From Desulfoscipio gibsoniae DSM 7213 (lineage in GTDB: Bacteria; Bacillota; Desulfotomaculia; Desulfotomaculales; Desulfallaceae), in NCBI RefSeq assembly GCF_000233715.2, contig NC_021184.1, positions 1,116,001-1,180,000 on the forward strand: a stretch of 64,000 bases of DNA, in the 5' to 3' direction. Positions 1 to 64,000 of this stretch are shown here, piece by piece. The position numbers and the translations under genes were made by a program. Position 1 is the first letter of the stretch; every line of letters begins with the position of its first letter. A model generated the notes under the pieces. It did no database searches, had not been told where the DNA came from, and saw only the letters and a program-made list of their open reading frames with translations.

Positions 1-1
1 G

Positions 2-481
2 AAAAATAACGATCAAGCGAGCTTAACCAAGTTGGAACAAATTGGAAAACCGCCGTATAGCCATAGTCAATATAGGGAATTTGCCCAGCTTGTAATTTTG
101 TATGGAGGTAACCTTGATACACAAATGTGGAGGTTGGCTCTTATTGCAGCAGGGGCGCCTGAATATACATTTATGGATTACTACCGCCTACTTAATGGCA
201 TGAACAGAGGTGGAGGCCCAATGCACCAGGACGGAGAAATGTTACATTTCAATTTTATCGAAGAGATACCCTCCGTTAAGGTTCCTACATTCTTTTTAAA
301 CGGTAAGAACGATTATAATACTCCTTTGCAGTTGGTAGAGGAATATTATAATAAAATTGAAGCCCCCCAAAAGGACCTAATTGTGTTCGAAAACTCTGCC
401 CATACCCCATTTTTAAAGGAAACCGAAAGATTTAACCGAAATATAATTCAGATAAAAGATATGACGCTCAGAAAGAACTGA
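2..481 (+). CDS. alpha/beta hydrolase, C-terminal part (5' end outside window)
   Basis: The frame is open to the left edge of the window, so this is a 3' partial gene; the first ATG at 32 is probably internal. The C-terminal half has the look of an alpha/beta hydrolase: a strand followed by VPTFFLNGKNDYNTP, where the Asp fits the acid of the catalytic triad, then ENSAHTPFLKE, where the His of SAHTPF fits the catalytic base. The nucleophile elbow (GxSxG) would lie upstream of the window. The substrate cannot be told. A hairpin about 140 bases downstream probably ends the transcript. Confidence 0.7.
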   Translation, partial: KNNDQASLTKLEQIGKPPYSHSQYREFAQLVILYGGNLDTQMWRLALIAAGAPEYTFMDYYRLLNGMNRGGGPMHQDGEMLHFNFIEEIPSVKVPTFFLNGKNDYNTPLQLVEEYYNKIEAPQKDLIVFENSAHTPFLKETERFNRNIIQIKDMTLRKN

Positions 482-617
482 CGGGTCTGTTGGAAGGTGG
501 GAGATGACTTCGCTGTTATGGTTAAATAAACATTCATCTAAGGCAGCCGCGATAACAGTGACCATCATTTGGTTACCCAAAAGGCTTTTTTTGTTTTTAT
601 AATTTTACCAAGGCAAG

Positions 618-669
618 GAAGCCTTACCGGGATTTAAGATAATTGAGATCTCAGTAAGGCTTCTTTTTT
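618..669 (+). terminator. rho-independent terminator of the hydrolase gene
   Basis: A 10-bp perfect stem (GAAGCCTTAC, 618-627, with GTAAGGCTTC, 654-663) encloses a 26-base loop that itself holds the palindrome TGAGATCTCA, followed by a run of T. The whole gap 482-867 holds this hairpin and, towards its end, the leader of the next gene; I see no other gene in it. Confidence 0.65.
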
Positions 670-867
670 GTTATAGATACTGTTATACTGCCCGGTTAAA
701 TTCAAGGAGTGGTTCAAGCTTTATTTTCTGGGTTAAGGCAGCAAGCTTTCAGGGTCTTTCGGAATTTCCTGGAGCATTAAAAAGGGGAAATCTTAAAGAT
801 TAGTTTTACCTTTGCATATAAAGTGGTAAAATATTATTACAAAATGCAAAAACAAGGTGGTGTTTAT

Positions 868-1119
868 ATGAAAACTACAAAGGTAAGCAATAAGGGGCAA
901 ATTGTCATACCTTCTGATCTTCGCAAGAAATATGGCATAGAATCTAATTCAACTATCAAAATTACTGAAATAGATGGATATATAGCAATTATACCTATAC
1001 CCAGGGACCCGATTAAGGCCGCGAGAGGCATGCTTCGTGGTGATATGACGGCTGCCCAACATATGTCCGAAATTCGAAAAGAAGAGTGGGAGATTGAAAG
1101 AAATAAAGAGAGGAAGTAA
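868..1119 (+). CDS. AbrB/VapB-type antitoxin
   Basis: An 83-residue protein whose first 45 residues form a typical AbrB/MazE swapped-hairpin DNA-binding domain (MKTTKVSNKGQIVIPSDLRKK, an almost canonical start for the family). The basic, charged C-terminal tail would wrap the partner toxin. The start at 868 is chosen because an AAGGTGG ribosome site sits just before it; an upstream in-frame ATG at 823 lacks one. The PIN-domain toxin begins one base after the stop, so the two are translationally coupled. By analogy with VapBC systems it should bind its own promoter, repressing the operon, and neutralise the toxin. Confidence 0.85.
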   Translation: MKTTKVSNKGQIVIPSDLRKKYGIESNSTIKITEIDGYIAIIPIPRDPIKAARGMLRGDMTAAQHMSEIRKEEWEIERNKERK

Positions 1120-1120
1120 A

Positions 1121-1534
1121 ATGGAACGGTATGTTTTGGATAGTTATGCAGTTTTAGCATATTTAAACGATGAACCCGGCGCACAGGTTATACAAGACAT
1201 ATTACAATTGGCGCAACAAGAACAGGTAGTTGTTTATATGAGTTGGAATAATCTGGGTGAAGTGTATTACCGCTTGCAGCGTCTTTATGACAGGCAGTTA
1301 GCCAGAAAATCTATAGAGATTATTAAATCATGGCCTGTCAACTTTTTAGAAATTGATGAACAGGCCACTTTGTTGGCAGGTGATGTTAAAGCTCGATTCC
1401 GCTTGGCTTACGCTGATGCTTTTGCCGCAGCAACAGCAATAAAGAATCAAGGCATACTGTTAACTGGTGATCCGGAATTTAAACAATTAGAAAATGAAGT
1501 TATTAAAATCAAATGGTTGCTACCCAATCATTAA
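1121..1534 (+). CDS. PIN-domain ribonuclease toxin (VapC type)
   Basis: A 137-residue PIN-domain protein. The four acidic residues expected to bind Mg2+ are visible: Asp7 (VLDSYA), Glu47 (NLGEVYY), Asp99 (YADAFA) and Asp117 (TGDPEF). VapC proteins are sequence-specific endoribonucleases, often of tRNA or rRNA; the target here is unknown. The ATG at 1121 is used because AGAGGAAG lies directly upstream; a longer version beginning at 1094 would overlap the antitoxin. Gene order (antitoxin first, near-zero gap) is standard for a type II toxin-antitoxin operon. Confidence 0.88.
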   Translation: MERYVLDSYAVLAYLNDEPGAQVIQDILQLAQQEQVVVYMSWNNLGEVYYRLQRLYDRQLARKSIEIIKSWPVNFLEIDEQATLLAGDVKARFRLAYADAFAAATAIKNQGILLTGDPEFKQLENEVIKIKWLLPNH

Positions 1535-1917
1535 AGTCTTGAGCTAACTTATTTTTTAAGAATAACAGGGAGTTGTTCTGCAATTGCTAAAAGCATCGTA
1601 GTATCATCACGAATCAGGGACATAGTAATTGCGCCTTCCATAAAATTTCGCCGCGGCACAGCGAAAGCCACCGGCTTCCAGGCATCGATTCCTGAAATGG
1701 CTGGTGGCTTATTTTGCACTGGGAGTTTAACCTGGCTGCTGACCTTTTTATTTAGCTTGGTATCTTCAGCTATACATTTACTGTGGTTAATGCAGTTCTT
1801 TATTTATACAAGCCAATTGTTTTCTTTGGCCATGCCTGCTTTAATTGTTATTGGTCTGGCAAATTATCTGGCGGCAGCGAAGTCTGAAGAATAATACCGC
1901 TTATGATTAGAGTATGG
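1535..1917. other. intergenic region with imperfect hairpin, no convincing gene
   Basis: Between the toxin gene and the hydF remnant there is an inverted repeat (AAGCCACC near 1666 and GGTGGCTT near 1702) that could act as a terminator. A 65-codon hydrophobic reading frame runs 1697-1894, but it starts inside the hairpin, has no ribosome site and resembles nothing I recognise, so it is not called as a gene. Confidence 0.4.
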
Positions 1918-2253
1918 CTAATTATCCAGCAGCGCCAGCACATCGGGAAAAGGTTCCAGCGCTCTGCGCAAAATGCACAGCACATAGGCAATCAGTACTC
2001 CGTCATTAACGACCGGCACTCTCGCGGCGCTGGCGGCCATCATGCGGGATAACATTTCCCGCTGGTTGATTATACAGGCTCCGCAGTGGACTATCAGCTT
2101 GTAGCTCTCCAGGTCGGAGGGCATTTCGATGCCGCTGGACCAGTGAAAATCAAGCTCACCGCCCAGTGACTGGCGCAGCCAGTTTAGTGAGGGACTGTAC
2201 CTTTTGGGTAGCTGTTGGGAATGGCGTAAGCCAGGCCCAACAGCTACCCGAGC
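1918..2253 (-). pseudogene. hydF: 3' remnant of [FeFe]-hydrogenase maturation GTPase gene
   Basis: The reading frame encodes about 110 residues matching the C-terminal cluster-binding domain of HydF: the segment YKLIVHCGACIINQREMLSR contains the family's HCxxC motif, and VNDGVLIAYVL precedes a typical end. HydF is normally about 400 residues, with an N-terminal GTPase domain and a central dimerisation domain; both are missing. The upstream CxH ligand motif, usually CTHH, reads GLRH here, so one cluster ligand is also lost. Upstream of about 2253 the frame is unrelated. I read this as a decayed fragment, not a working protein. No hydrogenase genes lie nearby. Confidence 0.75.
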
Positions 2254-2391
2254 ATTATTTGAACGAAATACATTTTCATGTATGGTAGTATATATTTTCA
2301 TATCTCTATTGGGGGTACAGTTGATCAGTTGATATTATTCGGCTATCCGTATATAATAATCTTGATATGTTATGTAGAAGGGGCGGTCAAC

Positions 2392-2571
2392 ATGGACTTT
2401 ATTCCTGTTGGAGAAGTTGCTGTAAAATGGGGCATTTCTGAACGACGCGTGCAAAAATTTTGTGAAGAACAACGTATCCCCGGCGTGAAACGGTTTAGCC
2501 GTATGTGGATGATTCCGAAAGATGCAAAAAAACCAATTGATGGAAGAAAGAAACGTGATGGTTGCGCATAG
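2392..2571 (+). CDS. small helix-turn-helix protein, excisionase/MerR-like fold
   Basis: A 59-residue protein: MDFIPVGEVAVKWGISERRVQKFC looks like a winged-helix HTH of the excisionase/MerR type (helix, turn, recognition helix RRVQKFC), followed by a wing region (VKRFSRMWMIP) and a basic tail. Such stand-alone proteins are common near mobile elements or as small regulators. The ATG at 2392 is preferred because it begins the conserved domain; the upstream extension to 2278 overlaps the hydF remnant. A strong terminator follows 8 bases after the stop. Its target is unknown. Confidence 0.65.
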   Translation: MDFIPVGEVAVKWGISERRVQKFCEEQRIPGVKRFSRMWMIPKDAKKPIDGRKKRDGCA

Positions 2572-2579
2572 CAAAAACA

Positions 2580-2611
2580 TTAAGCTGATTCGTTTGTCCG
2601 AATCAGCTTAA
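2580..2611 (+). terminator. strong hairpin terminator
   Basis: A perfect 13-bp stem (TTAAGCTGATTCG / CGAATCAGCTTAA) with a 6-base loop directly follows the small HTH gene. A second short hairpin (2626-2638) followed by a long T run reinforces it. The next gene converges from the other strand. Confidence 0.8.
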
Positions 2612-2652
2612 ACGTGGCATATAAAAGAAGCACTGCTTCCTTTTTTTTAACC

Positions 2653-2817
2653 TCAGGTAAATCTTGAACTATTGCCGCATCCACAACTGGAAATTTTGTT
2701 TTCTTGAACATTTTTACTTCCACAATATGGACAGCTCACATTTCCTGGTTTGATAAGGATGTATTTAACTATGAAATCTTTCAAGCACCCGTTACATTTG
2801 TATTTTAGCTGCGCCAA
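2653..2817 (-). CDS. small zinc-ribbon protein (FmdB-like)
   Basis: A 54-residue protein with a CxxC knuckle near the N-terminus (CNGC), a second one in the middle (CPYCGS) and a Cys-rich end (CGCG). This is the layout of FmdB-type zinc ribbons, whose role is poorly known. The TTG start at 2817 is chosen because AAAGGAGGG lies six bases upstream on this strand; an ATG 17 codons further up has no ribosome site and would add a non-conserved hydrophobic stretch. Confidence 0.6.
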   Translation of the reverse strand: MAQLKYKCNGCLKDFIVKYILIKPGNVSCPYCGSKNVQENKISSCGCGNSSRFT

Positions 2818-3247
2818 CGCTATCCCTCCTTTTATCAATATATTAATATATAACAAATAATAATTCAATATCTTATTAATTTTTTTTTACTGGCATGATA
2901 TTCGAGCACTAAAGCAATCCAGTGATAAGTGAAATCAGTAACTTATAAAATCTGATGCTTTTATCTTATAATTGACAAATTGTTGGGTGGGTTGTTTTTT
3001 ACTTGATAATCCAAGGAAATTGTTGTTTAATATTATTAAAAATAAATTTGTTAGGTTTTGTAAGTGTGAAGTATTTTCAACAATAGACATTCATGCCACT
3101 TGTGCTGCACCAATTTTTGGAATAAAATAAATACATAACGATAAAGTTGTATAAGGTTTTAAGAACATTTACTTGATTAAGTGAAGTAATTCACAAAGTG
3201 TAGTGACAATATTTTATTAGCCAATCCAAGGAAGGAGGGATCCCAAG
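2818..3247. other. AT-rich intergenic region
   Basis: About 430 bases, strongly AT-rich, between a leftward zinc-ribbon gene and a rightward small gene, so it should hold divergent promoters. No clear sigma-54 or sigma-28 box was found. AAGGAGGG at its right end is the ribosome site of the next gene. Confidence 0.4.
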
Positions 3248-3445
3248 GTGAAAAATAAAGCAGTGGGTGAAGAAATATTAAACTCCATAACAGTCATCAA
3301 GGGGTTAAACGAATTGGTTTTTAAAAATACTTACCCTGAAGAAGCAACTATTATAAATCAAGAAGTTAATAAAATATGCCATGTTGCAATTGATTTTTTT
3401 GGCCTGAAAATGAACCGGACTGCTTTAACGCTCAATAATGGATGA
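3248..3445 (+). CDS. small protein of unknown function
   Basis: A 65-residue, mostly helical protein with a GTG start 9 bases after AAGGAGGG. I do not recognise it. It ends about 90 bases before a chemotaxis receptor on the same strand and could share its transcript. The good ribosome site and position support a real gene. Confidence 0.5.
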   Translation: MKNKAVGEEILNSITVIKGLNELVFKNTYPEEATIINQEVNKICHVAIDFFGLKMNRTALTLNNG

Positions 3446-3535
3446 ATGAAAATCTTAGGCCAAGCTTGCCGGTTATCAAGCCTAAAATGAAACCTAAAAT
3501 TATACGGAAGGCGGTGAGCAGTCATTAAAAAGCCC

Positions 3536-5440
3536 TTGTCTATGAGATTAAACATTAAAACCAGGTTGGCTGTGATTACGACTTTGCTAATAATTATTTC
3601 GGTAACTTCAATAGGCTACCTATCGTATAACAAGTCCCGGGCCATGTTGGTGGATTCCACGCAGGACAAGCTTTTGACGGACGCGAAAATATATTCAAAC
3701 ATGATCGACAAATATATATATGAGCGTAGCCAGGATATCAATTTTTTAGCCCTAAACTCGACAATTCGAAGTCTTGATGCTTCTGTGGAAGAAAAATCCG
3801 CCGTGTTGCGCGAATTTAAACAATGTTACAGTTGTTATGCCTCTATTTCACTAACCGATGCCAGTGGACTGCAGATAGCTGACAGCGACGGTAACGTGGG
3901 AACAATGAAGACCGAAACCGAGTGGTTTAAAACGGCCATTAAAGGTAATATGTACATTTCTGACGTGCGCATGTCCATAGACCTACAGAAACCAATTCTT
4001 AACTTTGCCGGTCCGGTTAAAGACAAGAACGGCAACATAATCGGGGCTTTAACTACCCGATTGATACTGGAAGATACTATCTGGGTTATGGTAGATGAAT
4101 TTGGCAGATTACAAAAAGAAGCCGGAAATTCCGGCTATGCTTTCGTGGTTAATAACCAGGGTGTGACGATGGCTCATCCCGACCGGGATATGGTGCTGAA
4201 CGCGAATATACTTACCCTGGGTATTGATGCGCTAAAAACCGCCGGGGAAAGAATGATCAAAGGAGAGACCGGGTTTGCTCGTTATGTTTACAAAGGAGAT
4301 GACAAGTATATTGCTTATGTACCCCTGGACGGTTGGGGGAGCTATCAAGGCATGGGATGGTCAATCGTTCTCACTACATTGGTTAATGACTTTCTAAGCC
4401 CGGTTAACGCATTACGGGGTTACGCTATAACCATAGGCGTGGTTGCGGTGCTATTGGGACTGGTCATAGCACTGGTTTTTGCCGGGCGAATTGCCAAACC
4501 AATTAATTTAATACTTGATAATGTCAATCGTGTGGCCGGCGGTGACTTAAGCCGTGATATTAATGTACGCGGCAATGATGAAATCGGTCAACTGGCCGGT
4601 GCATTTAACAAGATGGTGGCCGGCCTCAGGGAAATCGTGGGTAAATTACAGGATAACTCAGTAAAGCTCTCATCCCAGAGCCAGCAGCTGGCTGCATCAG
4701 GACAAGAGGTTGGAGCTACTGTTGAAGAGTTGGCGGGTACAACCACCGAAGTGGCTGCTACAACTGCCCAGGCTACTGAAAATGCCCGCTTAGCAGAGGA
4801 ACAGTCGAAAAACACGCGCCAAATGGCCGCAGCAGGCAGTAAAGCTATTGAGCAGGCCCTGGAAAAGATTAAATCCATTGCCGATGATACAAAGGTTACT
4901 TCCCGGGCAGTGGAAGAACTGGGCCATCAATCAGAGCAGATCGGCCAAATAATCAATACCATTACGGGCATTGCCGACCAGACTAATCTGTTGGCTTTGA
5001 ACGCGGCTATCGAAGCGGCCAGGGCCGGGGAACATGGCCGGGGGTTTGCGGTAGTGGCCGAGGAGGTACGTAAATTAGCCGAGCAATCAGGCCGGGCGGC
5101 CAATGAAATAACCGCATTAATTAACCAAATGCAAACCAAGGTTAAAGAATCAATTGTTTCTATACATCAGGGCACGGCTATGGTTGGCGAGGGGGTCGAG
5201 CTAGCCGGCAAAGCGGGTACTGCCTTAAGCGATATTGTTCAGGCCATTCATAAAATTTCTGAAATGGTTAAGGACATGGCCCAAGGTGCAAACCAGGTTA
5301 ACGATGGTACACAGCAATTAGCGGCGGCTCAGGAAGAAATTTCTTCCACCGTGCAGCAGGTAAGCAACGCGGCTCAGGAGTTATCCATAATTGCTATGGA
5401 ATTACAAAGGGCGGCAGAACAATTCAAGGTAGAGGAATAA
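3536..5440 (+). CDS. methyl-accepting chemotaxis protein with dCache-type sensor
   Basis: A 634-residue transmembrane receptor. Order: a short cytoplasmic start, transmembrane helix 1 (about residues 10-30), a large extracytoplasmic sensor of dCache type (about 35-290; [18 protein letters not shown] and [13 protein letters not shown] are typical), transmembrane helix 2 (about 295-318), a HAMP linker ([16 protein letters not shown]), then the long signalling coiled coil with the conserved tip [18 protein letters not shown]. It would pass ligand signals to CheA/CheW. No che genes are nearby. The TTG at 3536 and ATG at 3542 are both possible starts; the ribosome site is weak. The ligand is unknown; dCache sensors often bind amino or organic acids. 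Confidence 0.9.
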
Positions 5441-5508
5441 AAACGGCATCAATTAGTAAGTAATATGAACATTATAGAACAAAGCTCAAAAGGAGAGGCT
5501 GCCTTTCT

Positions 5509-5637
5509 ATGTTTAAAAAGAGCAGCCTTTCCGCAAGTGAGGTAATAGCGATATTGATGCTGGTTGTTGTTGGCACCCCTTCATTTCTAGCTACCGCTTT
5601 GCTTCTTTCTCTTGCTTTCATAGAACCCTCCCTATAG
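5509..5637 (+). CDS. 42-residue membrane peptide
   Basis: A short open frame with AAAGGAGAG placed about 10 bases before the ATG. It encodes a basic start (MFKKSS) and a long hydrophobic helix (about residues 13-38). It overlaps the end of the convergent VanW-family gene by six bases. A 7-bp inverted repeat (AGGCTGC/GCAGCCT, 5496-5528) spans the start codon and could instead be the terminator of the chemotaxis gene, so the call is tentative. Confidence 0.4.
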   Translation: MFKKSSLSASEVIAILMLVVVGTPSFLATALLLSLAFIEPSL

Positions 5638-7125
5638 CGGTTCGCCGGGTGGATTTCCAAGGTTTGTTTCGGGGCTGTCGGATGCTGGACATAAGTCTAC
5701 GGGCTCATCCGTGGGACTATCTATAGGTCCATCTGTAGGTTTATCTTCAGTCTCATGGCCGGGAATCTGAGTTTCGCTCTGCACGGCAATAATTTGTTCC
5801 ACCGGTAGGTAATAACTATCAGGCAGGGCGTCCCGTCTGATTTCCTTGCCGTCTACAGTCACTACCCGCTGGGCTTTAACCCGGTAACCCTGGGCGCCCT
5901 CTTGAAGCATTTTAGACTCTTCAGGCTCTAAATCGGGATCAACCTTATATACCACCTTGGGTTCGATAGTTTCCACTATCCAGCTTTCTAATTGGACATT
6001 GTTCTTTTCTCCGTCATTCCCGTATATTTTTATGGTGAGGCTGTTTCCATGCATGCTGGTTTTAATCAACAAGTGGTTGCTCGAATTATTCTTAAATTTG
6101 AAATCCAGCGCATCGTAGGCCACTGCAGCGTCAAGCCCGATGGGGGCATAGGTAATGGGAATATTATGGTTGCCCCGCTGGATGATGTCCAGATCGGCCA
6201 GCAGGACGGCGTTATATAACGTTGTCACTACTTGACAGATTCCGCCTCCCAAACCTTCAGTCAACGTATTACCCACAATAACTCCGGCATTTTGGTAGCC
6301 TTTTTCAGCTACTCGGGGACCCACCACCTGATTGAAGGATACAATCTCTTCCGGTGGTACTATCAGATCGTCTAATATGTCAGCAGAAATTTTAATGTTT
6401 TGGGTACGTCCGGCCAGTGTTGGGTTAAATTGGGTGGTATACTGGGATAACAATCCTGTTACGCCCCACTGGGTTACCTCTTCGGTGCTCAGTTCCGGAT
6501 TGATTTTGGTGGCCGGCAATTCCAGGGCTAAACTATGGTTATTATTCAGCAGTTCAATCAATTGATTTCTAAACTTATCAATATCAACGTGAAAGCCTTC
6601 TTGAGAAGGTTCCACCCCCACCTGTTCCTGGCTATTTACCGTAAGTCGTGCATTAACCGCCGGAATATACAGCGGATTGACTATTTTTTGCAATACTGCC
6701 TTGGTCATGTCACGGTCCAGGTTAATTACGGCCGGCTGTTGCTCTGTAAGATGCAACCGTGACTGCCAGCGTTTTATTAATCCTATTTTATTGAAATGTG
6801 CCAGCGCCTGATCAATGGTTTTTGCGCCATCCAGGGTGAGTCCCATTGCACCCAGGGTAACATCATGGGCAACCCCCTGGTAAGTAACCCTGACCTGTTT
6901 TTTTAGTAACTCCTGCTCCAATTCAGCTAATTTAGCAATGGCGTCCTGTTTTGTTAAATTTGATAGGTCTACCCCCAGTACCTTTGTGCCGGGGAAAATG
7001 ACGTTGGTTTCAGTTGGGTTGGATAAACTGGCTTGATTTACAATGGCACCAGAGCCAAGTACCAAGAATAGCATTAGTAAAAACCCAGACCTAATCAGCT
7101 TGAATTTATTTTTTCTCCGTGCCAT
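5632..7125 (-). CDS. VanW-family protein with peptidoglycan-binding-like domains
   Basis: A 497-residue protein with an N-terminal signal anchor (basic start MARRKNKFKLIR, then a hydrophobic helix to about residue 30), two YoaR-like peptidoglycan-binding domains (about 40-240), a VanW domain (SFNQVVGPR, EGLGGGICQVVTTLYNA) and a G5-like segment near the end, with a Pro/Thr/Glu-rich acidic tail. It should sit outside the membrane near the cell wall; the exact biochemical role of VanW proteins is unknown. The start at 7125 is chosen for the AAGGAG upstream and because the added residues of the longer frame precede the signal anchor. It appears to be a single gene. Confidence 0.85.
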   Translation of the reverse strand: MARRKNKFKLIRSGFLLMLFLVLGSGAIVNQASLSNPTETNVIFPGTKVLGVDLSNLTKQDAIAKLAELEQELLKKQVRVTYQGVAHDVTLGAMGLTLDGAKTIDQALAHFNKIGLIKRWQSRLHLTEQQPAVINLDRDMTKAVLQKIVNPLYIPAVNARLTVNSQEQVGVEPSQEGFHVDIDKFRNQLIELLNNNHSLALELPATKINPELSTEEVTQWGVTGLLSQYTTQFNPTLAGRTQNIKISADILDDLIVPPEEIVSFNQVVGPRVAEKGYQNAGVIVGNTLTEGLGGGICQVVTTLYNAVLLADLDIIQRGNHNIPITYAPIGLDAAVAYDALDFKFKNNSSNHLLIKTSMHGNSLTIKIYGNDGEKNNVQLESWIVETIEPKVVYKVDPDLEPEESKMLQEGAQGYRVKAQRVVTVDGKEIRRDALPDSYYLPVEQIIAVQSETQIPGHETEDKPTDGPIDSPTDEPVDLCPASDSPETNLGNPPGEPL

Positions 7126-7401
7126 TGCATATATGCTCCTTCGCATTAAATGATTCCTACAGTTATGACACCTGTTAACGACAAAAAGTTGCATTATAAA
7201 ATAGAAAAGCCGTGGATTTTCCACGGACTATTAGTATTAAAGCTTGATTTGAGAGCAATAACGACATTTTGATGCGGAATGTTATCCTGCAATTCGTTCT
7301 ACACAAGTATGGTATTGGTTACCATGACTGTCTCTATTTTCGCTGTATCCTATATGGGCGGTATGCTGGTATATAAGATTGGAACTTAGTAGATTTAAAC
7401 A

Positions 7402-8865
7402 TCAGGCACTTTCGTAGTAGATATTTTCCGGTTCAACACCTGCACCGTGCAGGACCTTTAAAGATGCGTTGATCATGGGCTTGGGCCCGCACATATAAAC
7501 TTTATAACCCTTTAAATCCATCTCTTTTATAACATCGGTAACAAACCCCTGCTTACCATGCCAGTCTTTATCGGCTGCTGCCACCTTGATATATTCAAAT
7601 TTACTACTCTCGGATTGCAGCATACTGAAGTGGTCATCGTAGATTAGCTCTTTTGCTCTATTAACGCCATAAACCAGCTTTACATTTTTTTCGGTATTTG
7701 AATTTTTGACAATATCCCCTGTCATCGGCACAAATGGTGTTATACCTATTCCTCCGGCGACAAAAAGAAACTTATCAGAATTTCTATTGATTACCAGTTC
7801 TTTCCCCATGGGCCCTTCAAGTTCAACTAAGTCTCCCTCTTTAAAGGTACTAAAGAGTATTTGTGAGCCAAAGCCTCCGGGCATATTTTTTACGGAAACC
7901 TTAACTTCTGTCCCGTCTTTTTTGCAGGAGGAAATGGAATAGGCTCTGAACATTATGGGTTGCTCGTTGATTTTAACCAGTATGAACTGCCCCGGTTTAT
8001 AATCCAACTTTTCAGGTTTAATCATTTTAAAGGTATACTCATTGACATCATCATTTAGCTTTCTAATTTGGCTGATGGAAGCTGCTATTTTCCGTCTTTC
8101 CCTGTAGCCGTCAGTATCAGTTTCTTCTTTTAACCGGAGGGCTTCAGATTCATTGCTTAGCGACAGAATACCCGCAGGGCAATTATTAACGCAGGTGGAG
8201 CAGCGTATGCACGCTTCACTATCAAACTGGTTTTTATCCGAGAATTCCAAGTAGGGGGTTAACTGCATTGGGCAAACCCGGGAGCATTTACCACAAGTGT
8301 GACACATTTCTTTGCTGGCTATAGTCACTTTTGCGTCGCTCTTTCTATTGATGCGAAGTAGTTTTCCCAGCTTATAAGTCAGTATTTCCAGCGTTCCCAT
8401 GGGGCAGAAATTGCACCAGGATCGGGGGCTGACCGTAAAAGCCAGGATTGTTCCTATAATGGTAACCACCAGGTAGTTTATGACAAATACGTATCCCAGT
8501 TTGTCAAGAAAACTGGCGCTTCCATAGATGGCAAACACCTTGATCAAACGACTAATCATCATGTACATAAACCAGGTAAACATTGCCGCAGCCATTAATT
8601 TGTGTTTCATAAAAGCAGGTATTTTGCGGTTTGCACCACGGGGCATAATGATAAAATCAAATAAACTGCCGTGGGGGCAGATATTACCGCACCAGTACTT
8701 GCCTTTATAAAAAGCCATAACAGCCAGGGTCAGCATAAGTGGGATAATCAGCAATCCCAGTTTGGGGAACCACAACCCTCCAAAGGCCACCAGCGGGACA
8801 AACATCCAGCTGTATTTTCTGAAAGTGTTGAATACCCGGTTTGTTTTGATGTAAAAGGAATTCAT
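7402..8865 (-). CDS. membrane Fe-S/flavin oxidoreductase (NapH-like N-terminus, FNR-like C-terminus)
   Basis: A 487-residue fusion. The N-terminal half has about four or five membrane helices with two NapH/NosR-type cysteine motifs (CGNICPHG and CNFCPMG), followed by two ferredoxin [4Fe-4S] motifs (CHTCGKCSRVCPM and CIRCSTCVNNCPAG, about residues 195-245). The C-terminal half is a ferredoxin-NADP+ reductase-like module with an FAD site (RAYSIS), a pyridine-nucleotide site (GGIGITP) and the closing MCGPKPM. It should move electrons between NAD(P)H and a membrane or soluble acceptor; the partner is unknown. The ATG at 8865 follows AAAGGTGG. It stands alone behind a sigma-70-type promoter with a CsoR-like operator, suggesting response to copper or sulfur stress. 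Confidence 0.8.
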   Translation of the reverse strand: MNSFYIKTNRVFNTFRKYSWMFVPLVAFGGLWFPKLGLLIIPLMLTLAVMAFYKGKYWCGNICPHGSLFDFIIMPRGANRKIPAFMKHKLMAAAMFTWFMYMMISRLIKVFAIYGSASFLDKLGYVFVINYLVVTIIGTILAFTVSPRSWCNFCPMGTLEILTYKLGKLLRINRKSDAKVTIASKEMCHTCGKCSRVCPMQLTPYLEFSDKNQFDSEACIRCSTCVNNCPAGILSLSNESEALRLKEETDTDGYRERRKIAASISQIRKLNDDVNEYTFKMIKPEKLDYKPGQFILVKINEQPIMFRAYSISSCKKDGTEVKVSVKNMPGGFGSQILFSTFKEGDLVELEGPMGKELVINRNSDKFLFVAGGIGITPFVPMTGDIVKNSNTEKNVKLVYGVNRAKELIYDDHFSMLQSESSKFEYIKVAAADKDWHGKQGFVTDVIKEMDLKGYKVYMCGPKPMINASLKVLHGAGVEPENIYYESA

Positions 8866-8886
8866 TTTTAAAAACCACCTTTCGTT

Positions 8887-8904
8887 TATACCCCAGGGGG
8901 TATA
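8887..8904 (-). promoter_or_regulatory. CsoR/CstR-type operator at the transcription start
   Basis: A perfect palindrome, TATACCCC-AG-GGGGTATA, lies between the predicted -10 box and the ribosome site of the Fe-S/flavin oxidoreductase gene. This is the shape of operators bound by CsoR-family repressors (copper, or persulfide for CstR). No CsoR-family gene is in the window. Confidence 0.7.
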
Positions 8905-8916
8905 TTGTTTGATATA

Positions 8917-8946
8917 ATTATAAGGCAAGACAGGCATAATTGTCAA
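8917..8946 (-). promoter_or_regulatory. sigma-70-type promoter of the Fe-S/flavin oxidoreductase gene
   Basis: On the minus strand TTGACA (8946-8941) and TATAAT (8922-8917) are separated by 18 bases, a near-consensus housekeeping promoter. Transcription should start near 8910, just before the CsoR-like palindrome, a good position for repression. Confidence 0.75.
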
Positions 8947-9040
8947 AATATTTTTAAGTCCGCCGGTCTCTGTTTGCGTGGCTAAAATAGCTGTGGTCTG
9001 GTTGGTCGTGATATGTTTGTGGCGATTATATTATATGATA

Positions 9041-9055
9041 TACCCCTAGGGGGTA
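9041..9055. promoter_or_regulatory. second CsoR/CstR-like palindrome
   Basis: TACCCC-TAG-GGGGTA, about 140 bases upstream of the first operator and with AT-rich sequence on its left. It has no obvious rightward gene to control, so it is either a distal operator or the relic of a lost divergent gene. Confidence 0.55.
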
Positions 9056-9160
9056 AGGTCTATGATTTGTGCCGGACACCTGGTGCGCATTTTCCGAAAC
9101 AAAGGGACGTAGCACCCGTGGGATAACTTTTCCTTACGATGAAGTAGATCCGAGCTGACT

Positions 9161-9206
9161 AAAGTAGAGTAAGCCGCACCCTCAAAGGTGCGGCTTACTC
9201 TACTTT
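9161..9206 (-). terminator. long perfect hairpin after the small leftward gene
   Basis: A perfect 20-bp inverted repeat (9161-9180 with 9187-9206) and a 6-base loop lie 16 bases beyond the stop of the gene at 9222-9437. The T tract is weak on either side. It most likely ends transcription, though such long perfect stems can also be remnants of small mobile palindromes. Confidence 0.6.
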
Positions 9207-9221
9207 ACATAAGTTTCAGTT

Positions 9222-9437
9222 TTAATTTTTATTTACGTAATGCAAATAGAGCATTCTTAAAGCATCTAACCAGACCAACGGGTCCAGTCTGTCGATTTCC
9301 TTATATTTTTCCTCACCCAGGTTTTCGATGAGCAACTCTTTAAAGCGCGCGTCGTCTTTGCTGTAAGCAACAACATCCTTTAATGGCCGGTCTTTAAATA
9401 AATTTATCAACAAGTTACCCAGTTCCTCCGGTTTCAA
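9222..9437 (-). CDS. small helical protein of unknown function
   Basis: A 71-residue, charged, helical protein that I do not recognise; it contains no cysteines or membrane segment. It uses a TTG start at 9437 preceded by GGGGGTGG. A perfect hairpin follows the stop, which supports a real transcribed gene. Confidence 0.45.
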   Translation of the reverse strand: MKPEELGNLLINLFKDRPLKDVVAYSKDDARFKELLIENLGEEKYKEIDRLDPLVWLDALRMLYLHYVNKN

Positions 9438-10145
9438 TTAACCACCCCCACCGTTATATTCGGTGTCGTGGTTGCAACTTCCTGTAATACAAAAGTCTAC
9501 TTTTTAAAACCAGAACGCGGGGATGGTTGTAGATGTTACATGGCATTTCCGCACAGTCGCACTGGTAGGCTTAATGCGCTCTTATTGACATTGCTCTTTT
9601 CCGTGAGCAAGGGCAGCTATTTTACTCTAAATAATTCCACAGACCAGGAGGATAGCTTAGCATTACCTTTAAAGGCAAAACCCTTAGTTTTATAGTGAAA
9701 ACACTGCACCAAAAGTGCGGAAGAACCTAAAAAAAATAAGTTTTTTTACTGCCGACGGCCCCCATCCAATATCTGAGACGGGGGCCTGTTTGTGGTGCAG
9801 TTTGACACCGGTGGTGCTGCGCGGCAACAGGTAGTGCCCGGAACCAATGCTTACCGGCGGGAATCATTGGTAAAAAGGCTCCCGGGTAATTTGCAAATTC
9901 TTTTTCGGAATGGCGAAGTGGCCGGATTGCCGGGGTCTGGGGTGGATACCGTTGCCATACTGCACCAGGATGAATTGGTTTATAGGGCATTTATATCGCA
10001 AAGTGCTCTTAATAAATGATAAAAGCAGCAATATGATTAGGTGTAGCGCAACCGACTGAATATTCTTTATTTTGGGCATGGAAATTGCATAGATAAGAGT
10101 GTAAATGAGGGTCGCCTCGTAGACCCAAAGGGGGTTTATTGATTT
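9438..10145. other. 700-base region without a supportable gene
   Basis: Several short frames on both strands (for example 9468-9695 and 9792-10019) lack ribosome sites and family resemblance. There is a GC-rich inverted repeat (GGCCCCC near 9765 and GGGGGCC near 9780). At the right end sits the sigma-54 promoter described separately. Confidence 0.45.
10074..10090 (+). promoter_or_regulatory. sigma-54 (-24/-12) promoter for the bam operon
   Basis: GGGCATGGAAATTGCAT matches the consensus TGGCACG-N4-TTGCW with the invariant GG (10075-10076) and GC (10087-10088) at the required spacing. Transcription should begin near 10100, about 45 bases before the first gene. Sigma-54 activators encoded at 22756, 31038 and 48558 are candidates to act here. 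Confidence 0.75.
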
Positions 10146-10628
10146 ATGAGTAATACGAATAGCATAAAACTACAGCGTAACTGGAAGAATATGATTCTAA
10201 TTTCCCACGGTTTTTTTCATTGCTGGCGTCAGACGGTTGAGGAAACGATAGGACAGCAGGAAGCCAAGAAGTTGGTACAACGTTTTTGGGAACTGGTGGG
10301 TCAGGGAACGGCAGAAGCTTACCTTAAAAAGAATCGGGACCCTGATAGCGTAGAGGATGTAGTGCAGGCTTTTGCCAGGGCAAGTGAAGTTATGGGAGAG
10401 ACTGTACGAGTGGAAAAAGACGGGGAAGCTGTGCTGTTAGTCCATGATGCCTGTCCCTGGATTGACTCTTATCGTGATTACGGATCACCAGGACAATGCC
10501 AACTCGGGTGTGACCGGTGGTTCGGAGCTGCGGTCGAGGGTATTTCTCCCCGGTTACGGGTAGAAACAACGGCCTGTCAGGCTGCGGGAGATCAGACCTG
10601 TGCCAGGCGATTTACCTTCATTTCATAA
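10146..10628 (+). CDS. ATC-hydrolase-like small protein, first gene of the bam operon
   Basis: A 160-residue soluble protein resembling the L-2-amino-thiazoline-4-carboxylate hydrolase-like family (also reminiscent of V4R small-ligand domains): a helical N-terminal half, then HDACPWIDSY, GQCQLGCDRWF and VETTACQAAGDQTCARRF. Four conserved cysteines and the PW and GD pairs recur in a close paralogue at 37397-37894 and in a decayed copy at 48310. Both intact copies sit beside aromatic-catabolism genes, so it may bind or process a pathway intermediate, or sense one. The enzymatic assignment is uncertain. It is the first gene behind the sigma-54 promoter. Confidence 0.6.
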   Translation: MSNTNSIKLQRNWKNMILISHGFFHCWRQTVEETIGQQEAKKLVQRFWELVGQGTAEAYLKKNRDPDSVEDVVQAFARASEVMGETVRVEKDGEAVLLVHDACPWIDSYRDYGSPGQCQLGCDRWFGAAVEGISPRLRVETTACQAAGDQTCARRFTFIS

Positions 10629-10691
10629 AAATTAAATAGGGTTGCATTATTTGATTGGTTTGTAAACTATCTAATTCGAGGAGGATATTGT

Positions 10692-11087
10692 ATGAAATTG
10701 GAAAAAATTGACCACATATGTATAGCGGTTAAGGATGTTAAAAAAGCTGAACAAGTATACTCCAATGCTTTTGATATTAAAGCTGTTGACTACTATGTTG
10801 ATGAAAATGAAAAAATCAATGTAGTCAGGTTCATGATTGGTGAGGTCGGCTTTGAGCTTATGGAATCCACCGATCCCGACGGGGAAGTTGCTAAATTTAT
10901 TGAAAAAAATGGTGAGGGCGTTTTCTTAATATCATTTAAGGTGCCTGACACAGTTGAAAGCATGGATGAATTAAGCAAGAAAGGGCTACCCTTGCTTGAT
11001 AAGAAGCCGCGAAAATGGCGCAACAGCAATTTCACATTCTTACATCCGAAGGGGTTTAACGGGGTGTTGCTGGAACTTATTGATTAA
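10692..11087 (+). CDS. VOC-superfamily protein (glyoxalase/epimerase-like)
   Basis: A 131-residue VOC-fold protein: the start KIDHICIAVKDVKKAEQVY and VGFELMESTDPDG are characteristic of methylmalonyl-CoA epimerase-like members, with the metal ligand His near residue 8 and Glu in FELME. It ends with GVLLELID, giving the last Glu ligand. The fold needs only one metal site made by these His and Glu residues. AGGAGGA stands before the ATG. It lies between the ATC-hydrolase-like gene and bamB; a VOC protein is not a usual Bam component, so its role is open (epimerase of a CoA thioester, or stress protection). Confidence 0.7.
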   Translation: MKLEKIDHICIAVKDVKKAEQVYSNAFDIKAVDYYVDENEKINVVRFMIGEVGFELMESTDPDGEVAKFIEKNGEGVFLISFKVPDTVESMDELSKKGLPLLDKKPRKWRNSNFTFLHPKGFNGVLLELID

Positions 11088-11207
11088 ATTAGTGAGCATA
11101 ATGGTGCACATCAAGGGCTCAACATAGATGAACAATCTGCGCAGCTAAAGCATATAGCTGTGCAGATTCCCGAAAGTGGCTAAAAAGACAAGTAGAGGGG
11201 TTAAAAA

Positions 11208-13241
11208 ATGAGGTACGCAGAGACAGGATATAATTTAGAAGTTGATTTATCCCGGGGAAATATTGAGCGGGTGGAAACAGACCCGGGATTGACCGAAAAA
11301 TATCTTGGCGGCAATGGTACTGCCGCCAAGCTGATCTGGGACAGGGTATCTCCTGAAACAGATGCCTTTTCTCCCGACAATCTACTCATATTCAGCGCCG
11401 GACTGCTGGTTGGTACGCCTGTTCCCGGTTGCAACCGCACCATGGTCGATACCATTTCTCCCCAGACAAACTTTTTTTCACATTCAATATTTGGAGGCTA
11501 TTTTGGTCCGGAACTGAAACATGCAGGTTACGACAAAATAGTCATTCGCGGTAAAGCCCCCGATTTGGTTTATTTGTGGATCAACAATGACAAAGTGGAA
11601 ATACGTGACGCCTCCCATCTCAAGGGGAAAGGCACTCAGGAAACCGCGGTGCTCATTAGAGAAGAGTTGAAAGATCCCAGGATTCAAGTGGCTGCAATCG
11701 GCCTAGCCGGCGAAAACAGGGTTTTTATGGCCAGCATCGAACACTGCAACGCCGCCGCCGCGCGCGGGGTAGGCGTGATCATGGGGGATAAAAAGTTGAA
11801 GGCCATCGCCGTGCGTGGCACAAAAGATTTTTATGTTGCCAATTCGGAAGAACTTTTCAAGTTATGCCTGAGACACAGTCAGGATATGCAGGCCAGCCCG
11901 TTTGTCGGGGACCTGATGGCCATCGAGTGGAATGACGCTTTTCACCACAACAATTTCTCCTGGGGCAATGTACGTGTGCGGAGAAAGGGTTATTGGACCC
12001 AGGAAATCGAAGATAAATTCAAGGAGTACACCCTGAAGATTCGTGACCGGTTGCAAGGTTGCTATAATTGCCCGAAGAACTGCCATCTTGTGGTTAAGCC
12101 CCCCGGACGGCAAAGATACATGTTAAAATGCTACGGAAAAGCTACCTGGCATATGGCGGCCTTTAAAGAAATAGACTTTACTTTTGACATACTGGCTCTT
12201 AGTCAGGAGTACGGTGTGGACAGCTATGCAACGCCACAAGCTATAGCCTACGCCATTGAGCTTTACGAAGCCGGCATTTTAACCGACAAGGATCTGCCTG
12301 ATTTTCCGGCGGAAAGCGGGGATAGATTTTATTATCTTCTTGAAAAGATTGTCCGGCGGGAAGGAATCGGAGATGTCTTGGCCAACGGTCTTTACCGGGC
12401 GGCCCGCCAGATTGGCAATGGCGCGGAAACATATGAACATAACACAATTAAAAAATTTGAGCAGGTGCCTGTCAAGCTGGGGAAAGTAAATTACCCTTAT
12501 TATCTTATGTATTGCACCAGTGATAAAATGGCGATTAATCAGACCGAGGGATCCTATCCACAAGATCCCATTGCCGACATTGTGGAGAGACAAAAGTTTG
12601 CAGATGAATGGTTATCAGCTCCCGAAAGATTTAGAAGATATTTTATGGGGTGGGAGCCGCGCACCAATCCTTCCGTAGAAGCGTCAATCAATATTTGTGA
12701 CTGGAACGAAACCATGCACTACGTTGATGACGCCACCGGCCTGTGCGCCTTCTGCTCGTCATTCAGAGGCCAGTTTGGCGGTGCCACCGCATATCACATT
12801 TATAATATACCAACTTTCATCAACCTGGCCACAGGGATGAATATTGATGCCGACGACCTGTGGCAAATAGCCAGAAGGAACCGGAACCTGGTCAGGGCCA
12901 TTAACATCAGCAGAGGCTTAAGAAGAGCTGATGAGAAGCCGCCTAAAGACCACTGGAAGAAAAGGGAGCCTGAAAAAGAGCAAGAACTTCTTGATGAGTA
13001 TTATAAATTTAAAGGGTGGACCAATGACGGAATTCCGTCCAAAGCGACACTGGATAAACTGGGCTTGGATTACGTGGCTGAAGAATTCATCAAGAGAGGC
13101 ATCTTGACCGGTAACGAGGATAATTGCTATACGGAAACTCCGTGTTACTCGGAAGTAAATAAAAGAGAAAGTGGGCAATTTTCATCGCTGCGTAAGTCTG
13201 CGGAATTTACTTTAACTGAATACTTACACCAGAATAAATAA
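11208..13241 (+). CDS. bamB: class II benzoyl-CoA reductase, tungsten active-site subunit
   Basis: A 677-residue member of the aldehyde:ferredoxin oxidoreductase family. The N-terminal pterin-binding region (LGGNGTAAKLIW) and the [4Fe-4S] ligands Cys285, Cys288, Cys292 (CYNCPKNC) with a distal Cys513 or Cys516 (GLCAFCSSF) are visible. BamB reduces benzoyl-CoA to cyclohexa-1,5-diene-1-carboxyl-CoA at a tungsten-bis-pterin site without ATP. The family alone would not prove this substrate, but the following seven genes reproduce bamC-I in order, which makes the call strong. AGAGGGG precedes the ATG. It is slightly longer than Geobacter BamB (about 650 residues). Confidence 0.88.
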   Translation: MRYAETGYNLEVDLSRGNIERVETDPGLTEKYLGGNGTAAKLIWDRVSPETDAFSPDNLLIFSAGLLVGTPVPGCNRTMVDTISPQTNFFSHSIFGGYFGPELKHAGYDKIVIRGKAPDLVYLWINNDKVEIRDASHLKGKGTQETAVLIREELKDPRIQVAAIGLAGENRVFMASIEHCNAAAARGVGVIMGDKKLKAIAVRGTKDFYVANSEELFKLCLRHSQDMQASPFVGDLMAIEWNDAFHHNNFSWGNVRVRRKGYWTQEIEDKFKEYTLKIRDRLQGCYNCPKNCHLVVKPPGRQRYMLKCYGKATWHMAAFKEIDFTFDILALSQEYGVDSYATPQAIAYAIELYEAGILTDKDLPDFPAESGDRFYYLLEKIVRREGIGDVLANGLYRAARQIGNGAETYEHNTIKKFEQVPVKLGKVNYPYYLMYCTSDKMAINQTEGSYPQDPIADIVERQKFADEWLSAPERFRRYFMGWEPRTNPSVEASINICDWNETMHYVDDATGLCAFCSSFRGQFGGATAYHIYNIPTFINLATGMNIDADDLWQIARRNRNLVRAINISRGLRRADEKPPKDHWKKREPEKEQELLDEYYKFKGWTNDGIPSKATLDKLGLDYVAEEFIKRGILTGNEDNCYTETPCYSEVNKRESGQFSSLRKSAEFTLTEYLHQNK

Positions 13242-13270
13242 GAGCAATAGTCAGGGGGGTGAAAATCGCG

Positions 13271-13816
13271 ATGGGTAAGTTAGTTAAGAAAATAGTTAAA
13301 ACAATAAAAGTTGATCTGGACAAATGCAACGGCTGTCGCGCTTGTGAGATAGCCTGCGCTGCGTTTCATGCCAAACCGAAGTATAGCAGCTTTAATCCGG
13401 CCCGGGCCCGGATCCGGGTGGTTATTGATGAGCGGAATGATGAGTGGGTTGCAATTCGCGCCACTGATTATACCAAAGCCGGATGTGATGGCAGACGCAC
13501 TTATACAATAAACGGCAAGGAATACAGCGAGTGCAGTTTCTGCGGCACTATCTGCCCGACCAGGGATTTATTTTATGACCCCGATTCCGGCCTGCCTCTT
13601 AAATGCGATTTGTGTGAAGATGAAAAAGAGCCTTTGTGTGTTCAGATATGCAGCCGTAACGCCTTAACTTACGAAGAAAAGGAAGTTGAAGTTGAAGCTG
13701 AAGCTGAAGAACAGGTGAAGCCGGCCGAGATGGAAACAAGCTTGAAATCATTGGTAGATAAATATGGATTAAATAAGCTGCAGAACACCTTGACCCGAAT
13801 TTCAAAGAGGAGCTAA
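13271..13816 (+). CDS. bamC: benzoyl-CoA reductase electron-transfer subunit (ferredoxin-like)
   Basis: A 181-residue Fe-S protein of the DMSO-reductase-ferredoxin type. Cysteine clusters: CNGCRACEIAC near residue 20, CSFCGTIC near 90 and CDLCEDEKEPLCVQIC near 110, enough for about three [4Fe-4S] clusters. The C-terminus is a Glu/Lys-rich segment (VEVEAEAEE) followed by a helix. It should connect BamB to the larger electron-transfer subunits. The ATG at 13271 is preferred, with GGGGGG nine bases upstream; a GTG four codons earlier overlaps that site. It follows bamB by 30 bases. Confidence 0.85.
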   Translation: MGKLVKKIVKTIKVDLDKCNGCRACEIACAAFHAKPKYSSFNPARARIRVVIDERNDEWVAIRATDYTKAGCDGRRTYTINGKEYSECSFCGTICPTRDLFYDPDSGLPLKCDLCEDEKEPLCVQICSRNALTYEEKEVEVEAEAEEQVKPAEMETSLKSLVDKYGLNKLQNTLTRISKRS

Positions 13817-13903
13817 AATCTAATGTGAAATATAAAAAAAAAAGTAGTGTGAAATGTGTGAATAGGTCGAAATGTAAAATAATTTGAAAGAAGAGGAAAA
13901 GTC

Positions 13904-15055
13904 GTGGATACTGAAGCCCCAATTAAAGAGGTAATAGAGGAAATAAAAGAGAGCGGTGGAGACGCCGTCAAATTCTGCTATCAATGCGGAAAATGCGATA
14001 CTGTTTGCCCCTGGAACAAAGTCAGAACTTTCAGTATGCGTAAGCTAATCCGAGAGGCCACATTTGGATTGACCGAGATAGAACATGAAGAGATTTGGCG
14101 TTGTACTACCTGCGGAAAGTGCGCTCAGATATGTCCCAGGGACGTACAGCAGATCCAAAACATGGTAGCCTTGCGCAGGATGGCCACGGGATATGGTGTA
14201 TTTCCCGCCGCTATTAAGCCTGTTCGCGCTGCAAGCGCGGGCCTAACTTCAGATGGCAACCCCTTTGGTGAAGAACGTACCAAAAGGGCGGAATGGGCCA
14301 AGGGGCACTCTGTACAAACCTTCGAAGAAGGAATGGAAATTTTATATTTTCCCGGCTGCTACCCCAGCTATGATGCAAGATTAAAGAAAGTAGCAGTTGC
14401 CACAGCCAAAATCCTTAATAAGGCAGGGGTAGAATTCGGAATACTGGGTGCCGGGGAGAATTGCTGTGGGGAAAGCATTCGCAAGACAGGCAACGAGGAA
14501 TTATTCAAGCAATTAGCCAGGGAAAATATCAAAACTTTTATTGACAACGGGGTTAAGAGAATCCTTGTTTCTTCTCCCCATTGCTACCATACCTTCAGGA
14601 ATGAATATCCTGAATTCAATGTACACTTTGAGATAGTGCATATCTCCCAGTATTTATTCGAGCTGATTAATGAGGGAAGGCTTCAGATCAGCAAGGAGTA
14701 TGCTAAAAAAATTACTTATCATGACCCCTGTTATCTGGGTCGACATAACGGCATATATGACGAACCGCGAGAAGTTTTAAAGAAGATACCTGGTTTAGAG
14801 CTGATCGAGATGCCTGAGTCGCGGGAAAATAGTTTTTGTTGTGGCATGGGCGGAGGCAGGATTTGGGCGGAAACGCCAATGTTTGAAAGATTTGCCAACC
14901 TCAGATTAGAGCAAGCTATTGGGGTTGGGGCTGAGGAGCTAGTTACCGCCTGTCCCTATTGCATCACCAACTTTGAAGATAGCAGGGTAGTCCTGAATTA
15001 TGATGATGTTATCCAGGTTAAGGACATTACGGAGATCCTCCAAGAAGTTATTTAA
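13904..15055 (+). CDS. bamD: HdrD-like heterodisulfide reductase subunit of the Bam complex
   Basis: A 383-residue protein with an N-terminal double [4Fe-4S] ferredoxin domain (CYQCGKCDTVCPW and CTTCGKCAQICPRD) and two C-terminal CCG domains (ENCCGESIRKTG and SFCCGMGGGRIW), the modules that carry the noncubane active-site cluster in HdrB/HdrD. In the Bam complex this subunit is thought to take part in electron bifurcation or confurcation with BamE. It uses a GTG start after GAGGAAAAG. In order with bamC and bamE. Confidence 0.87.
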   Translation: MDTEAPIKEVIEEIKESGGDAVKFCYQCGKCDTVCPWNKVRTFSMRKLIREATFGLTEIEHEEIWRCTTCGKCAQICPRDVQQIQNMVALRRMATGYGVFPAAIKPVRAASAGLTSDGNPFGEERTKRAEWAKGHSVQTFEEGMEILYFPGCYPSYDARLKKVAVATAKILNKAGVEFGILGAGENCCGESIRKTGNEELFKQLARENIKTFIDNGVKRILVSSPHCYHTFRNEYPEFNVHFEIVHISQYLFELINEGRLQISKEYAKKITYHDPCYLGRHNGIYDEPREVLKKIPGLELIEMPESRENSFCCGMGGGRIWAETPMFERFANLRLEQAIGVGAEELVTACPYCITNFEDSRVVLNYDDVIQVKDITEILQEVI

Positions 15056-15370
15056 CGGAAAGGCACCTACCAGGGCGGAAGGAGCTATATCAACTTAATG
15101 GTGGTGTACACACTTCAACTATATCCGATACCAGATCGGGCACATAACACCTTGGACACAATCCAGGTTGAATGTTTGTTATCAACCTGAGATCGAATGC
15201 GCCGTCGGCATACTTATTACTTTGGCATTGACTTCTTTGGTCATGCACGCGGAGGCTGGTTGGGTGTATATTCCACCCGGATCGACTTGGTTGTTCAATA
15301 CATTAAATACGGCTGACCCGGCCAAACCCGGACAGTACGGGTAAATAAAAACTGATGAGGACTGAGACAA
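15056..15370. other. bamD-bamE gap with a 3' gene remnant
   Basis: The 315-base gap contains an open + strand frame without a start that ends at 15344. Its last 50 or so codons encode a hydrophobic helix (VGILITLALTSLVM) and a Pro/Gly-rich end (ADPAKPGQYG), which looks like the tail of a membrane protein I cannot name. No ribosome site or start is visible, so I treat it as a possible fossil. The gap is unusually large for this operon. Confidence 0.3.
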
Positions 15371-18300
15371 ATGGAAAAAGAAGAAAGAATTGAAGGACAG
15401 CTTATAAAAAGTCTTGCAGGCAGTAATTTTGGAGATGTTATGATCGTTGGTGGCGGGATTAGCGGTATTCAAGCCTCACTTGACCTTGCCACTGCCGGTT
15501 TTAAAGTCTACCTGGTAGACAAAGCACCGACCATTGGCGGCCACATGTCCCAGCTAGATAAAACCTTTCCAACCAACGACTGCTCCATGTGCATAGAATC
15601 GCCTAAATTTGTTGAATGTAACAGGCATCCCAATATAGAAATCATGACCTATACAGAAGTTGTCGGTGTCGAAGGGGAAGCAGGAGACTTTAAGGTAACA
15701 TTGATTAAAAAGCCCAGGTATGTAATAGAGAGCAAATGTACAGGTTGTGGTACCTGTGTAGAATATTGCCCGGTTACATACCCTGATCAATATAATCAAG
15801 AGATATCACAGAATAAAGCCATTCATGTATACTTTTCTCAAGCAGTTCCCCTTGTCACTTATATAGATGAAAGCTGCCGTTACCTAAAAGGAAAGACATG
15901 TACTGTATGCCAGGCAGTTTGTAAGAATGACGCCATAGATTTTAGTCAAACGGCGGAGAAGTTAGAAATAGAAGTAGGTGCAATAATTTTATCACCGGGC
16001 TTTGAGCCATTTGACCCCAAACCTAGGGATGACTATGGCTACGGAAAGTATGAGAACGTGGTAACCAGCATGGACTATGAACGGCTATTATGTTCCACCG
16101 GCCCATACGAAGGTGAGATATTGCGTGCCTCCGACAAAAAGCATCCTCATAAAATAGCCTGGATTCAATGCGTCGGATCCAGACAGGTTATACCCGGCGG
16201 CAACAGCTATTGTTCAGCCGTATGCTGCACCTACACGCAAAAGCAGGTAATCTTAACCAAAGACCACGACGCCGCAGCCGAGTGTACCATCTTCCATAAT
16301 GATATACGTGCCTATGGCAAGGACTTCGAGCGCTTCTACCAGAGAGCAAACAACCTTTCCGGCGTTCGATTTATAAGAAGCTATGTATCAATAGGAAGAG
16401 AACTCCCGGAAAGCAAGAACGTAACAATAAGATATTCTACTGTTGAGGATGGAGTAAAAGAAGAAGAATTTGATATGGTAGTATTATCCGTAGGATTGAA
16501 CCCGCCTACTGATGCAAATGGCCTGGCAGATAAGTTCGGCATTGAACTTAATACGCACGGATTCTGTAAAACCAATCCCATTAATCCTATGGAGACTTCA
16601 CGCCCGGGAATTTTTACAAGCGGAGCATTCCAGGGCCCTGTAGATATACCAGAATCGGTTGTGACCGCCAGCGGAGCTGGTTCCCAATGTGGTGAACTTC
16701 TTGACTACCGGCGAGGGAATCTATCCAGAGAAAGGGTGTACCCGCCGGAAAAAGATGTCTCTAGTGAGGAGCCCAGGGTGGGTGTCTATGTGTGTCATTG
16801 TGGGGCTAACATCGGGAGAGTAGTAGATGTCCCTTCCGTAGTTGACTATGCCTTAACCTTACCTAATGTTGTTCACGCTGAAGATAATCTTTTTATATGT
16901 TCTACTGATGCTGCCAAACATATATCAGACTCAATTCGGGAAAAAGGTATCAACCGCGTAGTTGTCGCCGCCTGCACACCCAGGACACATGAGCCGTTAT
17001 TCCGGGACACACTTAGGGAGGCGGGAATTAATCAATATTACTTTGAATTTGCTAATATTAGAGAACATTGCTCTTGGGTCCACTCCAAAGAAAAGGAGGA
17101 GGCCACACAAAAGGCAAAAGAAATAGTCCGGATGTCGGTAGCCCGAACTGCACTCTTGGAACCATTACAGGAATTTGATCTTTCCGTTAACAAAACGGCT
17201 TTAGTGGTCGGAGGGGGCCTGGCGGGCATGATCAGTGCTCTATCCATAGCTCACCAGGGACATGAAGTTCACCTGGTGGAAAAGAATACGGACCTGGGTG
17301 GGATGGCCAAAAAAGTTTACTATACCCTGGAAGGGCTCAATGTTCAAGCTTATTTGCATGATGTTATACGCAAAGTTTATCAACATCCATTAATACATGT
17401 ATATACTGATGCCGCCATTACGGAGGCTAGCGGTTATGTGGGTAATTTCATGACCAGGGTAAAATCAGAAAGAGGGGTTGCAGAGATAAAACATGGTGCA
17501 GCCGTCATCGCTACTGGTGCCCAAGTATATAAACCCACCGAATACCTTTATGGTCAAGATGACAGGGTTATGACCCACCTGGAATTAGAGGAGCAAATAG
17601 CCAAAGGAAACGAAAAAATAATTAACGCAGAAAGTCTGGTGATGATCCAATGCGTAGGCTGCAGAAACGAAGACAGAAATTACTGCAGCCGGGTATGTTG
17701 CAGCGAATCTATCAAGAACGCCTTAAAACTTAAAGAACTAAACCCCGAGATGGATATCTACATTCTCTTTAGAGATATCAGAACGTATGGTTTCAAAGAA
17801 GATTATTATCGTGAAGCGGCAAGTAAAGAGGTAAGGTTCATCCGCTATGAGCCTGATGATAAACCACAGGTAGAAGCTGGTGAATCCGATGAAGGCCGGC
17901 CAGTTTTAAAGGTTACCGTAACCGATCCTATTTTAGGTAAAAAGCTTGAAATAGATGCCGATGCACTTGCCTTAGCTGCCGCCGTTATTCCCTCCACAGG
18001 AAGTCAAGAAATAGCTGGATTATTTAAAGTATCTTTGAGTCCGGATGGTTTCTTCCAAGAAGCCCATGTCAAATTAAGGCCCGTAGACTTCGCTGCGGAA
18101 GGAGCTTATTTGTGCGGGATAGCTCACTATCCCAAGCTTATATCAGAAACGATTAGCCAGGCTTATGGAGCAGCCGGTCGGGTCTTAACTCTTCTCTCAC
18201 ATGATGCAGTCACGGCCTCCGGCTCTGTTTGCGAAGTAAATGAGGACAACTGCATTTCATGTGGAGCATGTATCTCAGCCTGCACTTACGGCGCCATAGA

Positions 18301-18472
18301 ATTTCGTCAGACACAAAAGGGCAGAAAAGCTGTCGTTAATCCCGTGCTCTGTAAAGGAGATGGACTCTGCAATACAAAGTGTCCAACAGGGGCTATTTCA
18401 CTAAAACACTATACGCATGAACAAGTCTTTCGTCAAATTGACGCGTCAGTTCCAAAGGAAAATATGATATAA
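15371..18472 (+). CDS. bamE: HdrA-like flavin/Fe-S subunit of the Bam complex
   Basis: A 1033-residue protein made of two HdrA-like halves. The N-terminal half has an FAD site (VGGGISGIQASLDLA), the HdrA cysteine signature (TNDCSMCIESPKF) and Fe-S motifs (CTGCGTCVEYCPV and following). A middle HdrA segment (VYVCHCGANIG, FICSTDAAKHI, AACTPRTHEP) leads to a second FAD site (VVGGGLAGMISALS). The C-terminus carries two more [4Fe-4S] motifs (CISCGACISACTYGAI, CNTKCPTGAI). HdrA is the flavin-based electron-bifurcating subunit in methanogens; here it probably couples a low-potential reduction of the ring to NAD or another acceptor. The frame is uninterrupted. Confidence 0.88.
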   Translation: MEKEERIEGQLIKSLAGSNFGDVMIVGGGISGIQASLDLATAGFKVYLVDKAPTIGGHMSQLDKTFPTNDCSMCIESPKFVECNRHPNIEIMTYTEVVGVEGEAGDFKVTLIKKPRYVIESKCTGCGTCVEYCPVTYPDQYNQEISQNKAIHVYFSQAVPLVTYIDESCRYLKGKTCTVCQAVCKNDAIDFSQTAEKLEIEVGAIILSPGFEPFDPKPRDDYGYGKYENVVTSMDYERLLCSTGPYEGEILRASDKKHPHKIAWIQCVGSRQVIPGGNSYCSAVCCTYTQKQVILTKDHDAAAECTIFHNDIRAYGKDFERFYQRANNLSGVRFIRSYVSIGRELPESKNVTIRYSTVEDGVKEEEFDMVVLSVGLNPPTDANGLADKFGIELNTHGFCKTNPINPMETSRPGIFTSGAFQGPVDIPESVVTASGAGSQCGELLDYRRGNLSRERVYPPEKDVSSEEPRVGVYVCHCGANIGRVVDVPSVVDYALTLPNVVHAEDNLFICSTDAAKHISDSIREKGINRVVVAACTPRTHEPLFRDTLREAGINQYYFEFANIREHCSWVHSKEKEEATQKAKEIVRMSVARTALLEPLQEFDLSVNKTALVVGGGLAGMISALSIAHQGHEVHLVEKNTDLGGMAKKVYYTLEGLNVQAYLHDVIRKVYQHPLIHVYTDAAITEASGYVGNFMTRVKSERGVAEIKHGAAVIATGAQVYKPTEYLYGQDDRVMTHLELEEQIAKGNEKIINAESLVMIQCVGCRNEDRNYCSRVCCSESIKNALKLKELNPEMDIYILFRDIRTYGFKEDYYREAASKEVRFIRYEPDDKPQVEAGESDEGRPVLKVTVTDPILGKKLEIDADALALAAAVIPSTGSQEIAGLFKVSLSPDGFFQEAHVKLRPVDFAAEGAYLCGIAHYPKLISETISQAYGAAGRVLTLLSHDAVTASGSVCEVNEDNCISCGACISACTYGAIEFRQTQKGRKAVVNPVLCKGDGLCNTKCPTGAISLKHYTHEQVFRQIDASVPKENMI

Positions 18473-18500
18473 CAACTTGATGCGGTTGTTGGAGATGGTT

Positions 18501-18540
18501 AGAAAGGGGACACACCTTCTTAGCTAGGAATGTTCCCAAC
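18501..18540 (+). repeat. REP-like palindromic element, copy 1
   Basis: The stretch begins AGAAAGGGGACACACCT and ends GGAATGTTCCCAAC, so its ends can pair as GGGGACA with TGTTCCC (one mismatch). A longer copy with the same ends lies after bamF. Such elements resemble those associated with REP-type (Y1) transposases; none is encoded in this window. Confidence 0.55.
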
Positions 18541-18615
18541 TTATAAATATCCCCAATTTAAACGAACAAAGAGAGATTACAAAGAGAGATTACTAATTAA
18601 AGAGGTGAGATAAAA

Positions 18616-19383
18616 GTGGGTACAGGAACAGAGTTCAAGCCAAGAATTCTAGGTTTTTTATGTAATTGGTGAGCATACGGCGCTGCTGATTTGGCTGGAG
18701 TTTCCAGACAACAATATGTAACTTATGCTAAGCTTATACGCGTGATGTGTACTGGCAGAGTCGAGATAGAATTTATACTCAGAGCTTTATCAAACGGAAC
18801 GGATGGGGTAGTTATCGGTGGTTGTCATCTTGGAGACTGCCATTATAATACTCATGGAAACTACCACGCACTAAACATGGTGTTTCTATGTAAAAAAATA
18901 ATGGAACACATGGGTCTAAACCCCGAAAGATTAAGGATGGAATTTATGTCTGCCGGTGAAGGAATCCGTTTCACCGAAGTTATGAATGACTTTGGTAAAA
19001 CGGTGAAGGAATTAGGACCACTAGGCCAAAGTGAAGGAATAGATGAAACTGTATTAAAGTTAAAACTTAAAGCAATTACAAAGCTGGCCCCCTACATTAG
19101 ACTTATACTTAATGAAAGGCTGAGAGTACATTTTAATACAGTAGAAGAATATAAAAAATTCTACTCTGGTGAACAGTTAGAAAAAATATTTCGTGAATTA
19201 ATAGCAGATAAATTTGCAATAAGTCAAATTATGTTACTTCTGCGGGAAAGACCCCTTTCAACTGAAGAAATAACTAAGATTTTAGGACTAACCCCATCTG
19301 AAATATCAAGGCACCTTAATACTTCAGCAAGGCAAGGATTAGTCAAGTACGAAGATGGCCAGAAACGCTTTGCTCTTGTTTAG
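18616..19383 (+). CDS. bamF: MvhD-like selenoprotein of the Bam complex with C-terminal winged helix
   Basis: A 255-residue protein read from GTG 18616 (after AGAGGTGAG) through the in-frame TGA at 18670-18672, taken as selenocysteine 19. The motif CNWU replaces the CNWC-type [2Fe-2S] ligand set of MvhD, the subunit linking hydrogenase or other donors to HdrA. Geobacter BamF is likewise an MvhD-like selenoprotein. Further motifs GGCHLGDCHY and FMSAGEGIRF are typical of MvhD. Residues after about 160 form an added domain with a winged-helix look (LSTEEITKILGLTPSEISRHLN). A caller that treats TGA as stop would begin at 18691 and lose the active site. REP-like repeats flank the gene on both sides. 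Confidence 0.85.
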
Positions 19384-19444
19384 AGGAAAGGGGACACACC
19401 TCAGCTTTGGGGTCAAGGCTTTGGGGTCGAGGAATGTCCCCAAC
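19384..19444 (+). repeat. REP-like palindromic element, copy 2
   Basis: It begins AGGAAAGGGGACACACCT directly after the bamF stop codon and ends GGAATGTCCCCAAC, with terminal GGGGACA/TGTCCCC pairing perfectly. The inner part has a short tandem repeat (CTTTGGGGTC twice). Same ends as the element before bamF. Confidence 0.6.
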
Positions 19445-19498
19445 GTATGAAAAGGCAGACAGTGGCTCAGGGGAAAGAAGGAGGTCAGGTAAGAGACT

Positions 19499-19951
19499 AT
19501 GGATAACGATAGAATTGAACAAATATTAAATGAACATCAGGGCCAAGCCGGTTCACTGATTAAAGTATTAATGGAAATTCAAGAACAAAATCATTGGCTG
19601 CCTAGAGAAGTATTAGTGGAGGTCAGTGAAAAATTAGAGGTGCCTTTAAGCCGGGTATTGAGAATAGCTACCTTTTATAAGACATTCTCTTTGACACCTA
19701 AAGGACGTCATGAAATTCACGTTTGTACGGGTACTGCCTGTAAAGTTCGTGGTGCGCAGCGGGTTCTCGACGAGGTGCAAGAACTGACTGGAATTAAACC
19801 CGGCGAAACGGACTCGGATTTAAAGTTTAGCCTGGAGACCGTTAACTGCCAGGGCTGCTGTTCTTTAGGTCCAATGATCGAAGTCGATGGAAAGACTCAC
19901 AGTAAGATATCGCCTGCCGAGATAGCAGACGCGTTAAAAAAATATGAGTGA
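19499..19951 (+). CDS. bamG: NuoE-like [2Fe-2S] subunit of the Bam complex
   Basis: A 150-residue thioredoxin-like ferredoxin. The four ligands of the [2Fe-2S] cluster are visible: CTGTACKVRG supplies two and CQGCCSLGP the other two, with the family spacing. NuoE-type proteins pair with NuoF to form the NAD(H)-reactive module. Its length is normal. The next gene begins nine bases after the stop. Confidence 0.88.
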   Translation: MDNDRIEQILNEHQGQAGSLIKVLMEIQEQNHWLPREVLVEVSEKLEVPLSRVLRIATFYKTFSLTPKGRHEIHVCTGTACKVRGAQRVLDEVQELTGIKPGETDSDLKFSLETVNCQGCCSLGPMIEVDGKTHSKISPAEIADALKKYE

Positions 19952-19960
19952 GGGAGCATT

Positions 19961-21655
19961 ATGGCACATATAAATTCAGCGGCTGAATTGGAAGAACTTA
20001 GGAAGGGTATCTTATCAAAAATAGAACCCGATAAGCCTTGTATTGCCATATGCGCGGGAATCGCCTGCCTCGGCCTCGGCAACGACAGGGTTATCAGCGC
20101 TTTTGAAGAAGAGATCAGGAAACAATCCTTAGAAACTAAAGTTGATATTAGAGCAACCGGCTGCCATGGCTTTTGTGAAAAAGGACCTATTGTTGTCATC
20201 TATCCTGAAGAAATCTGCTATTTGGAAGTAACACCGGAGGATGTGCCGGAGATTATATCTCAGACTGTAGTTGGAAAGAAAGTGATTGATCGACTAATTT
20301 ACACCGATCCCAACACTGGTGCAAAAGCAGTGCATCAATTTGAAATACCTTTTTACAAGAATCAATCGCGGCTACTTATTGGCAATAACCCTAAAATTAA
20401 TCCCAAAAGCATAGAAGATTATCTGGCAATTGGCGGTTATTCTGCGTTAGCCAAAGCGCTTTTTGCGATGAACCCCGAGCAAGTCCTTGAAGAAATAAAG
20501 AAAGCCAACTTGCGCGGCCGGGGCGGCGGTGGATTCCCTGCCGGTTCGAAGTGGGAGACTACCCGAAACGCGCCCGGAGAAGAAAAGTATGTAATTGTCA
20601 ATGCTCACGAGGGTGAGCCCGGGGCGTTTATGGATCGAGCCCTCTTCACTGGGAACCCGCATCTCGTGTTGGAAGGCTTAATCATCGGAGCCTATACCAT
20701 CGGTTCACATCAGGGATTTATCTATACCCGGCATGATACCCCTCAGCTAAGAGAAAATATTGATATTGCCCTATCTGAGGCAAAGGAGTACGGACTCTTA
20801 GGTGAAAATATCCTTGGCTCCGGCTTCAACTTTAATGTTGAGGTGCATCTAGATGTAGGGATATTCGTTTCCGGCGAGTCCAGTGCATTAATGAGGTCAA
20901 TAGAAGGGAAGTCACCGGAACCAAGACCCAAATATATTCGTACTTCGGTTAGTGGTATTTGGAATAAGCCCAGTAACTTAAACAACGTGGAGACCTGGGC
21001 TAACGTACCTCAGATAATTAATAATGGCTCAAAATGGTATAGCAGTATCGGGACAGAGCGGAGCAAGGGAACAAAACTAATATCTTTATCAGGTAATATA
21101 TGTAATACAGGAGTCGTAGAAGTTCCCATGGGTACCTCGCTTAAAGAGATTATCTATAACTTTGGTGGTGGAATACCAAACGGAAAGAAACTTAAAGCAG
21201 TTCACTTTGGAGGACCTATGGGAGGTTCTATTCCCGAGAGTCTCATCGATAGTCCACTTGACTTCGATGTGCTTTCAAAACTGGGCACTTCACTGGGCGC
21301 AGGCGACATGCTGGTATTGGATGAAGATAACTGTATGGTTGAAACCGCCAGGTACTTCCTTGATTTCCTCAGTGGTGAATCGTGCGGCAAATGTGTACCA
21401 TGCCGTGAAGGTATCAGGCAGATGCTTAAAACCCTCACTGATATCACCGATGGAAAAGGAAAAGAAGGGGACATTGAGCTTTTGGAGGAAATAGCCGGGG
21501 TAGTTGGTGAAGCAGCCCTTTGTTCGTTGGGCAGGAGTGTCCCTAAACCATTATTGAGCATGTTAAAGTACTTTAGAGATGAGTATGAGGCGCACATCAA
21601 GGAGAAACGGTGTCCGGCTCTTTTCTGCAAGGAGCTGAAGAAGGGAGAACTATAA
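19961..21655 (+). CDS. bamH: NuoF-like NADH-binding flavoprotein of the Bam complex
   Basis: A 564-residue protein: an N-terminal thioredoxin-like [2Fe-2S] domain (CAGIACLGLG and CHGFCEKGP, residues 1-110), the FMN/NAD(H)-binding domain (LRGRGGGGFPAGSKW, EGEPGAFMDR), an SLBB domain, and the [4Fe-4S] motif SCGKCVPCREG near residue 480. This is the fusion form of NuoF/HoxF seen in NAD-linked bifurcating enzymes. In the Bam complex it would exchange electrons with NAD(H). ATG after GAGGGAG; coupled to bamG and bamI. Confidence 0.9.
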   Translation: MAHINSAAELEELRKGILSKIEPDKPCIAICAGIACLGLGNDRVISAFEEEIRKQSLETKVDIRATGCHGFCEKGPIVVIYPEEICYLEVTPEDVPEIISQTVVGKKVIDRLIYTDPNTGAKAVHQFEIPFYKNQSRLLIGNNPKINPKSIEDYLAIGGYSALAKALFAMNPEQVLEEIKKANLRGRGGGGFPAGSKWETTRNAPGEEKYVIVNAHEGEPGAFMDRALFTGNPHLVLEGLIIGAYTIGSHQGFIYTRHDTPQLRENIDIALSEAKEYGLLGENILGSGFNFNVEVHLDVGIFVSGESSALMRSIEGKSPEPRPKYIRTSVSGIWNKPSNLNNVETWANVPQIINNGSKWYSSIGTERSKGTKLISLSGNICNTGVVEVPMGTSLKEIIYNFGGGIPNGKKLKAVHFGGPMGGSIPESLIDSPLDFDVLSKLGTSLGAGDMLVLDEDNCMVETARYFLDFLSGESCGKCVPCREGIRQMLKTLTDITDGKGKEGDIELLEEIAGVVGEAALCSLGRSVPKPLLSMLKYFRDEYEAHIKEKRCPALFCKELKKGEL

Positions 21656-21676
21656 CCTAAAGGGAGCAAAGAAAAA

Positions 21677-22291
21677 ATGAGTGAAATTATTTTACAAATT
21701 GACGGAAGGGAAGTTGCAGCAGAGAGCGGGATGACCGTTTTAGAGGCAGCACAAAGGGCGGGAATATCGATTCCGACACTTTGTCACCATGAGATGTTAG
21801 AACCTTATGGTGCTTGCCGCCTTTGCACAGTAGAAGCAGAAGTTCGCGGTCGAACCAAGCTTGTTGCCTCCTGCCTTTACCCGGTGGAAAAAGATTTAAT
21901 CGTAAGAACCAGGTCTGAGAAGGTAGACAAAATTCGCAAAATGATTTTAGAATTGTTACTGGCCCATGCTCCTGAAGCCAGGGGATTGCAGGGTTTGGCA
22001 CAAGAGTATGGTGCAGACAAAAACCGTTTTGAAAAAGAACCTTCATTTTGCATTCATTGTGGTTTATGTGTAAGATACTGTGCTGAGGTTAAAAAGAAGC
22101 ATGCTATTGAATTTGTTGATAAAGGAACAAAACGGGAGATAAGCTTTATTCCAGAGATAGCCGCTAAGGAGTGCTGGAATTGTAAAGAATGTTTTCCGCT
22201 TTGTCCTACAGAGGCGTTACAAGCAGCTTTCGTTTTAACAAAAGAGCTTGCGTTTTTCTCTCTTTCTTCGGAACCCGTGCCGGCGGAATAG
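21677..22291 (+). CDS. bamI: NuoG-like Fe-S subunit of the Bam complex
   Basis: A 204-residue protein equal to the N-terminal Fe-S part of NuoG: a plant-type [2Fe-2S] domain (CHHEMLEPYGACRLC, then SCLYPV) and two [4Fe-4S] motifs (CIHCGLCVRYC and CWNCKECFPLCPTEA). It lacks the large molybdopterin-like domain of true NuoG, as expected for BamI. It is the last gene of the run; a strong terminator follows 130 bases later. Confidence 0.87.
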   Translation: MSEIILQIDGREVAAESGMTVLEAAQRAGISIPTLCHHEMLEPYGACRLCTVEAEVRGRTKLVASCLYPVEKDLIVRTRSEKVDKIRKMILELLLAHAPEARGLQGLAQEYGADKNRFEKEPSFCIHCGLCVRYCAEVKKKHAIEFVDKGTKREISFIPEIAAKECWNCKECFPLCPTEALQAAFVLTKELAFFSLSSEPVPAE

Positions 22292-22424
22292 TATACAATT
22301 AATACCCTTACATGACGAAATCAAAATACTAGTTCGCCTGTTCCGGTAGCAGTTTATTTACTTTTATTAACTTATTTATTGCAAATATGTATTTTACCAT
22401 ATTTTTTTAACTTTTTATTGAAGA

Positions 22425-22459
22425 AAAAACGTGTGAACTCTATGATTTCACACGTTTTT
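22425..22459 (+). terminator. terminator of the bam operon
   Basis: A 13-bp stem (AAAAACGTGTGAA / TTCACACGTTTTT) with a 9-base loop and flanking A and T runs. It probably ends the transcript that began near 10100. The remaining gap to 22755 holds only the AT-rich leader of the next gene; no -24/-12 box was found in it. Confidence 0.85.
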
Positions 22460-22755
22460 CTTTGCCTTGTTATATTTTTTATGGGTACTTTTAACACAGG
22501 CCATAGGAGTACTTAATTAATGGACCCCGGTGATCGATTGCATACGACCTTCGGGTTCAATAAACGCAGTTAACTAACGGAGGTAAAAGGGTTTGGCCAA
22601 GAAGTGCAGTATAAGTATCTTAAGATGACATTAATGGCAAGTGCAGTTAAGGAAGTATTTTTTGGACTCTAATTCCTGGCAAGTCATGCTTGATCGACAA
22701 CAAAAAGTGTTTTACGTTTTATAGAGAGTTGTATTCAATTTGGAGGGGTGGATTT

Positions 22756-24240
22756 ATGGTGGATTCCAACATAAAAAAGACACTAACAAGCACTCCGGGA
22801 GTTAAGGATGCTTTGGGGAACCTGTTTCGGTTTCTGCCTAAGGAACAAGATCAGCGCATGAAATGGTTGGCCAGCATACTTAACGCTATCCACGATAGTG
22901 TGGTGGTTGTGGATTTGGACTCCACTATTATCTACGTAAATCCGGCATACATGAGAAGCTTGGGTGTTTCCGAGGAGAAGGTATTGGGGCGGAAGCTCAA
23001 GGACTTCGAGCCCACCTCCAGGATTCTGGATGTTCTAAGTTCAGGAAAACCTATTGTAGATGATCCATCCAGGATTACTTCTCTGGGAATAGATATTATG
23101 GCTAATATTACTCCGGTGTTTGAAGGTAAAAATCTTATAGGAGCGGTGGCGGTATTCAGAGATATTTCAGAGATTGTTGCTTTAAAGGAAAAACTTGAGG
23201 AAACTACGACGGAAATGCTAAAGACCAGGGAACAGACATCTCGCTACTATACAGAGCTTCAGGAACTCAGAACCAGACTGATGGATATTGATAACCTGAT
23301 CTGTGAGAGTGCGGAAATGCGGCGAGTGATTGAAATGGTACTCCGCGTTGGTCGGGTGGATTCTACAGTTCTGGTGACCGGAGAGTCCGGTGTGGGTAAG
23401 GAAGTAGTTGCCAAACTCCTCCACAAAGTTAGTAAGCGAAAAGACGGACCCTTTGTGATAATTAATTGCGGCGCTGTCCCGGAAAACCTATTGGAGTCGG
23501 AACTGTTTGGCTATGAAAAGGGTTCCTTTACCGGGGCCAGTAAGGAAGGTAAACTGGGCCTATTGGAGTTAGCCAACAAAGGGACATTGTTTTTGGATGA
23601 AATTGGTGAATTGCCACTGGGGTTGCAGGTTAAACTCCTGCGGGTCCTACAGGATAAAAAGTTCACTCGGTTGGGAGGAATCAAATCCATAGAGGTGGAT
23701 GTGCGCTTTATTGCCGCCACCAACCGGGATTTGAAAAAGATGGTCACCCAGAAGATTTTCCGGGAAGATTTGTTTTACCGCCTCAATGTTGTTCCCATTC
23801 ATATACCGCCCCTTCATGAACGCAGGGCGGACATAGTGCCGCTGGCCGGGTTTTTTTTAGAAAAATACAACACGAAATACGGAATGAATAAAAGGCTGTT
23901 GCCTGAAGTACTGCGTTGGTTAAATAATTTTCCCTGGCCCGGTAATGTACGGGAACTTGAAAATGTGGTGGAGAGATTGGTGGTTTCTTCACTTAATGAT
24001 ACCATTACTTTGAAGGAAGTGTATCTGGCTGGATGTAGTGACCGGCCTACTTTCCAAAGCGAAGAAGTGTTTGGCCTGAATGTCATGGATTTGCACCAGG
24101 CTAAAGACATGCTGGAAAAGGAATTCATAACAAAAGCCCTTAATTTAGCGGGCTCAGCCAGAAAGGCGGCCCAACTTCTAGGGATTAACCATTCAACAGT
24201 AGTTCGTAAAGCCAGAAAGTACGGAATTAATCTAGCGTAG
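22756..24240 (+). CDS. sigma-54-dependent activator with PAS sensor
   Basis: A 494-residue NtrC-family activator. Order: a PAS domain (about residues 30-140; VVVDLDSTIIYVNPAYMRS), a coiled-coil linker (KLEETTTEMLKTREQ), the AAA+ domain with Walker A GESGVGKE, the sigma-54 contact loop GSFTGA (a Ser variant of the usual GAFTGA), Walker B TLFLDEIGEL and the arginine finger region, and a Fis-type HTH (SARKAAQLLGINHSTVVRKA). It should open sigma-54 promoters in response to a small molecule bound by PAS. It stands immediately behind the bam operon, so bam is the likeliest target. Start at 22756 chosen for GGAGGGG upstream. Confidence 0.88.
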   Translation: MVDSNIKKTLTSTPGVKDALGNLFRFLPKEQDQRMKWLASILNAIHDSVVVVDLDSTIIYVNPAYMRSLGVSEEKVLGRKLKDFEPTSRILDVLSSGKPIVDDPSRITSLGIDIMANITPVFEGKNLIGAVAVFRDISEIVALKEKLEETTTEMLKTREQTSRYYTELQELRTRLMDIDNLICESAEMRRVIEMVLRVGRVDSTVLVTGESGVGKEVVAKLLHKVSKRKDGPFVIINCGAVPENLLESELFGYEKGSFTGASKEGKLGLLELANKGTLFLDEIGELPLGLQVKLLRVLQDKKFTRLGGIKSIEVDVRFIAATNRDLKKMVTQKIFREDLFYRLNVVPIHIPPLHERRADIVPLAGFFLEKYNTKYGMNKRLLPEVLRWLNNFPWPGNVRELENVVERLVVSSLNDTITLKEVYLAGCSDRPTFQSEEVFGLNVMDLHQAKDMLEKEFITKALNLAGSARKAAQLLGINHSTVVRKARKYGINLA

Positions 24241-24369
24241 GTTTATGCAATTAAATAACTGATAAAGGAATCATATTTTTAATATTACATTGATCTTATG
24301 ATGATAAAATACAAAAATATAACCAATAAGTAATTAATCATTAATCAATACACAGGAGAGGTGATCATA

Positions 24370-24711
24370 TTGAACAGCGACTGGGTGAAAGATTTCCCCG
24401 CCGTCGTTACACTTTGCGATACCAACGGCAAAATTATTGAAATGAATGACGCAGCTGCCGATCATTTTAGAAAAAATGGCGGTAGAGAATTAATCGGTAG
24501 GAGTGTATTTGACTGCCACCCTGAACCTGCGCGAAGCAAGCTTAAAACAATGCTTCATAACGGTGTCAAAAACTGCTATACCATTGAAAAAAACGGTATG
24601 AAAAAGCTGATTTACCAGACACCCTGGTACAAGAAGAATGGTGAGTATGCGGGGTTTGTGGAAATGATTATTGCTATTCCTTCGGATGCGCCCCACTACA
24701 TCAGGGGATAA
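24370..24711 (+). CDS. stand-alone PAS-domain protein
   Basis: A 113-residue protein consisting of a single PAS fold: PAVVTLCDTNGKIIEMNDAAADHF at the start, RSVFDCHPEPARSKL in the middle and GEYAGFVEMIIAI at the end. The HPEP motif and preceding Cys recall heme- or metabolite-binding PAS domains of unknown ligand. It has no output domain, so it may act by binding the neighbouring activator. A TTG at 24370 (11 bases after AGGAG) and a GTG at 24361 are both possible starts. Confidence 0.6.
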   Translation: MNSDWVKDFPAVVTLCDTNGKIIEMNDAAADHFRKNGGRELIGRSVFDCHPEPARSKLKTMLHNGVKNCYTIEKNGMKKLIYQTPWYKKNGEYAGFVEMIIAIPSDAPHYIRG

Positions 24712-24939
24712 CCCCTTACATCGCATTATTCTTGCCAGCAAAGGAATGTAATGTCCTCACCTTAATGCCGTCGGGGTATCCCGAACCGTTGTATATCAAT
24801 GTTCGTATAGGATTAAATAGCTCTCTTTCATTCTCATTGGGCTCAAGATCGTCAAATACCGAGAAATAAAGTTTAACTTTATTTTTAATACTACAGCGAA
24901 AATTACTTTTTAAGCAAAGCTTTCTTCGCTTTGATGGAT

Positions 24940-24990
24940 GCCGGGTGTTGAAAGTTAAAAATCAAAGATTTTCAACTTTCAACACCCGGC
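24940..24990. terminator. very long hairpin between convergent genes
   Basis: The arms GCCGGGTGTTGAAAGTT (24940-24956) and its complement (24974-24990) extend inward with one mismatch to a three-base loop, about 24 bp in all. A smaller hairpin (CAAAGC/GCTTTG, 24914-24932) lies beside it, and CACCGGCT repeats follow. It separates the PAS gene from the leftward NrfD gene and may stop both transcripts. Nothing else is visible in 24712-25097. Confidence 0.6.
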
Positions 24991-25097
24991 ACCGGCTAAA
25001 CGGCACCGGCTATTTGGGTGGCGCACTCTATCTACTGTACTTAGGTGGTGGCAAATCCATCTTAATAGTTCGATAAACTATATTTTTAGCTGTAGTG

Positions 25098-25979
25098 TTA
25101 AATAGTCAACTTGCCCAGTACCGGAGAGTATACCCCCGCTTGCAGCAGTAGATAGAAAATGAAGAAGTGTCCAATTAGGTCGGCTAAAGTAATTAATCCC
25201 ACCACGGCTGTTCCGCCGGAAGCACCCACGAACAGAGATAAAAACAGAGTGAACAGAAAACCGATGCAGACCACAAAGCCAAAAAACATCTTGGAATAAG
25301 GACCTTTAATTAATAGCAATAGAGATTCACGGGCGGCAGCAGTAGCGTTTACTACGCTGAGTAGGTAAGTAGCGACGCCGATTAAGTTAATTAGAATCAG
25401 AGTAATTGCCAGTGTTTCCAGGTTAATTAATGAATTAACAGTGACCCATCCGCCGTGTACGAGGAAGAAAAATACTGTTGTTCCACCCAATATGGAGTAA
25501 AGTATAAATAAAAAGGGTATCATTGGTGTATTCCATAATGGAATGGCAGGTGAATCATTCATTACAAAACCATCGGTAACGGCCACTAATACTGCACTGA
25601 CCAGGGCCAAAATTCTGAAAAATTCCCATGCTGCGCTTCCCGTGGGCAAAAGTAAATAAATTGCGGCAATGGCAGTAAAAATTCCCATTACCCATACGGT
25701 TCGAGCAATCCAGGAAGTGCTTGGCCGGGTTAAGGCTCGCCAGAATCTTTCCGGTCGTCCCAGGTGAATCAAAAGTGCGCCGCCTTTGCCGATATTTTCG
25801 ATCAAAATTCCGGCCAGGGCCAGTAACGGGGTGCCTAAAAATACAGAAAGGATGAATATCCCCGCGCCAATTTTGCCGAAAAAGAAGGCCAGGGCAATCC
25901 ACTGAGTCCAAACAGTTTGTTTGCGAAACCCCATTACAAACTCGTTACCCTCTACTATGGGCACGGATTGTGCTGTCAT
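25098..25979 (-). CDS. NrfD/PsrC-like membrane anchor subunit
   Basis: A 293-residue integral membrane protein with about eight hydrophobic helices, of the NrfD/PsrC family that anchors molybdopterin oxidoreductases and exchanges electrons with quinones. The segment HLGRPERFWRAL in the first loop is a family hallmark. AGGAGGG precedes the ATG. It is the third gene of a catalytic - Fe-S - anchor set read leftwards. Confidence 0.82.
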   Translation of the reverse strand: MTAQSVPIVEGNEFVMGFRKQTVWTQWIALAFFFGKIGAGIFILSVFLGTPLLALAGILIENIGKGGALLIHLGRPERFWRALTRPSTSWIARTVWVMGIFTAIAAIYLLLPTGSAAWEFFRILALVSAVLVAVTDGFVMNDSPAIPLWNTPMIPFLFILYSILGGTTVFFFLVHGGWVTVNSLINLETLAITLILINLIGVATYLLSVVNATAAARESLLLLIKGPYSKMFFGFVVCIGFLFTLFLSLFVGASGGTAVVGLITLADLIGHFFIFYLLLQAGVYSPVLGKLTI

Positions 25980-25991
25980 AGTTAAACCCTC

Positions 25992-26603
25992 CTATTCAAG
26001 ATAATATACTGAAGGATTAGTATTCGCTTCGGACATGGGCTGCATGCCACCGCGCTGCCGGATTAACCGGCTGACTTCACTTTCGGGGTCATGCAGGTCA
26101 CCAAACACTCTGGCTCCAGCCGGGCAGGTGTTAACACATGCTGGTTCCAGTCCCTGGTCTACTCTATGATAGCAAAATGTACATTTTACCACCACTCCTT
26201 CATAGAAATCTTTGTACTTAACTTGTTCATATGGGGTTAGGTGATTTTTAAAATGTCCTTCTTTTAGTTTTCCCTTGGGCATTAAAGTGCGGTTGTTATA
26301 CGGGCAGGCTACCACGCAAGCTTTGCAGCCGATGCATTTAGTATAATCAACCAATACAATGCCGTTCTCTCGTTTATAAGTTGCCCCTGTGGGACAAACC
26401 CTTACGCAGGGTGCATCAAGACAGTGGTTGCAGAGTACAGGAATATATTTCTTTTTGACAATTGGGTACTGTCCGGCTACTTGCTCAAGAACCCTGGTGA
26501 AAAAAATATCCGGTGGTGTTCCGTTCTCCGATTTACAGGCCACAGTGCAAGCATTACAGCCAACGCAGCGTTTCAGGTCAATGACCATGCCAAGCCTTGC
26601 CAT
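25992..26603 (-). CDS. four-cluster ferredoxin subunit of the molybdopterin oxidoreductase
   Basis: A 203-residue DmsB/PsrB/NrfC-type protein. Cysteine groups CVGCNACTVACK, CNHCLDAPCVRVCPTGA, CIGCKACVVACPY and CTFCYHRVDQGLEPACVNTCPAGA supply four [4Fe-4S] clusters. It passes electrons between the catalytic subunit and the NrfD-like anchor. The ATG at 26603 is chosen (AAGGAG 11 bases upstream); a GTG at 26615 overlaps the ribosome site. Confidence 0.85.
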   Translation of the reverse strand: MARLGMVIDLKRCVGCNACTVACKSENGTPPDIFFTRVLEQVAGQYPIVKKKYIPVLCNHCLDAPCVRVCPTGATYKRENGIVLVDYTKCIGCKACVVACPYNNRTLMPKGKLKEGHFKNHLTPYEQVKYKDFYEGVVVKCTFCYHRVDQGLEPACVNTCPAGARVFGDLHDPESEVSRLIRQRGGMQPMSEANTNPSVYYLE

Positions 26604-26622
26604 ACATATTTTCACTCCTTTT

Positions 26623-29127
26623 TTATATTTTGCTGATACGAACTTTGGTGGCGGTTTCCTGATGCCCCGAGGCTAGGTCGGTAAATTCTAGATTGCCCGG
26701 AAGCAAATGATTAAAATTAACGTTCATTTTTCTTTCCACAGGGTGTATTGTCCAGCGGGTAATAGCGTTGGATATGCCGATTACCCGGGGGTGAATCTCT
26801 TCAATGACCCTGGCTAAACCTTCTACTTTTCCGAAAGGCGATTCGATGCTGATTCGGTCACCGGTCTTGATGCCTTTGGCTTGAGCTGTTTTGGTATTGA
26901 TTAAAACGCCTTTGTGAATAGGTATATTGCTGACTAACTCTTTAATCCAGGGAATGGTGGTGTTTTCACAGTGATTTAACATTGCCTCGGCTTTAAAGTT
27001 AATGGCGTATAGGTCATATTCACCGGGTATTTTGTGTAAGGGGTGCTCCTCGCGCCAAACGGGTACGGCAAGATAAGAAGAAGTGTCCCATTCTCTGCCC
27101 ACAGCCCGGAACTGTTCTTGTAACTCTTCAGCAACTTGCAAAAAATATTCGTGGTAAAAGGAAATGCGATTACCTTTCCAGGGCAGGTAACATTCTTCGG
27201 GTTTTTGAGGGCGCACCGCATTGTTATTTTCCTGAAACCATTTCAAACCCATGTGCTCCCCGTAAATACTTTTGGCCATTCGGTCAATACATTCCAGGTG
27301 CGAGTATTTGCGCCCGGGTTTCAATGCATATTCAGGCTTGATAAACATGGTGAAATTTAACAAACCATTTAATTCATTCAGACAGCCGCAGCGCTCTGAT
27401 ATATCAGTGAGAATGTCGTGGCCGTCCCGGCTATCGTATAGCGGTTCCACCACCGGTTTGCGCAGGGTATGGCCGGTGACCTCTGGCGGTTCGCAAAGGG
27501 TCAACATGGTTGACTCCAGATAATCGTGGTCGGGTAGAATAATATCCGCCCACTCGGTGGACTCGTTTGCCAAAATGTCAATGGCCACGATAAATTCCAG
27601 CTGTTTGAACACTTCCAGCACTTTGGGGTAGCCGTTAATGTTCTTTAGCGGATTAGAGTGGAAAATTAACGCTGCTTCCGGTTTAAAATCAAATCCCCAT
27701 TCCTCCGGGTGCAAAATGTTATGACAGACCAGGTGCCCCGGGTCCAGCCCCATGGGAAAATACTCTATCATTTGCAATGTCTGGGGCGGGTAAGCAAAAG
27801 GTACCCCAGGGTGCAAAATATGCGGTTGGGGCTTTAGCATCCCATCCTCGCCCGGCTCCACAATCAGCAATCGGTGATCCAAACCTACGCCCAGGTGCCC
27901 GCCAGGTACATCAATGTTTCCCACCAGTGAATTCATTAATTTTATGGCGGCATGGTCAAGGGTGCCGTCATAATGCCCGATGGCCCCCCGGTAAAAGTTT
28001 ATCGCTGCCGGGCGATAGGGGTACTCTTTGCCTTCGATCATGATGGTGCTGCCGATACGTGCCTCTTCAACAAATTCCCTGGCAATGCGACGCATAGTTC
28101 CAGGGGATACATCACAGATTTTAGACATGCGCTCCGGGGTATGATCCTTCAAGGTATCCTTGATTACCTGAAAGCCAGGCCGCACTTTTATGCCATCAAT
28201 TTTAAAATATCCCTCCAGGGTAAAATCTTTAATTGTAGGGTCATCATATACTTTAGCCCGGTTGTCCACACTGTCCCAGACCATTGGTTTTTGGGTCTCT
28301 TTGTCGCGGAAATATCGACCGTCGGGTTTAATCAGGTAAGGGCCGTTGGTATACTTTTTAATGAATTCGGCGTCATACCGGTCTAGTTCGTACAAGATTA
28401 CATAAACCATACCCAGTATAAAAGCACGGTCGGTCCCCGGGATAATTGGTACCCATTCGTCGGCTTTGGCGCAGTAAGATGCCATGCGGGGGTCAACTCC
28501 AATTAATTTCAATCCCCGATTAACCCGGGCATCGGCCATGCGTTTAATGGATCCGGACAAGTGTAGGTGGGCACCAAAGCCATCGCCGCCACCTATTTGA
28601 ATCCAGTAATTACAGTACTTATAGTCATTGGCACAGGCAAAGGATCCATCAAAAAAGCCACAGAAGGGGTGATAGGCCGCACCGCAAAACTGCCCCACGG
28701 TGTTAAAATAGTGCCCGGTGCCAAACGCGGCACCCCATCCCCAGAGGTGGATACGCTGAAAATCGTTGATGGCCACCAGAAGTTTGCGCGGATCCTCGGA
28801 ACGTATTTTTTTCAGGCGTTTGCCTACGATATCCAGGGCTTCATTCCATGATATGGGTTCCCACTTGGGGTCTACTCCCGGCCCTTTTTGGGGATTTGTT
28901 CGCCGAACCGGAGTTTTAATCCGGTTTGGGTCATAATGTCGCATGATTCCCGACTGGCCTTTAGGACACAGTTTACCCATGTTATTTGCATTATCCGGGT
29001 CACCTTCTATTTTTAATATTACGCCGTCTTTAACCCGCACCTTGATTCCACAACCATGCAAGCACATTTTGCAGGCACTTCTGACCCATTTGTCCCCAGA
29101 TTTTGTGTGGGTAGCTACTTTAGCCAT
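26623..29127 (-). CDS. molybdopterin oxidoreductase catalytic subunit, substrate unknown
   Basis: An 834-residue member of the DMSO-reductase family. The N-terminal [4Fe-4S] site is CKMCLHGCGIKV with the fourth Cys in GKLCPKGQSG; the C-terminal dinucleotide-binding domain ends with GNLEFTDLASG. The region around FCGAAYHPFCG offers a cysteine as the likely metal ligand; no selenocysteine is needed. No twin-arginine signal is present, so the enzyme should be cytoplasmic even though it has an NrfD partner. It is distant from nitrate, formate and polysulfide enzymes that I can recall. The neighbouring dihydropyrimidinase and sigma-54 activator suggest a catabolic substrate. Confidence 0.75.
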   Translation of the reverse strand: MAKVATHTKSGDKWVRSACKMCLHGCGIKVRVKDGVILKIEGDPDNANNMGKLCPKGQSGIMRHYDPNRIKTPVRRTNPQKGPGVDPKWEPISWNEALDIVGKRLKKIRSEDPRKLLVAINDFQRIHLWGWGAAFGTGHYFNTVGQFCGAAYHPFCGFFDGSFACANDYKYCNYWIQIGGGDGFGAHLHLSGSIKRMADARVNRGLKLIGVDPRMASYCAKADEWVPIIPGTDRAFILGMVYVILYELDRYDAEFIKKYTNGPYLIKPDGRYFRDKETQKPMVWDSVDNRAKVYDDPTIKDFTLEGYFKIDGIKVRPGFQVIKDTLKDHTPERMSKICDVSPGTMRRIAREFVEEARIGSTIMIEGKEYPYRPAAINFYRGAIGHYDGTLDHAAIKLMNSLVGNIDVPGGHLGVGLDHRLLIVEPGEDGMLKPQPHILHPGVPFAYPPQTLQMIEYFPMGLDPGHLVCHNILHPEEWGFDFKPEAALIFHSNPLKNINGYPKVLEVFKQLEFIVAIDILANESTEWADIILPDHDYLESTMLTLCEPPEVTGHTLRKPVVEPLYDSRDGHDILTDISERCGCLNELNGLLNFTMFIKPEYALKPGRKYSHLECIDRMAKSIYGEHMGLKWFQENNNAVRPQKPEECYLPWKGNRISFYHEYFLQVAEELQEQFRAVGREWDTSSYLAVPVWREEHPLHKIPGEYDLYAINFKAEAMLNHCENTTIPWIKELVSNIPIHKGVLINTKTAQAKGIKTGDRISIESPFGKVEGLARVIEEIHPRVIGISNAITRWTIHPVERKMNVNFNHLLPGNLEFTDLASGHQETATKVRISKI

Positions 29128-29186
29128 ATAAACCCTCCTTTTTTTAGAATGAATTAAATTATTTGAATTATCTAAAAAATTATTAT

Positions 29187-29222
29187 ACAAAACTCCAAAT
29201 AACTTTGATTTTGGAGTTTTGT
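29187..29222 (-). terminator. hairpin between the amidohydrolase and oxidoreductase genes
   Basis: A 13-bp stem (ACAAAACTCCAAA / TTTGGAGTTTTGT) with a 10-base loop, followed on the minus strand by an AT-rich stretch with several T. It lies after the amidohydrolase stop and before the oxidoreductase start, so it may be a partial terminator that lowers downstream expression. Confidence 0.6.
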
Positions 29223-29296
29223 AAAACGGTTGATACTATGTGTACAGGAAATTCTCCACTTTAAGGTAATACAATGTAGCAATGTTAAGAAAAATG

Positions 29297-30649
29297 TTAC
29301 CCAATGGAACGCCGTAAGAATTTACCCTGGCTTTGGCCCACCAATTGGCTGTCTTTTACCACCAGTTGGCCCGATTTAATAGTCATTATTGGCCAGCCCT
29401 TTAATTCTTCACCGTCGAATAATGAGAAATCACCGGCGGAACCCAGGTTTCGGTGATCAACTTTTACTGTTTTATCCAAGTCAATTATTACTAGATCAGC
29501 ATCGCTACCTGGTGCAATGGTTCCTTTTTGCGGGTATAGGCCGAATATTTCGGCCGGTTTTTTACTCATTAACTCGGCTACCTTTACCAAGCTGACTCCT
29601 CTTTGATTAACTCCGTAATTTAAAATCGTTGGTAAATGGGTGCCCAAGGCCGGGTAACCAGGCATGGCACCCCACATGCCTTTTTCTACCTGCTTCACGG
29701 CAAGGGTTTGGGTAACGTTATCAGTGCCGATGGTGTCAACAATGTTGTTTTGTATTGCCTGCCACAAAGCTTCTACGCTGGCATCTTCCCGGAATGGCGG
29801 TACCATTTTTGCGAGCAACCCTTTTGAACTAAACTTGGTTACGGATAGATATGGTGATGTTGTCTCCACAAATATTTTGGGGTTGGCTGATTTTATGGCA
29901 GCCAGAGTACGGATGCTTTCAGCAGCGGAAATATGCACAAAATATAGACGGTTTCCGGCTAAGCCTGCGAAATAGGAAGCCCTGCGCACTGCTTCTTCTT
30001 CGGAAAAGTTGGGCTGAGTATCTGACCAATCAGCCAAGGAACCATCGGTCAACACTTTTTGTAATTCGGCCCGGTAGGTTGCGTTAATGGACGGGTTTTC
30101 CGCGTGTACACAGATTATTATTCCATCGCCTATTTTGGCTGCTGTTTCAAATGTTTGATAAAGAAATCCATCCTCCACATCGGGGATCAGCCCTGGGATG
30201 CCAGCCATATACAGTTTAAATGAAGTAATCCCAAGTTCTTCGATTAAACGAGGTATTTCCTCTTTTTGTTCCGGGGTCATAATGCCTAAGTGGAAAAATA
30301 TGTCCGTGCTTACTTTTCCTTCGGTCATGGCAATAGTATTCGAAAAACTTGGGTAATATGGATCGGGACCGCCCATATAACAGCCAACAGTGGTAACTCC
30401 CCCCAATAAACCAGAGCGAGTTTCTGTTTCCATTTCCGATACTAAATCGCCAAATATACCCAGATGGATGTGTGGGTCAATGATTCCGGGCAGTATGTAT
30501 CTGCCGGAAGCGATAATTTCCTTACGACCAGTAAATTCGCCACCTAGAGCGCTTATTTTACCACCTTCCACGGCAATATCGGTTTCTAGGATACCGGTAC
30601 CCGGAATTACCACTAGACCGTCTTTAATTACCAGATCTGCATTAGACAT
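29297..30649 (-). CDS. dihydropyrimidinase/hydantoinase-family amidohydrolase
   Basis: A 450-residue cyclic-amidohydrolase. The full binuclear metal site is present: His60 and His62 (DPHIHLG), Lys145 to be carboxylated (FKLYMA), His182 (CVHAENP), His239 (FVHIS) and Asp310 (GTDNV). The family opens cyclic amides such as dihydropyrimidines, hydantoins or allantoin; the exact substrate cannot be read. AAGGAGG precedes the ATG. It shares the leftward direction of the molybdopterin oxidoreductase and sits downstream of a possible sigma-54 promoter. Confidence 0.85.
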   Translation of the reverse strand: MSNADLVIKDGLVVIPGTGILETDIAVEGGKISALGGEFTGRKEIIASGRYILPGIIDPHIHLGIFGDLVSEMETETRSGLLGGVTTVGCYMGGPDPYYPSFSNTIAMTEGKVSTDIFFHLGIMTPEQKEEIPRLIEELGITSFKLYMAGIPGLIPDVEDGFLYQTFETAAKIGDGIIICVHAENPSINATYRAELQKVLTDGSLADWSDTQPNFSEEEAVRRASYFAGLAGNRLYFVHISAAESIRTLAAIKSANPKIFVETTSPYLSVTKFSSKGLLAKMVPPFREDASVEALWQAIQNNIVDTIGTDNVTQTLAVKQVEKGMWGAMPGYPALGTHLPTILNYGVNQRGVSLVKVAELMSKKPAEIFGLYPQKGTIAPGSDADLVIIDLDKTVKVDHRNLGSAGDFSLFDGEELKGWPIMTIKSGQLVVKDSQLVGQSQGKFLRRSIG

Positions 30650-30772
30650 TTTCCAAAACCTCCTTAAATAATAATCAGCTCATAAACAAAAAAGTTAGGA
30701 AAATTTAAATTAATGAACTCTCTGTGATATCAACACCTCCATAAGGATTTAATTGTTTTACAAATATAACAA

Positions 30773-30787
30773 GCAATCCCTGTTCCG
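30773..30787 (-). promoter_or_regulatory. candidate sigma-54 promoter for the amidohydrolase
   Basis: On the minus strand GGAACAGGGATTGCTT has GG (30786-30785) and GC (30774-30773) at -24/-12 spacing with a good TTGCT half. The -24 half is weaker than consensus (GGAAC instead of GGCAC). Transcription would start near 30761. The rest of 30650-31037 shows only the terminator of the neighbouring activator gene. Confidence 0.5.
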
Positions 30788-30965
30788 GAATAGTGAATCC
30801 AATCGCCAACCACGAGTGAAATGACTAAAACCATCTTTAATCAGTCATTATTAAAGGCTTAGCGGACAAAATAAATTCAATAATAGTTTTGTTCTTGTAG
30901 TATGCGGTACAAAAGTTTACCGTTAATTGTTTAAAAAAAATACTATTTTGCTATCAAATCATAAG

Positions 30966-30993
30966 ACTAGCGGTACTTTATTGTACCGCTAGT
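30966..30993 (-). terminator. terminator of the second sigma-54 activator gene
   Basis: A perfect 11-bp stem (ACTAGCGGTAC / GTACCGCTAGT) with a 6-base loop lies 45 bases beyond the activator stop codon. Confidence 0.75.
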
Positions 30994-31037
30994 AATATTT
31001 TTGTTTTACAACTAGTTACTTTTACAATTAACTACTT

Positions 31038-32438
31038 TTATAAGTTATATTTTTGAGCTTTACGAATTACGGTTGGATGTGTAACACCAAGAATCTTAGC
31101 TGCTTTTCTGGTGCTTCCGGATAATAGCAAAGCTTTCGCGATAATTTTTTTTTCTAAAATCTCAGTTGCTATTTGGAGTGGTACAGGTTTTAAAACTTCG
31201 ATACTTAAACCAGTGGTATCTTCTGATTTAATGTTATTGAACGGAAGATATTGCAGACCAATAATTTCTTCATCGCTAATTATAACTAGCCGTTCAATTA
31301 CATTTTCTAATTCCCGCACGTTGCCGGGCCAATTATAGCGTTCAAAAGCAAGCAACACCTCCGGTTCAAAACGTTTGTTAGTTTTATGCTTGGAATTAAA
31401 TATTTCTAGGAAATGGATGGCAAGGGGAATGATATCGTCGGTACGCTTCCTTAATGGTGGTATATTTATGGGCACTACATTTAGCCGGTAATATAAATCG
31501 GCCCGGAAAAGGCCATTTTGTACCATTTTTTCGAGGTTACGGTTGGTAGCAAATATAATGCGTACATCAAATTTATAAGGTTTTGTTCCACCAATACGAA
31601 AAATTTCTCGATCTTGAATGGCCCTTAGCAGTTTGACTTGTAGATTTAATGGTAATTCGCCGATTTCATCCAGTAATAGCGTACCTTCGTGGCTGAGTTC
31701 AAAATAGCCCATTTTGCCAGTTTTTTTAGCTCCTGTAAATGCGCCTCCTTCATAACCGAACAGCTCGGACTCAAGGAGGTTTTCCGGTATGGCGCCGCAA
31801 TTTATTTGTAAAAACGGTTTTTGAGCGCGAGGGCCGGCCTGATTAATGATTTTGGCAATAACCTCTTTCCCGACTCCTGATTCCCCGGTAATTAAAACAT
31901 TAGAATTTACCTTAGCAACTTTAATAGCTAGCTCAAAAACCTGGTGCATGATTTTGCTTTTATAAATAAGTTTGTGATGACCCAACTGTTTGGCTCTTAA
32001 TTCCTGTAATTCCTGAGCTTCCCTATTGTCCTCGTCCAGTTCTCTTAGGATGTTCAATTCATTAATATCCCTGATATTACATACAACCCGGTATACTTTG
32101 CCTTGACGGTCAAAAACCGGACTGCCGGTAATGAGTATTTCCTTGCCGGTTTTGATACGCTGCACGATGGTAACTGGTTTTTTTTGTTCCAGTACCATTA
32201 AGGCCACGGCTCTTGATACGGACCCTTCTTCCTCTAGTTCACGCACATTACGTCCAACGTTATTGTTCTTTTTTGAGAGGCCGGTTATGCGTTCATAACT
32301 TGTATTTACCCTTAGTAACGTGCCGTTTCCGTCTATAATACCGATGCCGTCATAAAAGGATTCGAGAATATCCTCTAATTCATTTACTAAATGCTTCAGC
32401 CGTTTATTTTCGCTGATTAAAAAATCGGGATCAATCAT
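31038..32438 (-). CDS. sigma-54-dependent activator with PAS sensor
   Basis: A 466-residue NtrC-family activator. A PAS domain (about residues 15-120; GIGIIDGNGTLLRVNTSYER) is followed by a linker, the AAA+ domain (Walker A GESGVGKE, sigma-54 loop GAFTGA, Walker B TLLLDEIGEL) and a C-terminal Fis-type HTH (TRKAAKILGVTHPTVIRKA). It is related to the activator at 22756. The ATG at 32438 follows GGAGAG. It lies between the amidohydrolase/oxidoreductase genes and the 2-oxoacid oxidoreductase operon, each with a possible -24/-12 promoter, so either could be the target. Confidence 0.87.
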   Translation of the reverse strand: MIDPDFLISENKRLKHLVNELEDILESFYDGIGIIDGNGTLLRVNTSYERITGLSKKNNNVGRNVRELEEEGSVSRAVALMVLEQKKPVTIVQRIKTGKEILITGSPVFDRQGKVYRVVCNIRDINELNILRELDEDNREAQELQELRAKQLGHHKLIYKSKIMHQVFELAIKVAKVNSNVLITGESGVGKEVIAKIINQAGPRAQKPFLQINCGAIPENLLESELFGYEGGAFTGAKKTGKMGYFELSHEGTLLLDEIGELPLNLQVKLLRAIQDREIFRIGGTKPYKFDVRIIFATNRNLEKMVQNGLFRADLYYRLNVVPINIPPLRKRTDDIIPLAIHFLEIFNSKHKTNKRFEPEVLLAFERYNWPGNVRELENVIERLVIISDEEIIGLQYLPFNNIKSEDTTGLSIEVLKPVPLQIATEILEKKIIAKALLLSGSTRKAAKILGVTHPTVIRKAQKYNL

Positions 32439-32737
32439 GATGAGCTCTCCTTCTAAAAAATTCTTGCGCATAAATTGCAGAATATTCTGTTATATTTGCG
32501 CATTTTTATTGTGGTACATTACTATACCAGTCAAATAATATTCCTACATTATTTACTTGTTTCACAATTCTAGCACGTTGATGACAATATGACCTACCTT
32601 TAAGTGGTAAATTTTTGAACCATATATTTATTTTATTTATTCTTAGGTAAATGGTTAATACCGTTAGACCCTAAAAAAATACCAGGTAGTTAATTATTTT
32701 GACCATTGAAACCTTATGGCAGCGGTTAGATCGTTTA

Positions 32738-32753
32738 TGGAACTAAGTTTGCT
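32738..32753 (+). promoter_or_regulatory. sigma-54 promoter of the 2-oxoacid oxidoreductase operon
   Basis: TGGAACTAAGTTTGCT has GG (32739-32740) and GC (32751-32752) at the exact spacing and a full TTTGCT -12 box. Transcription should start near 32764, giving a leader of about 200 bases before the first gene. Nothing else was recognised in 32439-32960. Confidence 0.7.
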
Positions 32754-32960
32754 AAATAATAACTAAAAATCTTAAATTAAATTAAATGAGAGGGGGCCAT
32801 GATTGGTATAGTTATAAATCAATACAAGGTGTGGTGCTCTGAAAAAAATTATTATAATAAATGGGTTGAAGTCCCACTAAATACAGAAATATCATAACAT
32901 AATATGGTTGCTATGGACAAGAGGTACTGTTTTATGCTTTTGTAAGGAGGTACGTTTGAG

Positions 32961-33506
32961 TTGCTGCAATTAATTATCCAAGGGCGGGGTGGGCAAGGAG
33001 CCCAAAAAGCTGGGGAGATTTTAGCTGAAGCCTTTTCCCGGGAAGGAAAACACATCCAGGCGTATGCTACATATGGTGGAGCCAGGCGTGGCACGCCCGT
33101 TAGTGCTTTTCTCAGGGCGAATGACCGGCCCATTCGAATGCGCTGTGACATAGATAACCCCGATGTAATTATTTGTTTTGATGCTAGTTTACTGACTGAT
33201 GCTTTATTAAGCAAGGCCGGTGAAAATACTATGCTGTTGATAAATTCCGCGAACTCGCCCGATCATTTTGCTTCTTTGGGAAATTTTAAAATAATTACTG
33301 TGGATGCCATTAATATAGCCCAAACTAACCAGCTGGGGCGGATTGTCAATACCACCCTGGTGGGTGCATTTGCGGGCCTTATAAATGAGCCGAAAATTGA
33401 TGGATTAATTGAGGTAGTTAAAGAAAAAAGTCCAGCCAAGATTAAACAGAATATTCAAGCTTGCTTGCAGGGGTTTCATTTAGCTATGGAAGGGGGGAAG
33501 AAATAA
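32961..33506 (+). CDS. 2-oxoacid:acceptor oxidoreductase, gamma subunit
   Basis: A 181-residue protein of the POR gamma family: IIQGRGGQGAQKAGEILAEAF at the start and ATYGGARRGTPVSAFLR further in. This subunit contributes to the CoA and thiamine-diphosphate site. It uses a TTG start after AAGGAGG. Its size (about 19-20 kDa) agrees with the gamma subunit of phenylglyoxylate:acceptor oxidoreductase. First gene of a four-gene operon without gaps. Confidence 0.85.
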   Translation: MLQLIIQGRGGQGAQKAGEILAEAFSREGKHIQAYATYGGARRGTPVSAFLRANDRPIRMRCDIDNPDVIICFDASLLTDALLSKAGENTMLLINSANSPDHFASLGNFKIITVDAINIAQTNQLGRIVNTTLVGAFAGLINEPKIDGLIEVVKEKSPAKIKQNIQACLQGFHLAMEGGKK

Positions 33507-35174
33507 ATGCCAACGGAAACTAAAAAAATACCACCCGTTTGGACTACTGGGTGGACGGATATTATTAACACCGGGACTTGGCGTAGCGTCATTCCAGAGC
33601 ATCAACAGCGTCCTTCTCCCTGTCAGGTTGCTTGTCCCCTTGGTGGTGATATACCGGTTTGGTTGCAGCAGGTCAGAGAAGGGCAATATTATGCAGCCTG
33701 GCTGACCTTAGTTGCAAACAATCCTTTTCCAGCTGTTACCGGACGTGTTTGTCACCATCCGTGTGAAATTAATTGTAACCGGAGTGAGTATGATGGATCT
33801 GTAACCATTAATGCTTTGGAACAGTTTATCGGTGACTTGGCTTTGCAAGAAGGGTGGACCTTGCCAGCCCCTGCCCCCGGTAATGGTATCCGGGTGGCAG
33901 TTATTGGCTCCGGACCGGCTGGTTTATCATGTGCTTACCAGCTTAGGATGCGTGGTTTCGAGGTGACTGTTTTTGAAGCGCAGTCTGAAGCTGGTGGAGT
34001 TTTACGTTACGGCATTCCTGAATATCGGCTACCGAAAGAAATTGTCTCCCAGGAGATCCAGCGCCTATTAGCGTTTGGTATTAAATTGCAAACCAACGCT
34101 ATTGTTGATGATAATATAATAGCACAATTAGAAAAGGAATATGCGACCATATGCATTGCTATAGGTGCACCCAAGGCCAAAATGTTACCTCAATTTGCTA
34201 CGGGTGATCCCAGGGTTTTAAATGGTTTGCAGTTCTTATTGCATATAAATCAAAATAGCATTCCTTCTTTAGGTCAGCAAGTGATTGTGATTGGCGGGGG
34301 GAGCGTGGCTATGGATGTGGCCAGATCAGCTCGCCGTCTGGGCAAACAAGTGCAGGTGCTGGCTTTGGAAGATAAATCAGTACTGCCGGCCCAGGCTGAA
34401 GAAGTACAGGAGGCTTTGGAAGAAGGAATAACGATTATAGACGGGGCAATGGTGCAAGAAACGGCCGAGGATAATAACCGGCTTATTCTAAACTGTATTA
34501 AGGTGGTTTTGGATCCTGCGGCACCCGCTGGGGTGTTAAGGCCTGTTGTGGTTTCAGGAACCGATTTTCAAATTGTTGCTGACACGGTAATTCTAGCTGT
34601 GGGGCAGGACCCGGATTTAGATAGTTTTGCCAAAAGTTTTCCAATAAAAAATAATTTGGTAGATGTTGACACAAACCAGTCTGTTGGCCGGGCGGGGATA
34701 TTTGCCTGTGGCGATGTTTCCAATTCCATGCGTTATGTGTCTATGGCCATTGGTGCTGGAAAACAGGCTGCCCGTGGCATGGAGGCGTTTTGTACCGGTC
34801 GGTCAGCAAATGACAGTAGCGCGGGAGTACCGCCGGAACCGGTATTATATAAGGAAATAAATACTTTTTATTTCCCCAAAGTTTCCAGAAAAGAAAAACA
34901 AGTGGTGGTTCCCGAACTGAGGGTGCAAGACTTTCGGGAAGTTAAGCTGGCTTTTAGTGAAGAGGATGTTCAAATTCAGGCTGAGCGTTGCTTTAGTTGC
35001 GGGCACTGTCTTAAATGTGATAATTGTTATTACTATTGCCCTGATATGGCCATTATTAAAGTTTCCACGCCTGAACCAAGTTATGGGATTGCAGACCAAT
35101 ATTGCAAAGGGTGTGGGCTATGTGTGGAAGAGTGTCCTCGTGGAGCGATCATACTTAAGGAGGTGAAACGATGA
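33507..35174 (+). CDS. FAD/NAD(P) reductase fused to ferredoxin delta subunit
   Basis: A 555-residue fusion. The N-terminus has the GltD-type Fe-S region (SPCQVACPLGGDI, GRVCHHPCEINCN), then an FAD site (VIGSGPAGLSCAYQL near residue 132) and an NAD(P) site (VIGGGSVAMDVARSA near 262). The last 70 residues are a delta-type ferredoxin with two [4Fe-4S] motifs (CFSCGHCLKCDNCYYYC, CKGCGLCVEECPRGA). In Azoarcus phenylglyoxylate oxidoreductase the matching flavin subunit and delta ferredoxin are separate chains; here one protein would carry electrons from the oxidative decarboxylation to NAD(P)+. It overlaps the alpha gene by four bases. Confidence 0.85.
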   Translation: MPTETKKIPPVWTTGWTDIINTGTWRSVIPEHQQRPSPCQVACPLGGDIPVWLQQVREGQYYAAWLTLVANNPFPAVTGRVCHHPCEINCNRSEYDGSVTINALEQFIGDLALQEGWTLPAPAPGNGIRVAVIGSGPAGLSCAYQLRMRGFEVTVFEAQSEAGGVLRYGIPEYRLPKEIVSQEIQRLLAFGIKLQTNAIVDDNIIAQLEKEYATICIAIGAPKAKMLPQFATGDPRVLNGLQFLLHINQNSIPSLGQQVIVIGGGSVAMDVARSARRLGKQVQVLALEDKSVLPAQAEEVQEALEEGITIIDGAMVQETAEDNNRLILNCIKVVLDPAAPAGVLRPVVVSGTDFQIVADTVILAVGQDPDLDSFAKSFPIKNNLVDVDTNQSVGRAGIFACGDVSNSMRYVSMAIGAGKQAARGMEAFCTGRSANDSSAGVPPEPVLYKEINTFYFPKVSRKEKQVVVPELRVQDFREVKLAFSEEDVQIQAERCFSCGHCLKCDNCYYYCPDMAIIKVSTPEPSYGIADQYCKGCGLCVEECPRGAIILKEVKR

Positions 35175-36328
35175 GCCAAGGACATACCCGCATGTTATTA
35201 AATGGCAATCATGCCGTTGCCCATGGTGTTAAATTGGCCCGGCCAATGGTGGTTCCGGTTTATCCCATCACCCCGCAAACTCCCATAGTAGAAAAGATAT
35301 CTGAATTTCAGCTGCAGGGGGTCATGGATGCAGATTTAATGACTATGGAATCCGAGCATTCTGCTATGGCTGCCTGCATTACGGCATCTTTAACAGGAGT
35401 GCGGGTTTTTACAGCAACCGCCTCCCAGGGGTTAATGTTGATGCATGAAATGCTTCATTATGCTTCCGGGGCGCAAACTCCCATCGTGATGTGTAATGTA
35501 AATAGAACCATTGGCTCACCCTGGGGTTTTTGGCCGGATCAGACGGATAGTTTAGCCCAGCGGGATACCGGCTGGATTCAATACTATTGTGAAAGCGCCC
35601 AGGAATCCCTTGATACAATACTACAGGCCTATTGGGTTGCGGAAAAGGTGTTATTGCCGGCAATGGTTATGCATGAGGCTTTTTATGTATCGCATGCTTT
35701 AGAAACAGTTGATGTACCGGATCAGGAAATCGCTGATACCTATTTGCCACCTTTTAGTCCGTATCACCGTCTGGACCCGGAAATTGGAGCATCATGGGGC
35801 AACGTAGTCAATCAGGATATGTTTTACCGGCATCGCCAGACACTGGGTCAATCTATGGAAAAGGCGATTGAAGTTGCACTGGAAGCCGATATGTTATGGG
35901 AAAAACTCACCGGGCGTGGGTACGGGGTGATTGAGGAACACCGATGCACTGATGCGGAAATAATTATCGCCACCACGGGCAGTATGGCCGGCACGGCCAG
36001 AGAAGCAGTAGATCAACTACGGGATAGTGGAATGCCGGTAGGATTGCTGAAAGTTAAATTGTTCAGGCCGTTTCCGGTTGAACTAGTGCGCCGGGCTCTG
36101 GACGAAATACCCAGGGTAATAGTTTTAGATCGCAACTTTGCCCCTGGCACCGGTGGTTTTTTACATCAAGAATTAAAGGCCGCTCTTTATGGTTTGAAAA
36201 ACGGGCCGGTGATCTACGGCTATTTAACCGGGGTCGGCGGCACCAATGTACCGCCTGATAAAATTGCCGGTTTGGTGCGGGAGTCCATGGAAGAAGAACC
36301 TGTAAATTCATCGGTCTGGAAGGGGTGA
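35171..36328 (+). CDS. 2-oxoacid:acceptor oxidoreductase, alpha subunit
   Basis: A 385-residue protein of the PorA/VorB family: VYPITPQTPIVEK near residue 30, FTATASQGLMLMHEML near 78 and the C-terminal transketolase-like domain. The alpha subunit forms part of the 2-oxoacid and CoA site. Substrates in the family range from pyruvate to branched-chain and aryl 2-oxoacids. The neighbours (gamma, reductase-delta, beta) and the nearby bam genes favour an aryl 2-oxoacid such as phenylglyoxylate, but this is inference. It overlaps both neighbours. Confidence 0.85.
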   Translation: MSQGHTRMLLNGNHAVAHGVKLARPMVVPVYPITPQTPIVEKISEFQLQGVMDADLMTMESEHSAMAACITASLTGVRVFTATASQGLMLMHEMLHYASGAQTPIVMCNVNRTIGSPWGFWPDQTDSLAQRDTGWIQYYCESAQESLDTILQAYWVAEKVLLPAMVMHEAFYVSHALETVDVPDQEIADTYLPPFSPYHRLDPEIGASWGNVVNQDMFYRHRQTLGQSMEKAIEVALEADMLWEKLTGRGYGVIEEHRCTDAEIIIATTGSMAGTAREAVDQLRDSGMPVGLLKVKLFRPFPVELVRRALDEIPRVIVLDRNFAPGTGGFLHQELKAALYGLKNGPVIYGYLTGVGGTNVPPDKIAGLVRESMEEEPVNSSVWKG

Positions 36329-36333
36329 TTGAC

Positions 36334-37203
36334 GTGGCATATACAATTGTCGAGGAAAAAATTTTTTGTTCCGGCCACCATGCTTGTCCTGGTTGTAATG
36401 CGGCTCTTGCCTTTCGCTATATAACGAACACATTGGGTCAGAATACTATTGCCGTGGTTCCCCCTTCATGCGGTGCTATCATTTCCGGTCCCCAGCCGTT
36501 AAGCTCCATGCGGATACCGGTTTATCAAACCACCCTGGAAGCCAGTGCTGCATCAGCCGCCGGTATCAAGCGCGCATTAAAAGCACAGGGGAAAGATCAT
36601 ATCAATGTGGTGGCCATTGCGGGGGACGGTGGAACCTACGACATCGGTTTTCAGTCCCTGTCTTCAGCTGCGGAGCGTAATGAAGATATTATCTATATTT
36701 GCCTGGATAATGAAGGGTATATGAATACCGGAGCTCAGAAAAGCTCATCAACACCTTACCTTGCTTATACCACTTCCACCCCGGGTGGCAAACCCACAGC
36801 TAAAAAGAACGTGGCTGAAATAATGGCGGCGCACCGTATTCCTTATATGGCCACTGCCACCACCGGTTACCTGGACGATTTGGTATACAAGGTGCGTAAG
36901 GCTAAAGATATAAAAGGAATGCGATTTATTGTTATTCTTGTTCCCTGCCTGGATGGGTGGGGGGTCGCCGATCATGAAGGGGCTAAAATATCTCGACTAG
37001 CGGTGCAAACTGGTGTGTTTCCATTATATGAAGTGGAAAATGGCATCAAATATGCGCTTAATTATGGTTCACAGGGCATTCCGGTGTCAAATTATATAAC
37101 TCGCCAGAAGCGCTACCGTCACCTTTCCTCGGAGCAGATAGACGAGATTCAACAAGTGGTGAACGCGGACTGGGAAAACTTTAAAGTTAAGTTTAACGCT
37201 TAA
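36334..37203 (+). CDS. 2-oxoacid:acceptor oxidoreductase, beta subunit
   Basis: A 289-residue thiamine-diphosphate-binding subunit: HHACPGCNAALAFRY at the start gives a CxxC pair for the cluster, and GDGGTYDIG followed by LDNEGYMNTG is the Mg/ThDP motif. It completes the catalytic core with the alpha subunit. The GTG at 36334 is preferred for the spacing to GGAAGGGG; a GTG at 36325 overlapping the alpha stop is the alternative. Last gene of the operon. Confidence 0.85.
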   Translation: MAYTIVEEKIFCSGHHACPGCNAALAFRYITNTLGQNTIAVVPPSCGAIISGPQPLSSMRIPVYQTTLEASAASAAGIKRALKAQGKDHINVVAIAGDGGTYDIGFQSLSSAAERNEDIIYICLDNEGYMNTGAQKSSSTPYLAYTTSTPGGKPTAKKNVAEIMAAHRIPYMATATTGYLDDLVYKVRKAKDIKGMRFIVILVPCLDGWGVADHEGAKISRLAVQTGVFPLYEVENGIKYALNYGSQGIPVSNYITRQKRYRHLSSEQIDEIQQVVNADWENFKVKFNA

Positions 37204-37396
37204 AACAGTATATTTTAAGTGTAGTATATTCCATGGTAATAAATTAATGTTGCCATGGTTCAAATTTTTACTTATTTTAGATGTAGCATTAAATGGTTTT
37301 TGTGATATAATTTAGTAGGCTTGTCTGGGTGTAATTATAATATCGTTTAGTGAATAGTTTCAATATTTACAATAGTTACAATAAGGGAGGTAAAAA

Positions 37397-37894
37397 TTGA
37401 CTATACAAGAAAATAAACGGCAACAAAAGCTAGAGCGTGATTGGAAAACCATGATCGTTATCTCTCACGATTTCTTTCACAGTTGGCGTAGGGCGGTATC
37501 GGAAAAGTATGGTGACGCTGCAATGGAGCAGCTTACCTACAGGTTTTGGGAACTAATCGGCCAAAATACCGCTGCCCAATATAAGAAAGGCAAAGTCGAC
37601 TCTGCAAGTGCTGAACAGCTAGCCCGGGCCGTAGCCCGCAGCAGTGAAATAATGGGTGAAACGGTACGTGTGGAACAAGAAGGAGACGCCTGGCTTTTAA
37701 TTCACGATGCCTGCCCGTGGATCAAATCCTACCAGCAGGCCGGTTATCCCGGCCAGTGTCGTTCGGGCTGTGATAAATGGTTCAGCGCCACTGTGGCCGA
37801 ACTTGCATCCGGTATTGCTGTGGAAACAACCGCTTGCTTGGCTGATGGAGATAAATGGTGTATTAGAAAGTTTTACACTAAGTTGACTGAATAA
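37397..37894 (+). CDS. ATC-hydrolase-like small protein, second copy
   Basis: A 165-residue paralogue of the protein at 10146: the same blocks HDACPWIKSY, GQCRSGCDKWF and VETTACLADGDKWC, and the same helical N-terminal half (ISHDFFHSWRRAV). TTG start after GGGAGG. It has its own transcript end and no sigma-54 box that I could find. Its place after a 2-oxoacid oxidoreductase operon, while the other copy leads the bam operon, ties the family to aromatic-acid catabolism here. A broken third copy is at 48310. Confidence 0.6.
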   Translation: MTIQENKRQQKLERDWKTMIVISHDFFHSWRRAVSEKYGDAAMEQLTYRFWELIGQNTAAQYKKGKVDSASAEQLARAVARSSEIMGETVRVEQEGDAWLLIHDACPWIKSYQQAGYPGQCRSGCDKWFSATVAELASGIAVETTACLADGDKWCIRKFYTKLTE

Positions 37895-37978
37895 TTGATA
37901 ATAACAAAATTTTATAAAAAAGAGGTTTAAGGTGTAATATAAGAGGTCGGGATATTAAAGAAAGTGAATAAGAAAAAC

Positions 37979-38012
37979 GGTCGGGAAGTCCCATGGGATT
38001 GCCCGGCTTTTT
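37979..38012 (+). terminator. terminator after the second ATC-hydrolase-like gene
   Basis: An imperfect GC-rich stem (GTCGGGAAGTCCC / GGGATTGCCCGGC) with a short loop and a run of T at 38008-38012. Confidence 0.75.
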
Positions 38013-38193
38013 CTATTCAAATACATGGTTTTGGTTATTGATAAGGCACTGGTCAGTGATCGTTTAAGGATGATAATAATTGCCAGTTAAATTTTTTGTG
38101 CAATTTTTTATAACAGCCGGGAAGTGTAACAATGACATTAAAGATTTGGGAAGTAGTGGTTTTGTAAAAGTAATCGTTAAGGAGTGAAATAAA

Positions 38194-39261
38194 ATGGCTA
38201 ATGTGGATCAAGTGTTGTTTAAAAGGGCAAATAGGTTTATCATTAATTCTTATCGTAAAAAACGGGGGGGAGGAGAAGGAGCCGGGTTAATGGAAAAGCT
38301 ATTTGCACAGGCAGTTTCACAACTTTTTGATAAACAAGATAAGGGAATTGATGAGGAGTTAGAAGTGCTTTTAGATGTTATTTATGAGACTTTTTATTCC
38401 ACTTTGTTCGAAGACATAGCGGTGGAAAGTAAAGTTAGGTGGTTGATGAAACTTGTTTCCGCCATATACCTGCAATATTTGAATGATATTTTGGAAAAGG
38501 TCGGCAAGGAAAAGGAACTATCTGAAGAAAATTTACGCAGGGGAATAGTTGCTGCACAGGAGAATGAACGGCGAAGAATTACTATTATGCTGCATGATGA
38601 TGTGATTCAGTCCCTGGCCGGTGTTTTGTTGCAGGTTCAGATGGTCAGCCAGATGATAAAAGAAGGATTAAATAATGGATTAATGGATGTTCGTAAGTTG
38701 TTGGTTGAACTTGAAGAAACCGTTAGAAATACTATTAAAAGTTGCCGGTTGACTACCAGAGACGGGGATACATTTTTGCTGGAAAAGGCCGGTTTTATTC
38801 CCGCGGTGGAAAGTTATATTTTAGGTTTTAAAAATAAAAATGGTATAAAAGTAATTTTAGATTTCAAGGATGCTGATCTGATAAAGGCTCAAATGAACAT
38901 TCATTTGTTTTATATTATAAGAGAAGCTCTTACAAATATTAAAAAATATGCAGAAGCTTCATTGATATCTGTGATGATAGGAAAAGTAGAAAACGAGCTG
39001 GTATTGAACGTTAAGGATAATGGAAAAGGATTTCTTTGGGATGAAAATAATAGTTTTATTTCCGAGGTATCTTTAGTCAATCATTTTGGATTATTTTGTA
39101 TTGAACAACGCACAAAAATATTGCGGGGAAAGTTAACTATTAATACTGCACCGGGGTATGGGACGGAATTGATAGTTAAAGTGCCAATTGATGAACTAGA
39201 ATTAGATAAGCCAATTGTAAAAAGCAGGAGGGGGTCGCCATGGATACGATCAGGATACTAA
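38194..39261 (+). CDS. soluble NarL-type sensor histidine kinase
   Basis: A 355-residue kinase without membrane helices. The first 110 residues are an unrecognised helical sensory part. The HisKA_3 phospho-acceptor is His134 in ENERRRITIMLHDDVIQ; the ATPase domain shows REALTNIKKYAEA (N box, with Lys where HA is usual) and DNGKGF (G1). It should phosphorylate the response regulator whose gene overlaps its end by 22 bases. GGAGTG precedes the ATG. The cytoplasmic location suggests an internal metabolite or redox signal. Confidence 0.85.
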   Translation: MANVDQVLFKRANRFIINSYRKKRGGGEGAGLMEKLFAQAVSQLFDKQDKGIDEELEVLLDVIYETFYSTLFEDIAVESKVRWLMKLVSAIYLQYLNDILEKVGKEKELSEENLRRGIVAAQENERRRITIMLHDDVIQSLAGVLLQVQMVSQMIKEGLNNGLMDVRKLLVELEETVRNTIKSCRLTTRDGDTFLLEKAGFIPAVESYILGFKNKNGIKVILDFKDADLIKAQMNIHLFYIIREALTNIKKYAEASLISVMIGKVENELVLNVKDNGKGFLWDENNSFISEVSLVNHFGLFCIEQRTKILRGKLTINTAPGYGTELIVKVPIDELELDKPIVKSRRGSPWIRSGY

Positions 39262-39908
39262 TAGCTGATGATCATACTGTTTTTTGTGATTGTCTAAAGA
39301 AGGTATTGGAAATGCAAACTGATTTCAAGGTTGTCGGTATTGCTAAAAATGGACCGGAAGCTGTGAGGAGAGCTGAAGAAACCAGACCTGATGTAGTACT
39401 AATGGATGTTCAAATGCCTGTTTTAGACGGCATACGTTCAACCCGGCTAATCAAAGAACGGCTTCCTTCGACAAATGTAGTAGTATTATCAATGCATACG
39501 GGTAATCAATATGTCATGGATTCCATTGATGCGGGGGCACATGGATATCTTTTAAAAGATTTTAGCATAGACGAAGTGGTTCAAGCTGTACGTTCAGCGG
39601 CGAAAGGAAATCATATGTTAACGAGGGCTATTTTCCAGAGGTTATTTCAACAGACCGGGGCCAACGATGAATCAACCAAATTGTATGGTATAACATATCA
39701 ACTGACAGAACGTGAGTTGCAGGTTATTTCGTTGGTTGCAGCCGGTTTGACCAATAAAGAAATAGGAAATGAGCTTTGTTTGAGCTATAGCACAATTAAA
39801 AACCATCTTTCAAACATATTTGGGAAATTACACTGCTCTAACCGGGCTGAGCTGGTTAATAAAGCCATACATGAAAACTTAATCAAAACAGTAATTAAAG
39901 AATTGTAA
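39240..39908 (+). CDS. NarL/FixJ-family response regulator
   Basis: A 222-residue regulator: receiver domain with Asp10, Asp11, phospho-acceptor Asp56 (VLMDVQMP) and Lys106 (LLKDFS), followed by a LuxR-type HTH (LTERELQVISLVAAGLTNKEIGN, about residues 150-172 and on). AGGAGGGGG precedes the ATG inside the kinase gene, giving translational coupling. The HyuA gene begins 130 bases downstream on the same strand and is a plausible target. Confidence 0.87.
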   Translation: MDTIRILIADDHTVFCDCLKKVLEMQTDFKVVGIAKNGPEAVRRAEETRPDVVLMDVQMPVLDGIRSTRLIKERLPSTNVVVLSMHTGNQYVMDSIDAGAHGYLLKDFSIDEVVQAVRSAAKGNHMLTRAIFQRLFQQTGANDESTKLYGITYQLTERELQVISLVAAGLTNKEIGNELCLSYSTIKNHLSNIFGKLHCSNRAELVNKAIHENLIKTVIKEL

Positions 39909-40037
39909 AGAGTTAAACAATCTAGAATAAAAATAGTCCATTTGGATATCCCCAAAAAGGAAGGACGGCCCTTTGTTTTCGATAACTAAATATTTAGAAT
40001 AATGATATAAATCTGATTATTTAAAAGGAGGGATATA

Positions 40038-42158
40038 GTGGGCTATAAAATTGGGATTGATGTGGGTGGAACTTTTACTGACTTTCTGGTTAGTGATGAA
40101 ACGGGTAACGCGGAGGTTTTTAAAGAGTTAAGCACACCAAAGGATCCTTCGGAAGGGGTTTATAAGGGGCTTCAATTGATAGCAAACTCAAAAGGACTAT
40201 CTCTTACAGATTTACTTAATTCAGTAGATATAATTGTGCACGGAACGACGATTACAACCAACGCTGCACTGACAGGTAAGGGAGCCAAAACCGGTTTTAT
40301 TACAACCAAAGGATTTAGGGATGTCCTGAATATGCGGCGTGGGCTCAAAGAGGACCAGTATGAAACGAAATATGGTCCACCTTTTCCGCTTGTGCCAAGA
40401 AAGTTAATTCAAGTTGTCGAAGAGCGGATTGATTGCGAGGGTAATGAGCTGATACCTTTAAATGCCGGGGATGTTGAGCAGGCCATAGCTGTTTTTCGGG
40501 AGCACGGGGTTGAATCAATTGGGGTTAGCTTGATGTTTTCCTTCTTCAATCCCAACCATGAAAAAACTGTCGCCCAAATGCTGGAGAAAGAACTGGACGG
40601 AGTGTATGTATCATTATCCAGCGAGGTTCTCCCACAAGTGCGATTTTATGAAAGGAACAGCACAGTTGCGCTTAATATTTATGTGGGTCCCATTTTAAAA
40701 CGCTATTTAAATAAACTTTTGGATAGACTTCAAGCTAATGGTTTTCATGGTAGTTTATTAATTATGCAGTCAAATGGAGGGGTAATGTCTCCTGAAGTAG
40801 CAATGCGTTTTGCAGCCAATACCCTTCTTTCGGGACCGGCAGGCGGACCTACGGCAGGGCTTTTTTACGGAAATGTTCACAGCTTAAATAATATTATTAC
40901 GGTTGATATGGGCGGTACCAGTTTTGATGCCTGTCTGGTCAAGGATGGTGCTCCCTCCATTACCGTTGAGGCAAGTATAGCCCGACATAGACTGGCTTTA
41001 CCGATTATGGATATTCACACCATTGGTGCGGGCGGTGGCAGTATAGCATGGATAGATTCCGGTGGTCTACTTCAGGTGGGGCCCCAAAGTGCAGGGGCTG
41101 ACCCGGGCCCTGCTTGTTATGGTCTGGGCGGTTCCGAGCCTACTGTGACTGATGCAGATTTGCTGCTAGGCTACCTTGATCCTAAATATTTTCACGGGGG
41201 CAGGATGAATCTTAATATGGCGGCAGCAAAGCGAGCGATAAAAGAAAAAATTGCAGATAAATTGGGACTAACAGAAATCGAGGCTGCCAATGGTATATAT
41301 CAGATTGTTAACTCGAGTATGGCTGCTGGGTTAAGAGTGGTATCAGTTGCCCGGGGATATGATCCAAGGGAATTTGCGTTAATCTGTGCTGGTGGAGCAG
41401 GGCCCATTCATGCCGGTATGATTGCTCGCGAGTTGGAAATTCCCATGATCATTATTCCAAAAGCCTCATCGGTGTTTTGCGCTGCTGGAATGTTAATGAG
41501 CGATTTAAGGCACGATTATGTTAGAACGTATGCTACACCGTTTGACCGGGCGAATCTTGACCGGATAAATGAGTTGTTTAAACAGATGCAAGAGGAAGCG
41601 ATAGCAACTTTAAACCATGAAGGAATATCCAGTGAAAGAACCTATCTCAACTATTCAGTAGACCTACGCTATGAAGGACAATTTAATGAAGTGGAGGTCG
41701 CCCTTCCTGAAAGCTCACTGCGTGAGGGTGTAACATCGTTTGAACTCAATTATACGCTAAAGGAATTCCACAAGAAGCACGATTTGCTATATGGCTATTC
41801 ATTGCCCGGTGCCCCGACGGACTTAATTAATTTGAGAGTAACTGCGAAAGGGATAACTGAAAAACCTTCAATGAAGAAAACCAATTTTATGGGACCCGAT
41901 CCTTCAATCGCATTTAAACATAACCGCAAAGCATTTTTTAACAATGAAATAATTGATGTTCCAGTATACGATGGTTTGAAAATGGGTTATGGCCATTTAG
42001 TTAAAGGGCCGGCAATTATAGAAGATCCTACAACTACCATTATAGTTACTGAAAAGCACGATTTAACCTGTGATGAATACGATAACTTTATTATGTTCCG
42101 AAAAGGGGTCAGTGTGTTGGATACCATGGAAAAATTAAGGAGGGGGTTCCATGTCTAA
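40038..42158 (+). CDS. HyuA-family ATP-dependent subunit (hydantoinase A / acetone-carboxylase beta type), copy 1
   Basis: A 706-residue member of the hydantoinase A / oxoprolinase / acetone- and acetophenone-carboxylase family. It has the ASKHA-fold phosphate loops (GIDVGGTFTDFLV at the start, VDMGGTSFDACLV near residue 290) and GAGGGSIAW near 333. Members use ATP either to hydrolyse cyclic amides or to carboxylate ketones; sequence alone does not choose between these. GTG start after AAAGGAGGG. It overlaps its HyuB partner by eight bases and has a close paralogue at 55128. Confidence 0.82.
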   Translation: MGYKIGIDVGGTFTDFLVSDETGNAEVFKELSTPKDPSEGVYKGLQLIANSKGLSLTDLLNSVDIIVHGTTITTNAALTGKGAKTGFITTKGFRDVLNMRRGLKEDQYETKYGPPFPLVPRKLIQVVEERIDCEGNELIPLNAGDVEQAIAVFREHGVESIGVSLMFSFFNPNHEKTVAQMLEKELDGVYVSLSSEVLPQVRFYERNSTVALNIYVGPILKRYLNKLLDRLQANGFHGSLLIMQSNGGVMSPEVAMRFAANTLLSGPAGGPTAGLFYGNVHSLNNIITVDMGGTSFDACLVKDGAPSITVEASIARHRLALPIMDIHTIGAGGGSIAWIDSGGLLQVGPQSAGADPGPACYGLGGSEPTVTDADLLLGYLDPKYFHGGRMNLNMAAAKRAIKEKIADKLGLTEIEAANGIYQIVNSSMAAGLRVVSVARGYDPREFALICAGGAGPIHAGMIARELEIPMIIIPKASSVFCAAGMLMSDLRHDYVRTYATPFDRANLDRINELFKQMQEEAIATLNHEGISSERTYLNYSVDLRYEGQFNEVEVALPESSLREGVTSFELNYTLKEFHKKHDLLYGYSLPGAPTDLINLRVTAKGITEKPSMKKTNFMGPDPSIAFKHNRKAFFNNEIIDVPVYDGLKMGYGHLVKGPAIIEDPTTTIIVTEKHDLTCDEYDNFIMFRKGVSVLDTMEKLRRGFHV

Positions 42159-43890
42159 TATTGATCCAATTATCACTTCAGTATTGGATAACAGGTTTAG
42201 CGCGATATGTTCAGAGATCGGTCAAACGATGTTAAGGACATCTCGATCCCCTATTTTTAGTGAAGCTAGAGATTTTGTATCCGCCATATTTGACCGCCAT
42301 TGCCGTTTGATCGCTCAAAAGGATTACGTCCCGGTTTTAAGCGGAGCGGCTCCTTTTGCATTAAAGGCAATTGCACAGCATTTTGGGGGAAGGATTTATG
42401 AGGGGGATATTTTTGTTCTTAACGACCCTTACCGTGGAAACAATCATCCTCCTGATGTTACTGTGGTTAAACCTGTTTTCTATAAAGGGGAATTAGTGTT
42501 TTGGTCCATGGCCAAGGGACACCATGCGGATGTAGGCGGCGGTGGGGTCGGTGGTTATAATCCCCTGGCTACCGACGCGTGGACTGATGCTTTTCGTATT
42601 CCCCCGGTTAAACTTTATGAAAAAGGAATAAAGCAACAGGATATATGGGATATGATTTTAATTAATGTGCATATTCCGTTCTTGGTAGAAGGAGATTTGC
42701 AATGTCAGGTTGGTGCTACAAATATCGGTGCAAGAGGATTGCTGGATTTAATTGGAAAATACGGTATTGAAGTAGTGGACAGTGCAATTGATGAAATTTT
42801 TGATGCATATGAAAAAAGGATGCAAACAGAAATTCAAAAGATACCAAACGGTACTTATTATGCGGAACGGAAGATTGATCACGATGGCGTAGATAACAAT
42901 AAGCTTGTAACCATTAGGCTGGCGCTAACTGTATCAAACGAGGAGATCGTTTATGATTTTACTGGTACCGATGCCCAGGTAAAAGGTTTTTTAAATAGTC
43001 CTTACCCCAATACGGTATCCTCAGCTTATATTTCTCTGTTTTCCACTATCGAGAACAAAGTTAAGATTAACGAAGGCTCAATAAGACCGATAAGTGTAAT
43101 TGCGCCCGAGGGAACACTCTTGAATCCGCGTGAACCTGCACCTACCACTGCCTGTACAGTACCAACATGCGAAGCTATAACCGAAGCTGGGTGGTATGCT
43201 CTGGCTCAAGCGGTGCCACACCTCAGTCAGGCAGCGTGGAATAGGTGGGCCGCCCCTGCCAGCGGCGGGTTTAATCCAAAAACAGGAAAGTTATTTGGTG
43301 ATATTCATTTTATGTCTAAAGGAGGGGGTGGTGCAACCAAGGGTTTTGATGGCTGGGACCATATGGGCACAGTGTGTACCCTGGGCGGTCTTCGTGCACC
43401 GGACCCTGAACTGCATGAACTGGTTGATCCTTATTTAATCCTGAACTATGAATATTTATCGGACTATTCCGGCTCCGGCCAGTGGAGGGGCGGTAATGGT
43501 GTACATTATAGGTGGAAAGTTATGGCGGAAAATATTGCCCTGGCGATGTTTGGGAGCGGTGTTAGGGATGAAACAGCACCCTTTGGCTTAGAAGGGGGAA
43601 TGCCGGCACCCAAAACAAGTCAATTTCTGGTTAAACCTGATGGAAGAAAAGTCTGGCTGGATGTTAATTGTTTTGTGCATCCGGAGAAGGGTGACATCAT
43701 CGAAATTTTTTCATCAGGTGGGGGGGGATTTGGTAATCCGAAGCTGAGGCCGGTTGAAAAAGTAATAGAGGATGTTGAAAACGAATTAATCTCTATTGAA
43801 GTTGCCAGGCGTGATTATGGTGTGGCTATTGATCCCTCAACTTGTCAAGTAGATTTGGAAGCGACAAAACAGCTGCGGGAAGGTATTTAG
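42151..43890 (+). CDS. HyuB-family subunit (hydantoinase B / acetone-carboxylase alpha type), copy 1
   Basis: A 579-residue partner of the preceding HyuA protein, with family blocks RTSRSPIFSEARDF, HHADVGGGGVGGYN and SGGGGFGNP. In carboxylases of this family the larger subunit carries a metal site and receives the phosphorylated intermediate. It is about 200 residues shorter than acetone carboxylase alpha, closer to hydantoinase and acetophenone-carboxylase forms. A CoA ligase gene follows 85 bases later. Confidence 0.82.
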   Translation: MSNIDPIITSVLDNRFSAICSEIGQTMLRTSRSPIFSEARDFVSAIFDRHCRLIAQKDYVPVLSGAAPFALKAIAQHFGGRIYEGDIFVLNDPYRGNNHPPDVTVVKPVFYKGELVFWSMAKGHHADVGGGGVGGYNPLATDAWTDAFRIPPVKLYEKGIKQQDIWDMILINVHIPFLVEGDLQCQVGATNIGARGLLDLIGKYGIEVVDSAIDEIFDAYEKRMQTEIQKIPNGTYYAERKIDHDGVDNNKLVTIRLALTVSNEEIVYDFTGTDAQVKGFLNSPYPNTVSSAYISLFSTIENKVKINEGSIRPISVIAPEGTLLNPREPAPTTACTVPTCEAITEAGWYALAQAVPHLSQAAWNRWAAPASGGFNPKTGKLFGDIHFMSKGGGGATKGFDGWDHMGTVCTLGGLRAPDPELHELVDPYLILNYEYLSDYSGSGQWRGGNGVHYRWKVMAENIALAMFGSGVRDETAPFGLEGGMPAPKTSQFLVKPDGRKVWLDVNCFVHPEKGDIIEIFSSGGGGFGNPKLRPVEKVIEDVENELISIEVARRDYGVAIDPSTCQVDLEATKQLREGI

Positions 43891-43975
43891 AGTAATATAT
43901 AAATTAAATTCATGCGGTAAGCCGTTAAAAGCCGTTTAAATTAAAATAAATATTGTTTTTTGAGGAGGGAAAACA

Positions 43976-45577
43976 TTGGGGGTTATCGGTGATCTTCTTA
44001 GAAGGACTTCTAAGGTTTACCCGGATAAAGTTGCGGTTATAGATAAGTTGGGAAAGTATACTCCATTTGATACCCGGTATAATTGGCGGGAATTTAACGC
44101 AAAAGTGAACAGATTGGCTAATAGTTTATTGAAAATGAACCTTCAATCGCAGGATAGAGTCGCTATCTATTCCGATACTCGCAGCCAATTTTTTATAACC
44201 TATATGGCCCTGGCCAAAGCCGGTTTAGTAACCGTCCCAATTAATACTGCCTATAAAGGTGATGAGCTTGCTTATCTAATAAGCAATTCCGGAGCCCGTG
44301 CCGTTATAGCAGACGTTGACAGGTTGCCGGCGTTACGGGCTATTTTGCCCAATTTGACAGATGTGCAATATGTTATTGGACTGGGCAAAGGCCATTATGT
44401 TGATCATGATTGCCAATTTGATTTTAACACATTGATGTCTGAAGGTTCTGAAAAAGAACCTGCGGTGGTGGTGGATGAACAAGATCTGGCAATGTTGCTT
44501 TATACAAGCGGCACTACTGGAAGACCTAAAGGAGCCATGTTAACTCACCGTAATTGGTATACATCGGCTCAGATTGTAACCGGGGAATGGAGATTATATT
44601 CCAATAGTAAATTCCTGTGCATGTTAGCACCATTTTTTACGGGTTGTTTCGTGTTTATGACTTTTGCCGCTGCTAAAGGATTTACCATTGTTATGAGCGA
44701 TTTTGAACCTCGTAAAGCTTTAGACATCATAACAAAAGAAAAAATTGATTACACAATGTTTGTTCCAACCATGACAAGCCGGATAGTGAAATTCCCCGAG
44801 ATACAAAAATATGATTTAAGTAATCTCAAACAAGTTATTACATCTGGTGCGCCTATATCCGAAGCTCTAGTAAGAGAAGCTTCCGATGTATTGTTTAAAG
44901 GTGAATTGCGTTTTATTTTTACCTATGGCACATCGGAAACTGCTATTGGTGGTTGTATACTTCAGCCGGAGGAAGTTTCTTTACAAGGGCCCGGTTCGGA
45001 AAGGTTAACCTCTGTAGGGAAGTCCATGCTGGGTATGCAAGTTAAAGTACTGGATGAGGATGGTACAGAAGTGGAACCGGGTAGTGATATAACAGGTGAA
45101 ATCGTAGTAATTGGTGATACTGTGGGTAAGGGTTACTGGGGAATGCCGGAAAACCAGGAGTTAAAAGATGGGGTATGGTATTCCGGTGACTTGGCAAAAG
45201 TTGACAAAGACGGGTATATATATATTGTAGATCGAAAAAAAGACATGATTTTAAGCGGGGGGGCTAATATCTATCCACGTGAAATTGAGGATGTAATATT
45301 TGGGCACCCCGCTGTGATGCATACTGCTGTTGTTGGAATTCCCGATCAGGAATGGGGCGAAAAGGTGCATGCGATAGTTGTTCCAAGGGATGGGGTGAAG
45401 GTTAGCGCTCAAGATATTATCAAGTTTTGTAAGGAACACCTAGCATCATACAAGTGTCCGAAATCTGTGGAATTTGTAGATTTTCAGGACCTTCCCGTTA
45501 ACCCTGCGGGGAAAATCTTAAAACGAAAGCTAAAAGAAAACTATTGGAAAAACCGTCAACGGAAAGGAGAAGTCTAA
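43976..45577 (+). CDS. AMP-forming acyl-CoA ligase, copy 1
   Basis: A 533-residue ANL-superfamily ligase: P-loop YTSGTTGRPKGA near residue 178, the A5 motif FTYGTSETAI, A7-A8 YSGDLAKVDKDGYIYIVDRKKD and the C-terminal catalytic Lys in NPAGKILKRKL. It makes an acyl-CoA from a carboxylic acid and ATP. Its place after HyuAB recalls acetophenone carboxylase followed by benzoylacetate-CoA ligase, which would yield benzoyl-CoA after thiolysis; the substrate is not proved. TTG start after GAGGAGGG. Confidence 0.85.
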   Translation: MGVIGDLLRRTSKVYPDKVAVIDKLGKYTPFDTRYNWREFNAKVNRLANSLLKMNLQSQDRVAIYSDTRSQFFITYMALAKAGLVTVPINTAYKGDELAYLISNSGARAVIADVDRLPALRAILPNLTDVQYVIGLGKGHYVDHDCQFDFNTLMSEGSEKEPAVVVDEQDLAMLLYTSGTTGRPKGAMLTHRNWYTSAQIVTGEWRLYSNSKFLCMLAPFFTGCFVFMTFAAAKGFTIVMSDFEPRKALDIITKEKIDYTMFVPTMTSRIVKFPEIQKYDLSNLKQVITSGAPISEALVREASDVLFKGELRFIFTYGTSETAIGGCILQPEEVSLQGPGSERLTSVGKSMLGMQVKVLDEDGTEVEPGSDITGEIVVIGDTVGKGYWGMPENQELKDGVWYSGDLAKVDKDGYIYIVDRKKDMILSGGANIYPREIEDVIFGHPAVMHTAVVGIPDQEWGEKVHAIVVPRDGVKVSAQDIIKFCKEHLASYKCPKSVEFVDFQDLPVNPAGKILKRKLKENYWKNRQRKGEV

Positions 45578-45608
45578 TAATTTATTCAATTCAGTTAATA
45601 AATTAAAA

Positions 45609-46080
45609 ATTAATTATCGTTCAAGGAGGTCAAAGCCATGGGATACCAGTTACGCGGTAAAACATTTGACGAATTTAGTATAGGTGAAGAATACTACACC
45701 GCCTCACGAACCATCACCGAATCAGACGTAGCAACATTTGCCGGCTTATCAGGTGACTACAACCCCCTGCATACCGACGAAACCTTTATGCAAAACAGCC
45801 CGTTTGGTACTCGTATCGCCCACGGAGCATTAATCCTTTCCGTGGCCACCGGATTGGCTAATCAACTAGGCATATTTGAAGGAACCACCATAGCAGTACT
45901 GGAAATGACCACCCGATTTACCGGTGCCGTAAAATTTGGCGATACCATCCGGCTAGTACAAAAAATAGCCGAGAAAAAAGAAAGCAAAAAAGCCGACCGG
46001 GGCGTAGTAAATGTAGCCATAAAAGTGCTAAACCAGCGTGACGAATCAGTGCTTGAAGGAACCTGGGTAATCATGCTCAC
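45609..46080 (+). repeat. 472-base exact direct repeat, copy 1
   Basis: Bases 45609-46080 match 63136-63607 without a difference that I could find, in the same orientation and 17,527 bases apart. The repeat covers the ribosome site and nearly all of a MaoC-type gene; only the last codons differ. Outside the repeat the two sites share only a weak resemblance after the stop codon. Confidence 0.9.
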
Positions 46081-46093
46081 CCGCAAACAATGA
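45638..46093 (+). CDS. MaoC-type (R)-specific enoyl-CoA hydratase, copy 1
   Basis: A 151-residue hot-dog-fold hydratase with the catalytic motif region FAGLSGDYNPLHTDETF (Asp and His of the DxxxxH pattern) and RIAHGALILS. The family hydrates trans-2-enoyl-CoA to (R)-3-hydroxyacyl-CoA. Protein identical to that at 63165. Codon choice (many ATA, CTA, ACC and AAC) differs from the genes on either side, suggesting later arrival. AAGGAGG precedes the ATG. Downstream, the partner reductase gene present at the other copy is missing. Confidence 0.85.
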   Translation: MGYQLRGKTFDEFSIGEEYYTASRTITESDVATFAGLSGDYNPLHTDETFMQNSPFGTRIAHGALILSVATGLANQLGIFEGTTIAVLEMTTRFTGAVKFGDTIRLVQKIAEKKESKKADRGVVNVAIKVLNQRDESVLEGTWVIMLTRKQ

Positions 46094-46134
46094 TGATCAA
46101 CCATCAAAACGCAAAAAAAGAAAGGGAGTAGATT

Positions 46135-46266
46135 CTTGGCGGCTACGGATATTGCCGTGAGTACCCGGTGGAGAGGATGATGCGTGATGCCAAAGTATTT
46201 GCAATTTTTGAGGGAACCAACCAGATTCAGCGCATTGTTATCGCCAGGGATTTAATGAAAGATTAG
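46135..46266 (+). pseudogene. C-terminal fragment of an acyl-CoA dehydrogenase gene
   Basis: Forty-three codons before a stop encode [17 protein letters not shown] and [18 protein letters not shown], the unmistakable tail of an acyl-CoA dehydrogenase. There is no start codon and the remaining 340 or so residues are absent. The fragment is joined to sequence that, in the other copy of the repeat, would be the ribosome site of an SDR gene, so a deletion or recombination junction lies near 46130. Confidence 0.85.
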
Positions 46267-46337
46267 ACGGTGTACAAAAATTAACTTGTTTGTAATGGTT
46301 ATTTTAAATGGAATTTAACGGAGGAGGCTTATGTTAT

Positions 46338-48284
46338 ATGGGAAAATATACAAAGCTTTTTACTCCAGCAAAAATCAATCAACTTGAACTTAAAAATAGG
46401 ATAATTAAGGCTCCCCAAACTACAGGCATGGGTGGAAAAGATGGAACAGTTACAGAGAGGTTAATCAAGTATTACAGTGAACAGGCCCGGGGGGGAGCTG
46501 GTTTAGTAATCGTTGGCTATGCTTGGGTTGATAATAATGCTAGTAAATCAGCCCAATGTCAGATTGGTATTGCGGATAATGAATTCATTCCCGGTCTTGC
46601 ATGGCTAGCACAAACCATTCAGTTAAATGGTGCTAAAGCGGCTATTCAATTGGAACATTGTGGCCGTCAAAAATTTCTTGGAACACCCCCTATTAAAGCC
46701 CCGTCCAGAATACCATGGGAAGAGCTTTATACTATGGGAGGGGCTGTCCCGGAGGAATTAACTTTCGAGGAGATTCAAGAGATTGTAAATGCTTTTGGTG
46801 ATGCTGCCAGGCGGGCACAATGGGCTGGTTTTGATATGGTGGAAGTACATGGGGCACATGGTTATTTAATAACTAATTTCTTATCTCCCAGAACCAATAA
46901 GCGTACAGATTGGTATGGTGGCTCACTTGAAAACCGCATGAGATTTCTTATGCAAATTATTGAGAATATTAGAAGAAAAGTTGGAGAAAGTTATCCGCTA
47001 AGTGTTAGATTAAGCGGAACTGAGTATGAACCTGATGGAGTTATGATCGAAGAAACAATTGAAGTTGCAAAAGCGTTGGAGAAAGCGGGTGTTGATATAC
47101 TCCATATATCAGGTGGGAACCACCACCAGATGGCTCATCAAGTAACGCCCATGTGTTTGCCTGCAGCGCATAATACTTGGGCAGCTGAAGCCGTGAAGAA
47201 AGAAGTAACTATACCCGTTATAGCATCCGGTTCTATTAATACACCTGATCTTGCCGAGGAGATACTTAATACCGGCAAGGCAGATTTTGTAGCTCTTGGA
47301 AGGCCCTTATTTGCCGACCCATATTTTGCTGAAAAAGCTAAGGAAGATAGACCAGAAGATATTGCGCCGTGTATAAGGTGTAACGAGTGTTTGGAACGAT
47401 CATTTTTTAAATTTCAGGCTGTACGATGTACCGTGAATGCAAGGTTAGGAAAAGAAGGCCAACTGGAGATAGTACCGGCAGTACGGTCCAAAAAAGTGGC
47501 AATTGTTGGTGGGGGACCGGCTGGAATGGAGGCAGCAAGAGTTTCAACCTTACGGGGGCATGATGTAACTCTTTTTGAGGGTAATAAGCTAGGTGGTAGA
47601 TTGGTTGAAGCTTCAGTGCCGGATTTTAAAGCTGACATTCGCCTACTTAATAACTATTTGATTACACAGATAAAGAAGCTCAATGTGAAAGTTGAATATC
47701 GTGAGGTGCTGCCTGAAGACATTAAAAACGCCCAGTACGACGCTGTTGTTATTGCTGCCGGGGCTAAACTGGAGAAGCCGGATATAACGGGAATAACCAA
47801 TCCAATTGTAACAGACTGTTTTGATGTGCTTAATGGTAAAGTAAAATTAGGCCAAAGGGTTATCGTTGTGGGAGCAGGACTTGTTGGTATAGATGTTGGA
47901 CTATTTGTAGCTGAGCAGGGCAGGGAAGTTTTGTTTATCATGGGCAGGGAAAACCCAAATGATTTTCTTAGTACTATTGACGCAGCAAGTCGGTCTGTTA
48001 TTGCCCAGCGCCTTGCCGAACTTAAATATAGTCTTTATGCAGGTAAACGTATTGAGGCGGTCCTTGACAATGCTATAACTGTAGTTGATAGATTTGGTTC
48101 TAAAGAAACGCTTTCAGCTGATACAGTAATATTGGCTAAGGGATTTATCCCACAAAAACAATTTGCAGAAAAACTTAAATCTATGATTGATATACCAGTT
48201 ATTTCAGTTGGTGATTGTGTTGCACCACGCAAAATATTTGATGCTATTCATGAAGGCTTTATAGCTGGAAGCTCAATATTATAG
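46338..48284 (+). CDS. old-yellow-enzyme-type reductase (2,4-dienoyl-CoA reductase FadH-like)
   Basis: A 648-residue protein. The N-terminal FMN TIM barrel (residues 1-350; HGAHGYLITNFLSPRTNKRTD near 175) is followed by cysteine ligands for a [4Fe-4S] cluster (CIRCNECLERS and VRCTVNARLG) and a C-terminal FAD/NAD(P) domain (VAIVGGGPAGMEAARV, VIVVGAGLVGIDVGLF). Such enzymes reduce unsaturated acyl-CoA or related enones with NAD(P)H. The ATG at 46338 is chosen, with GGAGGAGG upstream. It could act in beta-oxidation of ring-derived or unsaturated acids. No regulator of its own is seen. Confidence 0.85.
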   Translation: MGKYTKLFTPAKINQLELKNRIIKAPQTTGMGGKDGTVTERLIKYYSEQARGGAGLVIVGYAWVDNNASKSAQCQIGIADNEFIPGLAWLAQTIQLNGAKAAIQLEHCGRQKFLGTPPIKAPSRIPWEELYTMGGAVPEELTFEEIQEIVNAFGDAARRAQWAGFDMVEVHGAHGYLITNFLSPRTNKRTDWYGGSLENRMRFLMQIIENIRRKVGESYPLSVRLSGTEYEPDGVMIEETIEVAKALEKAGVDILHISGGNHHQMAHQVTPMCLPAAHNTWAAEAVKKEVTIPVIASGSINTPDLAEEILNTGKADFVALGRPLFADPYFAEKAKEDRPEDIAPCIRCNECLERSFFKFQAVRCTVNARLGKEGQLEIVPAVRSKKVAIVGGGPAGMEAARVSTLRGHDVTLFEGNKLGGRLVEASVPDFKADIRLLNNYLITQIKKLNVKVEYREVLPEDIKNAQYDAVVIAAGAKLEKPDITGITNPIVTDCFDVLNGKVKLGQRVIVVGAGLVGIDVGLFVAEQGREVLFIMGRENPNDFLSTIDAASRSVIAQRLAELKYSLYAGKRIEAVLDNAITVVDRFGSKETLSADTVILAKGFIPQKQFAEKLKSMIDIPVISVGDCVAPRKIFDAIHEGFIAGSSIL

Positions 48285-48309
48285 AATTTTTTATAATTTA
48301 TAAGTTTAG

Positions 48310-48497
48310 CTATTGATCCACGGTGCCTGCCCCTGGATCAATTCCTATCGGAGTCGGTTATCCCGGTCAGGCTGTAATAAATTAGTTCAGTGCTACCGTG
48401 GCCGAACTTGCACTTATCGCCTTAGAAATAACCGCCTGCTCGGCTGATAAAAATAAATGGTATATTAGAAAGTTTTACCGTAAGTTAACTGAATAAT
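48310..48497 (+). pseudogene. decayed third copy of the ATC-hydrolase-like gene
   Basis: The DNA can be aligned along most of its length with the 3' 200 bases of the gene at 37397: the stretch coding DACPW, the GQC/GCD block and the end with KFY and LTE are recognisable, but there are deletions, substitutions and stop codons (for example TAATAAATTAG near 48376). No 5' half is present. It is clearly non-coding now. Confidence 0.82.
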
Positions 48498-48508
48498 GGT
48501 TGTGTAGG

Positions 48509-48554
48509 GTAGGTTAAGTAAAAAAGCCCTTTGGGCATTTTTCACTTAACCTAC
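48509..48554. terminator. bidirectional terminator
   Basis: A near-perfect 21-bp stem (GTAGGTTAAGTAAAAAAGCCC with its complement ending at 48554) and a three-base loop, with A and T runs built into the arms so that it can work on both strands. It separates the OYE-type gene side from the leftward sigma-54 activator, whose stop is four bases away. Confidence 0.85.
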
Positions 48555-48557
48555 TTA

Positions 48558-50285
48558 TTATTCGAGTTCAATATTATAATTTAGAATCTTTCGGTATAGA
48601 CTACGTACACTTATACCTAGGATTTCCGCTACTTTTATTTTATTGCCCTCATATTTATTAAGTGTTTCTATTATATAATTTTCTTCGGCTTTTGCTACTA
48701 CTTCAGCCAAGGTTTTTTCTTTTAAAACACTACCGGTTGGAATATCTTTGGGTATAGGCAATGGCATATCAATAATATCTATACTTTCTTTTTCAGACAG
48801 AACTAGTAAGCTTTTAACAATGTTGGCTAATTCACGTACATTTCCGGGCCAGTCATATTTTTGCAGGCCTAATAGCGCCAATGGAGTAAAATACTTCTTA
48901 TTATCTGTTAACATGTTTTCACGGTTTAAAAAATAATTGGCCAGCAGAGGAATGTCCTCAAGGCGGTCTCGCAGAGGGGGTAAACTTATTTTAAATACGT
49001 TGAGTCGGTAATATAAATCTTTTCTAAATTTTCTTTGCATTACCTCATTCTCTAAATTTCGATTGGTGGCGGCAATAATACGTATATTCACCCTAATTTC
49101 CTTAGTGTCCCCCAACCGGCGGAAGGAACCGGTTTCCAAAATCCTTAACAATTTAGACTGCATAGCCAGGCTCATTTCTCCTATTTCGTCAATGAAAAAT
49201 GTGCTGTTGTTAGCTATTTCGAAAAGCCCTCGTTTTTCATGTTCCGCTCCTGTAAAAGCGCCTTTGGCATAGCCGAACAATTCGCTTTCCAGGAGATTGT
49301 CCTGAAAAGCCGCGGCATTTATAGCGACAAAAGGTTTACCGGTTCGTGTGCTGTTATTATGTATTTCCTGTGCTACGAGCTCCTTGCCGGTACCGCTTTC
49401 ACCTTCGATAATGACCGGGTAAGGGTAGGGGGCAATACGCTTAATAACTTCAATAACTTGTTTTATTTTTGCGCTGTTGCCGATAATGACGTTATCAGAA
49501 GAAAGTATTTTTATTTTTGCGGTTACATCTTCCGCAATACACAGTAGTCCAGCCAGGGAGCCATCGGTTTTGTTAAGGGGAATACCTTTAATGTTCATAT
49601 AAATTTCTTTGTCCCCCCGATAAGTTGAATAGCGAAAGTTGAAAAGTTCGAAGGGTTCGCCTTGAAGTCCCCGGTTCAAATATTGCGTTAAACCCAGTTC
49701 CATTGATTTTGGTACATCAAGCCAGTTCAGGCCGATTACTTTTTCCTTACTGGCCTGGGCGAGACGTAAATGTTCAGGGTTTGTGCTGGTAATAGTGCCA
49801 TAGCGATCCAAACAAAAGATAGCTAGATTTGTGCCATTACCTGCCGATCCCATTTCGGCATACTGGCTCGAAATGGCTTCTTCCACTGTTCTCGAGCAGT
49901 TAACCGGCTCCACAATCTCCAGAACATGGGCTACAGCGCCGTAACGATCCCAGATGGGTACTGTAGTAAACCGATAGTCTTTAATTTCGCCATCTCTGGT
50001 AAAAGCTTTTTTAATATAATACTCCACTTTCCCATGCAAAAAGGTTTTAACTGCCGGACAACCTTTAGGTGGGCTTTCGGCCCCGTGGTGTATTTTATAA
50101 CAACCGGAACGAAATTTATTTATGGGTCCGAACCAGGTACGGAACATGTCATTACACCAGATTAACTCCATATCCTCGTCTATAATTGATACGGCCACTG
50201 ATAGTTTTTTCTTTAGAAAGCGTTCCAGTTTAGGTGATAATAAAATTTGGCGTTTTCTTGCCGGCTGCTTTGACACTTGTGTCAT
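48558..50285 (-). CDS. sigma-54-dependent activator with two PAS-like domains
   Basis: A 575-residue NtrC-family activator. The first PAS-like domain (about residues 25-130; AVSIIDEDMELIWCN) has several cysteines (GCYKIHHG, GCPAVKTF), so it may hold a metal or sense redox. A second PAS (about 150-260) precedes the AAA+ domain with Walker A GESGTGKE, sigma-54 loop GAFTGA and FFIDEIGEM, and a Fis-type HTH (NKIKVAEILGISVRSLYRKI). AAAGGGGTG precedes the ATG. It is divergent from the mutase operon, which has a -24/-12 promoter, making that operon the likely target. Confidence 0.87.
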   Translation of the reverse strand: MTQVSKQPARKRQILLSPKLERFLKKKLSVAVSIIDEDMELIWCNDMFRTWFGPINKFRSGCYKIHHGAESPPKGCPAVKTFLHGKVEYYIKKAFTRDGEIKDYRFTTVPIWDRYGAVAHVLEIVEPVNCSRTVEEAISSQYAEMGSAGNGTNLAIFCLDRYGTITSTNPEHLRLAQASKEKVIGLNWLDVPKSMELGLTQYLNRGLQGEPFELFNFRYSTYRGDKEIYMNIKGIPLNKTDGSLAGLLCIAEDVTAKIKILSSDNVIIGNSAKIKQVIEVIKRIAPYPYPVIIEGESGTGKELVAQEIHNNSTRTGKPFVAINAAAFQDNLLESELFGYAKGAFTGAEHEKRGLFEIANNSTFFIDEIGEMSLAMQSKLLRILETGSFRRLGDTKEIRVNIRIIAATNRNLENEVMQRKFRKDLYYRLNVFKISLPPLRDRLEDIPLLANYFLNRENMLTDNKKYFTPLALLGLQKYDWPGNVRELANIVKSLLVLSEKESIDIIDMPLPIPKDIPTGSVLKEKTLAEVVAKAEENYIIETLNKYEGNKIKVAEILGISVRSLYRKILNYNIELE

Positions 50286-50354
50286 TGTATTTTATCACCC
50301 CTTTATAAATTTAAATATTCATCCGAATTGAATTTAATTTAAATTTATTTACAG

Positions 50355-50388
50355 TAACCAAGGATTTTTAAAAAGGAATCCTTGGTTA
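50355..50388. promoter_or_regulatory. inverted repeat in the divergent regulator-mutase gap
   Basis: TAACCAAGGATT (50355-50366) and AATCCTTGGTTA (50377-50388) form a perfect 12-bp dyad with a 10-base centre, 70 bases upstream of the activator start and 310 bases before the -24 box. It may be an enhancer site for the activator; a transcription terminator is the alternative. Confidence 0.5.
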
Positions 50389-50699
50389 TGTTTAAAAATA
50401 GTAGTTAAATATTATTAAATATTCTAAATTTAGTGAAAACAATTCGCTTTTTAGCGCTGAAAATCCTGCAGAGATCTAAAGTATATCTACTTAAAGTGGT
50501 TTTTCCTAATAACCAAAATCACACATAAAAAATATATAGTGACAATTATGGCACTTTCTTTGTATGTTGAAGCTTTAAATTAATAGATTTTGCCAGCTAT
50601 TTCATTGCCCTGCTTCTTTAAAAAAAACTTATACCCGTTTAATTCTGTATAATACAAATCCCCTGCCGATTTTTACTGTTTAACTTTTAAAAGGATATA

Positions 50700-50715
50700 T
50701 GGTATTTGCCTTGCT
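50700..50715 (+). promoter_or_regulatory. sigma-54 promoter of the mutase operon
   Basis: TGGTATTTGCCTTGCT has GG (50701-50702) and GC (50713-50714) at -24/-12 spacing and a perfect TTGCT. Start of transcription near 50726, about 70 bases before the mutase gene. Beyond this box and the dyad, 50286-50793 shows no gene. Confidence 0.65.
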
Positions 50716-50793
50716 TTATTAAGTAGTCAATGGTTGTCGTTTAGCAAATTGTGACTTTATTATTATGGGCTATTATTTAGGAGGGGGTTTCTT

Positions 50794-52434
50794 TTGAAAA
50801 ACAACAATTCAATTTACAGTACCTATTTGGAAGGGGAAAAGTTAGGGAGGATAGAAACACCGTCGGGCATACCTATTAAGGATGTTTATTTTCCCGCACA
50901 TATTAACAACCTGAACTATGACAATGATCTTGGTAAGCCAGGTGAGTTCCCGTTTACCCGGGGAGTTTACCCCAACATGTATCGCGGCAGGTTCTGGACC
51001 AGGCGGTTTCAGGTAGGGTTTGGTACACCACAAGAAACCAACGAGCGCCTTAAGTTTTTATTTAAAGAGGGGCAAACCGGCTTTACTATGACTATTGATT
51101 TACCTACTTCATATGGCTTTGATTCAGATGACCCCATTTCCGAAGGCGAGGTTGGAGTTACTGGAGTAGCAATTTCCACGGTTGAGGATTTGGAGGCTAT
51201 TTTTAATGGTTTTTCACCGGATCAGGTTAGTTGTTCCCTATCTATTCGCCCGCCGGTATCAGCGGTTACCCTTTCTATGCTAGCAGTCTTGGCGGATCGG
51301 CGAGGTATTCCTTATAAAAATATTATTGGTACCCAGCAAAACGATCCATTTTACCAGATGAGCGGGGGACCGTTGCAAACAACTACTCAATTTTTTCCGT
51401 TAGACGGTATCATTCGCTTAAACCAGGATATCATTGAATTTATGGCCAAGAATTTCCCCAAACTGAACTGGATGGTGACAAATGCCTATAACCTTAGGGA
51501 AACTGGTATTACTGCCGTTCAAGAAGGGGCTTTTGCTCTGTCCCATGCTTTTAATATTTTTGAACTGGCCGTTAGTAGGGGTTTGAATGTCGATGAATTT
51601 GCGCCGAGGGCATCTTTCTTCTGCTCATGCGGTATTGACTTTTTTGAAGAAATCGCCAAGTTCCGGGCAATGCGAAGAATTTACGCCCGAACCATGAAGG
51701 AACGTTTCGGGGCTAAAAATGAGCGTTCCTGGAAATTCCGTTCCTCCGTGCAAACTGCCGGAAATTCTCTAACAACCCAACAGCCCTTTAATAATGTAAT
51801 TCGGACCACGATGGAGGCATTGGCAAGTATCTTCGGTGGGCTTCAGTCCATCCAAGTAGCTTCGTATGATGAGGGGTTAGGCCTTCCCACAGAGGAATCT
51901 TCACGTATAGCCCTTCGGGTTCAGCAGATTATAGGCTATGAAACCGGGGTCACCCAAACCGTGGATCCGCTGGCCGGGTCATATTACCTGGAAAGTTTAA
52001 CGAAAGAAATGGAGGAAAATATCTTAGAACTTATGGAGAAGGTTGAATCCAGGGGTGGGATGATCGAATGCATCAGATCCGGATGGCTGGAGAATGAAAT
52101 ATTACGGGCTAGAGTTAAAAACCAACGTGAAATCGAGAACGATGAAAAGGTCTTGGTAGGGGTAAACAAATTCAAGGTGGAAGAGGAACCTGAAATAAAG
52201 ATTCATTCCATTCGCTCAGATGAATGGGGAGCGGCCAGGGCAGCTTATCTAAAAGAGTATCGGGCAAACCGTGAACAAAAACGGGTGGCGGAAACGTTAA
52301 AAAATGTTGAGTTAAACATGAAGACCAGCAAGAACATGATTTCTATTATCATGGAAGCGTTGAAAGCCCGGGCTACCATGGGGGAAATCCATCAGGCCAT
52401 GCGTGATGCAACGGGGTTTAAAATTCAACTATAA
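50794..52434 (+). CDS. B12-dependent acyl-CoA mutase, large subunit (divergent clade)
   Basis: A 546-residue protein of the methylmalonyl-CoA mutase large-subunit family, the length of the separate substrate-binding subunits of isobutyryl- and 2-hydroxyisobutyryl-CoA mutases. Family blocks: MYRGRFWTRR, GFDSDDPISEGEVG, VDEFAPRASFF, DPLAGSYYLE. However, the usual GYHxxEAG motif reads AYNLRETG (Asn233 in place of the conserved catalytic His), RxHxQT reads RSSVQT, and QSLHTN reads QSIQVA. So the substrate or chemistry is probably unusual. TTG start after GAGGGGG. Its B12-binding partner and a CoA ligase follow. Confidence 0.82.
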   Translation: MKNNNSIYSTYLEGEKLGRIETPSGIPIKDVYFPAHINNLNYDNDLGKPGEFPFTRGVYPNMYRGRFWTRRFQVGFGTPQETNERLKFLFKEGQTGFTMTIDLPTSYGFDSDDPISEGEVGVTGVAISTVEDLEAIFNGFSPDQVSCSLSIRPPVSAVTLSMLAVLADRRGIPYKNIIGTQQNDPFYQMSGGPLQTTTQFFPLDGIIRLNQDIIEFMAKNFPKLNWMVTNAYNLRETGITAVQEGAFALSHAFNIFELAVSRGLNVDEFAPRASFFCSCGIDFFEEIAKFRAMRRIYARTMKERFGAKNERSWKFRSSVQTAGNSLTTQQPFNNVIRTTMEALASIFGGLQSIQVASYDEGLGLPTEESSRIALRVQQIIGYETGVTQTVDPLAGSYYLESLTKEMEENILELMEKVESRGGMIECIRSGWLENEILRARVKNQREIENDEKVLVGVNKFKVEEEPEIKIHSIRSDEWGAARAAYLKEYRANREQKRVAETLKNVELNMKTSKNMISIIMEALKARATMGEIHQAMRDATGFKIQL

Positions 52435-52454
52435 AAAGAATGGAGGGAGCGGTT

Positions 52455-52841
52455 TTGAAAAAATATAAAAAAATACTATTGGCAAAAATGGGGCTTGATT
52501 GCCATGATACGGGTATTGTTACTATGGCCCAACTTCTCCGCGATGCCGGTTTTGAGGTGATTTATCTTGGATTGCATAATACTCCCGAAAAGGTATTGCG
52601 GATAGCTCAGGATGAGGATGTTAGTGTTATTGGAATAAGTTTCTTATCCGGGCAACATTTAGTTCAAATGAAAAAATTAATGGATTTAATAAACCAATCT
52701 CAGGATAAATTTATTGTTCTGGCAGGTGGAGTAATCCCTAAGGAGGATATTCCTAAATTGCTTAATCTGGGAGTGGCCAGAGTTTTTGGCCCCGGTACAA
52801 TGAGTAGTGAGATAGCTGGTTTTATCCAGGGTACCTTGTGA
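52455..52841 (+). CDS. B12-binding small subunit of the acyl-CoA mutase
   Basis: A 128-residue cobalamin-binding domain with the base-off DxHxxG motif (LDCHDTG, His17), SxL-type loop FLSGQH and GG region LAGGVIPKED, then VFGPGT. It binds adenosylcobalamin through the His and sits on the large subunit. The TTG at 52455 is preferred because GGAGGG lies seven bases before it; an ATG at 52440 has no ribosome site. No MeaB/ArgK-type GTPase chaperone gene is in the window. Confidence 0.85.
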   Translation: MKKYKKILLAKMGLDCHDTGIVTMAQLLRDAGFEVIYLGLHNTPEKVLRIAQDEDVSVIGISFLSGQHLVQMKKLMDLINQSQDKFIVLAGGVIPKEDIPKLLNLGVARVFGPGTMSSEIAGFIQGTL

Positions 52842-52861
52842 GGGCTTAAGGGGGAATTAGT

Positions 52862-54412
52862 ATGAACCTTGGTGATATACCTAGAAGAAATAGTTTGCGC
52901 TTTCCTTATAAAAAGGCGCTGGTTTTCGGGGATGTCTCATTGTCCTGGTGTCAAGTTAACGAGCGAGTAAATGCATTGGTATATGCCCTGCGTGACCGGG
53001 GGATTCAAAAAGGTGATCGCGTCGGCATCTTGATGGAAAACTGCCATCAGTACTTGGAAACTTATTGGGCTTTGGCAAAGTCCGGAGCTATTGCAGTACC
53101 TTTAAATTACCGGCTGTCGATTTATGAAACTAAGGAATTGTTGTGTTCAGCAGAGCCTAAAGCATTAATTGTAGGGGAAGAGTATGTTGGTAAGATGCAA
53201 GATCTCCGCGACTCTGGTATTGATATAGGATGCGTGATCGGTGTCGGTAATGTATCAGATCAAATAGAAAACTATGAGTCCCTATTGCTTAAGTATCCAA
53301 CTAATGAACCTGAATCCATTGGTAAAGAGGATGATATTTTTGCAATCTTTTACACCAGCGGAACTACTGGGCTACCCAAGGGCGCAATGGTTAGCAACCG
53401 GAATCTGGAGGCTAATTGTTTTAACCAGTTTTATGCAGATAAGAGTAGCTACGACGATATAAATTTGGTGGCTACCCCGTTATACCATATGGGCGCTGTA
53501 TTTATGGCTACCACCTATTCTTACCTGGGATGTACCAACAATATACTTAAGCATTTTACCCCCCGGGGTGCCTTGGAAATTATTCAAAGAGAAAAGGTTA
53601 CGGTATGTCTTTTAATTCCCACTATGATCAATATGCTTTTAAATCATCCCAACATTAACAATTATGACCTGACTAGTCTAAGACTAATCTTCTATGGCGG
53701 GGGTCCTATGCATGTTCAGGTGTTAAAGAAAGCTATTGACCTTATAGGGTGTGGTTTTACCCAAGGGTATGGCCTTACGGAGACATTAGAGGCAACTTTT
53801 TTGGTCAGCGAAGACCATGTTCTGGAAGGAACAGAAAAACAGCAACAGAGGCTTTACTCCGCGGGAAGAGAGGCTCTATCGGCCGAGGTGCGAACTATTG
53901 ACTATAATGGCAACGATTTGCCACCGGGGGAAGTCGGTGAGGTTTTAATTAAGAGCCGTTCTGTAATTAGGGGCTACTGGAAAATGCCCGAGCTTACTGC
54001 GGAAACAATTAAGAACGACTGGTTTTATACAGGCGATTTGGGATATCTCGATGAAGAAAGATATCTGTTTATCGTTGACCGGAAAAAAGACATGATTATC
54101 AGCGGTGGGGTAAATATCTACCCCAAAGAAATAGAAGAAGTTATTTATACAAACCCAGCTGTCCTGGAAGCGGCGGTTATAGGTATTCCCGATGAATTAT
54201 GGGGTGAATCTGTAAAAGCACTGGTAGTTCTCAAAGACGGGTGTCGCATAAGTGAGGATGAGCTTATCGAGTATTGCAAGCAGCATATGGCCAGCTATAA
54301 AAAACCAAAATATGTAGAATTTTTATCGTCTTTACCCAAAAACCCTACCGGTAAAATTCTAAAGCGTGTGCTGCGCGAAAAATACTGGGAGGGACATGTA
54401 AGAAGTGTTTAA
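52862..54412 (+). CDS. AMP-forming acyl-CoA ligase, copy 2
   Basis: A 516-residue ANL-superfamily ligase: P-loop YTSGTTGLPKGA near residue 166, GYGLTETLEATF, YTGDLGYLDEERYLFIVDRKKD and NPTGKILKRVL at the end. Distinct from the ligase at 43976. Its place after the mutase genes recalls 2-hydroxyisobutyryl-CoA operons, where a ligase makes the mutase substrate. ATG after AAGGGGG. The substrate is unknown. Confidence 0.85.
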   Translation: MNLGDIPRRNSLRFPYKKALVFGDVSLSWCQVNERVNALVYALRDRGIQKGDRVGILMENCHQYLETYWALAKSGAIAVPLNYRLSIYETKELLCSAEPKALIVGEEYVGKMQDLRDSGIDIGCVIGVGNVSDQIENYESLLLKYPTNEPESIGKEDDIFAIFYTSGTTGLPKGAMVSNRNLEANCFNQFYADKSSYDDINLVATPLYHMGAVFMATTYSYLGCTNNILKHFTPRGALEIIQREKVTVCLLIPTMINMLLNHPNINNYDLTSLRLIFYGGGPMHVQVLKKAIDLIGCGFTQGYGLTETLEATFLVSEDHVLEGTEKQQQRLYSAGREALSAEVRTIDYNGNDLPPGEVGEVLIKSRSVIRGYWKMPELTAETIKNDWFYTGDLGYLDEERYLFIVDRKKDMIISGGVNIYPKEIEEVIYTNPAVLEAAVIGIPDELWGESVKALVVLKDGCRISEDELIEYCKQHMASYKKPKYVEFLSSLPKNPTGKILKRVLREKYWEGHVRSV

Positions 54413-54464
54413 AAATGTGACTTATTGCTGTAAAATTCAGAATTTTCAGTAAGGAGGGGGAAGC

Positions 54465-55106
54465 ATGAGAAGAAACGACCTTGTCCAACATCCCCTAAAC
54501 TTAGCTATTGATGCCATTAACCGGGGAAACCAGGAGAATGCACTTGTTTTTACCAGGCAAATTTGGGAGGAGGGCCGTCCACTCCACGATCTTTATGGTG
54601 ATATGGCCGGTTTATTTTGCACTTATATTGCCGACAAGCTCGGAGAGGAAGCGGTGGAAGATGCCTGGCGTTTCGTGGGAGAGCAGCTATGGAGGCCTTT
54701 GTTAATGTACATTAAGGATAATGGGGGTACAAAGGCGCTGGTGGATATTTACGCCGCATTTCTCAGGTCGCATGGCCATGATTTTTACGTGGAGCAGGAT
54801 GATGAAAAGACTGTTTTTGTAATGAAGTACTGCGCCAGCGGGGGACGGATGATCAAAGAAGGTAAAAACGATAATAGCAACCGCCATTCAGTGAACATCG
54901 GCACTACCCGTAAAAAATATCCATGGGGCTTCAACATGGAAGGTTTATCCTACTACTGTGTACACACACCTTTATGGATGGATATTTTACCTCGGGAATG
55001 GGGGTGGGATGTTTTTAAATCTGAATTCGGGCGCCAGTTTGACGAGTTGGGAAACCCGGTTGATGAACCATGTAAGGCTACCATTTATCATAAGCCACGT
55101 TCTTAA
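54465..55106 (+). CDS. protein of unknown function, possibly distant ATC-hydrolase-like
   Basis: A 213-residue soluble protein that I do not recognise with confidence. Its layout (helical N-terminal half with DLYGDMAGLFC, then VFVMKYCASGGRM, YYCVHTPLW and PCKATIYHKP) parallels the proteins at 10146 and 37397, with Cys residues in similar places, so a distant kinship is possible. GGAGGGGG precedes the ATG. It is between a CoA ligase and a HyuAB pair and probably acts with them. Confidence 0.5.
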   Translation: MRRNDLVQHPLNLAIDAINRGNQENALVFTRQIWEEGRPLHDLYGDMAGLFCTYIADKLGEEAVEDAWRFVGEQLWRPLLMYIKDNGGTKALVDIYAAFLRSHGHDFYVEQDDEKTVFVMKYCASGGRMIKEGKNDNSNRHSVNIGTTRKKYPWGFNMEGLSYYCVHTPLWMDILPREWGWDVFKSEFGRQFDELGNPVDEPCKATIYHKPRS

Positions 55107-55127
55107 AACGTATGGGGGGGAAAAGGG

Positions 55128-57212
55128 ATGAATGGATTTTATAGGATCGGGATTGATGTGGGGGGCACCTTTACTGATTTTCTTCTTGTTAATGATTTAG
55201 GAGAAAGCTTAGTTTATAAAACCCCAACCACGCCAAAAGATCCTACCGAAGGGGTTTTTACCGGCCTCAAGTTAATGGCTGGAGATAAAGATCTTAGCGT
55301 TGTTGAGTTTTTAAGCCAGGTAAAAATTATAGTACACGGCACAACCATAACAACTAATGCAACTCTTACGGGGGAAGGTGCAAAGACTGGTTTTATTACC
55401 ACCAAGGGGTTTCGGGATTGTCTTAACATGCGGCGTGGTATGAGGGAAGAACAATATAATCCCAAACAAAGCCCACCCCCTCCACTGGTACCACGTTATT
55501 TGATTCAAGTGGTGGATGAAAGGGTAAATTGTGAGGGGCATGAGGTTACCCCGTTAAACGAAGACGATGTGCGCAGGGCCATCCGGTTTTTTAAGCAGGA
55601 AGGCGTTGAAGCGGTTGCGGTTAGCCTTTTATTTTCCTTTTTTAACCCGGCCCACGAACAAAGAATCAAAGAAATAATAACCGAAGAAGCGCCAGGGTTA
55701 TATGTTTCACTGTCATCTGAAGTGCTGCCCCAGGTTCGGGTTTACGAGCGTCACAGCACAACCGCACTGAACGCATATGTCGGCCCGCCGTTGTCTCGGT
55801 ATCTAACCAAACTTAAGGGACGCTTAGCTCAGGAAGGTTTCGGTGGTACCTTGTTGATTATGCAGTCCAACGGCGGTGTAATGGCTCCCGAGATCGCTAT
55901 CAGGTTTGCATCAAACACTCTTTTGTCCGGTCCGGCCTCAGGCCCTACTGCCGGCGTATTTTACGCGGAATCACAATCAGCCCGCGACATTATTACTATT
56001 GATATGGGGGGCACCAGCTTTGACGTATGCCTGGTAAAGGATAAAAAACCTGCGTTTACCGAGGAAGGACAGGTGGGAGGATATCGTCTTGCCTCGCCGA
56101 TAATAGATATTCATACAATCGGGGCGGGTGGCGGAAGTATTGCCTGGGTTGACCCGGGTGGAATTCTTTGTGTGGGGCCTAAAAGTGCCGGTTCGGAACC
56201 GGGCCCTGTGTGTTACGGGCATGGGGGGACGCAGCCAACCGTAACAGATGCCAATTTGGTTTTGGGATATTTAGCTGCTGACTTTTTTTATGGTGGCAAA
56301 TTAAAACTGGATTTGGATTCGGCAAGAAGAGCAGTGGGTAACCTGGCTTCCGAACTCGGATTGGATATAGAAACCACTGCCGCCGGTATTTACAAAATTG
56401 TTAACGCCAATATGGCTGATGGAGTTAGGGAAGTTTCGGTGCGTCGCGGCCATGATCCACGGGAATTTGCCCTGGTTGTGGCGGGTGGTGCCGGACCTAT
56501 TCACGCTGCTGCTATTGCCAGTGAACTAGATATTTCGCTGATTATCATTCCCCGTGAATCATCAGTATTTTGCGCCGCCGGAATGCTCATCTCCGATTTA
56601 AAGCATGATTTTGTGCGCACTTATAACGCTCCGGTGGGGCAGCATGACCTGATTAAGATAAAAGAGCTATATCAAGAGATGAGAGATGAGGCTATGCGTA
56701 CTCTTGCAGCGGAAGGAATTTCACGGGAAGCTGTTAAGCTGCTGTATAGAGCCGATTTGCGTTACATCGGCCAGTTTAACGATGTAGGGGTAGTCTGGGA
56801 GGAAACACTCATTGAAGATGCTATCCAAAATTTAAGCGGTGCTTTCCATAAACGACACGATACGCTATATGGTTATTCTATGCCGGGGGCGCCGCTGGAA
56901 TTTATGAACTTACGTATGTTAGCCACAGGAGTAACAGATAAACCGTCTTTCAATAAGTTTCCCTATGTGGGTAGGGACGCATCAGATGCATTGAAGGGCG
57001 AACGCCCTGTATATTTTGATGGTAATTTTATAAACACGCCTGTTTACGACGGCCTAAGGATGGGTTACGGCAACTTGATACAGGGGCCGGCTATTGTAGA
57101 ACAGCCCACTACTACCATTATTGTTACACCGGAATTTGATTTAACCTGTGATGAATATAACGATTATATACTTTATCCAAAGGGCGTTAAATATAACCAT
57201 ATACCCAGGTAA
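55128..57212 (+). CDS. HyuA-family ATP-dependent subunit, copy 2
   Basis: A 694-residue protein closely similar throughout to the copy at 40038 (same loops GIDVGGTFTDFLL, IDMGGTSFDVCLV, GAGGGSIAW and the same ends of domains). The ATPase site appears intact. Gene order HyuA-HyuB repeats that of copy 1, so the pair arose by duplication of a two-gene unit, and the two may serve different substrates. ATG after GGGGGGAAAAGGG, 21 bases beyond the preceding gene. Confidence 0.82.
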   Translation: MNGFYRIGIDVGGTFTDFLLVNDLGESLVYKTPTTPKDPTEGVFTGLKLMAGDKDLSVVEFLSQVKIIVHGTTITTNATLTGEGAKTGFITTKGFRDCLNMRRGMREEQYNPKQSPPPPLVPRYLIQVVDERVNCEGHEVTPLNEDDVRRAIRFFKQEGVEAVAVSLLFSFFNPAHEQRIKEIITEEAPGLYVSLSSEVLPQVRVYERHSTTALNAYVGPPLSRYLTKLKGRLAQEGFGGTLLIMQSNGGVMAPEIAIRFASNTLLSGPASGPTAGVFYAESQSARDIITIDMGGTSFDVCLVKDKKPAFTEEGQVGGYRLASPIIDIHTIGAGGGSIAWVDPGGILCVGPKSAGSEPGPVCYGHGGTQPTVTDANLVLGYLAADFFYGGKLKLDLDSARRAVGNLASELGLDIETTAAGIYKIVNANMADGVREVSVRRGHDPREFALVVAGGAGPIHAAAIASELDISLIIIPRESSVFCAAGMLISDLKHDFVRTYNAPVGQHDLIKIKELYQEMRDEAMRTLAAEGISREAVKLLYRADLRYIGQFNDVGVVWEETLIEDAIQNLSGAFHKRHDTLYGYSMPGAPLEFMNLRMLATGVTDKPSFNKFPYVGRDASDALKGERPVYFDGNFINTPVYDGLRMGYGNLIQGPAIVEQPTTTIIVTPEFDLTCDEYNDYILYPKGVKYNHIPR

Positions 57213-57226
57213 AGGAAGGGTGAAAA

Positions 57227-58981
57227 ATGGGTACTGAATCTAAAATAAATCCAATTTTAGTAGCCGTTATCGGTAATCGTTTTGATGCTATAACCAAGGA
57301 AATAGGGGAAACTATGCTACGGACGTCCCGTTCTCCCATTTTTAGTGAGGCCCGGGACCTGGTGACAGCGGTTTTTGACAAACACTGCCGTTTAGTGGCC
57401 CAAACCGCCTATATACCAATCCTGATGGGTGCTTTACCTTTTGTCGTAAAAGCTATTGCTGAACATTTCCAGGGGGATATTCACGAGGGAGACGTATTTA
57501 TTCTAAATGATCCATTTAGCGGTAATAATCACCCGCCGGATATTAACGTGGTCAAACCGGTTTTCTGGGAGGGCGAGCTGCAGTTCTGGTCTGTTTCTAA
57601 GGGACACCACGCAGATGTAGGTGGAGGCGGTGTGGCCGGCTATAATCCGAATGCTAAGTCTATTTATGAAGAATGTTTGCGTATACCACCGACCCGTTTG
57701 TACCATAAGGGCCAATATCAAAAGGATGTCTGGAACTTTATTCTTAATAACGTATTTCTAACTTTTCTGGTAGAAGGGGATTTACACTGTCAGGTAGGGG
57801 CTTGCAAAATTGGTGAAAGAGGGCTGCACGGATTACTTGGAAAATATGGACCCGATGTTTTATACGATGCTATAAATGAGTTATTTGATGCCTCCGAGCG
57901 GCAAATGCGTGCCCAGATCGCTAAGATTCCTGACGGTACTTATTATGCCGAGCGATATATAGATCATGATGGAATTAATAAGGATAAAATGATTAAGGTT
58001 GCGGTAAATATTACAGTTAAGGGTGATGATATCACTTTTGATCTGTCCCCAAGCGACCCTCAAACGCCCGGTTATGTAAATAGTACGTTACCTAATACTT
58101 CTTCAGCCTGCTACCTATCCCTTGTTACTGCCATAAATCCGGAGGCACGTATTAATGAAGGTGCCATGCGTCCGGTCAACATCATCGCACCTGAAGGGTT
58201 AGTGGTAAATGCAAAGCATCCGGCTCCCACCACCTGCTGCACCATTACCACTGCGGCTACCATTATCGAAGCGAACTGGTTGGCTTTGGCGCAAAGCATC
58301 CCCATGCAGGCGCAAGCGGGCTGGGGTAGATGGTGTTCGCCGACTACTGTAGGTTTTAACACTAGAACAGGGCGGCCCTTTGCCGATATTCATTTTATGT
58401 GCAAGGGCGGCGGCGGAGCTACGTATGGTTATGATGGTTGGGATCACATTGGGGTGGTGGTTTGCTCCGGCGGGCTGCGCTCACCGGATCCTGAACTGCA
58501 TGAGATGGTTAATCCGTATTTTTTGTTACAGTATGAATACTGGCCGGATAGTGCCGGGGCAGGCCAGTGGCGCGGTGGAATGGGAGTAATTTATCGCTGG
58601 CGTGTCGATGCGCCCAATATTCCGGCTGCTAACTTTGGCGGCGGTTTAAGGGATGAAACAGCGCCCTTTGGTCTTGCCGGGGGGAAACCGGCTCCCAAAC
58701 ACATATTGTATTTGAAAAAAACGAGCGGAGAGACAATTAAAGTTGAAGCTGAAACCTTCTATCAATTCGATTTAGGCGATATTTTTGAAATATATCAAAG
58801 TGGCGGCGGTGGTTTTGGCAATCCCTATGATCGCCCGGTAGAAAAAGTTCATCAGGATGTACTTAATGGTATTGTTTCTGTGGAAAAAGCCTTGGAGGAT
58901 TACGGTGTGGTAATCAAACGGGATAATTTTGAGGTTGATGTGGAAGCTACCGAACGAATTAGAAACAAATCAATGGCGTGA
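57227..58981 (+). CDS. HyuB-family subunit, copy 2
   Basis: A 584-residue paralogue of the protein at 42151, with the same blocks (RTSRSPIFSEARDL, HHADVGGGGVAGYN, SGGGGFGNPYD). It pairs with the HyuA protein just upstream (14-base gap, GGAAGGG ribosome site). A strong terminator begins at its stop codon, so this ends the operon that starts with the mutase. Confidence 0.82.
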   Translation: MGTESKINPILVAVIGNRFDAITKEIGETMLRTSRSPIFSEARDLVTAVFDKHCRLVAQTAYIPILMGALPFVVKAIAEHFQGDIHEGDVFILNDPFSGNNHPPDINVVKPVFWEGELQFWSVSKGHHADVGGGGVAGYNPNAKSIYEECLRIPPTRLYHKGQYQKDVWNFILNNVFLTFLVEGDLHCQVGACKIGERGLHGLLGKYGPDVLYDAINELFDASERQMRAQIAKIPDGTYYAERYIDHDGINKDKMIKVAVNITVKGDDITFDLSPSDPQTPGYVNSTLPNTSSACYLSLVTAINPEARINEGAMRPVNIIAPEGLVVNAKHPAPTTCCTITTAATIIEANWLALAQSIPMQAQAGWGRWCSPTTVGFNTRTGRPFADIHFMCKGGGGATYGYDGWDHIGVVVCSGGLRSPDPELHEMVNPYFLLQYEYWPDSAGAGQWRGGMGVIYRWRVDAPNIPAANFGGGLRDETAPFGLAGGKPAPKHILYLKKTSGETIKVEAETFYQFDLGDIFEIYQSGGGGFGNPYDRPVEKVHQDVLNGIVSVEKALEDYGVVIKRDNFEVDVEATERIRNKSMA

Positions 58982-58982
58982 T

Positions 58983-59017
58983 GTGTTGCAAGCCCGTTTT
59001 CTACGGGCTTGCAACAC
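58983..59017 (+). terminator. terminator of the mutase-HyuAB operon
   Basis: A perfect 15-bp stem (GTGTTGCAAGCCCGT with its complement ending at 59017) and a five-base loop start two bases into the region following the HyuB stop codon. There is no strong T run, but the stem is very stable. Confidence 0.75.
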
Positions 59018-59020
59018 AGG

Positions 59021-59170
59021 TGGTATATTACTGGTGTGATTCTAGCGACCGAGGCGGGGCAGTCCATGGTATTTAATGTAGCTGCATTAGCGTTTCTCTT
59101 TGGTGCTCTTGCCGTATATATATTAGGTCCTGAAACAAAGGGGAAATATTTGGAGGAGGTCAGTTCGTAA
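59021..59170 (+). pseudogene. C-terminal fragment of an MFS transporter gene
   Basis: An open frame without a start codon encodes ATEAGQSMVFNVAALAF, a membrane helix, then LGPETKGKYLEEVSS and a stop at 59170. The PETKGxxLEE ending is the classic tail of sugar/organic-acid MFS transporters. More than 350 residues are missing. It is sandwiched between the HyuAB terminator and the molybdenum hydroxylase genes. Confidence 0.8.
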
Positions 59171-59191
59171 CTATCGCTAGGAGGTGGTTAA

Positions 59192-60079
59192 ATGTTCAGA
59201 AGATTAAGAAATTTTGATTATCAAGAAGCGGAAACGGTCGATGAAGCTGTAGGAATTTTATATTCATGTGGTGGCAAGGCAGCGGTACTTGCCGGGGGTG
59301 TTGGTCTCATAGGAGACATGAAAAGGGGAAGTAAGTCTCCTGAGGTGGTAGTTAGTATTAAAAAAATATCAGATTTAGATTATATTGCAAAAAATGAATC
59401 GGACTTCCTAAGAATTGGTGCTCTAACTTCTATAAGAACCGCTGAACTTTCGCCGATTATTCGGGCAGGCTATCCGGCATTGTTTGATGCTGTTAGCCAA
59501 ATAGCTTCCGTACAGGTAAAAACAATGAGTACACTTGTAGGTAACCTTTGCGTAGCTACCCCGGCATCAGACATAGCGCCTCCCCTTGCAGCTCTAGGTG
59601 CTCAACTTATTATATCGGGTCCCGGAAAAACAAGGTATGTTCCTCTTGAGCACTTTTACCTGGGTGTAGGTAAGACTGTTCTGGAACCGGGCGAACTGGT
59701 TACTGAGGTGTTGGTACCGTCTGTTCTTCCTGGAACTCATAGTGCTTTTCTAAAAATTGCACGAACCAGAGCTGATATTGCCAAAGTGAATGTAGCCGTC
59801 ACTATAAGAGTTGTGGATGGAATTTGCCAGGAAGCAAGAATTGTGTTAGGCTCTGTAGCTCCAACTGTCGTTAGGGCAAAAACAGCAGAAAGCCTGATTT
59901 TGAGTAATAGGCTTGAATCCAAGGTAATCGAAAAGGCTGCACAAGCTGCTGCTCAAGAGGTAAGACCTATAACTGATATTCGTTCTACAGAGGAATACAG
60001 AAAACAAATGGTTGCCGTATTGGTAAGGCGAGCCTTGGAAAAATGTTGTAAAAACTCCGGAGAGGTGAATACAGTATGA
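59192..60079 (+). CDS. molybdenum hydroxylase FAD subunit (CoxM/XdhB type)
   Basis: A 295-residue FAD-binding subunit: LAGGVGLIGDMKRG near residue 32 and STLVGNLCVATPASDIAPPL near 112 are the two FAD-binding loops of the family. It lacks the extra Cys-containing loop of 4-hydroxybenzoyl-CoA reductase, arguing against that enzyme. AGGAGG precedes the ATG. It overlaps the Fe-S subunit gene by four bases. Confidence 0.87.
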   Translation: MFRRLRNFDYQEAETVDEAVGILYSCGGKAAVLAGGVGLIGDMKRGSKSPEVVVSIKKISDLDYIAKNESDFLRIGALTSIRTAELSPIIRAGYPALFDAVSQIASVQVKTMSTLVGNLCVATPASDIAPPLAALGAQLIISGPGKTRYVPLEHFYLGVGKTVLEPGELVTEVLVPSVLPGTHSAFLKIARTRADIAKVNVAVTIRVVDGICQEARIVLGSVAPTVVRAKTAESLILSNRLESKVIEKAAQAAAQEVRPITDIRSTEEYRKQMVAVLVRRALEKCCKNSGEVNTV

Positions 60080-60546
60080 AAAAGGAACTGGCGACGTTTA
60101 TCGTTAATGGAGTGTCACATGACGTGGTTATAACCTCGAACATGACACTTGTTGAGTTGTTGCGTGATGAACTGAATCTAACCGGTGCGCGAGAGAGTTG
60201 TGGAGATGGCGATTGCGGGTGTTGCACAGTGTTGATTGACGGCAAACCAACTCTGGCATGCCTTACACTGGCCGTAACCGTAAAAAGGAAAAACATTTTG
60301 ACCATTGAGGGATTGGCAGAAGGTGAGAATTTACATCCTCTTCAAAAGTCGTTTGTAGAGCACGGTGCTCTCCAGTGTGGGTACTGTACTCCTGGAATGA
60401 TACTTTCCGCCAAATTTCTCTTGGATGAAAATCCAAATCCAAAAAGGGAAGAAGTCAAAAAAGGGTTGGGTGGAAATTTGTGCCGGTGTACCGGCTATAA
60501 CAAGATTATTAAGGCGGTGTTGTCAGTCGGGGGAGGGGGTAAATGA
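60076..60546 (+). CDS. molybdenum hydroxylase [2Fe-2S] subunit (CoxS/XdhC type)
   Basis: A 156-residue protein with two [2Fe-2S] sites: the plant-type set ESCGDGDCGCCTVLIDG with a later Cys in LACLTLA, and the C-terminal set CGYCTPGM with NLCRCTGY. It carries electrons from the molybdenum site to FAD. Length is typical. Confidence 0.9.
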   Translation: MKKELATFIVNGVSHDVVITSNMTLVELLRDELNLTGARESCGDGDCGCCTVLIDGKPTLACLTLAVTVKRKNILTIEGLAEGENLHPLQKSFVEHGALQCGYCTPGMILSAKFLLDENPNPKREEVKKGLGGNLCRCTGYNKIIKAVLSVGGGGK

Positions 60547-60547
60547 A

Positions 60548-62839
60548 ATGGGTCAGAAGTTATCCGTTGTCGGTAAAAGTTTACCATTAAAAGAAGCGTG
60601 GGATAAGGTAACCGGTAAAGCACAATACAGTACTACTATGAATTTACCCGGTATGTTGGTCGGTAAGATTTTAAGGAGTCCTCACGCTCATGCACGAATA
60701 GTTAGTATTGACATAAGTAAAGCCAGAGCGCTACCCGGTGTCAAGGCAGTTGTCACTGCTAATGATTTCCCAAAGAAATTATTTACGGTTAATGTGATGC
60801 ATTGGCAGTTGGATGGGGGCGAACTGATGGACATGTACCTCTTTGCCGATGTTGCTCGTTACATTGGTGATCCAATAGCTGCAGTGGCTGCCGTGAACGA
60901 GGAAATTGCAAAAGAAGCACTGGCACTCATTCACGTGGAATATGAAGTTTTGCCGGCTGTTTTCACGGTGGAGGATGCGGTAAAAGAGGGCGCGCCTCAG
61001 ATACGCGATAACGCTGCAGGTAATATAGTCGTGCCACCTATGTCAGTATTTCCCACAGGTGATATGGAACAGGGGTTTAAAGAGGCGGACGTGGTCGTCG
61101 AGGGAACCTATACCACCTCTAAAGCAATACAGGCCGGGATGGAGAATGCGTGCAGTATTGCAAGCTATAACTCCGGTACGGGGAGGTTGACAGTGTGGAG
61201 TCAGACTCAGCTCCCTCATATGGCTAGGAGGATGATTGCTCATTTATTCGATATGGACGAAGGTAGGGTCAGAATTATACAGCCCTATGCCGGTAATGGG
61301 TTTGGAGCAGGAACGGATTTAAATTGCGAACCGCAATGTTGTGCGCTGGCAATAAAGGCATGTGCACCAGTGAAAATCATGTACGACCGAGCGGAAGACT
61401 TTTCCAACCGGCTCACCCGCGAACACATATGTAAAATTGAAATGAAGATTGGCGCTAAGCAAGATGGTACACCAACCGCATTGAAAGCCAAGTACACAGG
61501 TGATGCAGGAGCCTATATGGCGAAAACAGCTTCTGGTGCGGGCGTTGCCCTTGCTTCCAATATTACCTGCTATGAGATACCAAATATATACCAGGAAATA
61601 GAGGTAGTGTATACCAACCACGTGGCGTGTGGAGCGTTTAGAGGATTTGGCGGCATGCAGTCGACTTTTGTGCGCGAAACATTAGTGGATGAAATTTGCC
61701 AAAAAGTTGGGATGGATCCGGTAGAATTCAGGATGAAATTTCACAGGAAGGTCGGTGGTCTGGGGTGGTTTCCAGGGACCAAGATCACCAGTTGCGCGCT
61801 TGATAAGTGTTTAGAGATAGGAGCAGAGAAAATAGGTTGGAAGGAAAAGAGGGCCAGAAAGAAGGAAGGGATTCGAAGAAAAGGTGTAGGTGTTGCGTGT
61901 ATGGGTTGGTTGAGCGGTGCCCAGCCAATGCTTTTGGAGCTTTCAAATGCCCTTCTAAAGTTTAATGAAGACGGCTCATGCAATATGATTGTAACTCCAG
62001 GGAATATAGGACAGGGATGTTTGGGTTCATTGTCCCAAATCGCAGCCGAAGTACTAGGATTAAATTATGAGGATATTCATCCGATATCCTATGACACCGA
62101 CTTAACCGAGTGGTCCGTTGGAACTCATGCCTCCCGGGGGCTTTATTGTTTGGGACTCGCGGTGAAAAAGGCCGCCGAAAACGCCAGGGAACAGTTTCTT
62201 AGAAGGGCTGCTAATATTTTAAAGGTAGCTCCTGTTGAACTCGCAATGGGTGGTAAAAGAATTTATGTTGCCGCAGATCCACAAAAGGGGATTTCAGTGG
62301 CAGACGTGGCCAAGGATGCCATTTATAACTATAGTGGAAACAGCGAACAGATCACTGCCCGTGCCAGTATTACGCCCACTGCTTTTGCGCCTCCCTGGCA
62401 GGCGGGCTTTGTAGACCTTGAGGTTGACATGGAGACCGGGCAAGTATCGATAATCAAATGGATAACGGTTCACGATATTGGAAAAGCGATCAATCCAATG
62501 ACAGTTGAAGGCCAGCTCGACGGAGGAACCGGTCAAGGTATAGGGTTTGCGCTGTATGAGGACACCATTATTAGTACCGAAAACGGGAAAATGGTAGCGG
62601 ACGGGTTTGACAAGTACAAGATCCCGTCCATCCTGGATATGCCGGATAACGAGTCCTTGCTGGTGGAAGAGGAAGACCCCACAGGCCCGTTTGGGGCAAA
62701 AAGCGTGGGTGAGTCGGGGATCTTCCTGCAAGCGCCTGCCATAGCTAATGCTATCTACGATGCTGTAGGTGTAAGAATTAGGGATGTTCCAATAACACCG
62801 GAAAGAATTATGAGTGCATTAAAAGCGAAAGGTCAATGA
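60548..62839 (+). CDS. molybdenum hydroxylase catalytic subunit (CoxL/XdhA type)
   Basis: A 763-residue molybdenum-cytosine- or molybdopterin-binding subunit. Visible motifs: RSPHAHARI near the start, NGFGAGTD, CGAFRGFGGMQ, GQGCLGSLSQIAAE and the catalytic Glu in KSVGESGIF. The family hydroxylates N-heteroaromatic rings, aldehydes or CoA-bound aromatics, or dehydroxylates them; the substrate is unknown. The ATG at 60548 (one base past the previous stop, GGGGGAGGGGG upstream) is chosen over a longer frame overlapping the Fe-S gene. Confidence 0.87.
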   Translation: MGQKLSVVGKSLPLKEAWDKVTGKAQYSTTMNLPGMLVGKILRSPHAHARIVSIDISKARALPGVKAVVTANDFPKKLFTVNVMHWQLDGGELMDMYLFADVARYIGDPIAAVAAVNEEIAKEALALIHVEYEVLPAVFTVEDAVKEGAPQIRDNAAGNIVVPPMSVFPTGDMEQGFKEADVVVEGTYTTSKAIQAGMENACSIASYNSGTGRLTVWSQTQLPHMARRMIAHLFDMDEGRVRIIQPYAGNGFGAGTDLNCEPQCCALAIKACAPVKIMYDRAEDFSNRLTREHICKIEMKIGAKQDGTPTALKAKYTGDAGAYMAKTASGAGVALASNITCYEIPNIYQEIEVVYTNHVACGAFRGFGGMQSTFVRETLVDEICQKVGMDPVEFRMKFHRKVGGLGWFPGTKITSCALDKCLEIGAEKIGWKEKRARKKEGIRRKGVGVACMGWLSGAQPMLLELSNALLKFNEDGSCNMIVTPGNIGQGCLGSLSQIAAEVLGLNYEDIHPISYDTDLTEWSVGTHASRGLYCLGLAVKKAAENAREQFLRRAANILKVAPVELAMGGKRIYVAADPQKGISVADVAKDAIYNYSGNSEQITARASITPTAFAPPWQAGFVDLEVDMETGQVSIIKWITVHDIGKAINPMTVEGQLDGGTGQGIGFALYEDTIISTENGKMVADGFDKYKIPSILDMPDNESLLVEEEDPTGPFGAKSVGESGIFLQAPAIANAIYDAVGVRIRDVPITPERIMSALKAKGQ

Positions 62840-63072
62840 TTTGGACTCCATTCCATGAGGATAGGGGTATAACAATAGGGGTATAACATTAGATAAAAAA
62901 AATAAACCAGACTTTAATTATTAGTCATTTTTGTCAAAAATTGCAAAGGCTTAATGGATGGTTTGACAGATTTGACACACAGCAATTCATTTCGCGTAAG
63001 GATTAAGTAACTTAGTATTAAAAAACCACTACTCAACCCTGAATTTTGGACTTTCGCACTTAGTTTTTGAAG

Positions 63073-63088
63073 TGGTACATGATTTGCT
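63073..63088 (+). promoter_or_regulatory. sigma-54 promoter of the second MaoC-SDR unit
   Basis: TGGTACATGATTTGCT fits the -24/-12 consensus, with GG (63074-63075) and GC (63086-63087) correctly spaced and both halves good. Transcription should start near 63099. It lies just outside the exact repeat, so only this copy of the MaoC gene has it. The remainder of 62840-63164 shows nothing recognisable. Confidence 0.75.
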
Positions 63089-63135
63089 ACAAAATAAAAT
63101 TAAATCATTAATATTTAAACATTGGTTGATAGGTT

Positions 63136-63607
63136 ATTAATTATCGTTCAAGGAGGTCAAAGCCATGGGATACCAGTTACGCGGTAAAACATTTGACGAA
63201 TTTAGTATAGGTGAAGAATACTACACCGCCTCACGAACCATCACCGAATCAGACGTAGCAACATTTGCCGGCTTATCAGGTGACTACAACCCCCTGCATA
63301 CCGACGAAACCTTTATGCAAAACAGCCCGTTTGGTACTCGTATCGCCCACGGAGCATTAATCCTTTCCGTGGCCACCGGATTGGCTAATCAACTAGGCAT
63401 ATTTGAAGGAACCACCATAGCAGTACTGGAAATGACCACCCGATTTACCGGTGCCGTAAAATTTGGCGATACCATCCGGCTAGTACAAAAAATAGCCGAG
63501 AAAAAAGAAAGCAAAAAAGCCGACCGGGGCGTAGTAAATGTAGCCATAAAAGTGCTAAACCAGCGTGACGAATCAGTGCTTGAAGGAACCTGGGTAATCA
63601 TGCTCAC
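63136..63607 (+). repeat. 472-base exact direct repeat, copy 2
   Basis: Identical to 45609-46080 in the same orientation. After the stop codon the two copies still share an AAAAAAGAAAGG-type ribosome site, but only here does it lead into an intact SDR gene, so this is likely the original arrangement. Confidence 0.9.
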
Positions 63608-63620
63608 ACGTAAACAATGA
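63165..63620 (+). CDS. MaoC-type (R)-specific enoyl-CoA hydratase, copy 2
   Basis: A 151-residue hot-dog-fold hydratase identical in protein sequence to the gene at 45638, with the same catalytic region (GDYNPLHTDETF). Here it is followed by a 3-oxoacyl reductase-type SDR gene, giving the usual hydratase plus reductase pair for (R)-3-hydroxyacyl chemistry. Driven by a sigma-54 promoter. Confidence 0.87.
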   Translation: MGYQLRGKTFDEFSIGEEYYTASRTITESDVATFAGLSGDYNPLHTDETFMQNSPFGTRIAHGALILSVATGLANQLGIFEGTTIAVLEMTTRFTGAVKFGDTIRLVQKIAEKKESKKADRGVVNVAIKVLNQRDESVLEGTWVIMLTRKQ

Positions 63621-63659
63621 TCAATATTAAATTTTAAAAAAGAAAGGAAGTAAAAACTT

Positions 63660-64000
63660 ATGCGATTAAAAGATAAAGTAGCCCTAATCACAGGAGCGGG
63701 AAGCGGCATTGGAGAAGCCACCGCCCGGCGATTCATTGCCGAAGGGGCATTAGTAGCACTAAACGACGTAAACACCGAAGGAATAACCCGTGTAAGCCGT
63801 GAACTAGCGGCTCAGGGTGCACGCGTAATAGTAGTAGAAGGAAACGTAACCAGCAAAAGCGATGTGGAACAAATGGTAGAAAACACTCTTAAAGAATATA
63901 AGCGCATCGACATTCTCATCAACAACGCCGGCATCAACAAAGACGCCCTGACCAAAAAAATGACCGAAGAGCAATGGGACAGCGTCATAGACGTCAACCT
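63660..64000 (+). CDS. short-chain dehydrogenase (FabG-like), 3' end outside window
   Basis: The first 113 residues of an SDR: the cofactor motif TGAGSGIGEATARRF near residue 11, DVN-type turn after strand 2, and ILINNAGINKD near 86. The catalytic Tyr-x-x-x-Lys would lie beyond the window. FabG-like members reduce 3-oxoacyl thioesters or oxidise 3-hydroxyacyl-CoA. GAAAGGAAG precedes the ATG. Codon use resembles the MaoC gene before it. Confidence 0.87.
   Translation, partial: MRLKDKVALITGAGSGIGEATARRFIAEGALVALNDVNTEGITRVSRELAAQGARVIVVEGNVTSKSDVEQMVENTLKEYKRIDILINNAGINKDALTKKMTEEQWDSVIDVN

Follow-up and report, generated by a model that had tools for sequence, protein, structure and literature searches.

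The closest described counterparts of the proteins studied here are the V4R/XylR_N sensors of DmpR, MopR, PoxR, PheR, and EtpR, which are sigma-54 activators that respond to aromatics. In the fused regulator DmpR, binding of the effector shifts a linker, which results in ATPase assembly (PMC7264223), and the phenol sensors bind zinc through three cysteines and one glutamate, according to PMC10715001. The kinship of V4R with the PF14196, HNOB, and MetOD1 families has already been stated in PMC5847659, which describes MetOD1 as a domain of archaeal response regulators and, citing Tashima 2006, gives thiazoline-ring hydrolysis (L-2-amino-thiazoline-4-carboxylate hydrolase) as the PF14196 activity.

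A literature search, with most subscription journals outside its coverage, found no publication on the clade of PF14196 proteins described below, and the V4R and benzoyl-CoA sensor literature that it returned concerned fused sensors. To our knowledge, substrate sensing for the benzoyl-CoA pathway is poorly known in strict anaerobes, above all in those Gram-positive species that reduce sulfate or live as syntrophs. Here, we describe two genes at the head of a benzoyl-CoA reductase operon in Desulfoscipio gibsoniae DSM 7213, the first of which encodes a candidate sensor domain detached from its activator. The window that we analyzed is a stretch of 64,000 nucleotides (NC_021184.1, positions 1,116,001 to 1,180,000, forward strand) of a genome that consists of a single contig of 4,855,529 bp.

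Results

Organization of the Operon Head

The first-pass annotation had placed two genes that are not recognized Bam components at the start of the bam operon, and both were found to be real and first in the operon. The gene here called ATC1 (10146 to 10628, plus strand) encodes a protein of 160 amino acids that passed the PF14196 ATC_hydrolase profile with 89.1 bits against a cut-off of 28.1. It is followed after 63 bp by a gene for a VOC protein of 131 amino acids (10692 to 11087, plus strand), which passed the Glyoxalase_4/VOC profile with 55.8 bits against a cut-off of 27. Each gene is preceded by a purine-rich stretch resembling a ribosome-binding site, and 120 bp separate the VOC gene from bamB. 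The open reading frame at 11208 matched BamB of G. metallireducens (4z3w) over nearly its full length with 783 bits, as compared to 254 bits for the next best solved aldehyde oxidoreductase, and is by sequence comparison nearest to the catalytic subunit of class II benzoyl-CoA reductase, that is, bamB. Seven more genes follow in bam order, and the class II benzoyl-CoA reductase operon bamB-bamC-bamD-bamE-bamF-bamG-bamH-bamI extends from 11208 to 22291 on the plus strand; we take the seven to be bamC to bamI from their order and domain content, after the Geobacter operon.

Six bamB copies were found in the D. gibsoniae genome, the number also given in PMC4148979. A second bam cluster in this genome (L043, G000:C1:2012000-2031000) encodes BamE to BamI proteins that are 96% to 99% identical to those of the window operon, and its BamB is just 62% identical to the window BamB, so the electron-transfer subunits are alike and the catalytic subunits differ. 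The window BamB (11208 to 13241, 677 amino acids) belongs to a lineage with relatives of 89% to 90% identity in 2 other genomes, G002 and G426 (L138, L139).

A sigma-54-type promoter match with a GG-N10-GC core is located at about 10074 to 10089 on the plus strand and ends 56 nucleotides 5' of the ATC1 start codon. This was the single mismatch-free match to the tight core GGCAYGN4TTGCW in the whole window. When the window was divided into 1274 overlapping stretches of 300 bp, 3 contained a site with at most 1 mismatch and fixed GG and GC, as many as the ATC1 site by itself yields. Looser matching gave chance-level results, with 17 sites found versus 17.65 expected.

We also fetched 26 other bamB loci (from 21 other genomes, and 5 in D. 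gibsoniae), which are part of those listed by the BamB searches and include some contigs that end close upstream. An ATC gene was located directly upstream of bamB in none of them, and a VOC gene in 1. D. gibsoniae was thus the one genome in which a bam operon was seen to begin with an ATC gene, and on these counts we rejected both ATC1 and the VOC protein as Bam subunits.

A Clade Seen in Our Sample Only in Genomes with bamB

At E ≤ 0.001, PF14196 matched no gene of the genome other than the intact ATC1 and ATC2. ATC2 (37397 to 37894, plus strand) lies directly 3' of 2-oxoacid oxidoreductase (POR/Pad-like) genes at 32961 to 37203 and encodes a protein with 55% identity to ATC1 over 154 amino acids, which bears out the paralogue noted in the first-pass annotation. 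The dead copy that it had noted at 48310 was likewise confirmed. It is what is left of the C-terminal part of a third ATC gene (about 48310 to 48493, plus strand), broken by a frameshift and containing a stop, with 66% identity over 50 amino acids (E 1e-12) and 57% over 28 amino acids (E 6e-5), starting about 25 bp 3' of an OYE gene (46308 to 48284).

The PF14196 family was present in 61 of the 398 phylum genomes, and ATC1-like proteins in 5 of these 398 and in 4 of the 113 class genomes. The 2 samples amount to about 496 genomes, with an overlap of 15 as taken from the listings. Nine genes in 8 of these approximately 496 genomes of the phylum, representing 7 families, form what we call the ATC clade, one of the genes being truncated. 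In a phylogeny with 22 other PF14196 members, which carries a long-branch warning, the nine genes grouped together with 100/99 support, and the stem leading to them measured 2.81 changes per site. The protein from G140 (L011), a genome of a different family, was 81% identical to ATC1 over 153 residues.

BamB was identified at E ≤ 1e-130 in at least 10 of the 398 genomes, where the best 2 candidates per genome were scored, and in 27 of the 113, giving 35 distinct genomes. The gene was present in all 8 genomes with the clade (P 4e-9 among approximately 496 genomes with our own excluded, and with genomes taken as independent), and the clade was absent from 27 genomes with bamB. The earlier suggestion that the family follows the aromatic-catabolism modules holds, as a link to aromatic degraders, for the ATC1 clade; it fails for PF14196 overall, which is scattered. 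A scan of a second genome collection with the single ATC sequence gave one locus, and a plasmid search gave no match.

Some copies have been lost, which counts against a sensor role. In addition to the remnant in the window, the clade member in G462 (L137:3284-3661) ends after about 100 matching residues and is, from its sequence, probably dead, and G226 contains a 35-residue ATC match with a stop (L010), which HyuB/HyuA-like genes (L036) neighbor at a distance of about 3.7 kb.

Predicted Fold and Residue Pattern of ATC1

An AlphaFold2 model of ATC1 built from 3 sequences had a pLDDT of 78.9 and a pTM of 0.75, with the other four models at 54 to 72. The first Foldseek match was DmpR with phenol (6iy8), and the 30 matches under E 1e-3 were mostly PoxR, MopR, and Bet3/TRAPP chains. 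The VIA Z scores of the model were 12.3 for Bet3, 11.7 for MopR, 11.4 for PoxR, 10.7 for DmpR, 10.4 for BcsD, and 8.4 for H-NOX, MopR and Bet3 being tied within 1. The predicted model thus places ATC1 in the V4R/Bet3 fold. This fold also has functions other than sensing, as BcsD and H-NOX among the matches illustrate, which again weighs against the sensor reading.

With hhalign, a 31-sequence PF14196 profile aligned with V4R over 142 columns (probability 88%, E 3e-6 calculated for a single comparison) and paired C122, C144, and C152 of ATC1 with V4R cysteines. The V4R side drew its 15 domains from genomes with bamB, D. gibsoniae supplying 7, and included 3 rows (L084, L087, L096) that were not of activator length. 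The V4R profile PF02830 was matched by none of the 7 clade members scanned at E ≤ 0.1, and XylR_N by 1 of the 7, at E 0.011 only. All 7 matched PF14196, and all 7 matched MetOD1 at E ≤ 0.1 (best 1.4e-5). Sequence searches with ATC1 or the 7-row alignment against solved structures returned chance-level matches only. MetOD1 (PF18546), the output domain of methanogen response regulators, shares the fold family and cysteines, according to PMC5847659. The ATC clade differs from it in being bacterial, in lacking a receiver domain, and in scoring higher with PF14196.

Within PF14196, the clade is a monophyletic outlier with a residue pattern of its own, which is new. It keeps the family cysteines C103, C122, and C152, which are invariant in the 22 non-clade members compared, as well as G148, and adds C118 and C144; C103, C118, C122, and C152 were present in 8 of 8 members and C144 in 7 of 8. 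A column that was Asp in 22 of 22 non-clade members had Phe in all 8 members of the clade, the 22 being those compared from 26 non-clade loci (L061 and L076 were dropped as short, and L055 and L078 were left out). W105 was invariant in the clade (8 of 8) and aligned with a V4R Trp beside a gap.

ATC1 resembles the DmpR, MopR, PoxR, PheR, and EtpR sensors in its predicted fold, in three aligned cysteines, and in its association with sigma-54 activators and aromatic catabolism. The zinc site of V4R differs in ATC1, which has Thr141 at the position of the glutamate; on the alignment, C118 or C103 might replace it. In the phenol sensors a histidine and a tryptophan anchor the phenol hydroxyl, and no clear equivalent of this histidine was seen in ATC1. 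Furthermore, ATC1 is a stand-alone protein without AAA+ or DNA-binding part, and the activators, which are of the PAS type, are encoded by separate genes. Seven ordinary V4R matches were also found in D. gibsoniae, six of which lie in frames of at least 625 amino acids, long enough for fused regulators.

The same residues bear on the possibility that ATC1 and ATC2 are hydrolases. Their substrate would be a dead-end product or an intermediate, either a heterocycle or a thioester, and they would work together with a dihydropyrimidinase-like amidohydrolase, whose gene is found in the modules of the window, L033, L136, and L171. PF14196 is the best profile for ATC1, its named activity is the hydrolysis of a thiazoline ring (PMC5847659), and the three family cysteines are retained. 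However, the change from Asp to Phe argues against plain ATC hydrolysis, even with D123 (7 of 8 clade members) close to the column, where gap placement is uncertain. The clade is also set apart by its long branch and by the gain of two cysteines, and it is the activators that recur beside its genes, whereas the partner enzymes (BamB, POR, OYE, Mo oxidoreductase) vary by locus. On balance we consider hydrolysis unlikely.

Genes Located Beside the ATC Clade

The window contains 3 genes for PAS-sigma-54 activators, here called A, B, and C. Activator A (22690 to 24240, plus strand) lies 3' of the bam operon, activator B (31038 to 32471, minus strand) lies before the 2-oxoacid oxidoreductase genes, and activator C (48558 to 50285, minus strand) is convergent with the ATC remnant across a gap of 64 bp. 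The activator gene nearest to ATC1 is 12.1 kb away.

Outside the window, a same-strand PAS-sigma-54 activator gene was located 26 to 250 bp from the ATC gene in L033, L034, and L035, and the order in L011 was ATC, OYE, a gene for a 145-amino-acid protein, and an activator gene 2.9 kb off. An activator on the same strand at 26 bp to 2.9 kb was thus present in 4 of the 5 non-window loci with flanks of several kb on both sides (L011, L033, L034, L035); in the fifth, L136, the distance was 6.8 kb. The chance of finding an activator within 3 kb at 4 of 5 loci is about 1e-5 from genome densities, with the cut-off chosen post hoc and the density of one genome assumed. Two further contigs, L032 (with 5 kb upstream) and L137, are short, and no activator was found in their available parts. 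In L032, a Mo oxidoreductase gene is directly 3' of the ATC gene, and in L136 genes for PsrC, PsrB, and a Mo oxidoreductase are one gene away, with activator B at 6.8 kb. On the contig of L034, activator B follows at about 14 kb, and at about 20 kb there are genes for POR, dihydropyrimidinase, and Mo oxidoreductase (L171). In G226, the ATC gene and bamB were on one contig, 12 kb apart.

In flanks of at most 1.5 kb, an enzyme of the modules was present at 5 of 7 non-window clade genes versus 1 of 26 other PF14196 loci (Fisher 0.0005), and an activator at 3 of 7 versus 1 of 26 (Fisher 0.023), a comparison biased towards the clade because the flank queries came from the window and one OYE gene of L011. 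The neighborhood survey called for earlier thus places the clade beside Pad-like oxidoreductase modules, OYE-type reductases, or PAS-sigma-54 activators; the arrangement of ATC directly upstream of bamB did not recur at any of the 26 other loci.

With up to 1 mismatch allowed, a sigma-54 site was found upstream of ATC1 and of the ATC genes in L011 and L032. No good site was found in 4 of the 7 ATC upstream regions (ATC2, L033, L034, L035), nor at L136. In L034, a perfect site precedes the OYE gene, 23 nucleotides from its called start.

These neighborhoods are also relevant to the suggestion that ATC1 and ATC2 are metal or iron-sulfur accessory proteins that serve the neighboring oxidoreductases in assembly, insertion, or electron transfer. 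Four of the five cysteines of ATC1 described above occur in all 8 clade members and the fifth in 7, and the neighbors are Mo/W/FeS or flavin enzymes. The OYE enzymes, however, are not Mo/W enzymes, and no ATC gene adjoins bamB at the 26 other loci fetched, among them the same-genome cluster with nearly identical BamE to BamI. We regard an accessory role as distinctly unlikely.

Several other features of these modules were noted. Proteins of 142 to 145 amino acids in L011 (9787-10221) and L034 (8908-9333) are 59% identical, have no Pfam match, and are encoded next to genes for OYE-type enzymes, ATC proteins, and activators. The flanks of the ATC remnant, with OYE 5' and activator C 3', resemble the company of the ATC genes in L011 and L034, and the OYE protein of L011 is only 33% identical to that of the window. 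The region at 25098 to 37203 contains genes for a PsrABC-like Mo oxidoreductase, a dihydropyrimidinase-like protein, and the 2-oxoacid oxidoreductase, and much of this set recurs in L033 and L171, together with Xdh-like genes. The set is perhaps padBCD/padEFGHI-like; the equivalog cut-offs for phenylglyoxylate dehydrogenase were not reached.

A second set of HyuA/HyuB, CoA ligase, MaoC, and OYE genes is located at 40038 to 48284. An exact 472-bp duplication (45609 to 46080 and 63136 to 63607, 17.5 kb apart) covers nearly all of a MaoC-like gene, and its copies diverge soon past the repeat, which is, judged by its sequence, a recent duplication or gene conversion. The row of genes at 50794 to 62839 includes what we take to be the large and small subunits of a B12 mutase, a CoA ligase, HyuA/HyuB, and a three-subunit Mo hydroxylase, and a gene for a 213-amino-acid protein with no Pfam match. 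It presumably resembles the iaa gene cluster known from Aromatoleum, which is for anaerobic indoleacetate; a search that excluded most subscription journals found no literature on anaerobic indoleacetate.

Close Orthologues of Activator B in Genomes with the Clade

A phylogeny of 20 activators united window activator B and the activators near ATC genes in L136, L011, and L033 in one clade with 100/98 support. The ATC-adjacent activators of L034 and L035 fell outside it, as did A and C of the window. Orthologues of activator B with at least 60% identity were identified in 5 of approximately 496 genomes including its own, the other four being G426 (79%), G140 (65%), G294 (63%), and G105 (62%). 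All 5 genomes contain the ATC clade, with the activator on the same contig as the ATC gene (P 1e-8 with our own genome excluded). The 60% line was chosen after the gap from 62% to 57% was visible, and the next matches, at 57%, were in G165 and G042, which have no clade gene. Three genomes with a clade gene (G004, G226, G462) had no orthologue at this level among the candidates scored, which were at most the best 14 per genome in the 113 genomes and the best 4 in the 398, so that misses are possible.

Because Pad-like modules share contigs with activator B and ATC in the window, L033, L136, and L171, the association may be one at the level of the module. The L011 locus, in which the neighbor is an OYE enzyme, favors a link to the activator over one to the module, on a contig that is short. 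The activators that neighbor ATC genes carry PAS sensor domains of their own.

The VOC Protein

The VOC protein found its best family in the methylmalonyl-CoA epimerases (TIGR03081), which it matched over the full length with 93.4 bits, below the cut-off of 114.95. It keeps H8 and acidic residues at what we take to be the other ligand regions. At one metal-ligand position, however, the HH or QH pair of its relatives is FL. The low score and the loss of the presumed ligand histidine, where the window protein has Leu, led us to reject a true methylmalonyl-CoA epimerase. An epimerase-like gene with 41% identity is located elsewhere in the genome (G000:C1:1997799).

A search of 21 genomes identified a VOC relative in 11, of which that in G010 was 72% identical and located among NAD synthase and HcyBio genes, and the others were 24% to 44% identical. 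The BamB search, rather than the VOC search, led to G002, where a VOC gene encoding an 87% identical protein lies directly before genes for BamB (90% identical) and BamC, followed by a CoA ligase gene and an activator gene. This activator was 54% identical to activator A over 220 amino acids and was its nearest relative in the activator tree. The FL pair was present in the VOC proteins of the window, G002, and G010, and HH or QH in 10 of 11 other aligned relatives; the eleventh, from G300 (31% identical), also had FL. No ATC gene was found by tblastn on the 6.3-kb contig of G002, and the stretch before its VOC gene contains, as read by eye, a sigma-54-like site that deviates at the -12 GC. The VOC-BamB pair therefore occurs both with ATC (window) and without it (G002). 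In G426, no VOC gene precedes the gene for the 89% identical BamB. We infer, weakly and from sequence, that the VOC protein is probably an acyl-CoA-binding relative of the epimerases with an altered metal site that serves this BamB lineage.

ATC1 and the VOC protein are thus two unrelated stories, and the question arises whether both are recent, nearly neutral passengers of duplication, with no role in ring reduction, in a genome rich in duplicated aromatic modules. The ATC-VOC-bamB arrangement is found in one genome only, G002 has the VOC-BamB pair alone, the third ATC copy in the window is dead, and the copy in G462 is truncated. However, ATC1 and the VOC gene are both intact, ATC1 keeps the clade-invariant residues and follows an exact-core sigma-54 site, its counterpart in G140 is highly similar across families, and the VOC-BamB pair has been retained in G002. 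Carriage of this kind appears very unlikely to us.

Discussion

Of the three functions that the first-pass annotation had considered for ATC1, namely binding of an aromatic-CoA, repair of a dead-end product, and sensing, the last is best supported, by the predicted fold, the partner genes, and the sigma-54 promoters at some loci. The role of ATC1 is probably regulatory, and the protein would not be an additional component of the enzyme that breaks the ring. More specifically, the predicted fold and the gene neighborhoods suggest that ATC1 and ATC2 may be detached V4R-like receptors that work in trans with sigma-54 activators, a tentative reading to which we give somewhat less than an even chance.

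We propose that ATC1 and ATC2 would bind an aromatic acid or an aryl-CoA, or respond to a metal-linked redox signal. The ligand state would be passed, by a putative contact in trans, to a PAS-type sigma-54 activator of the same module, which could be B for ATC2 and A or B for ATC1. The activator would then open the sigma-54 promoters of the catabolic operons. With ATC1 as the first gene behind the bam promoter, the proposed direction of control would include a feedback in which the sensor and the genes for ring reduction rise together.

In its most elaborate form, the proposal describes a two-piece aromatic sensor of Gram-positive anaerobes. A V4R-type receptor with a five-cysteine site rebuilt for a metal or FeS cluster would act on PAS-type sigma-54 activators in trans. 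It would thereby link redox signals, and those of aromatic acids or aryl-CoAs, to modules for class II benzoyl-CoA reductase and to modules of the phenylglyoxylate type, and the ATC1 gene would head the operon that its product controls. We hold this full version to be doubtful.

For the study of class II benzoyl-CoA reductases, the analysis removes two candidate extra subunits. For the PF14196 family, it suggests that this clade is probably misnamed by the automatic label "ATC hydrolase". The stand-alone V4R-like clade, found within our sample only in genomes with bamB and often beside particular sigma-54 activators, provides named candidate genes for aromatic sensing in these anaerobes.
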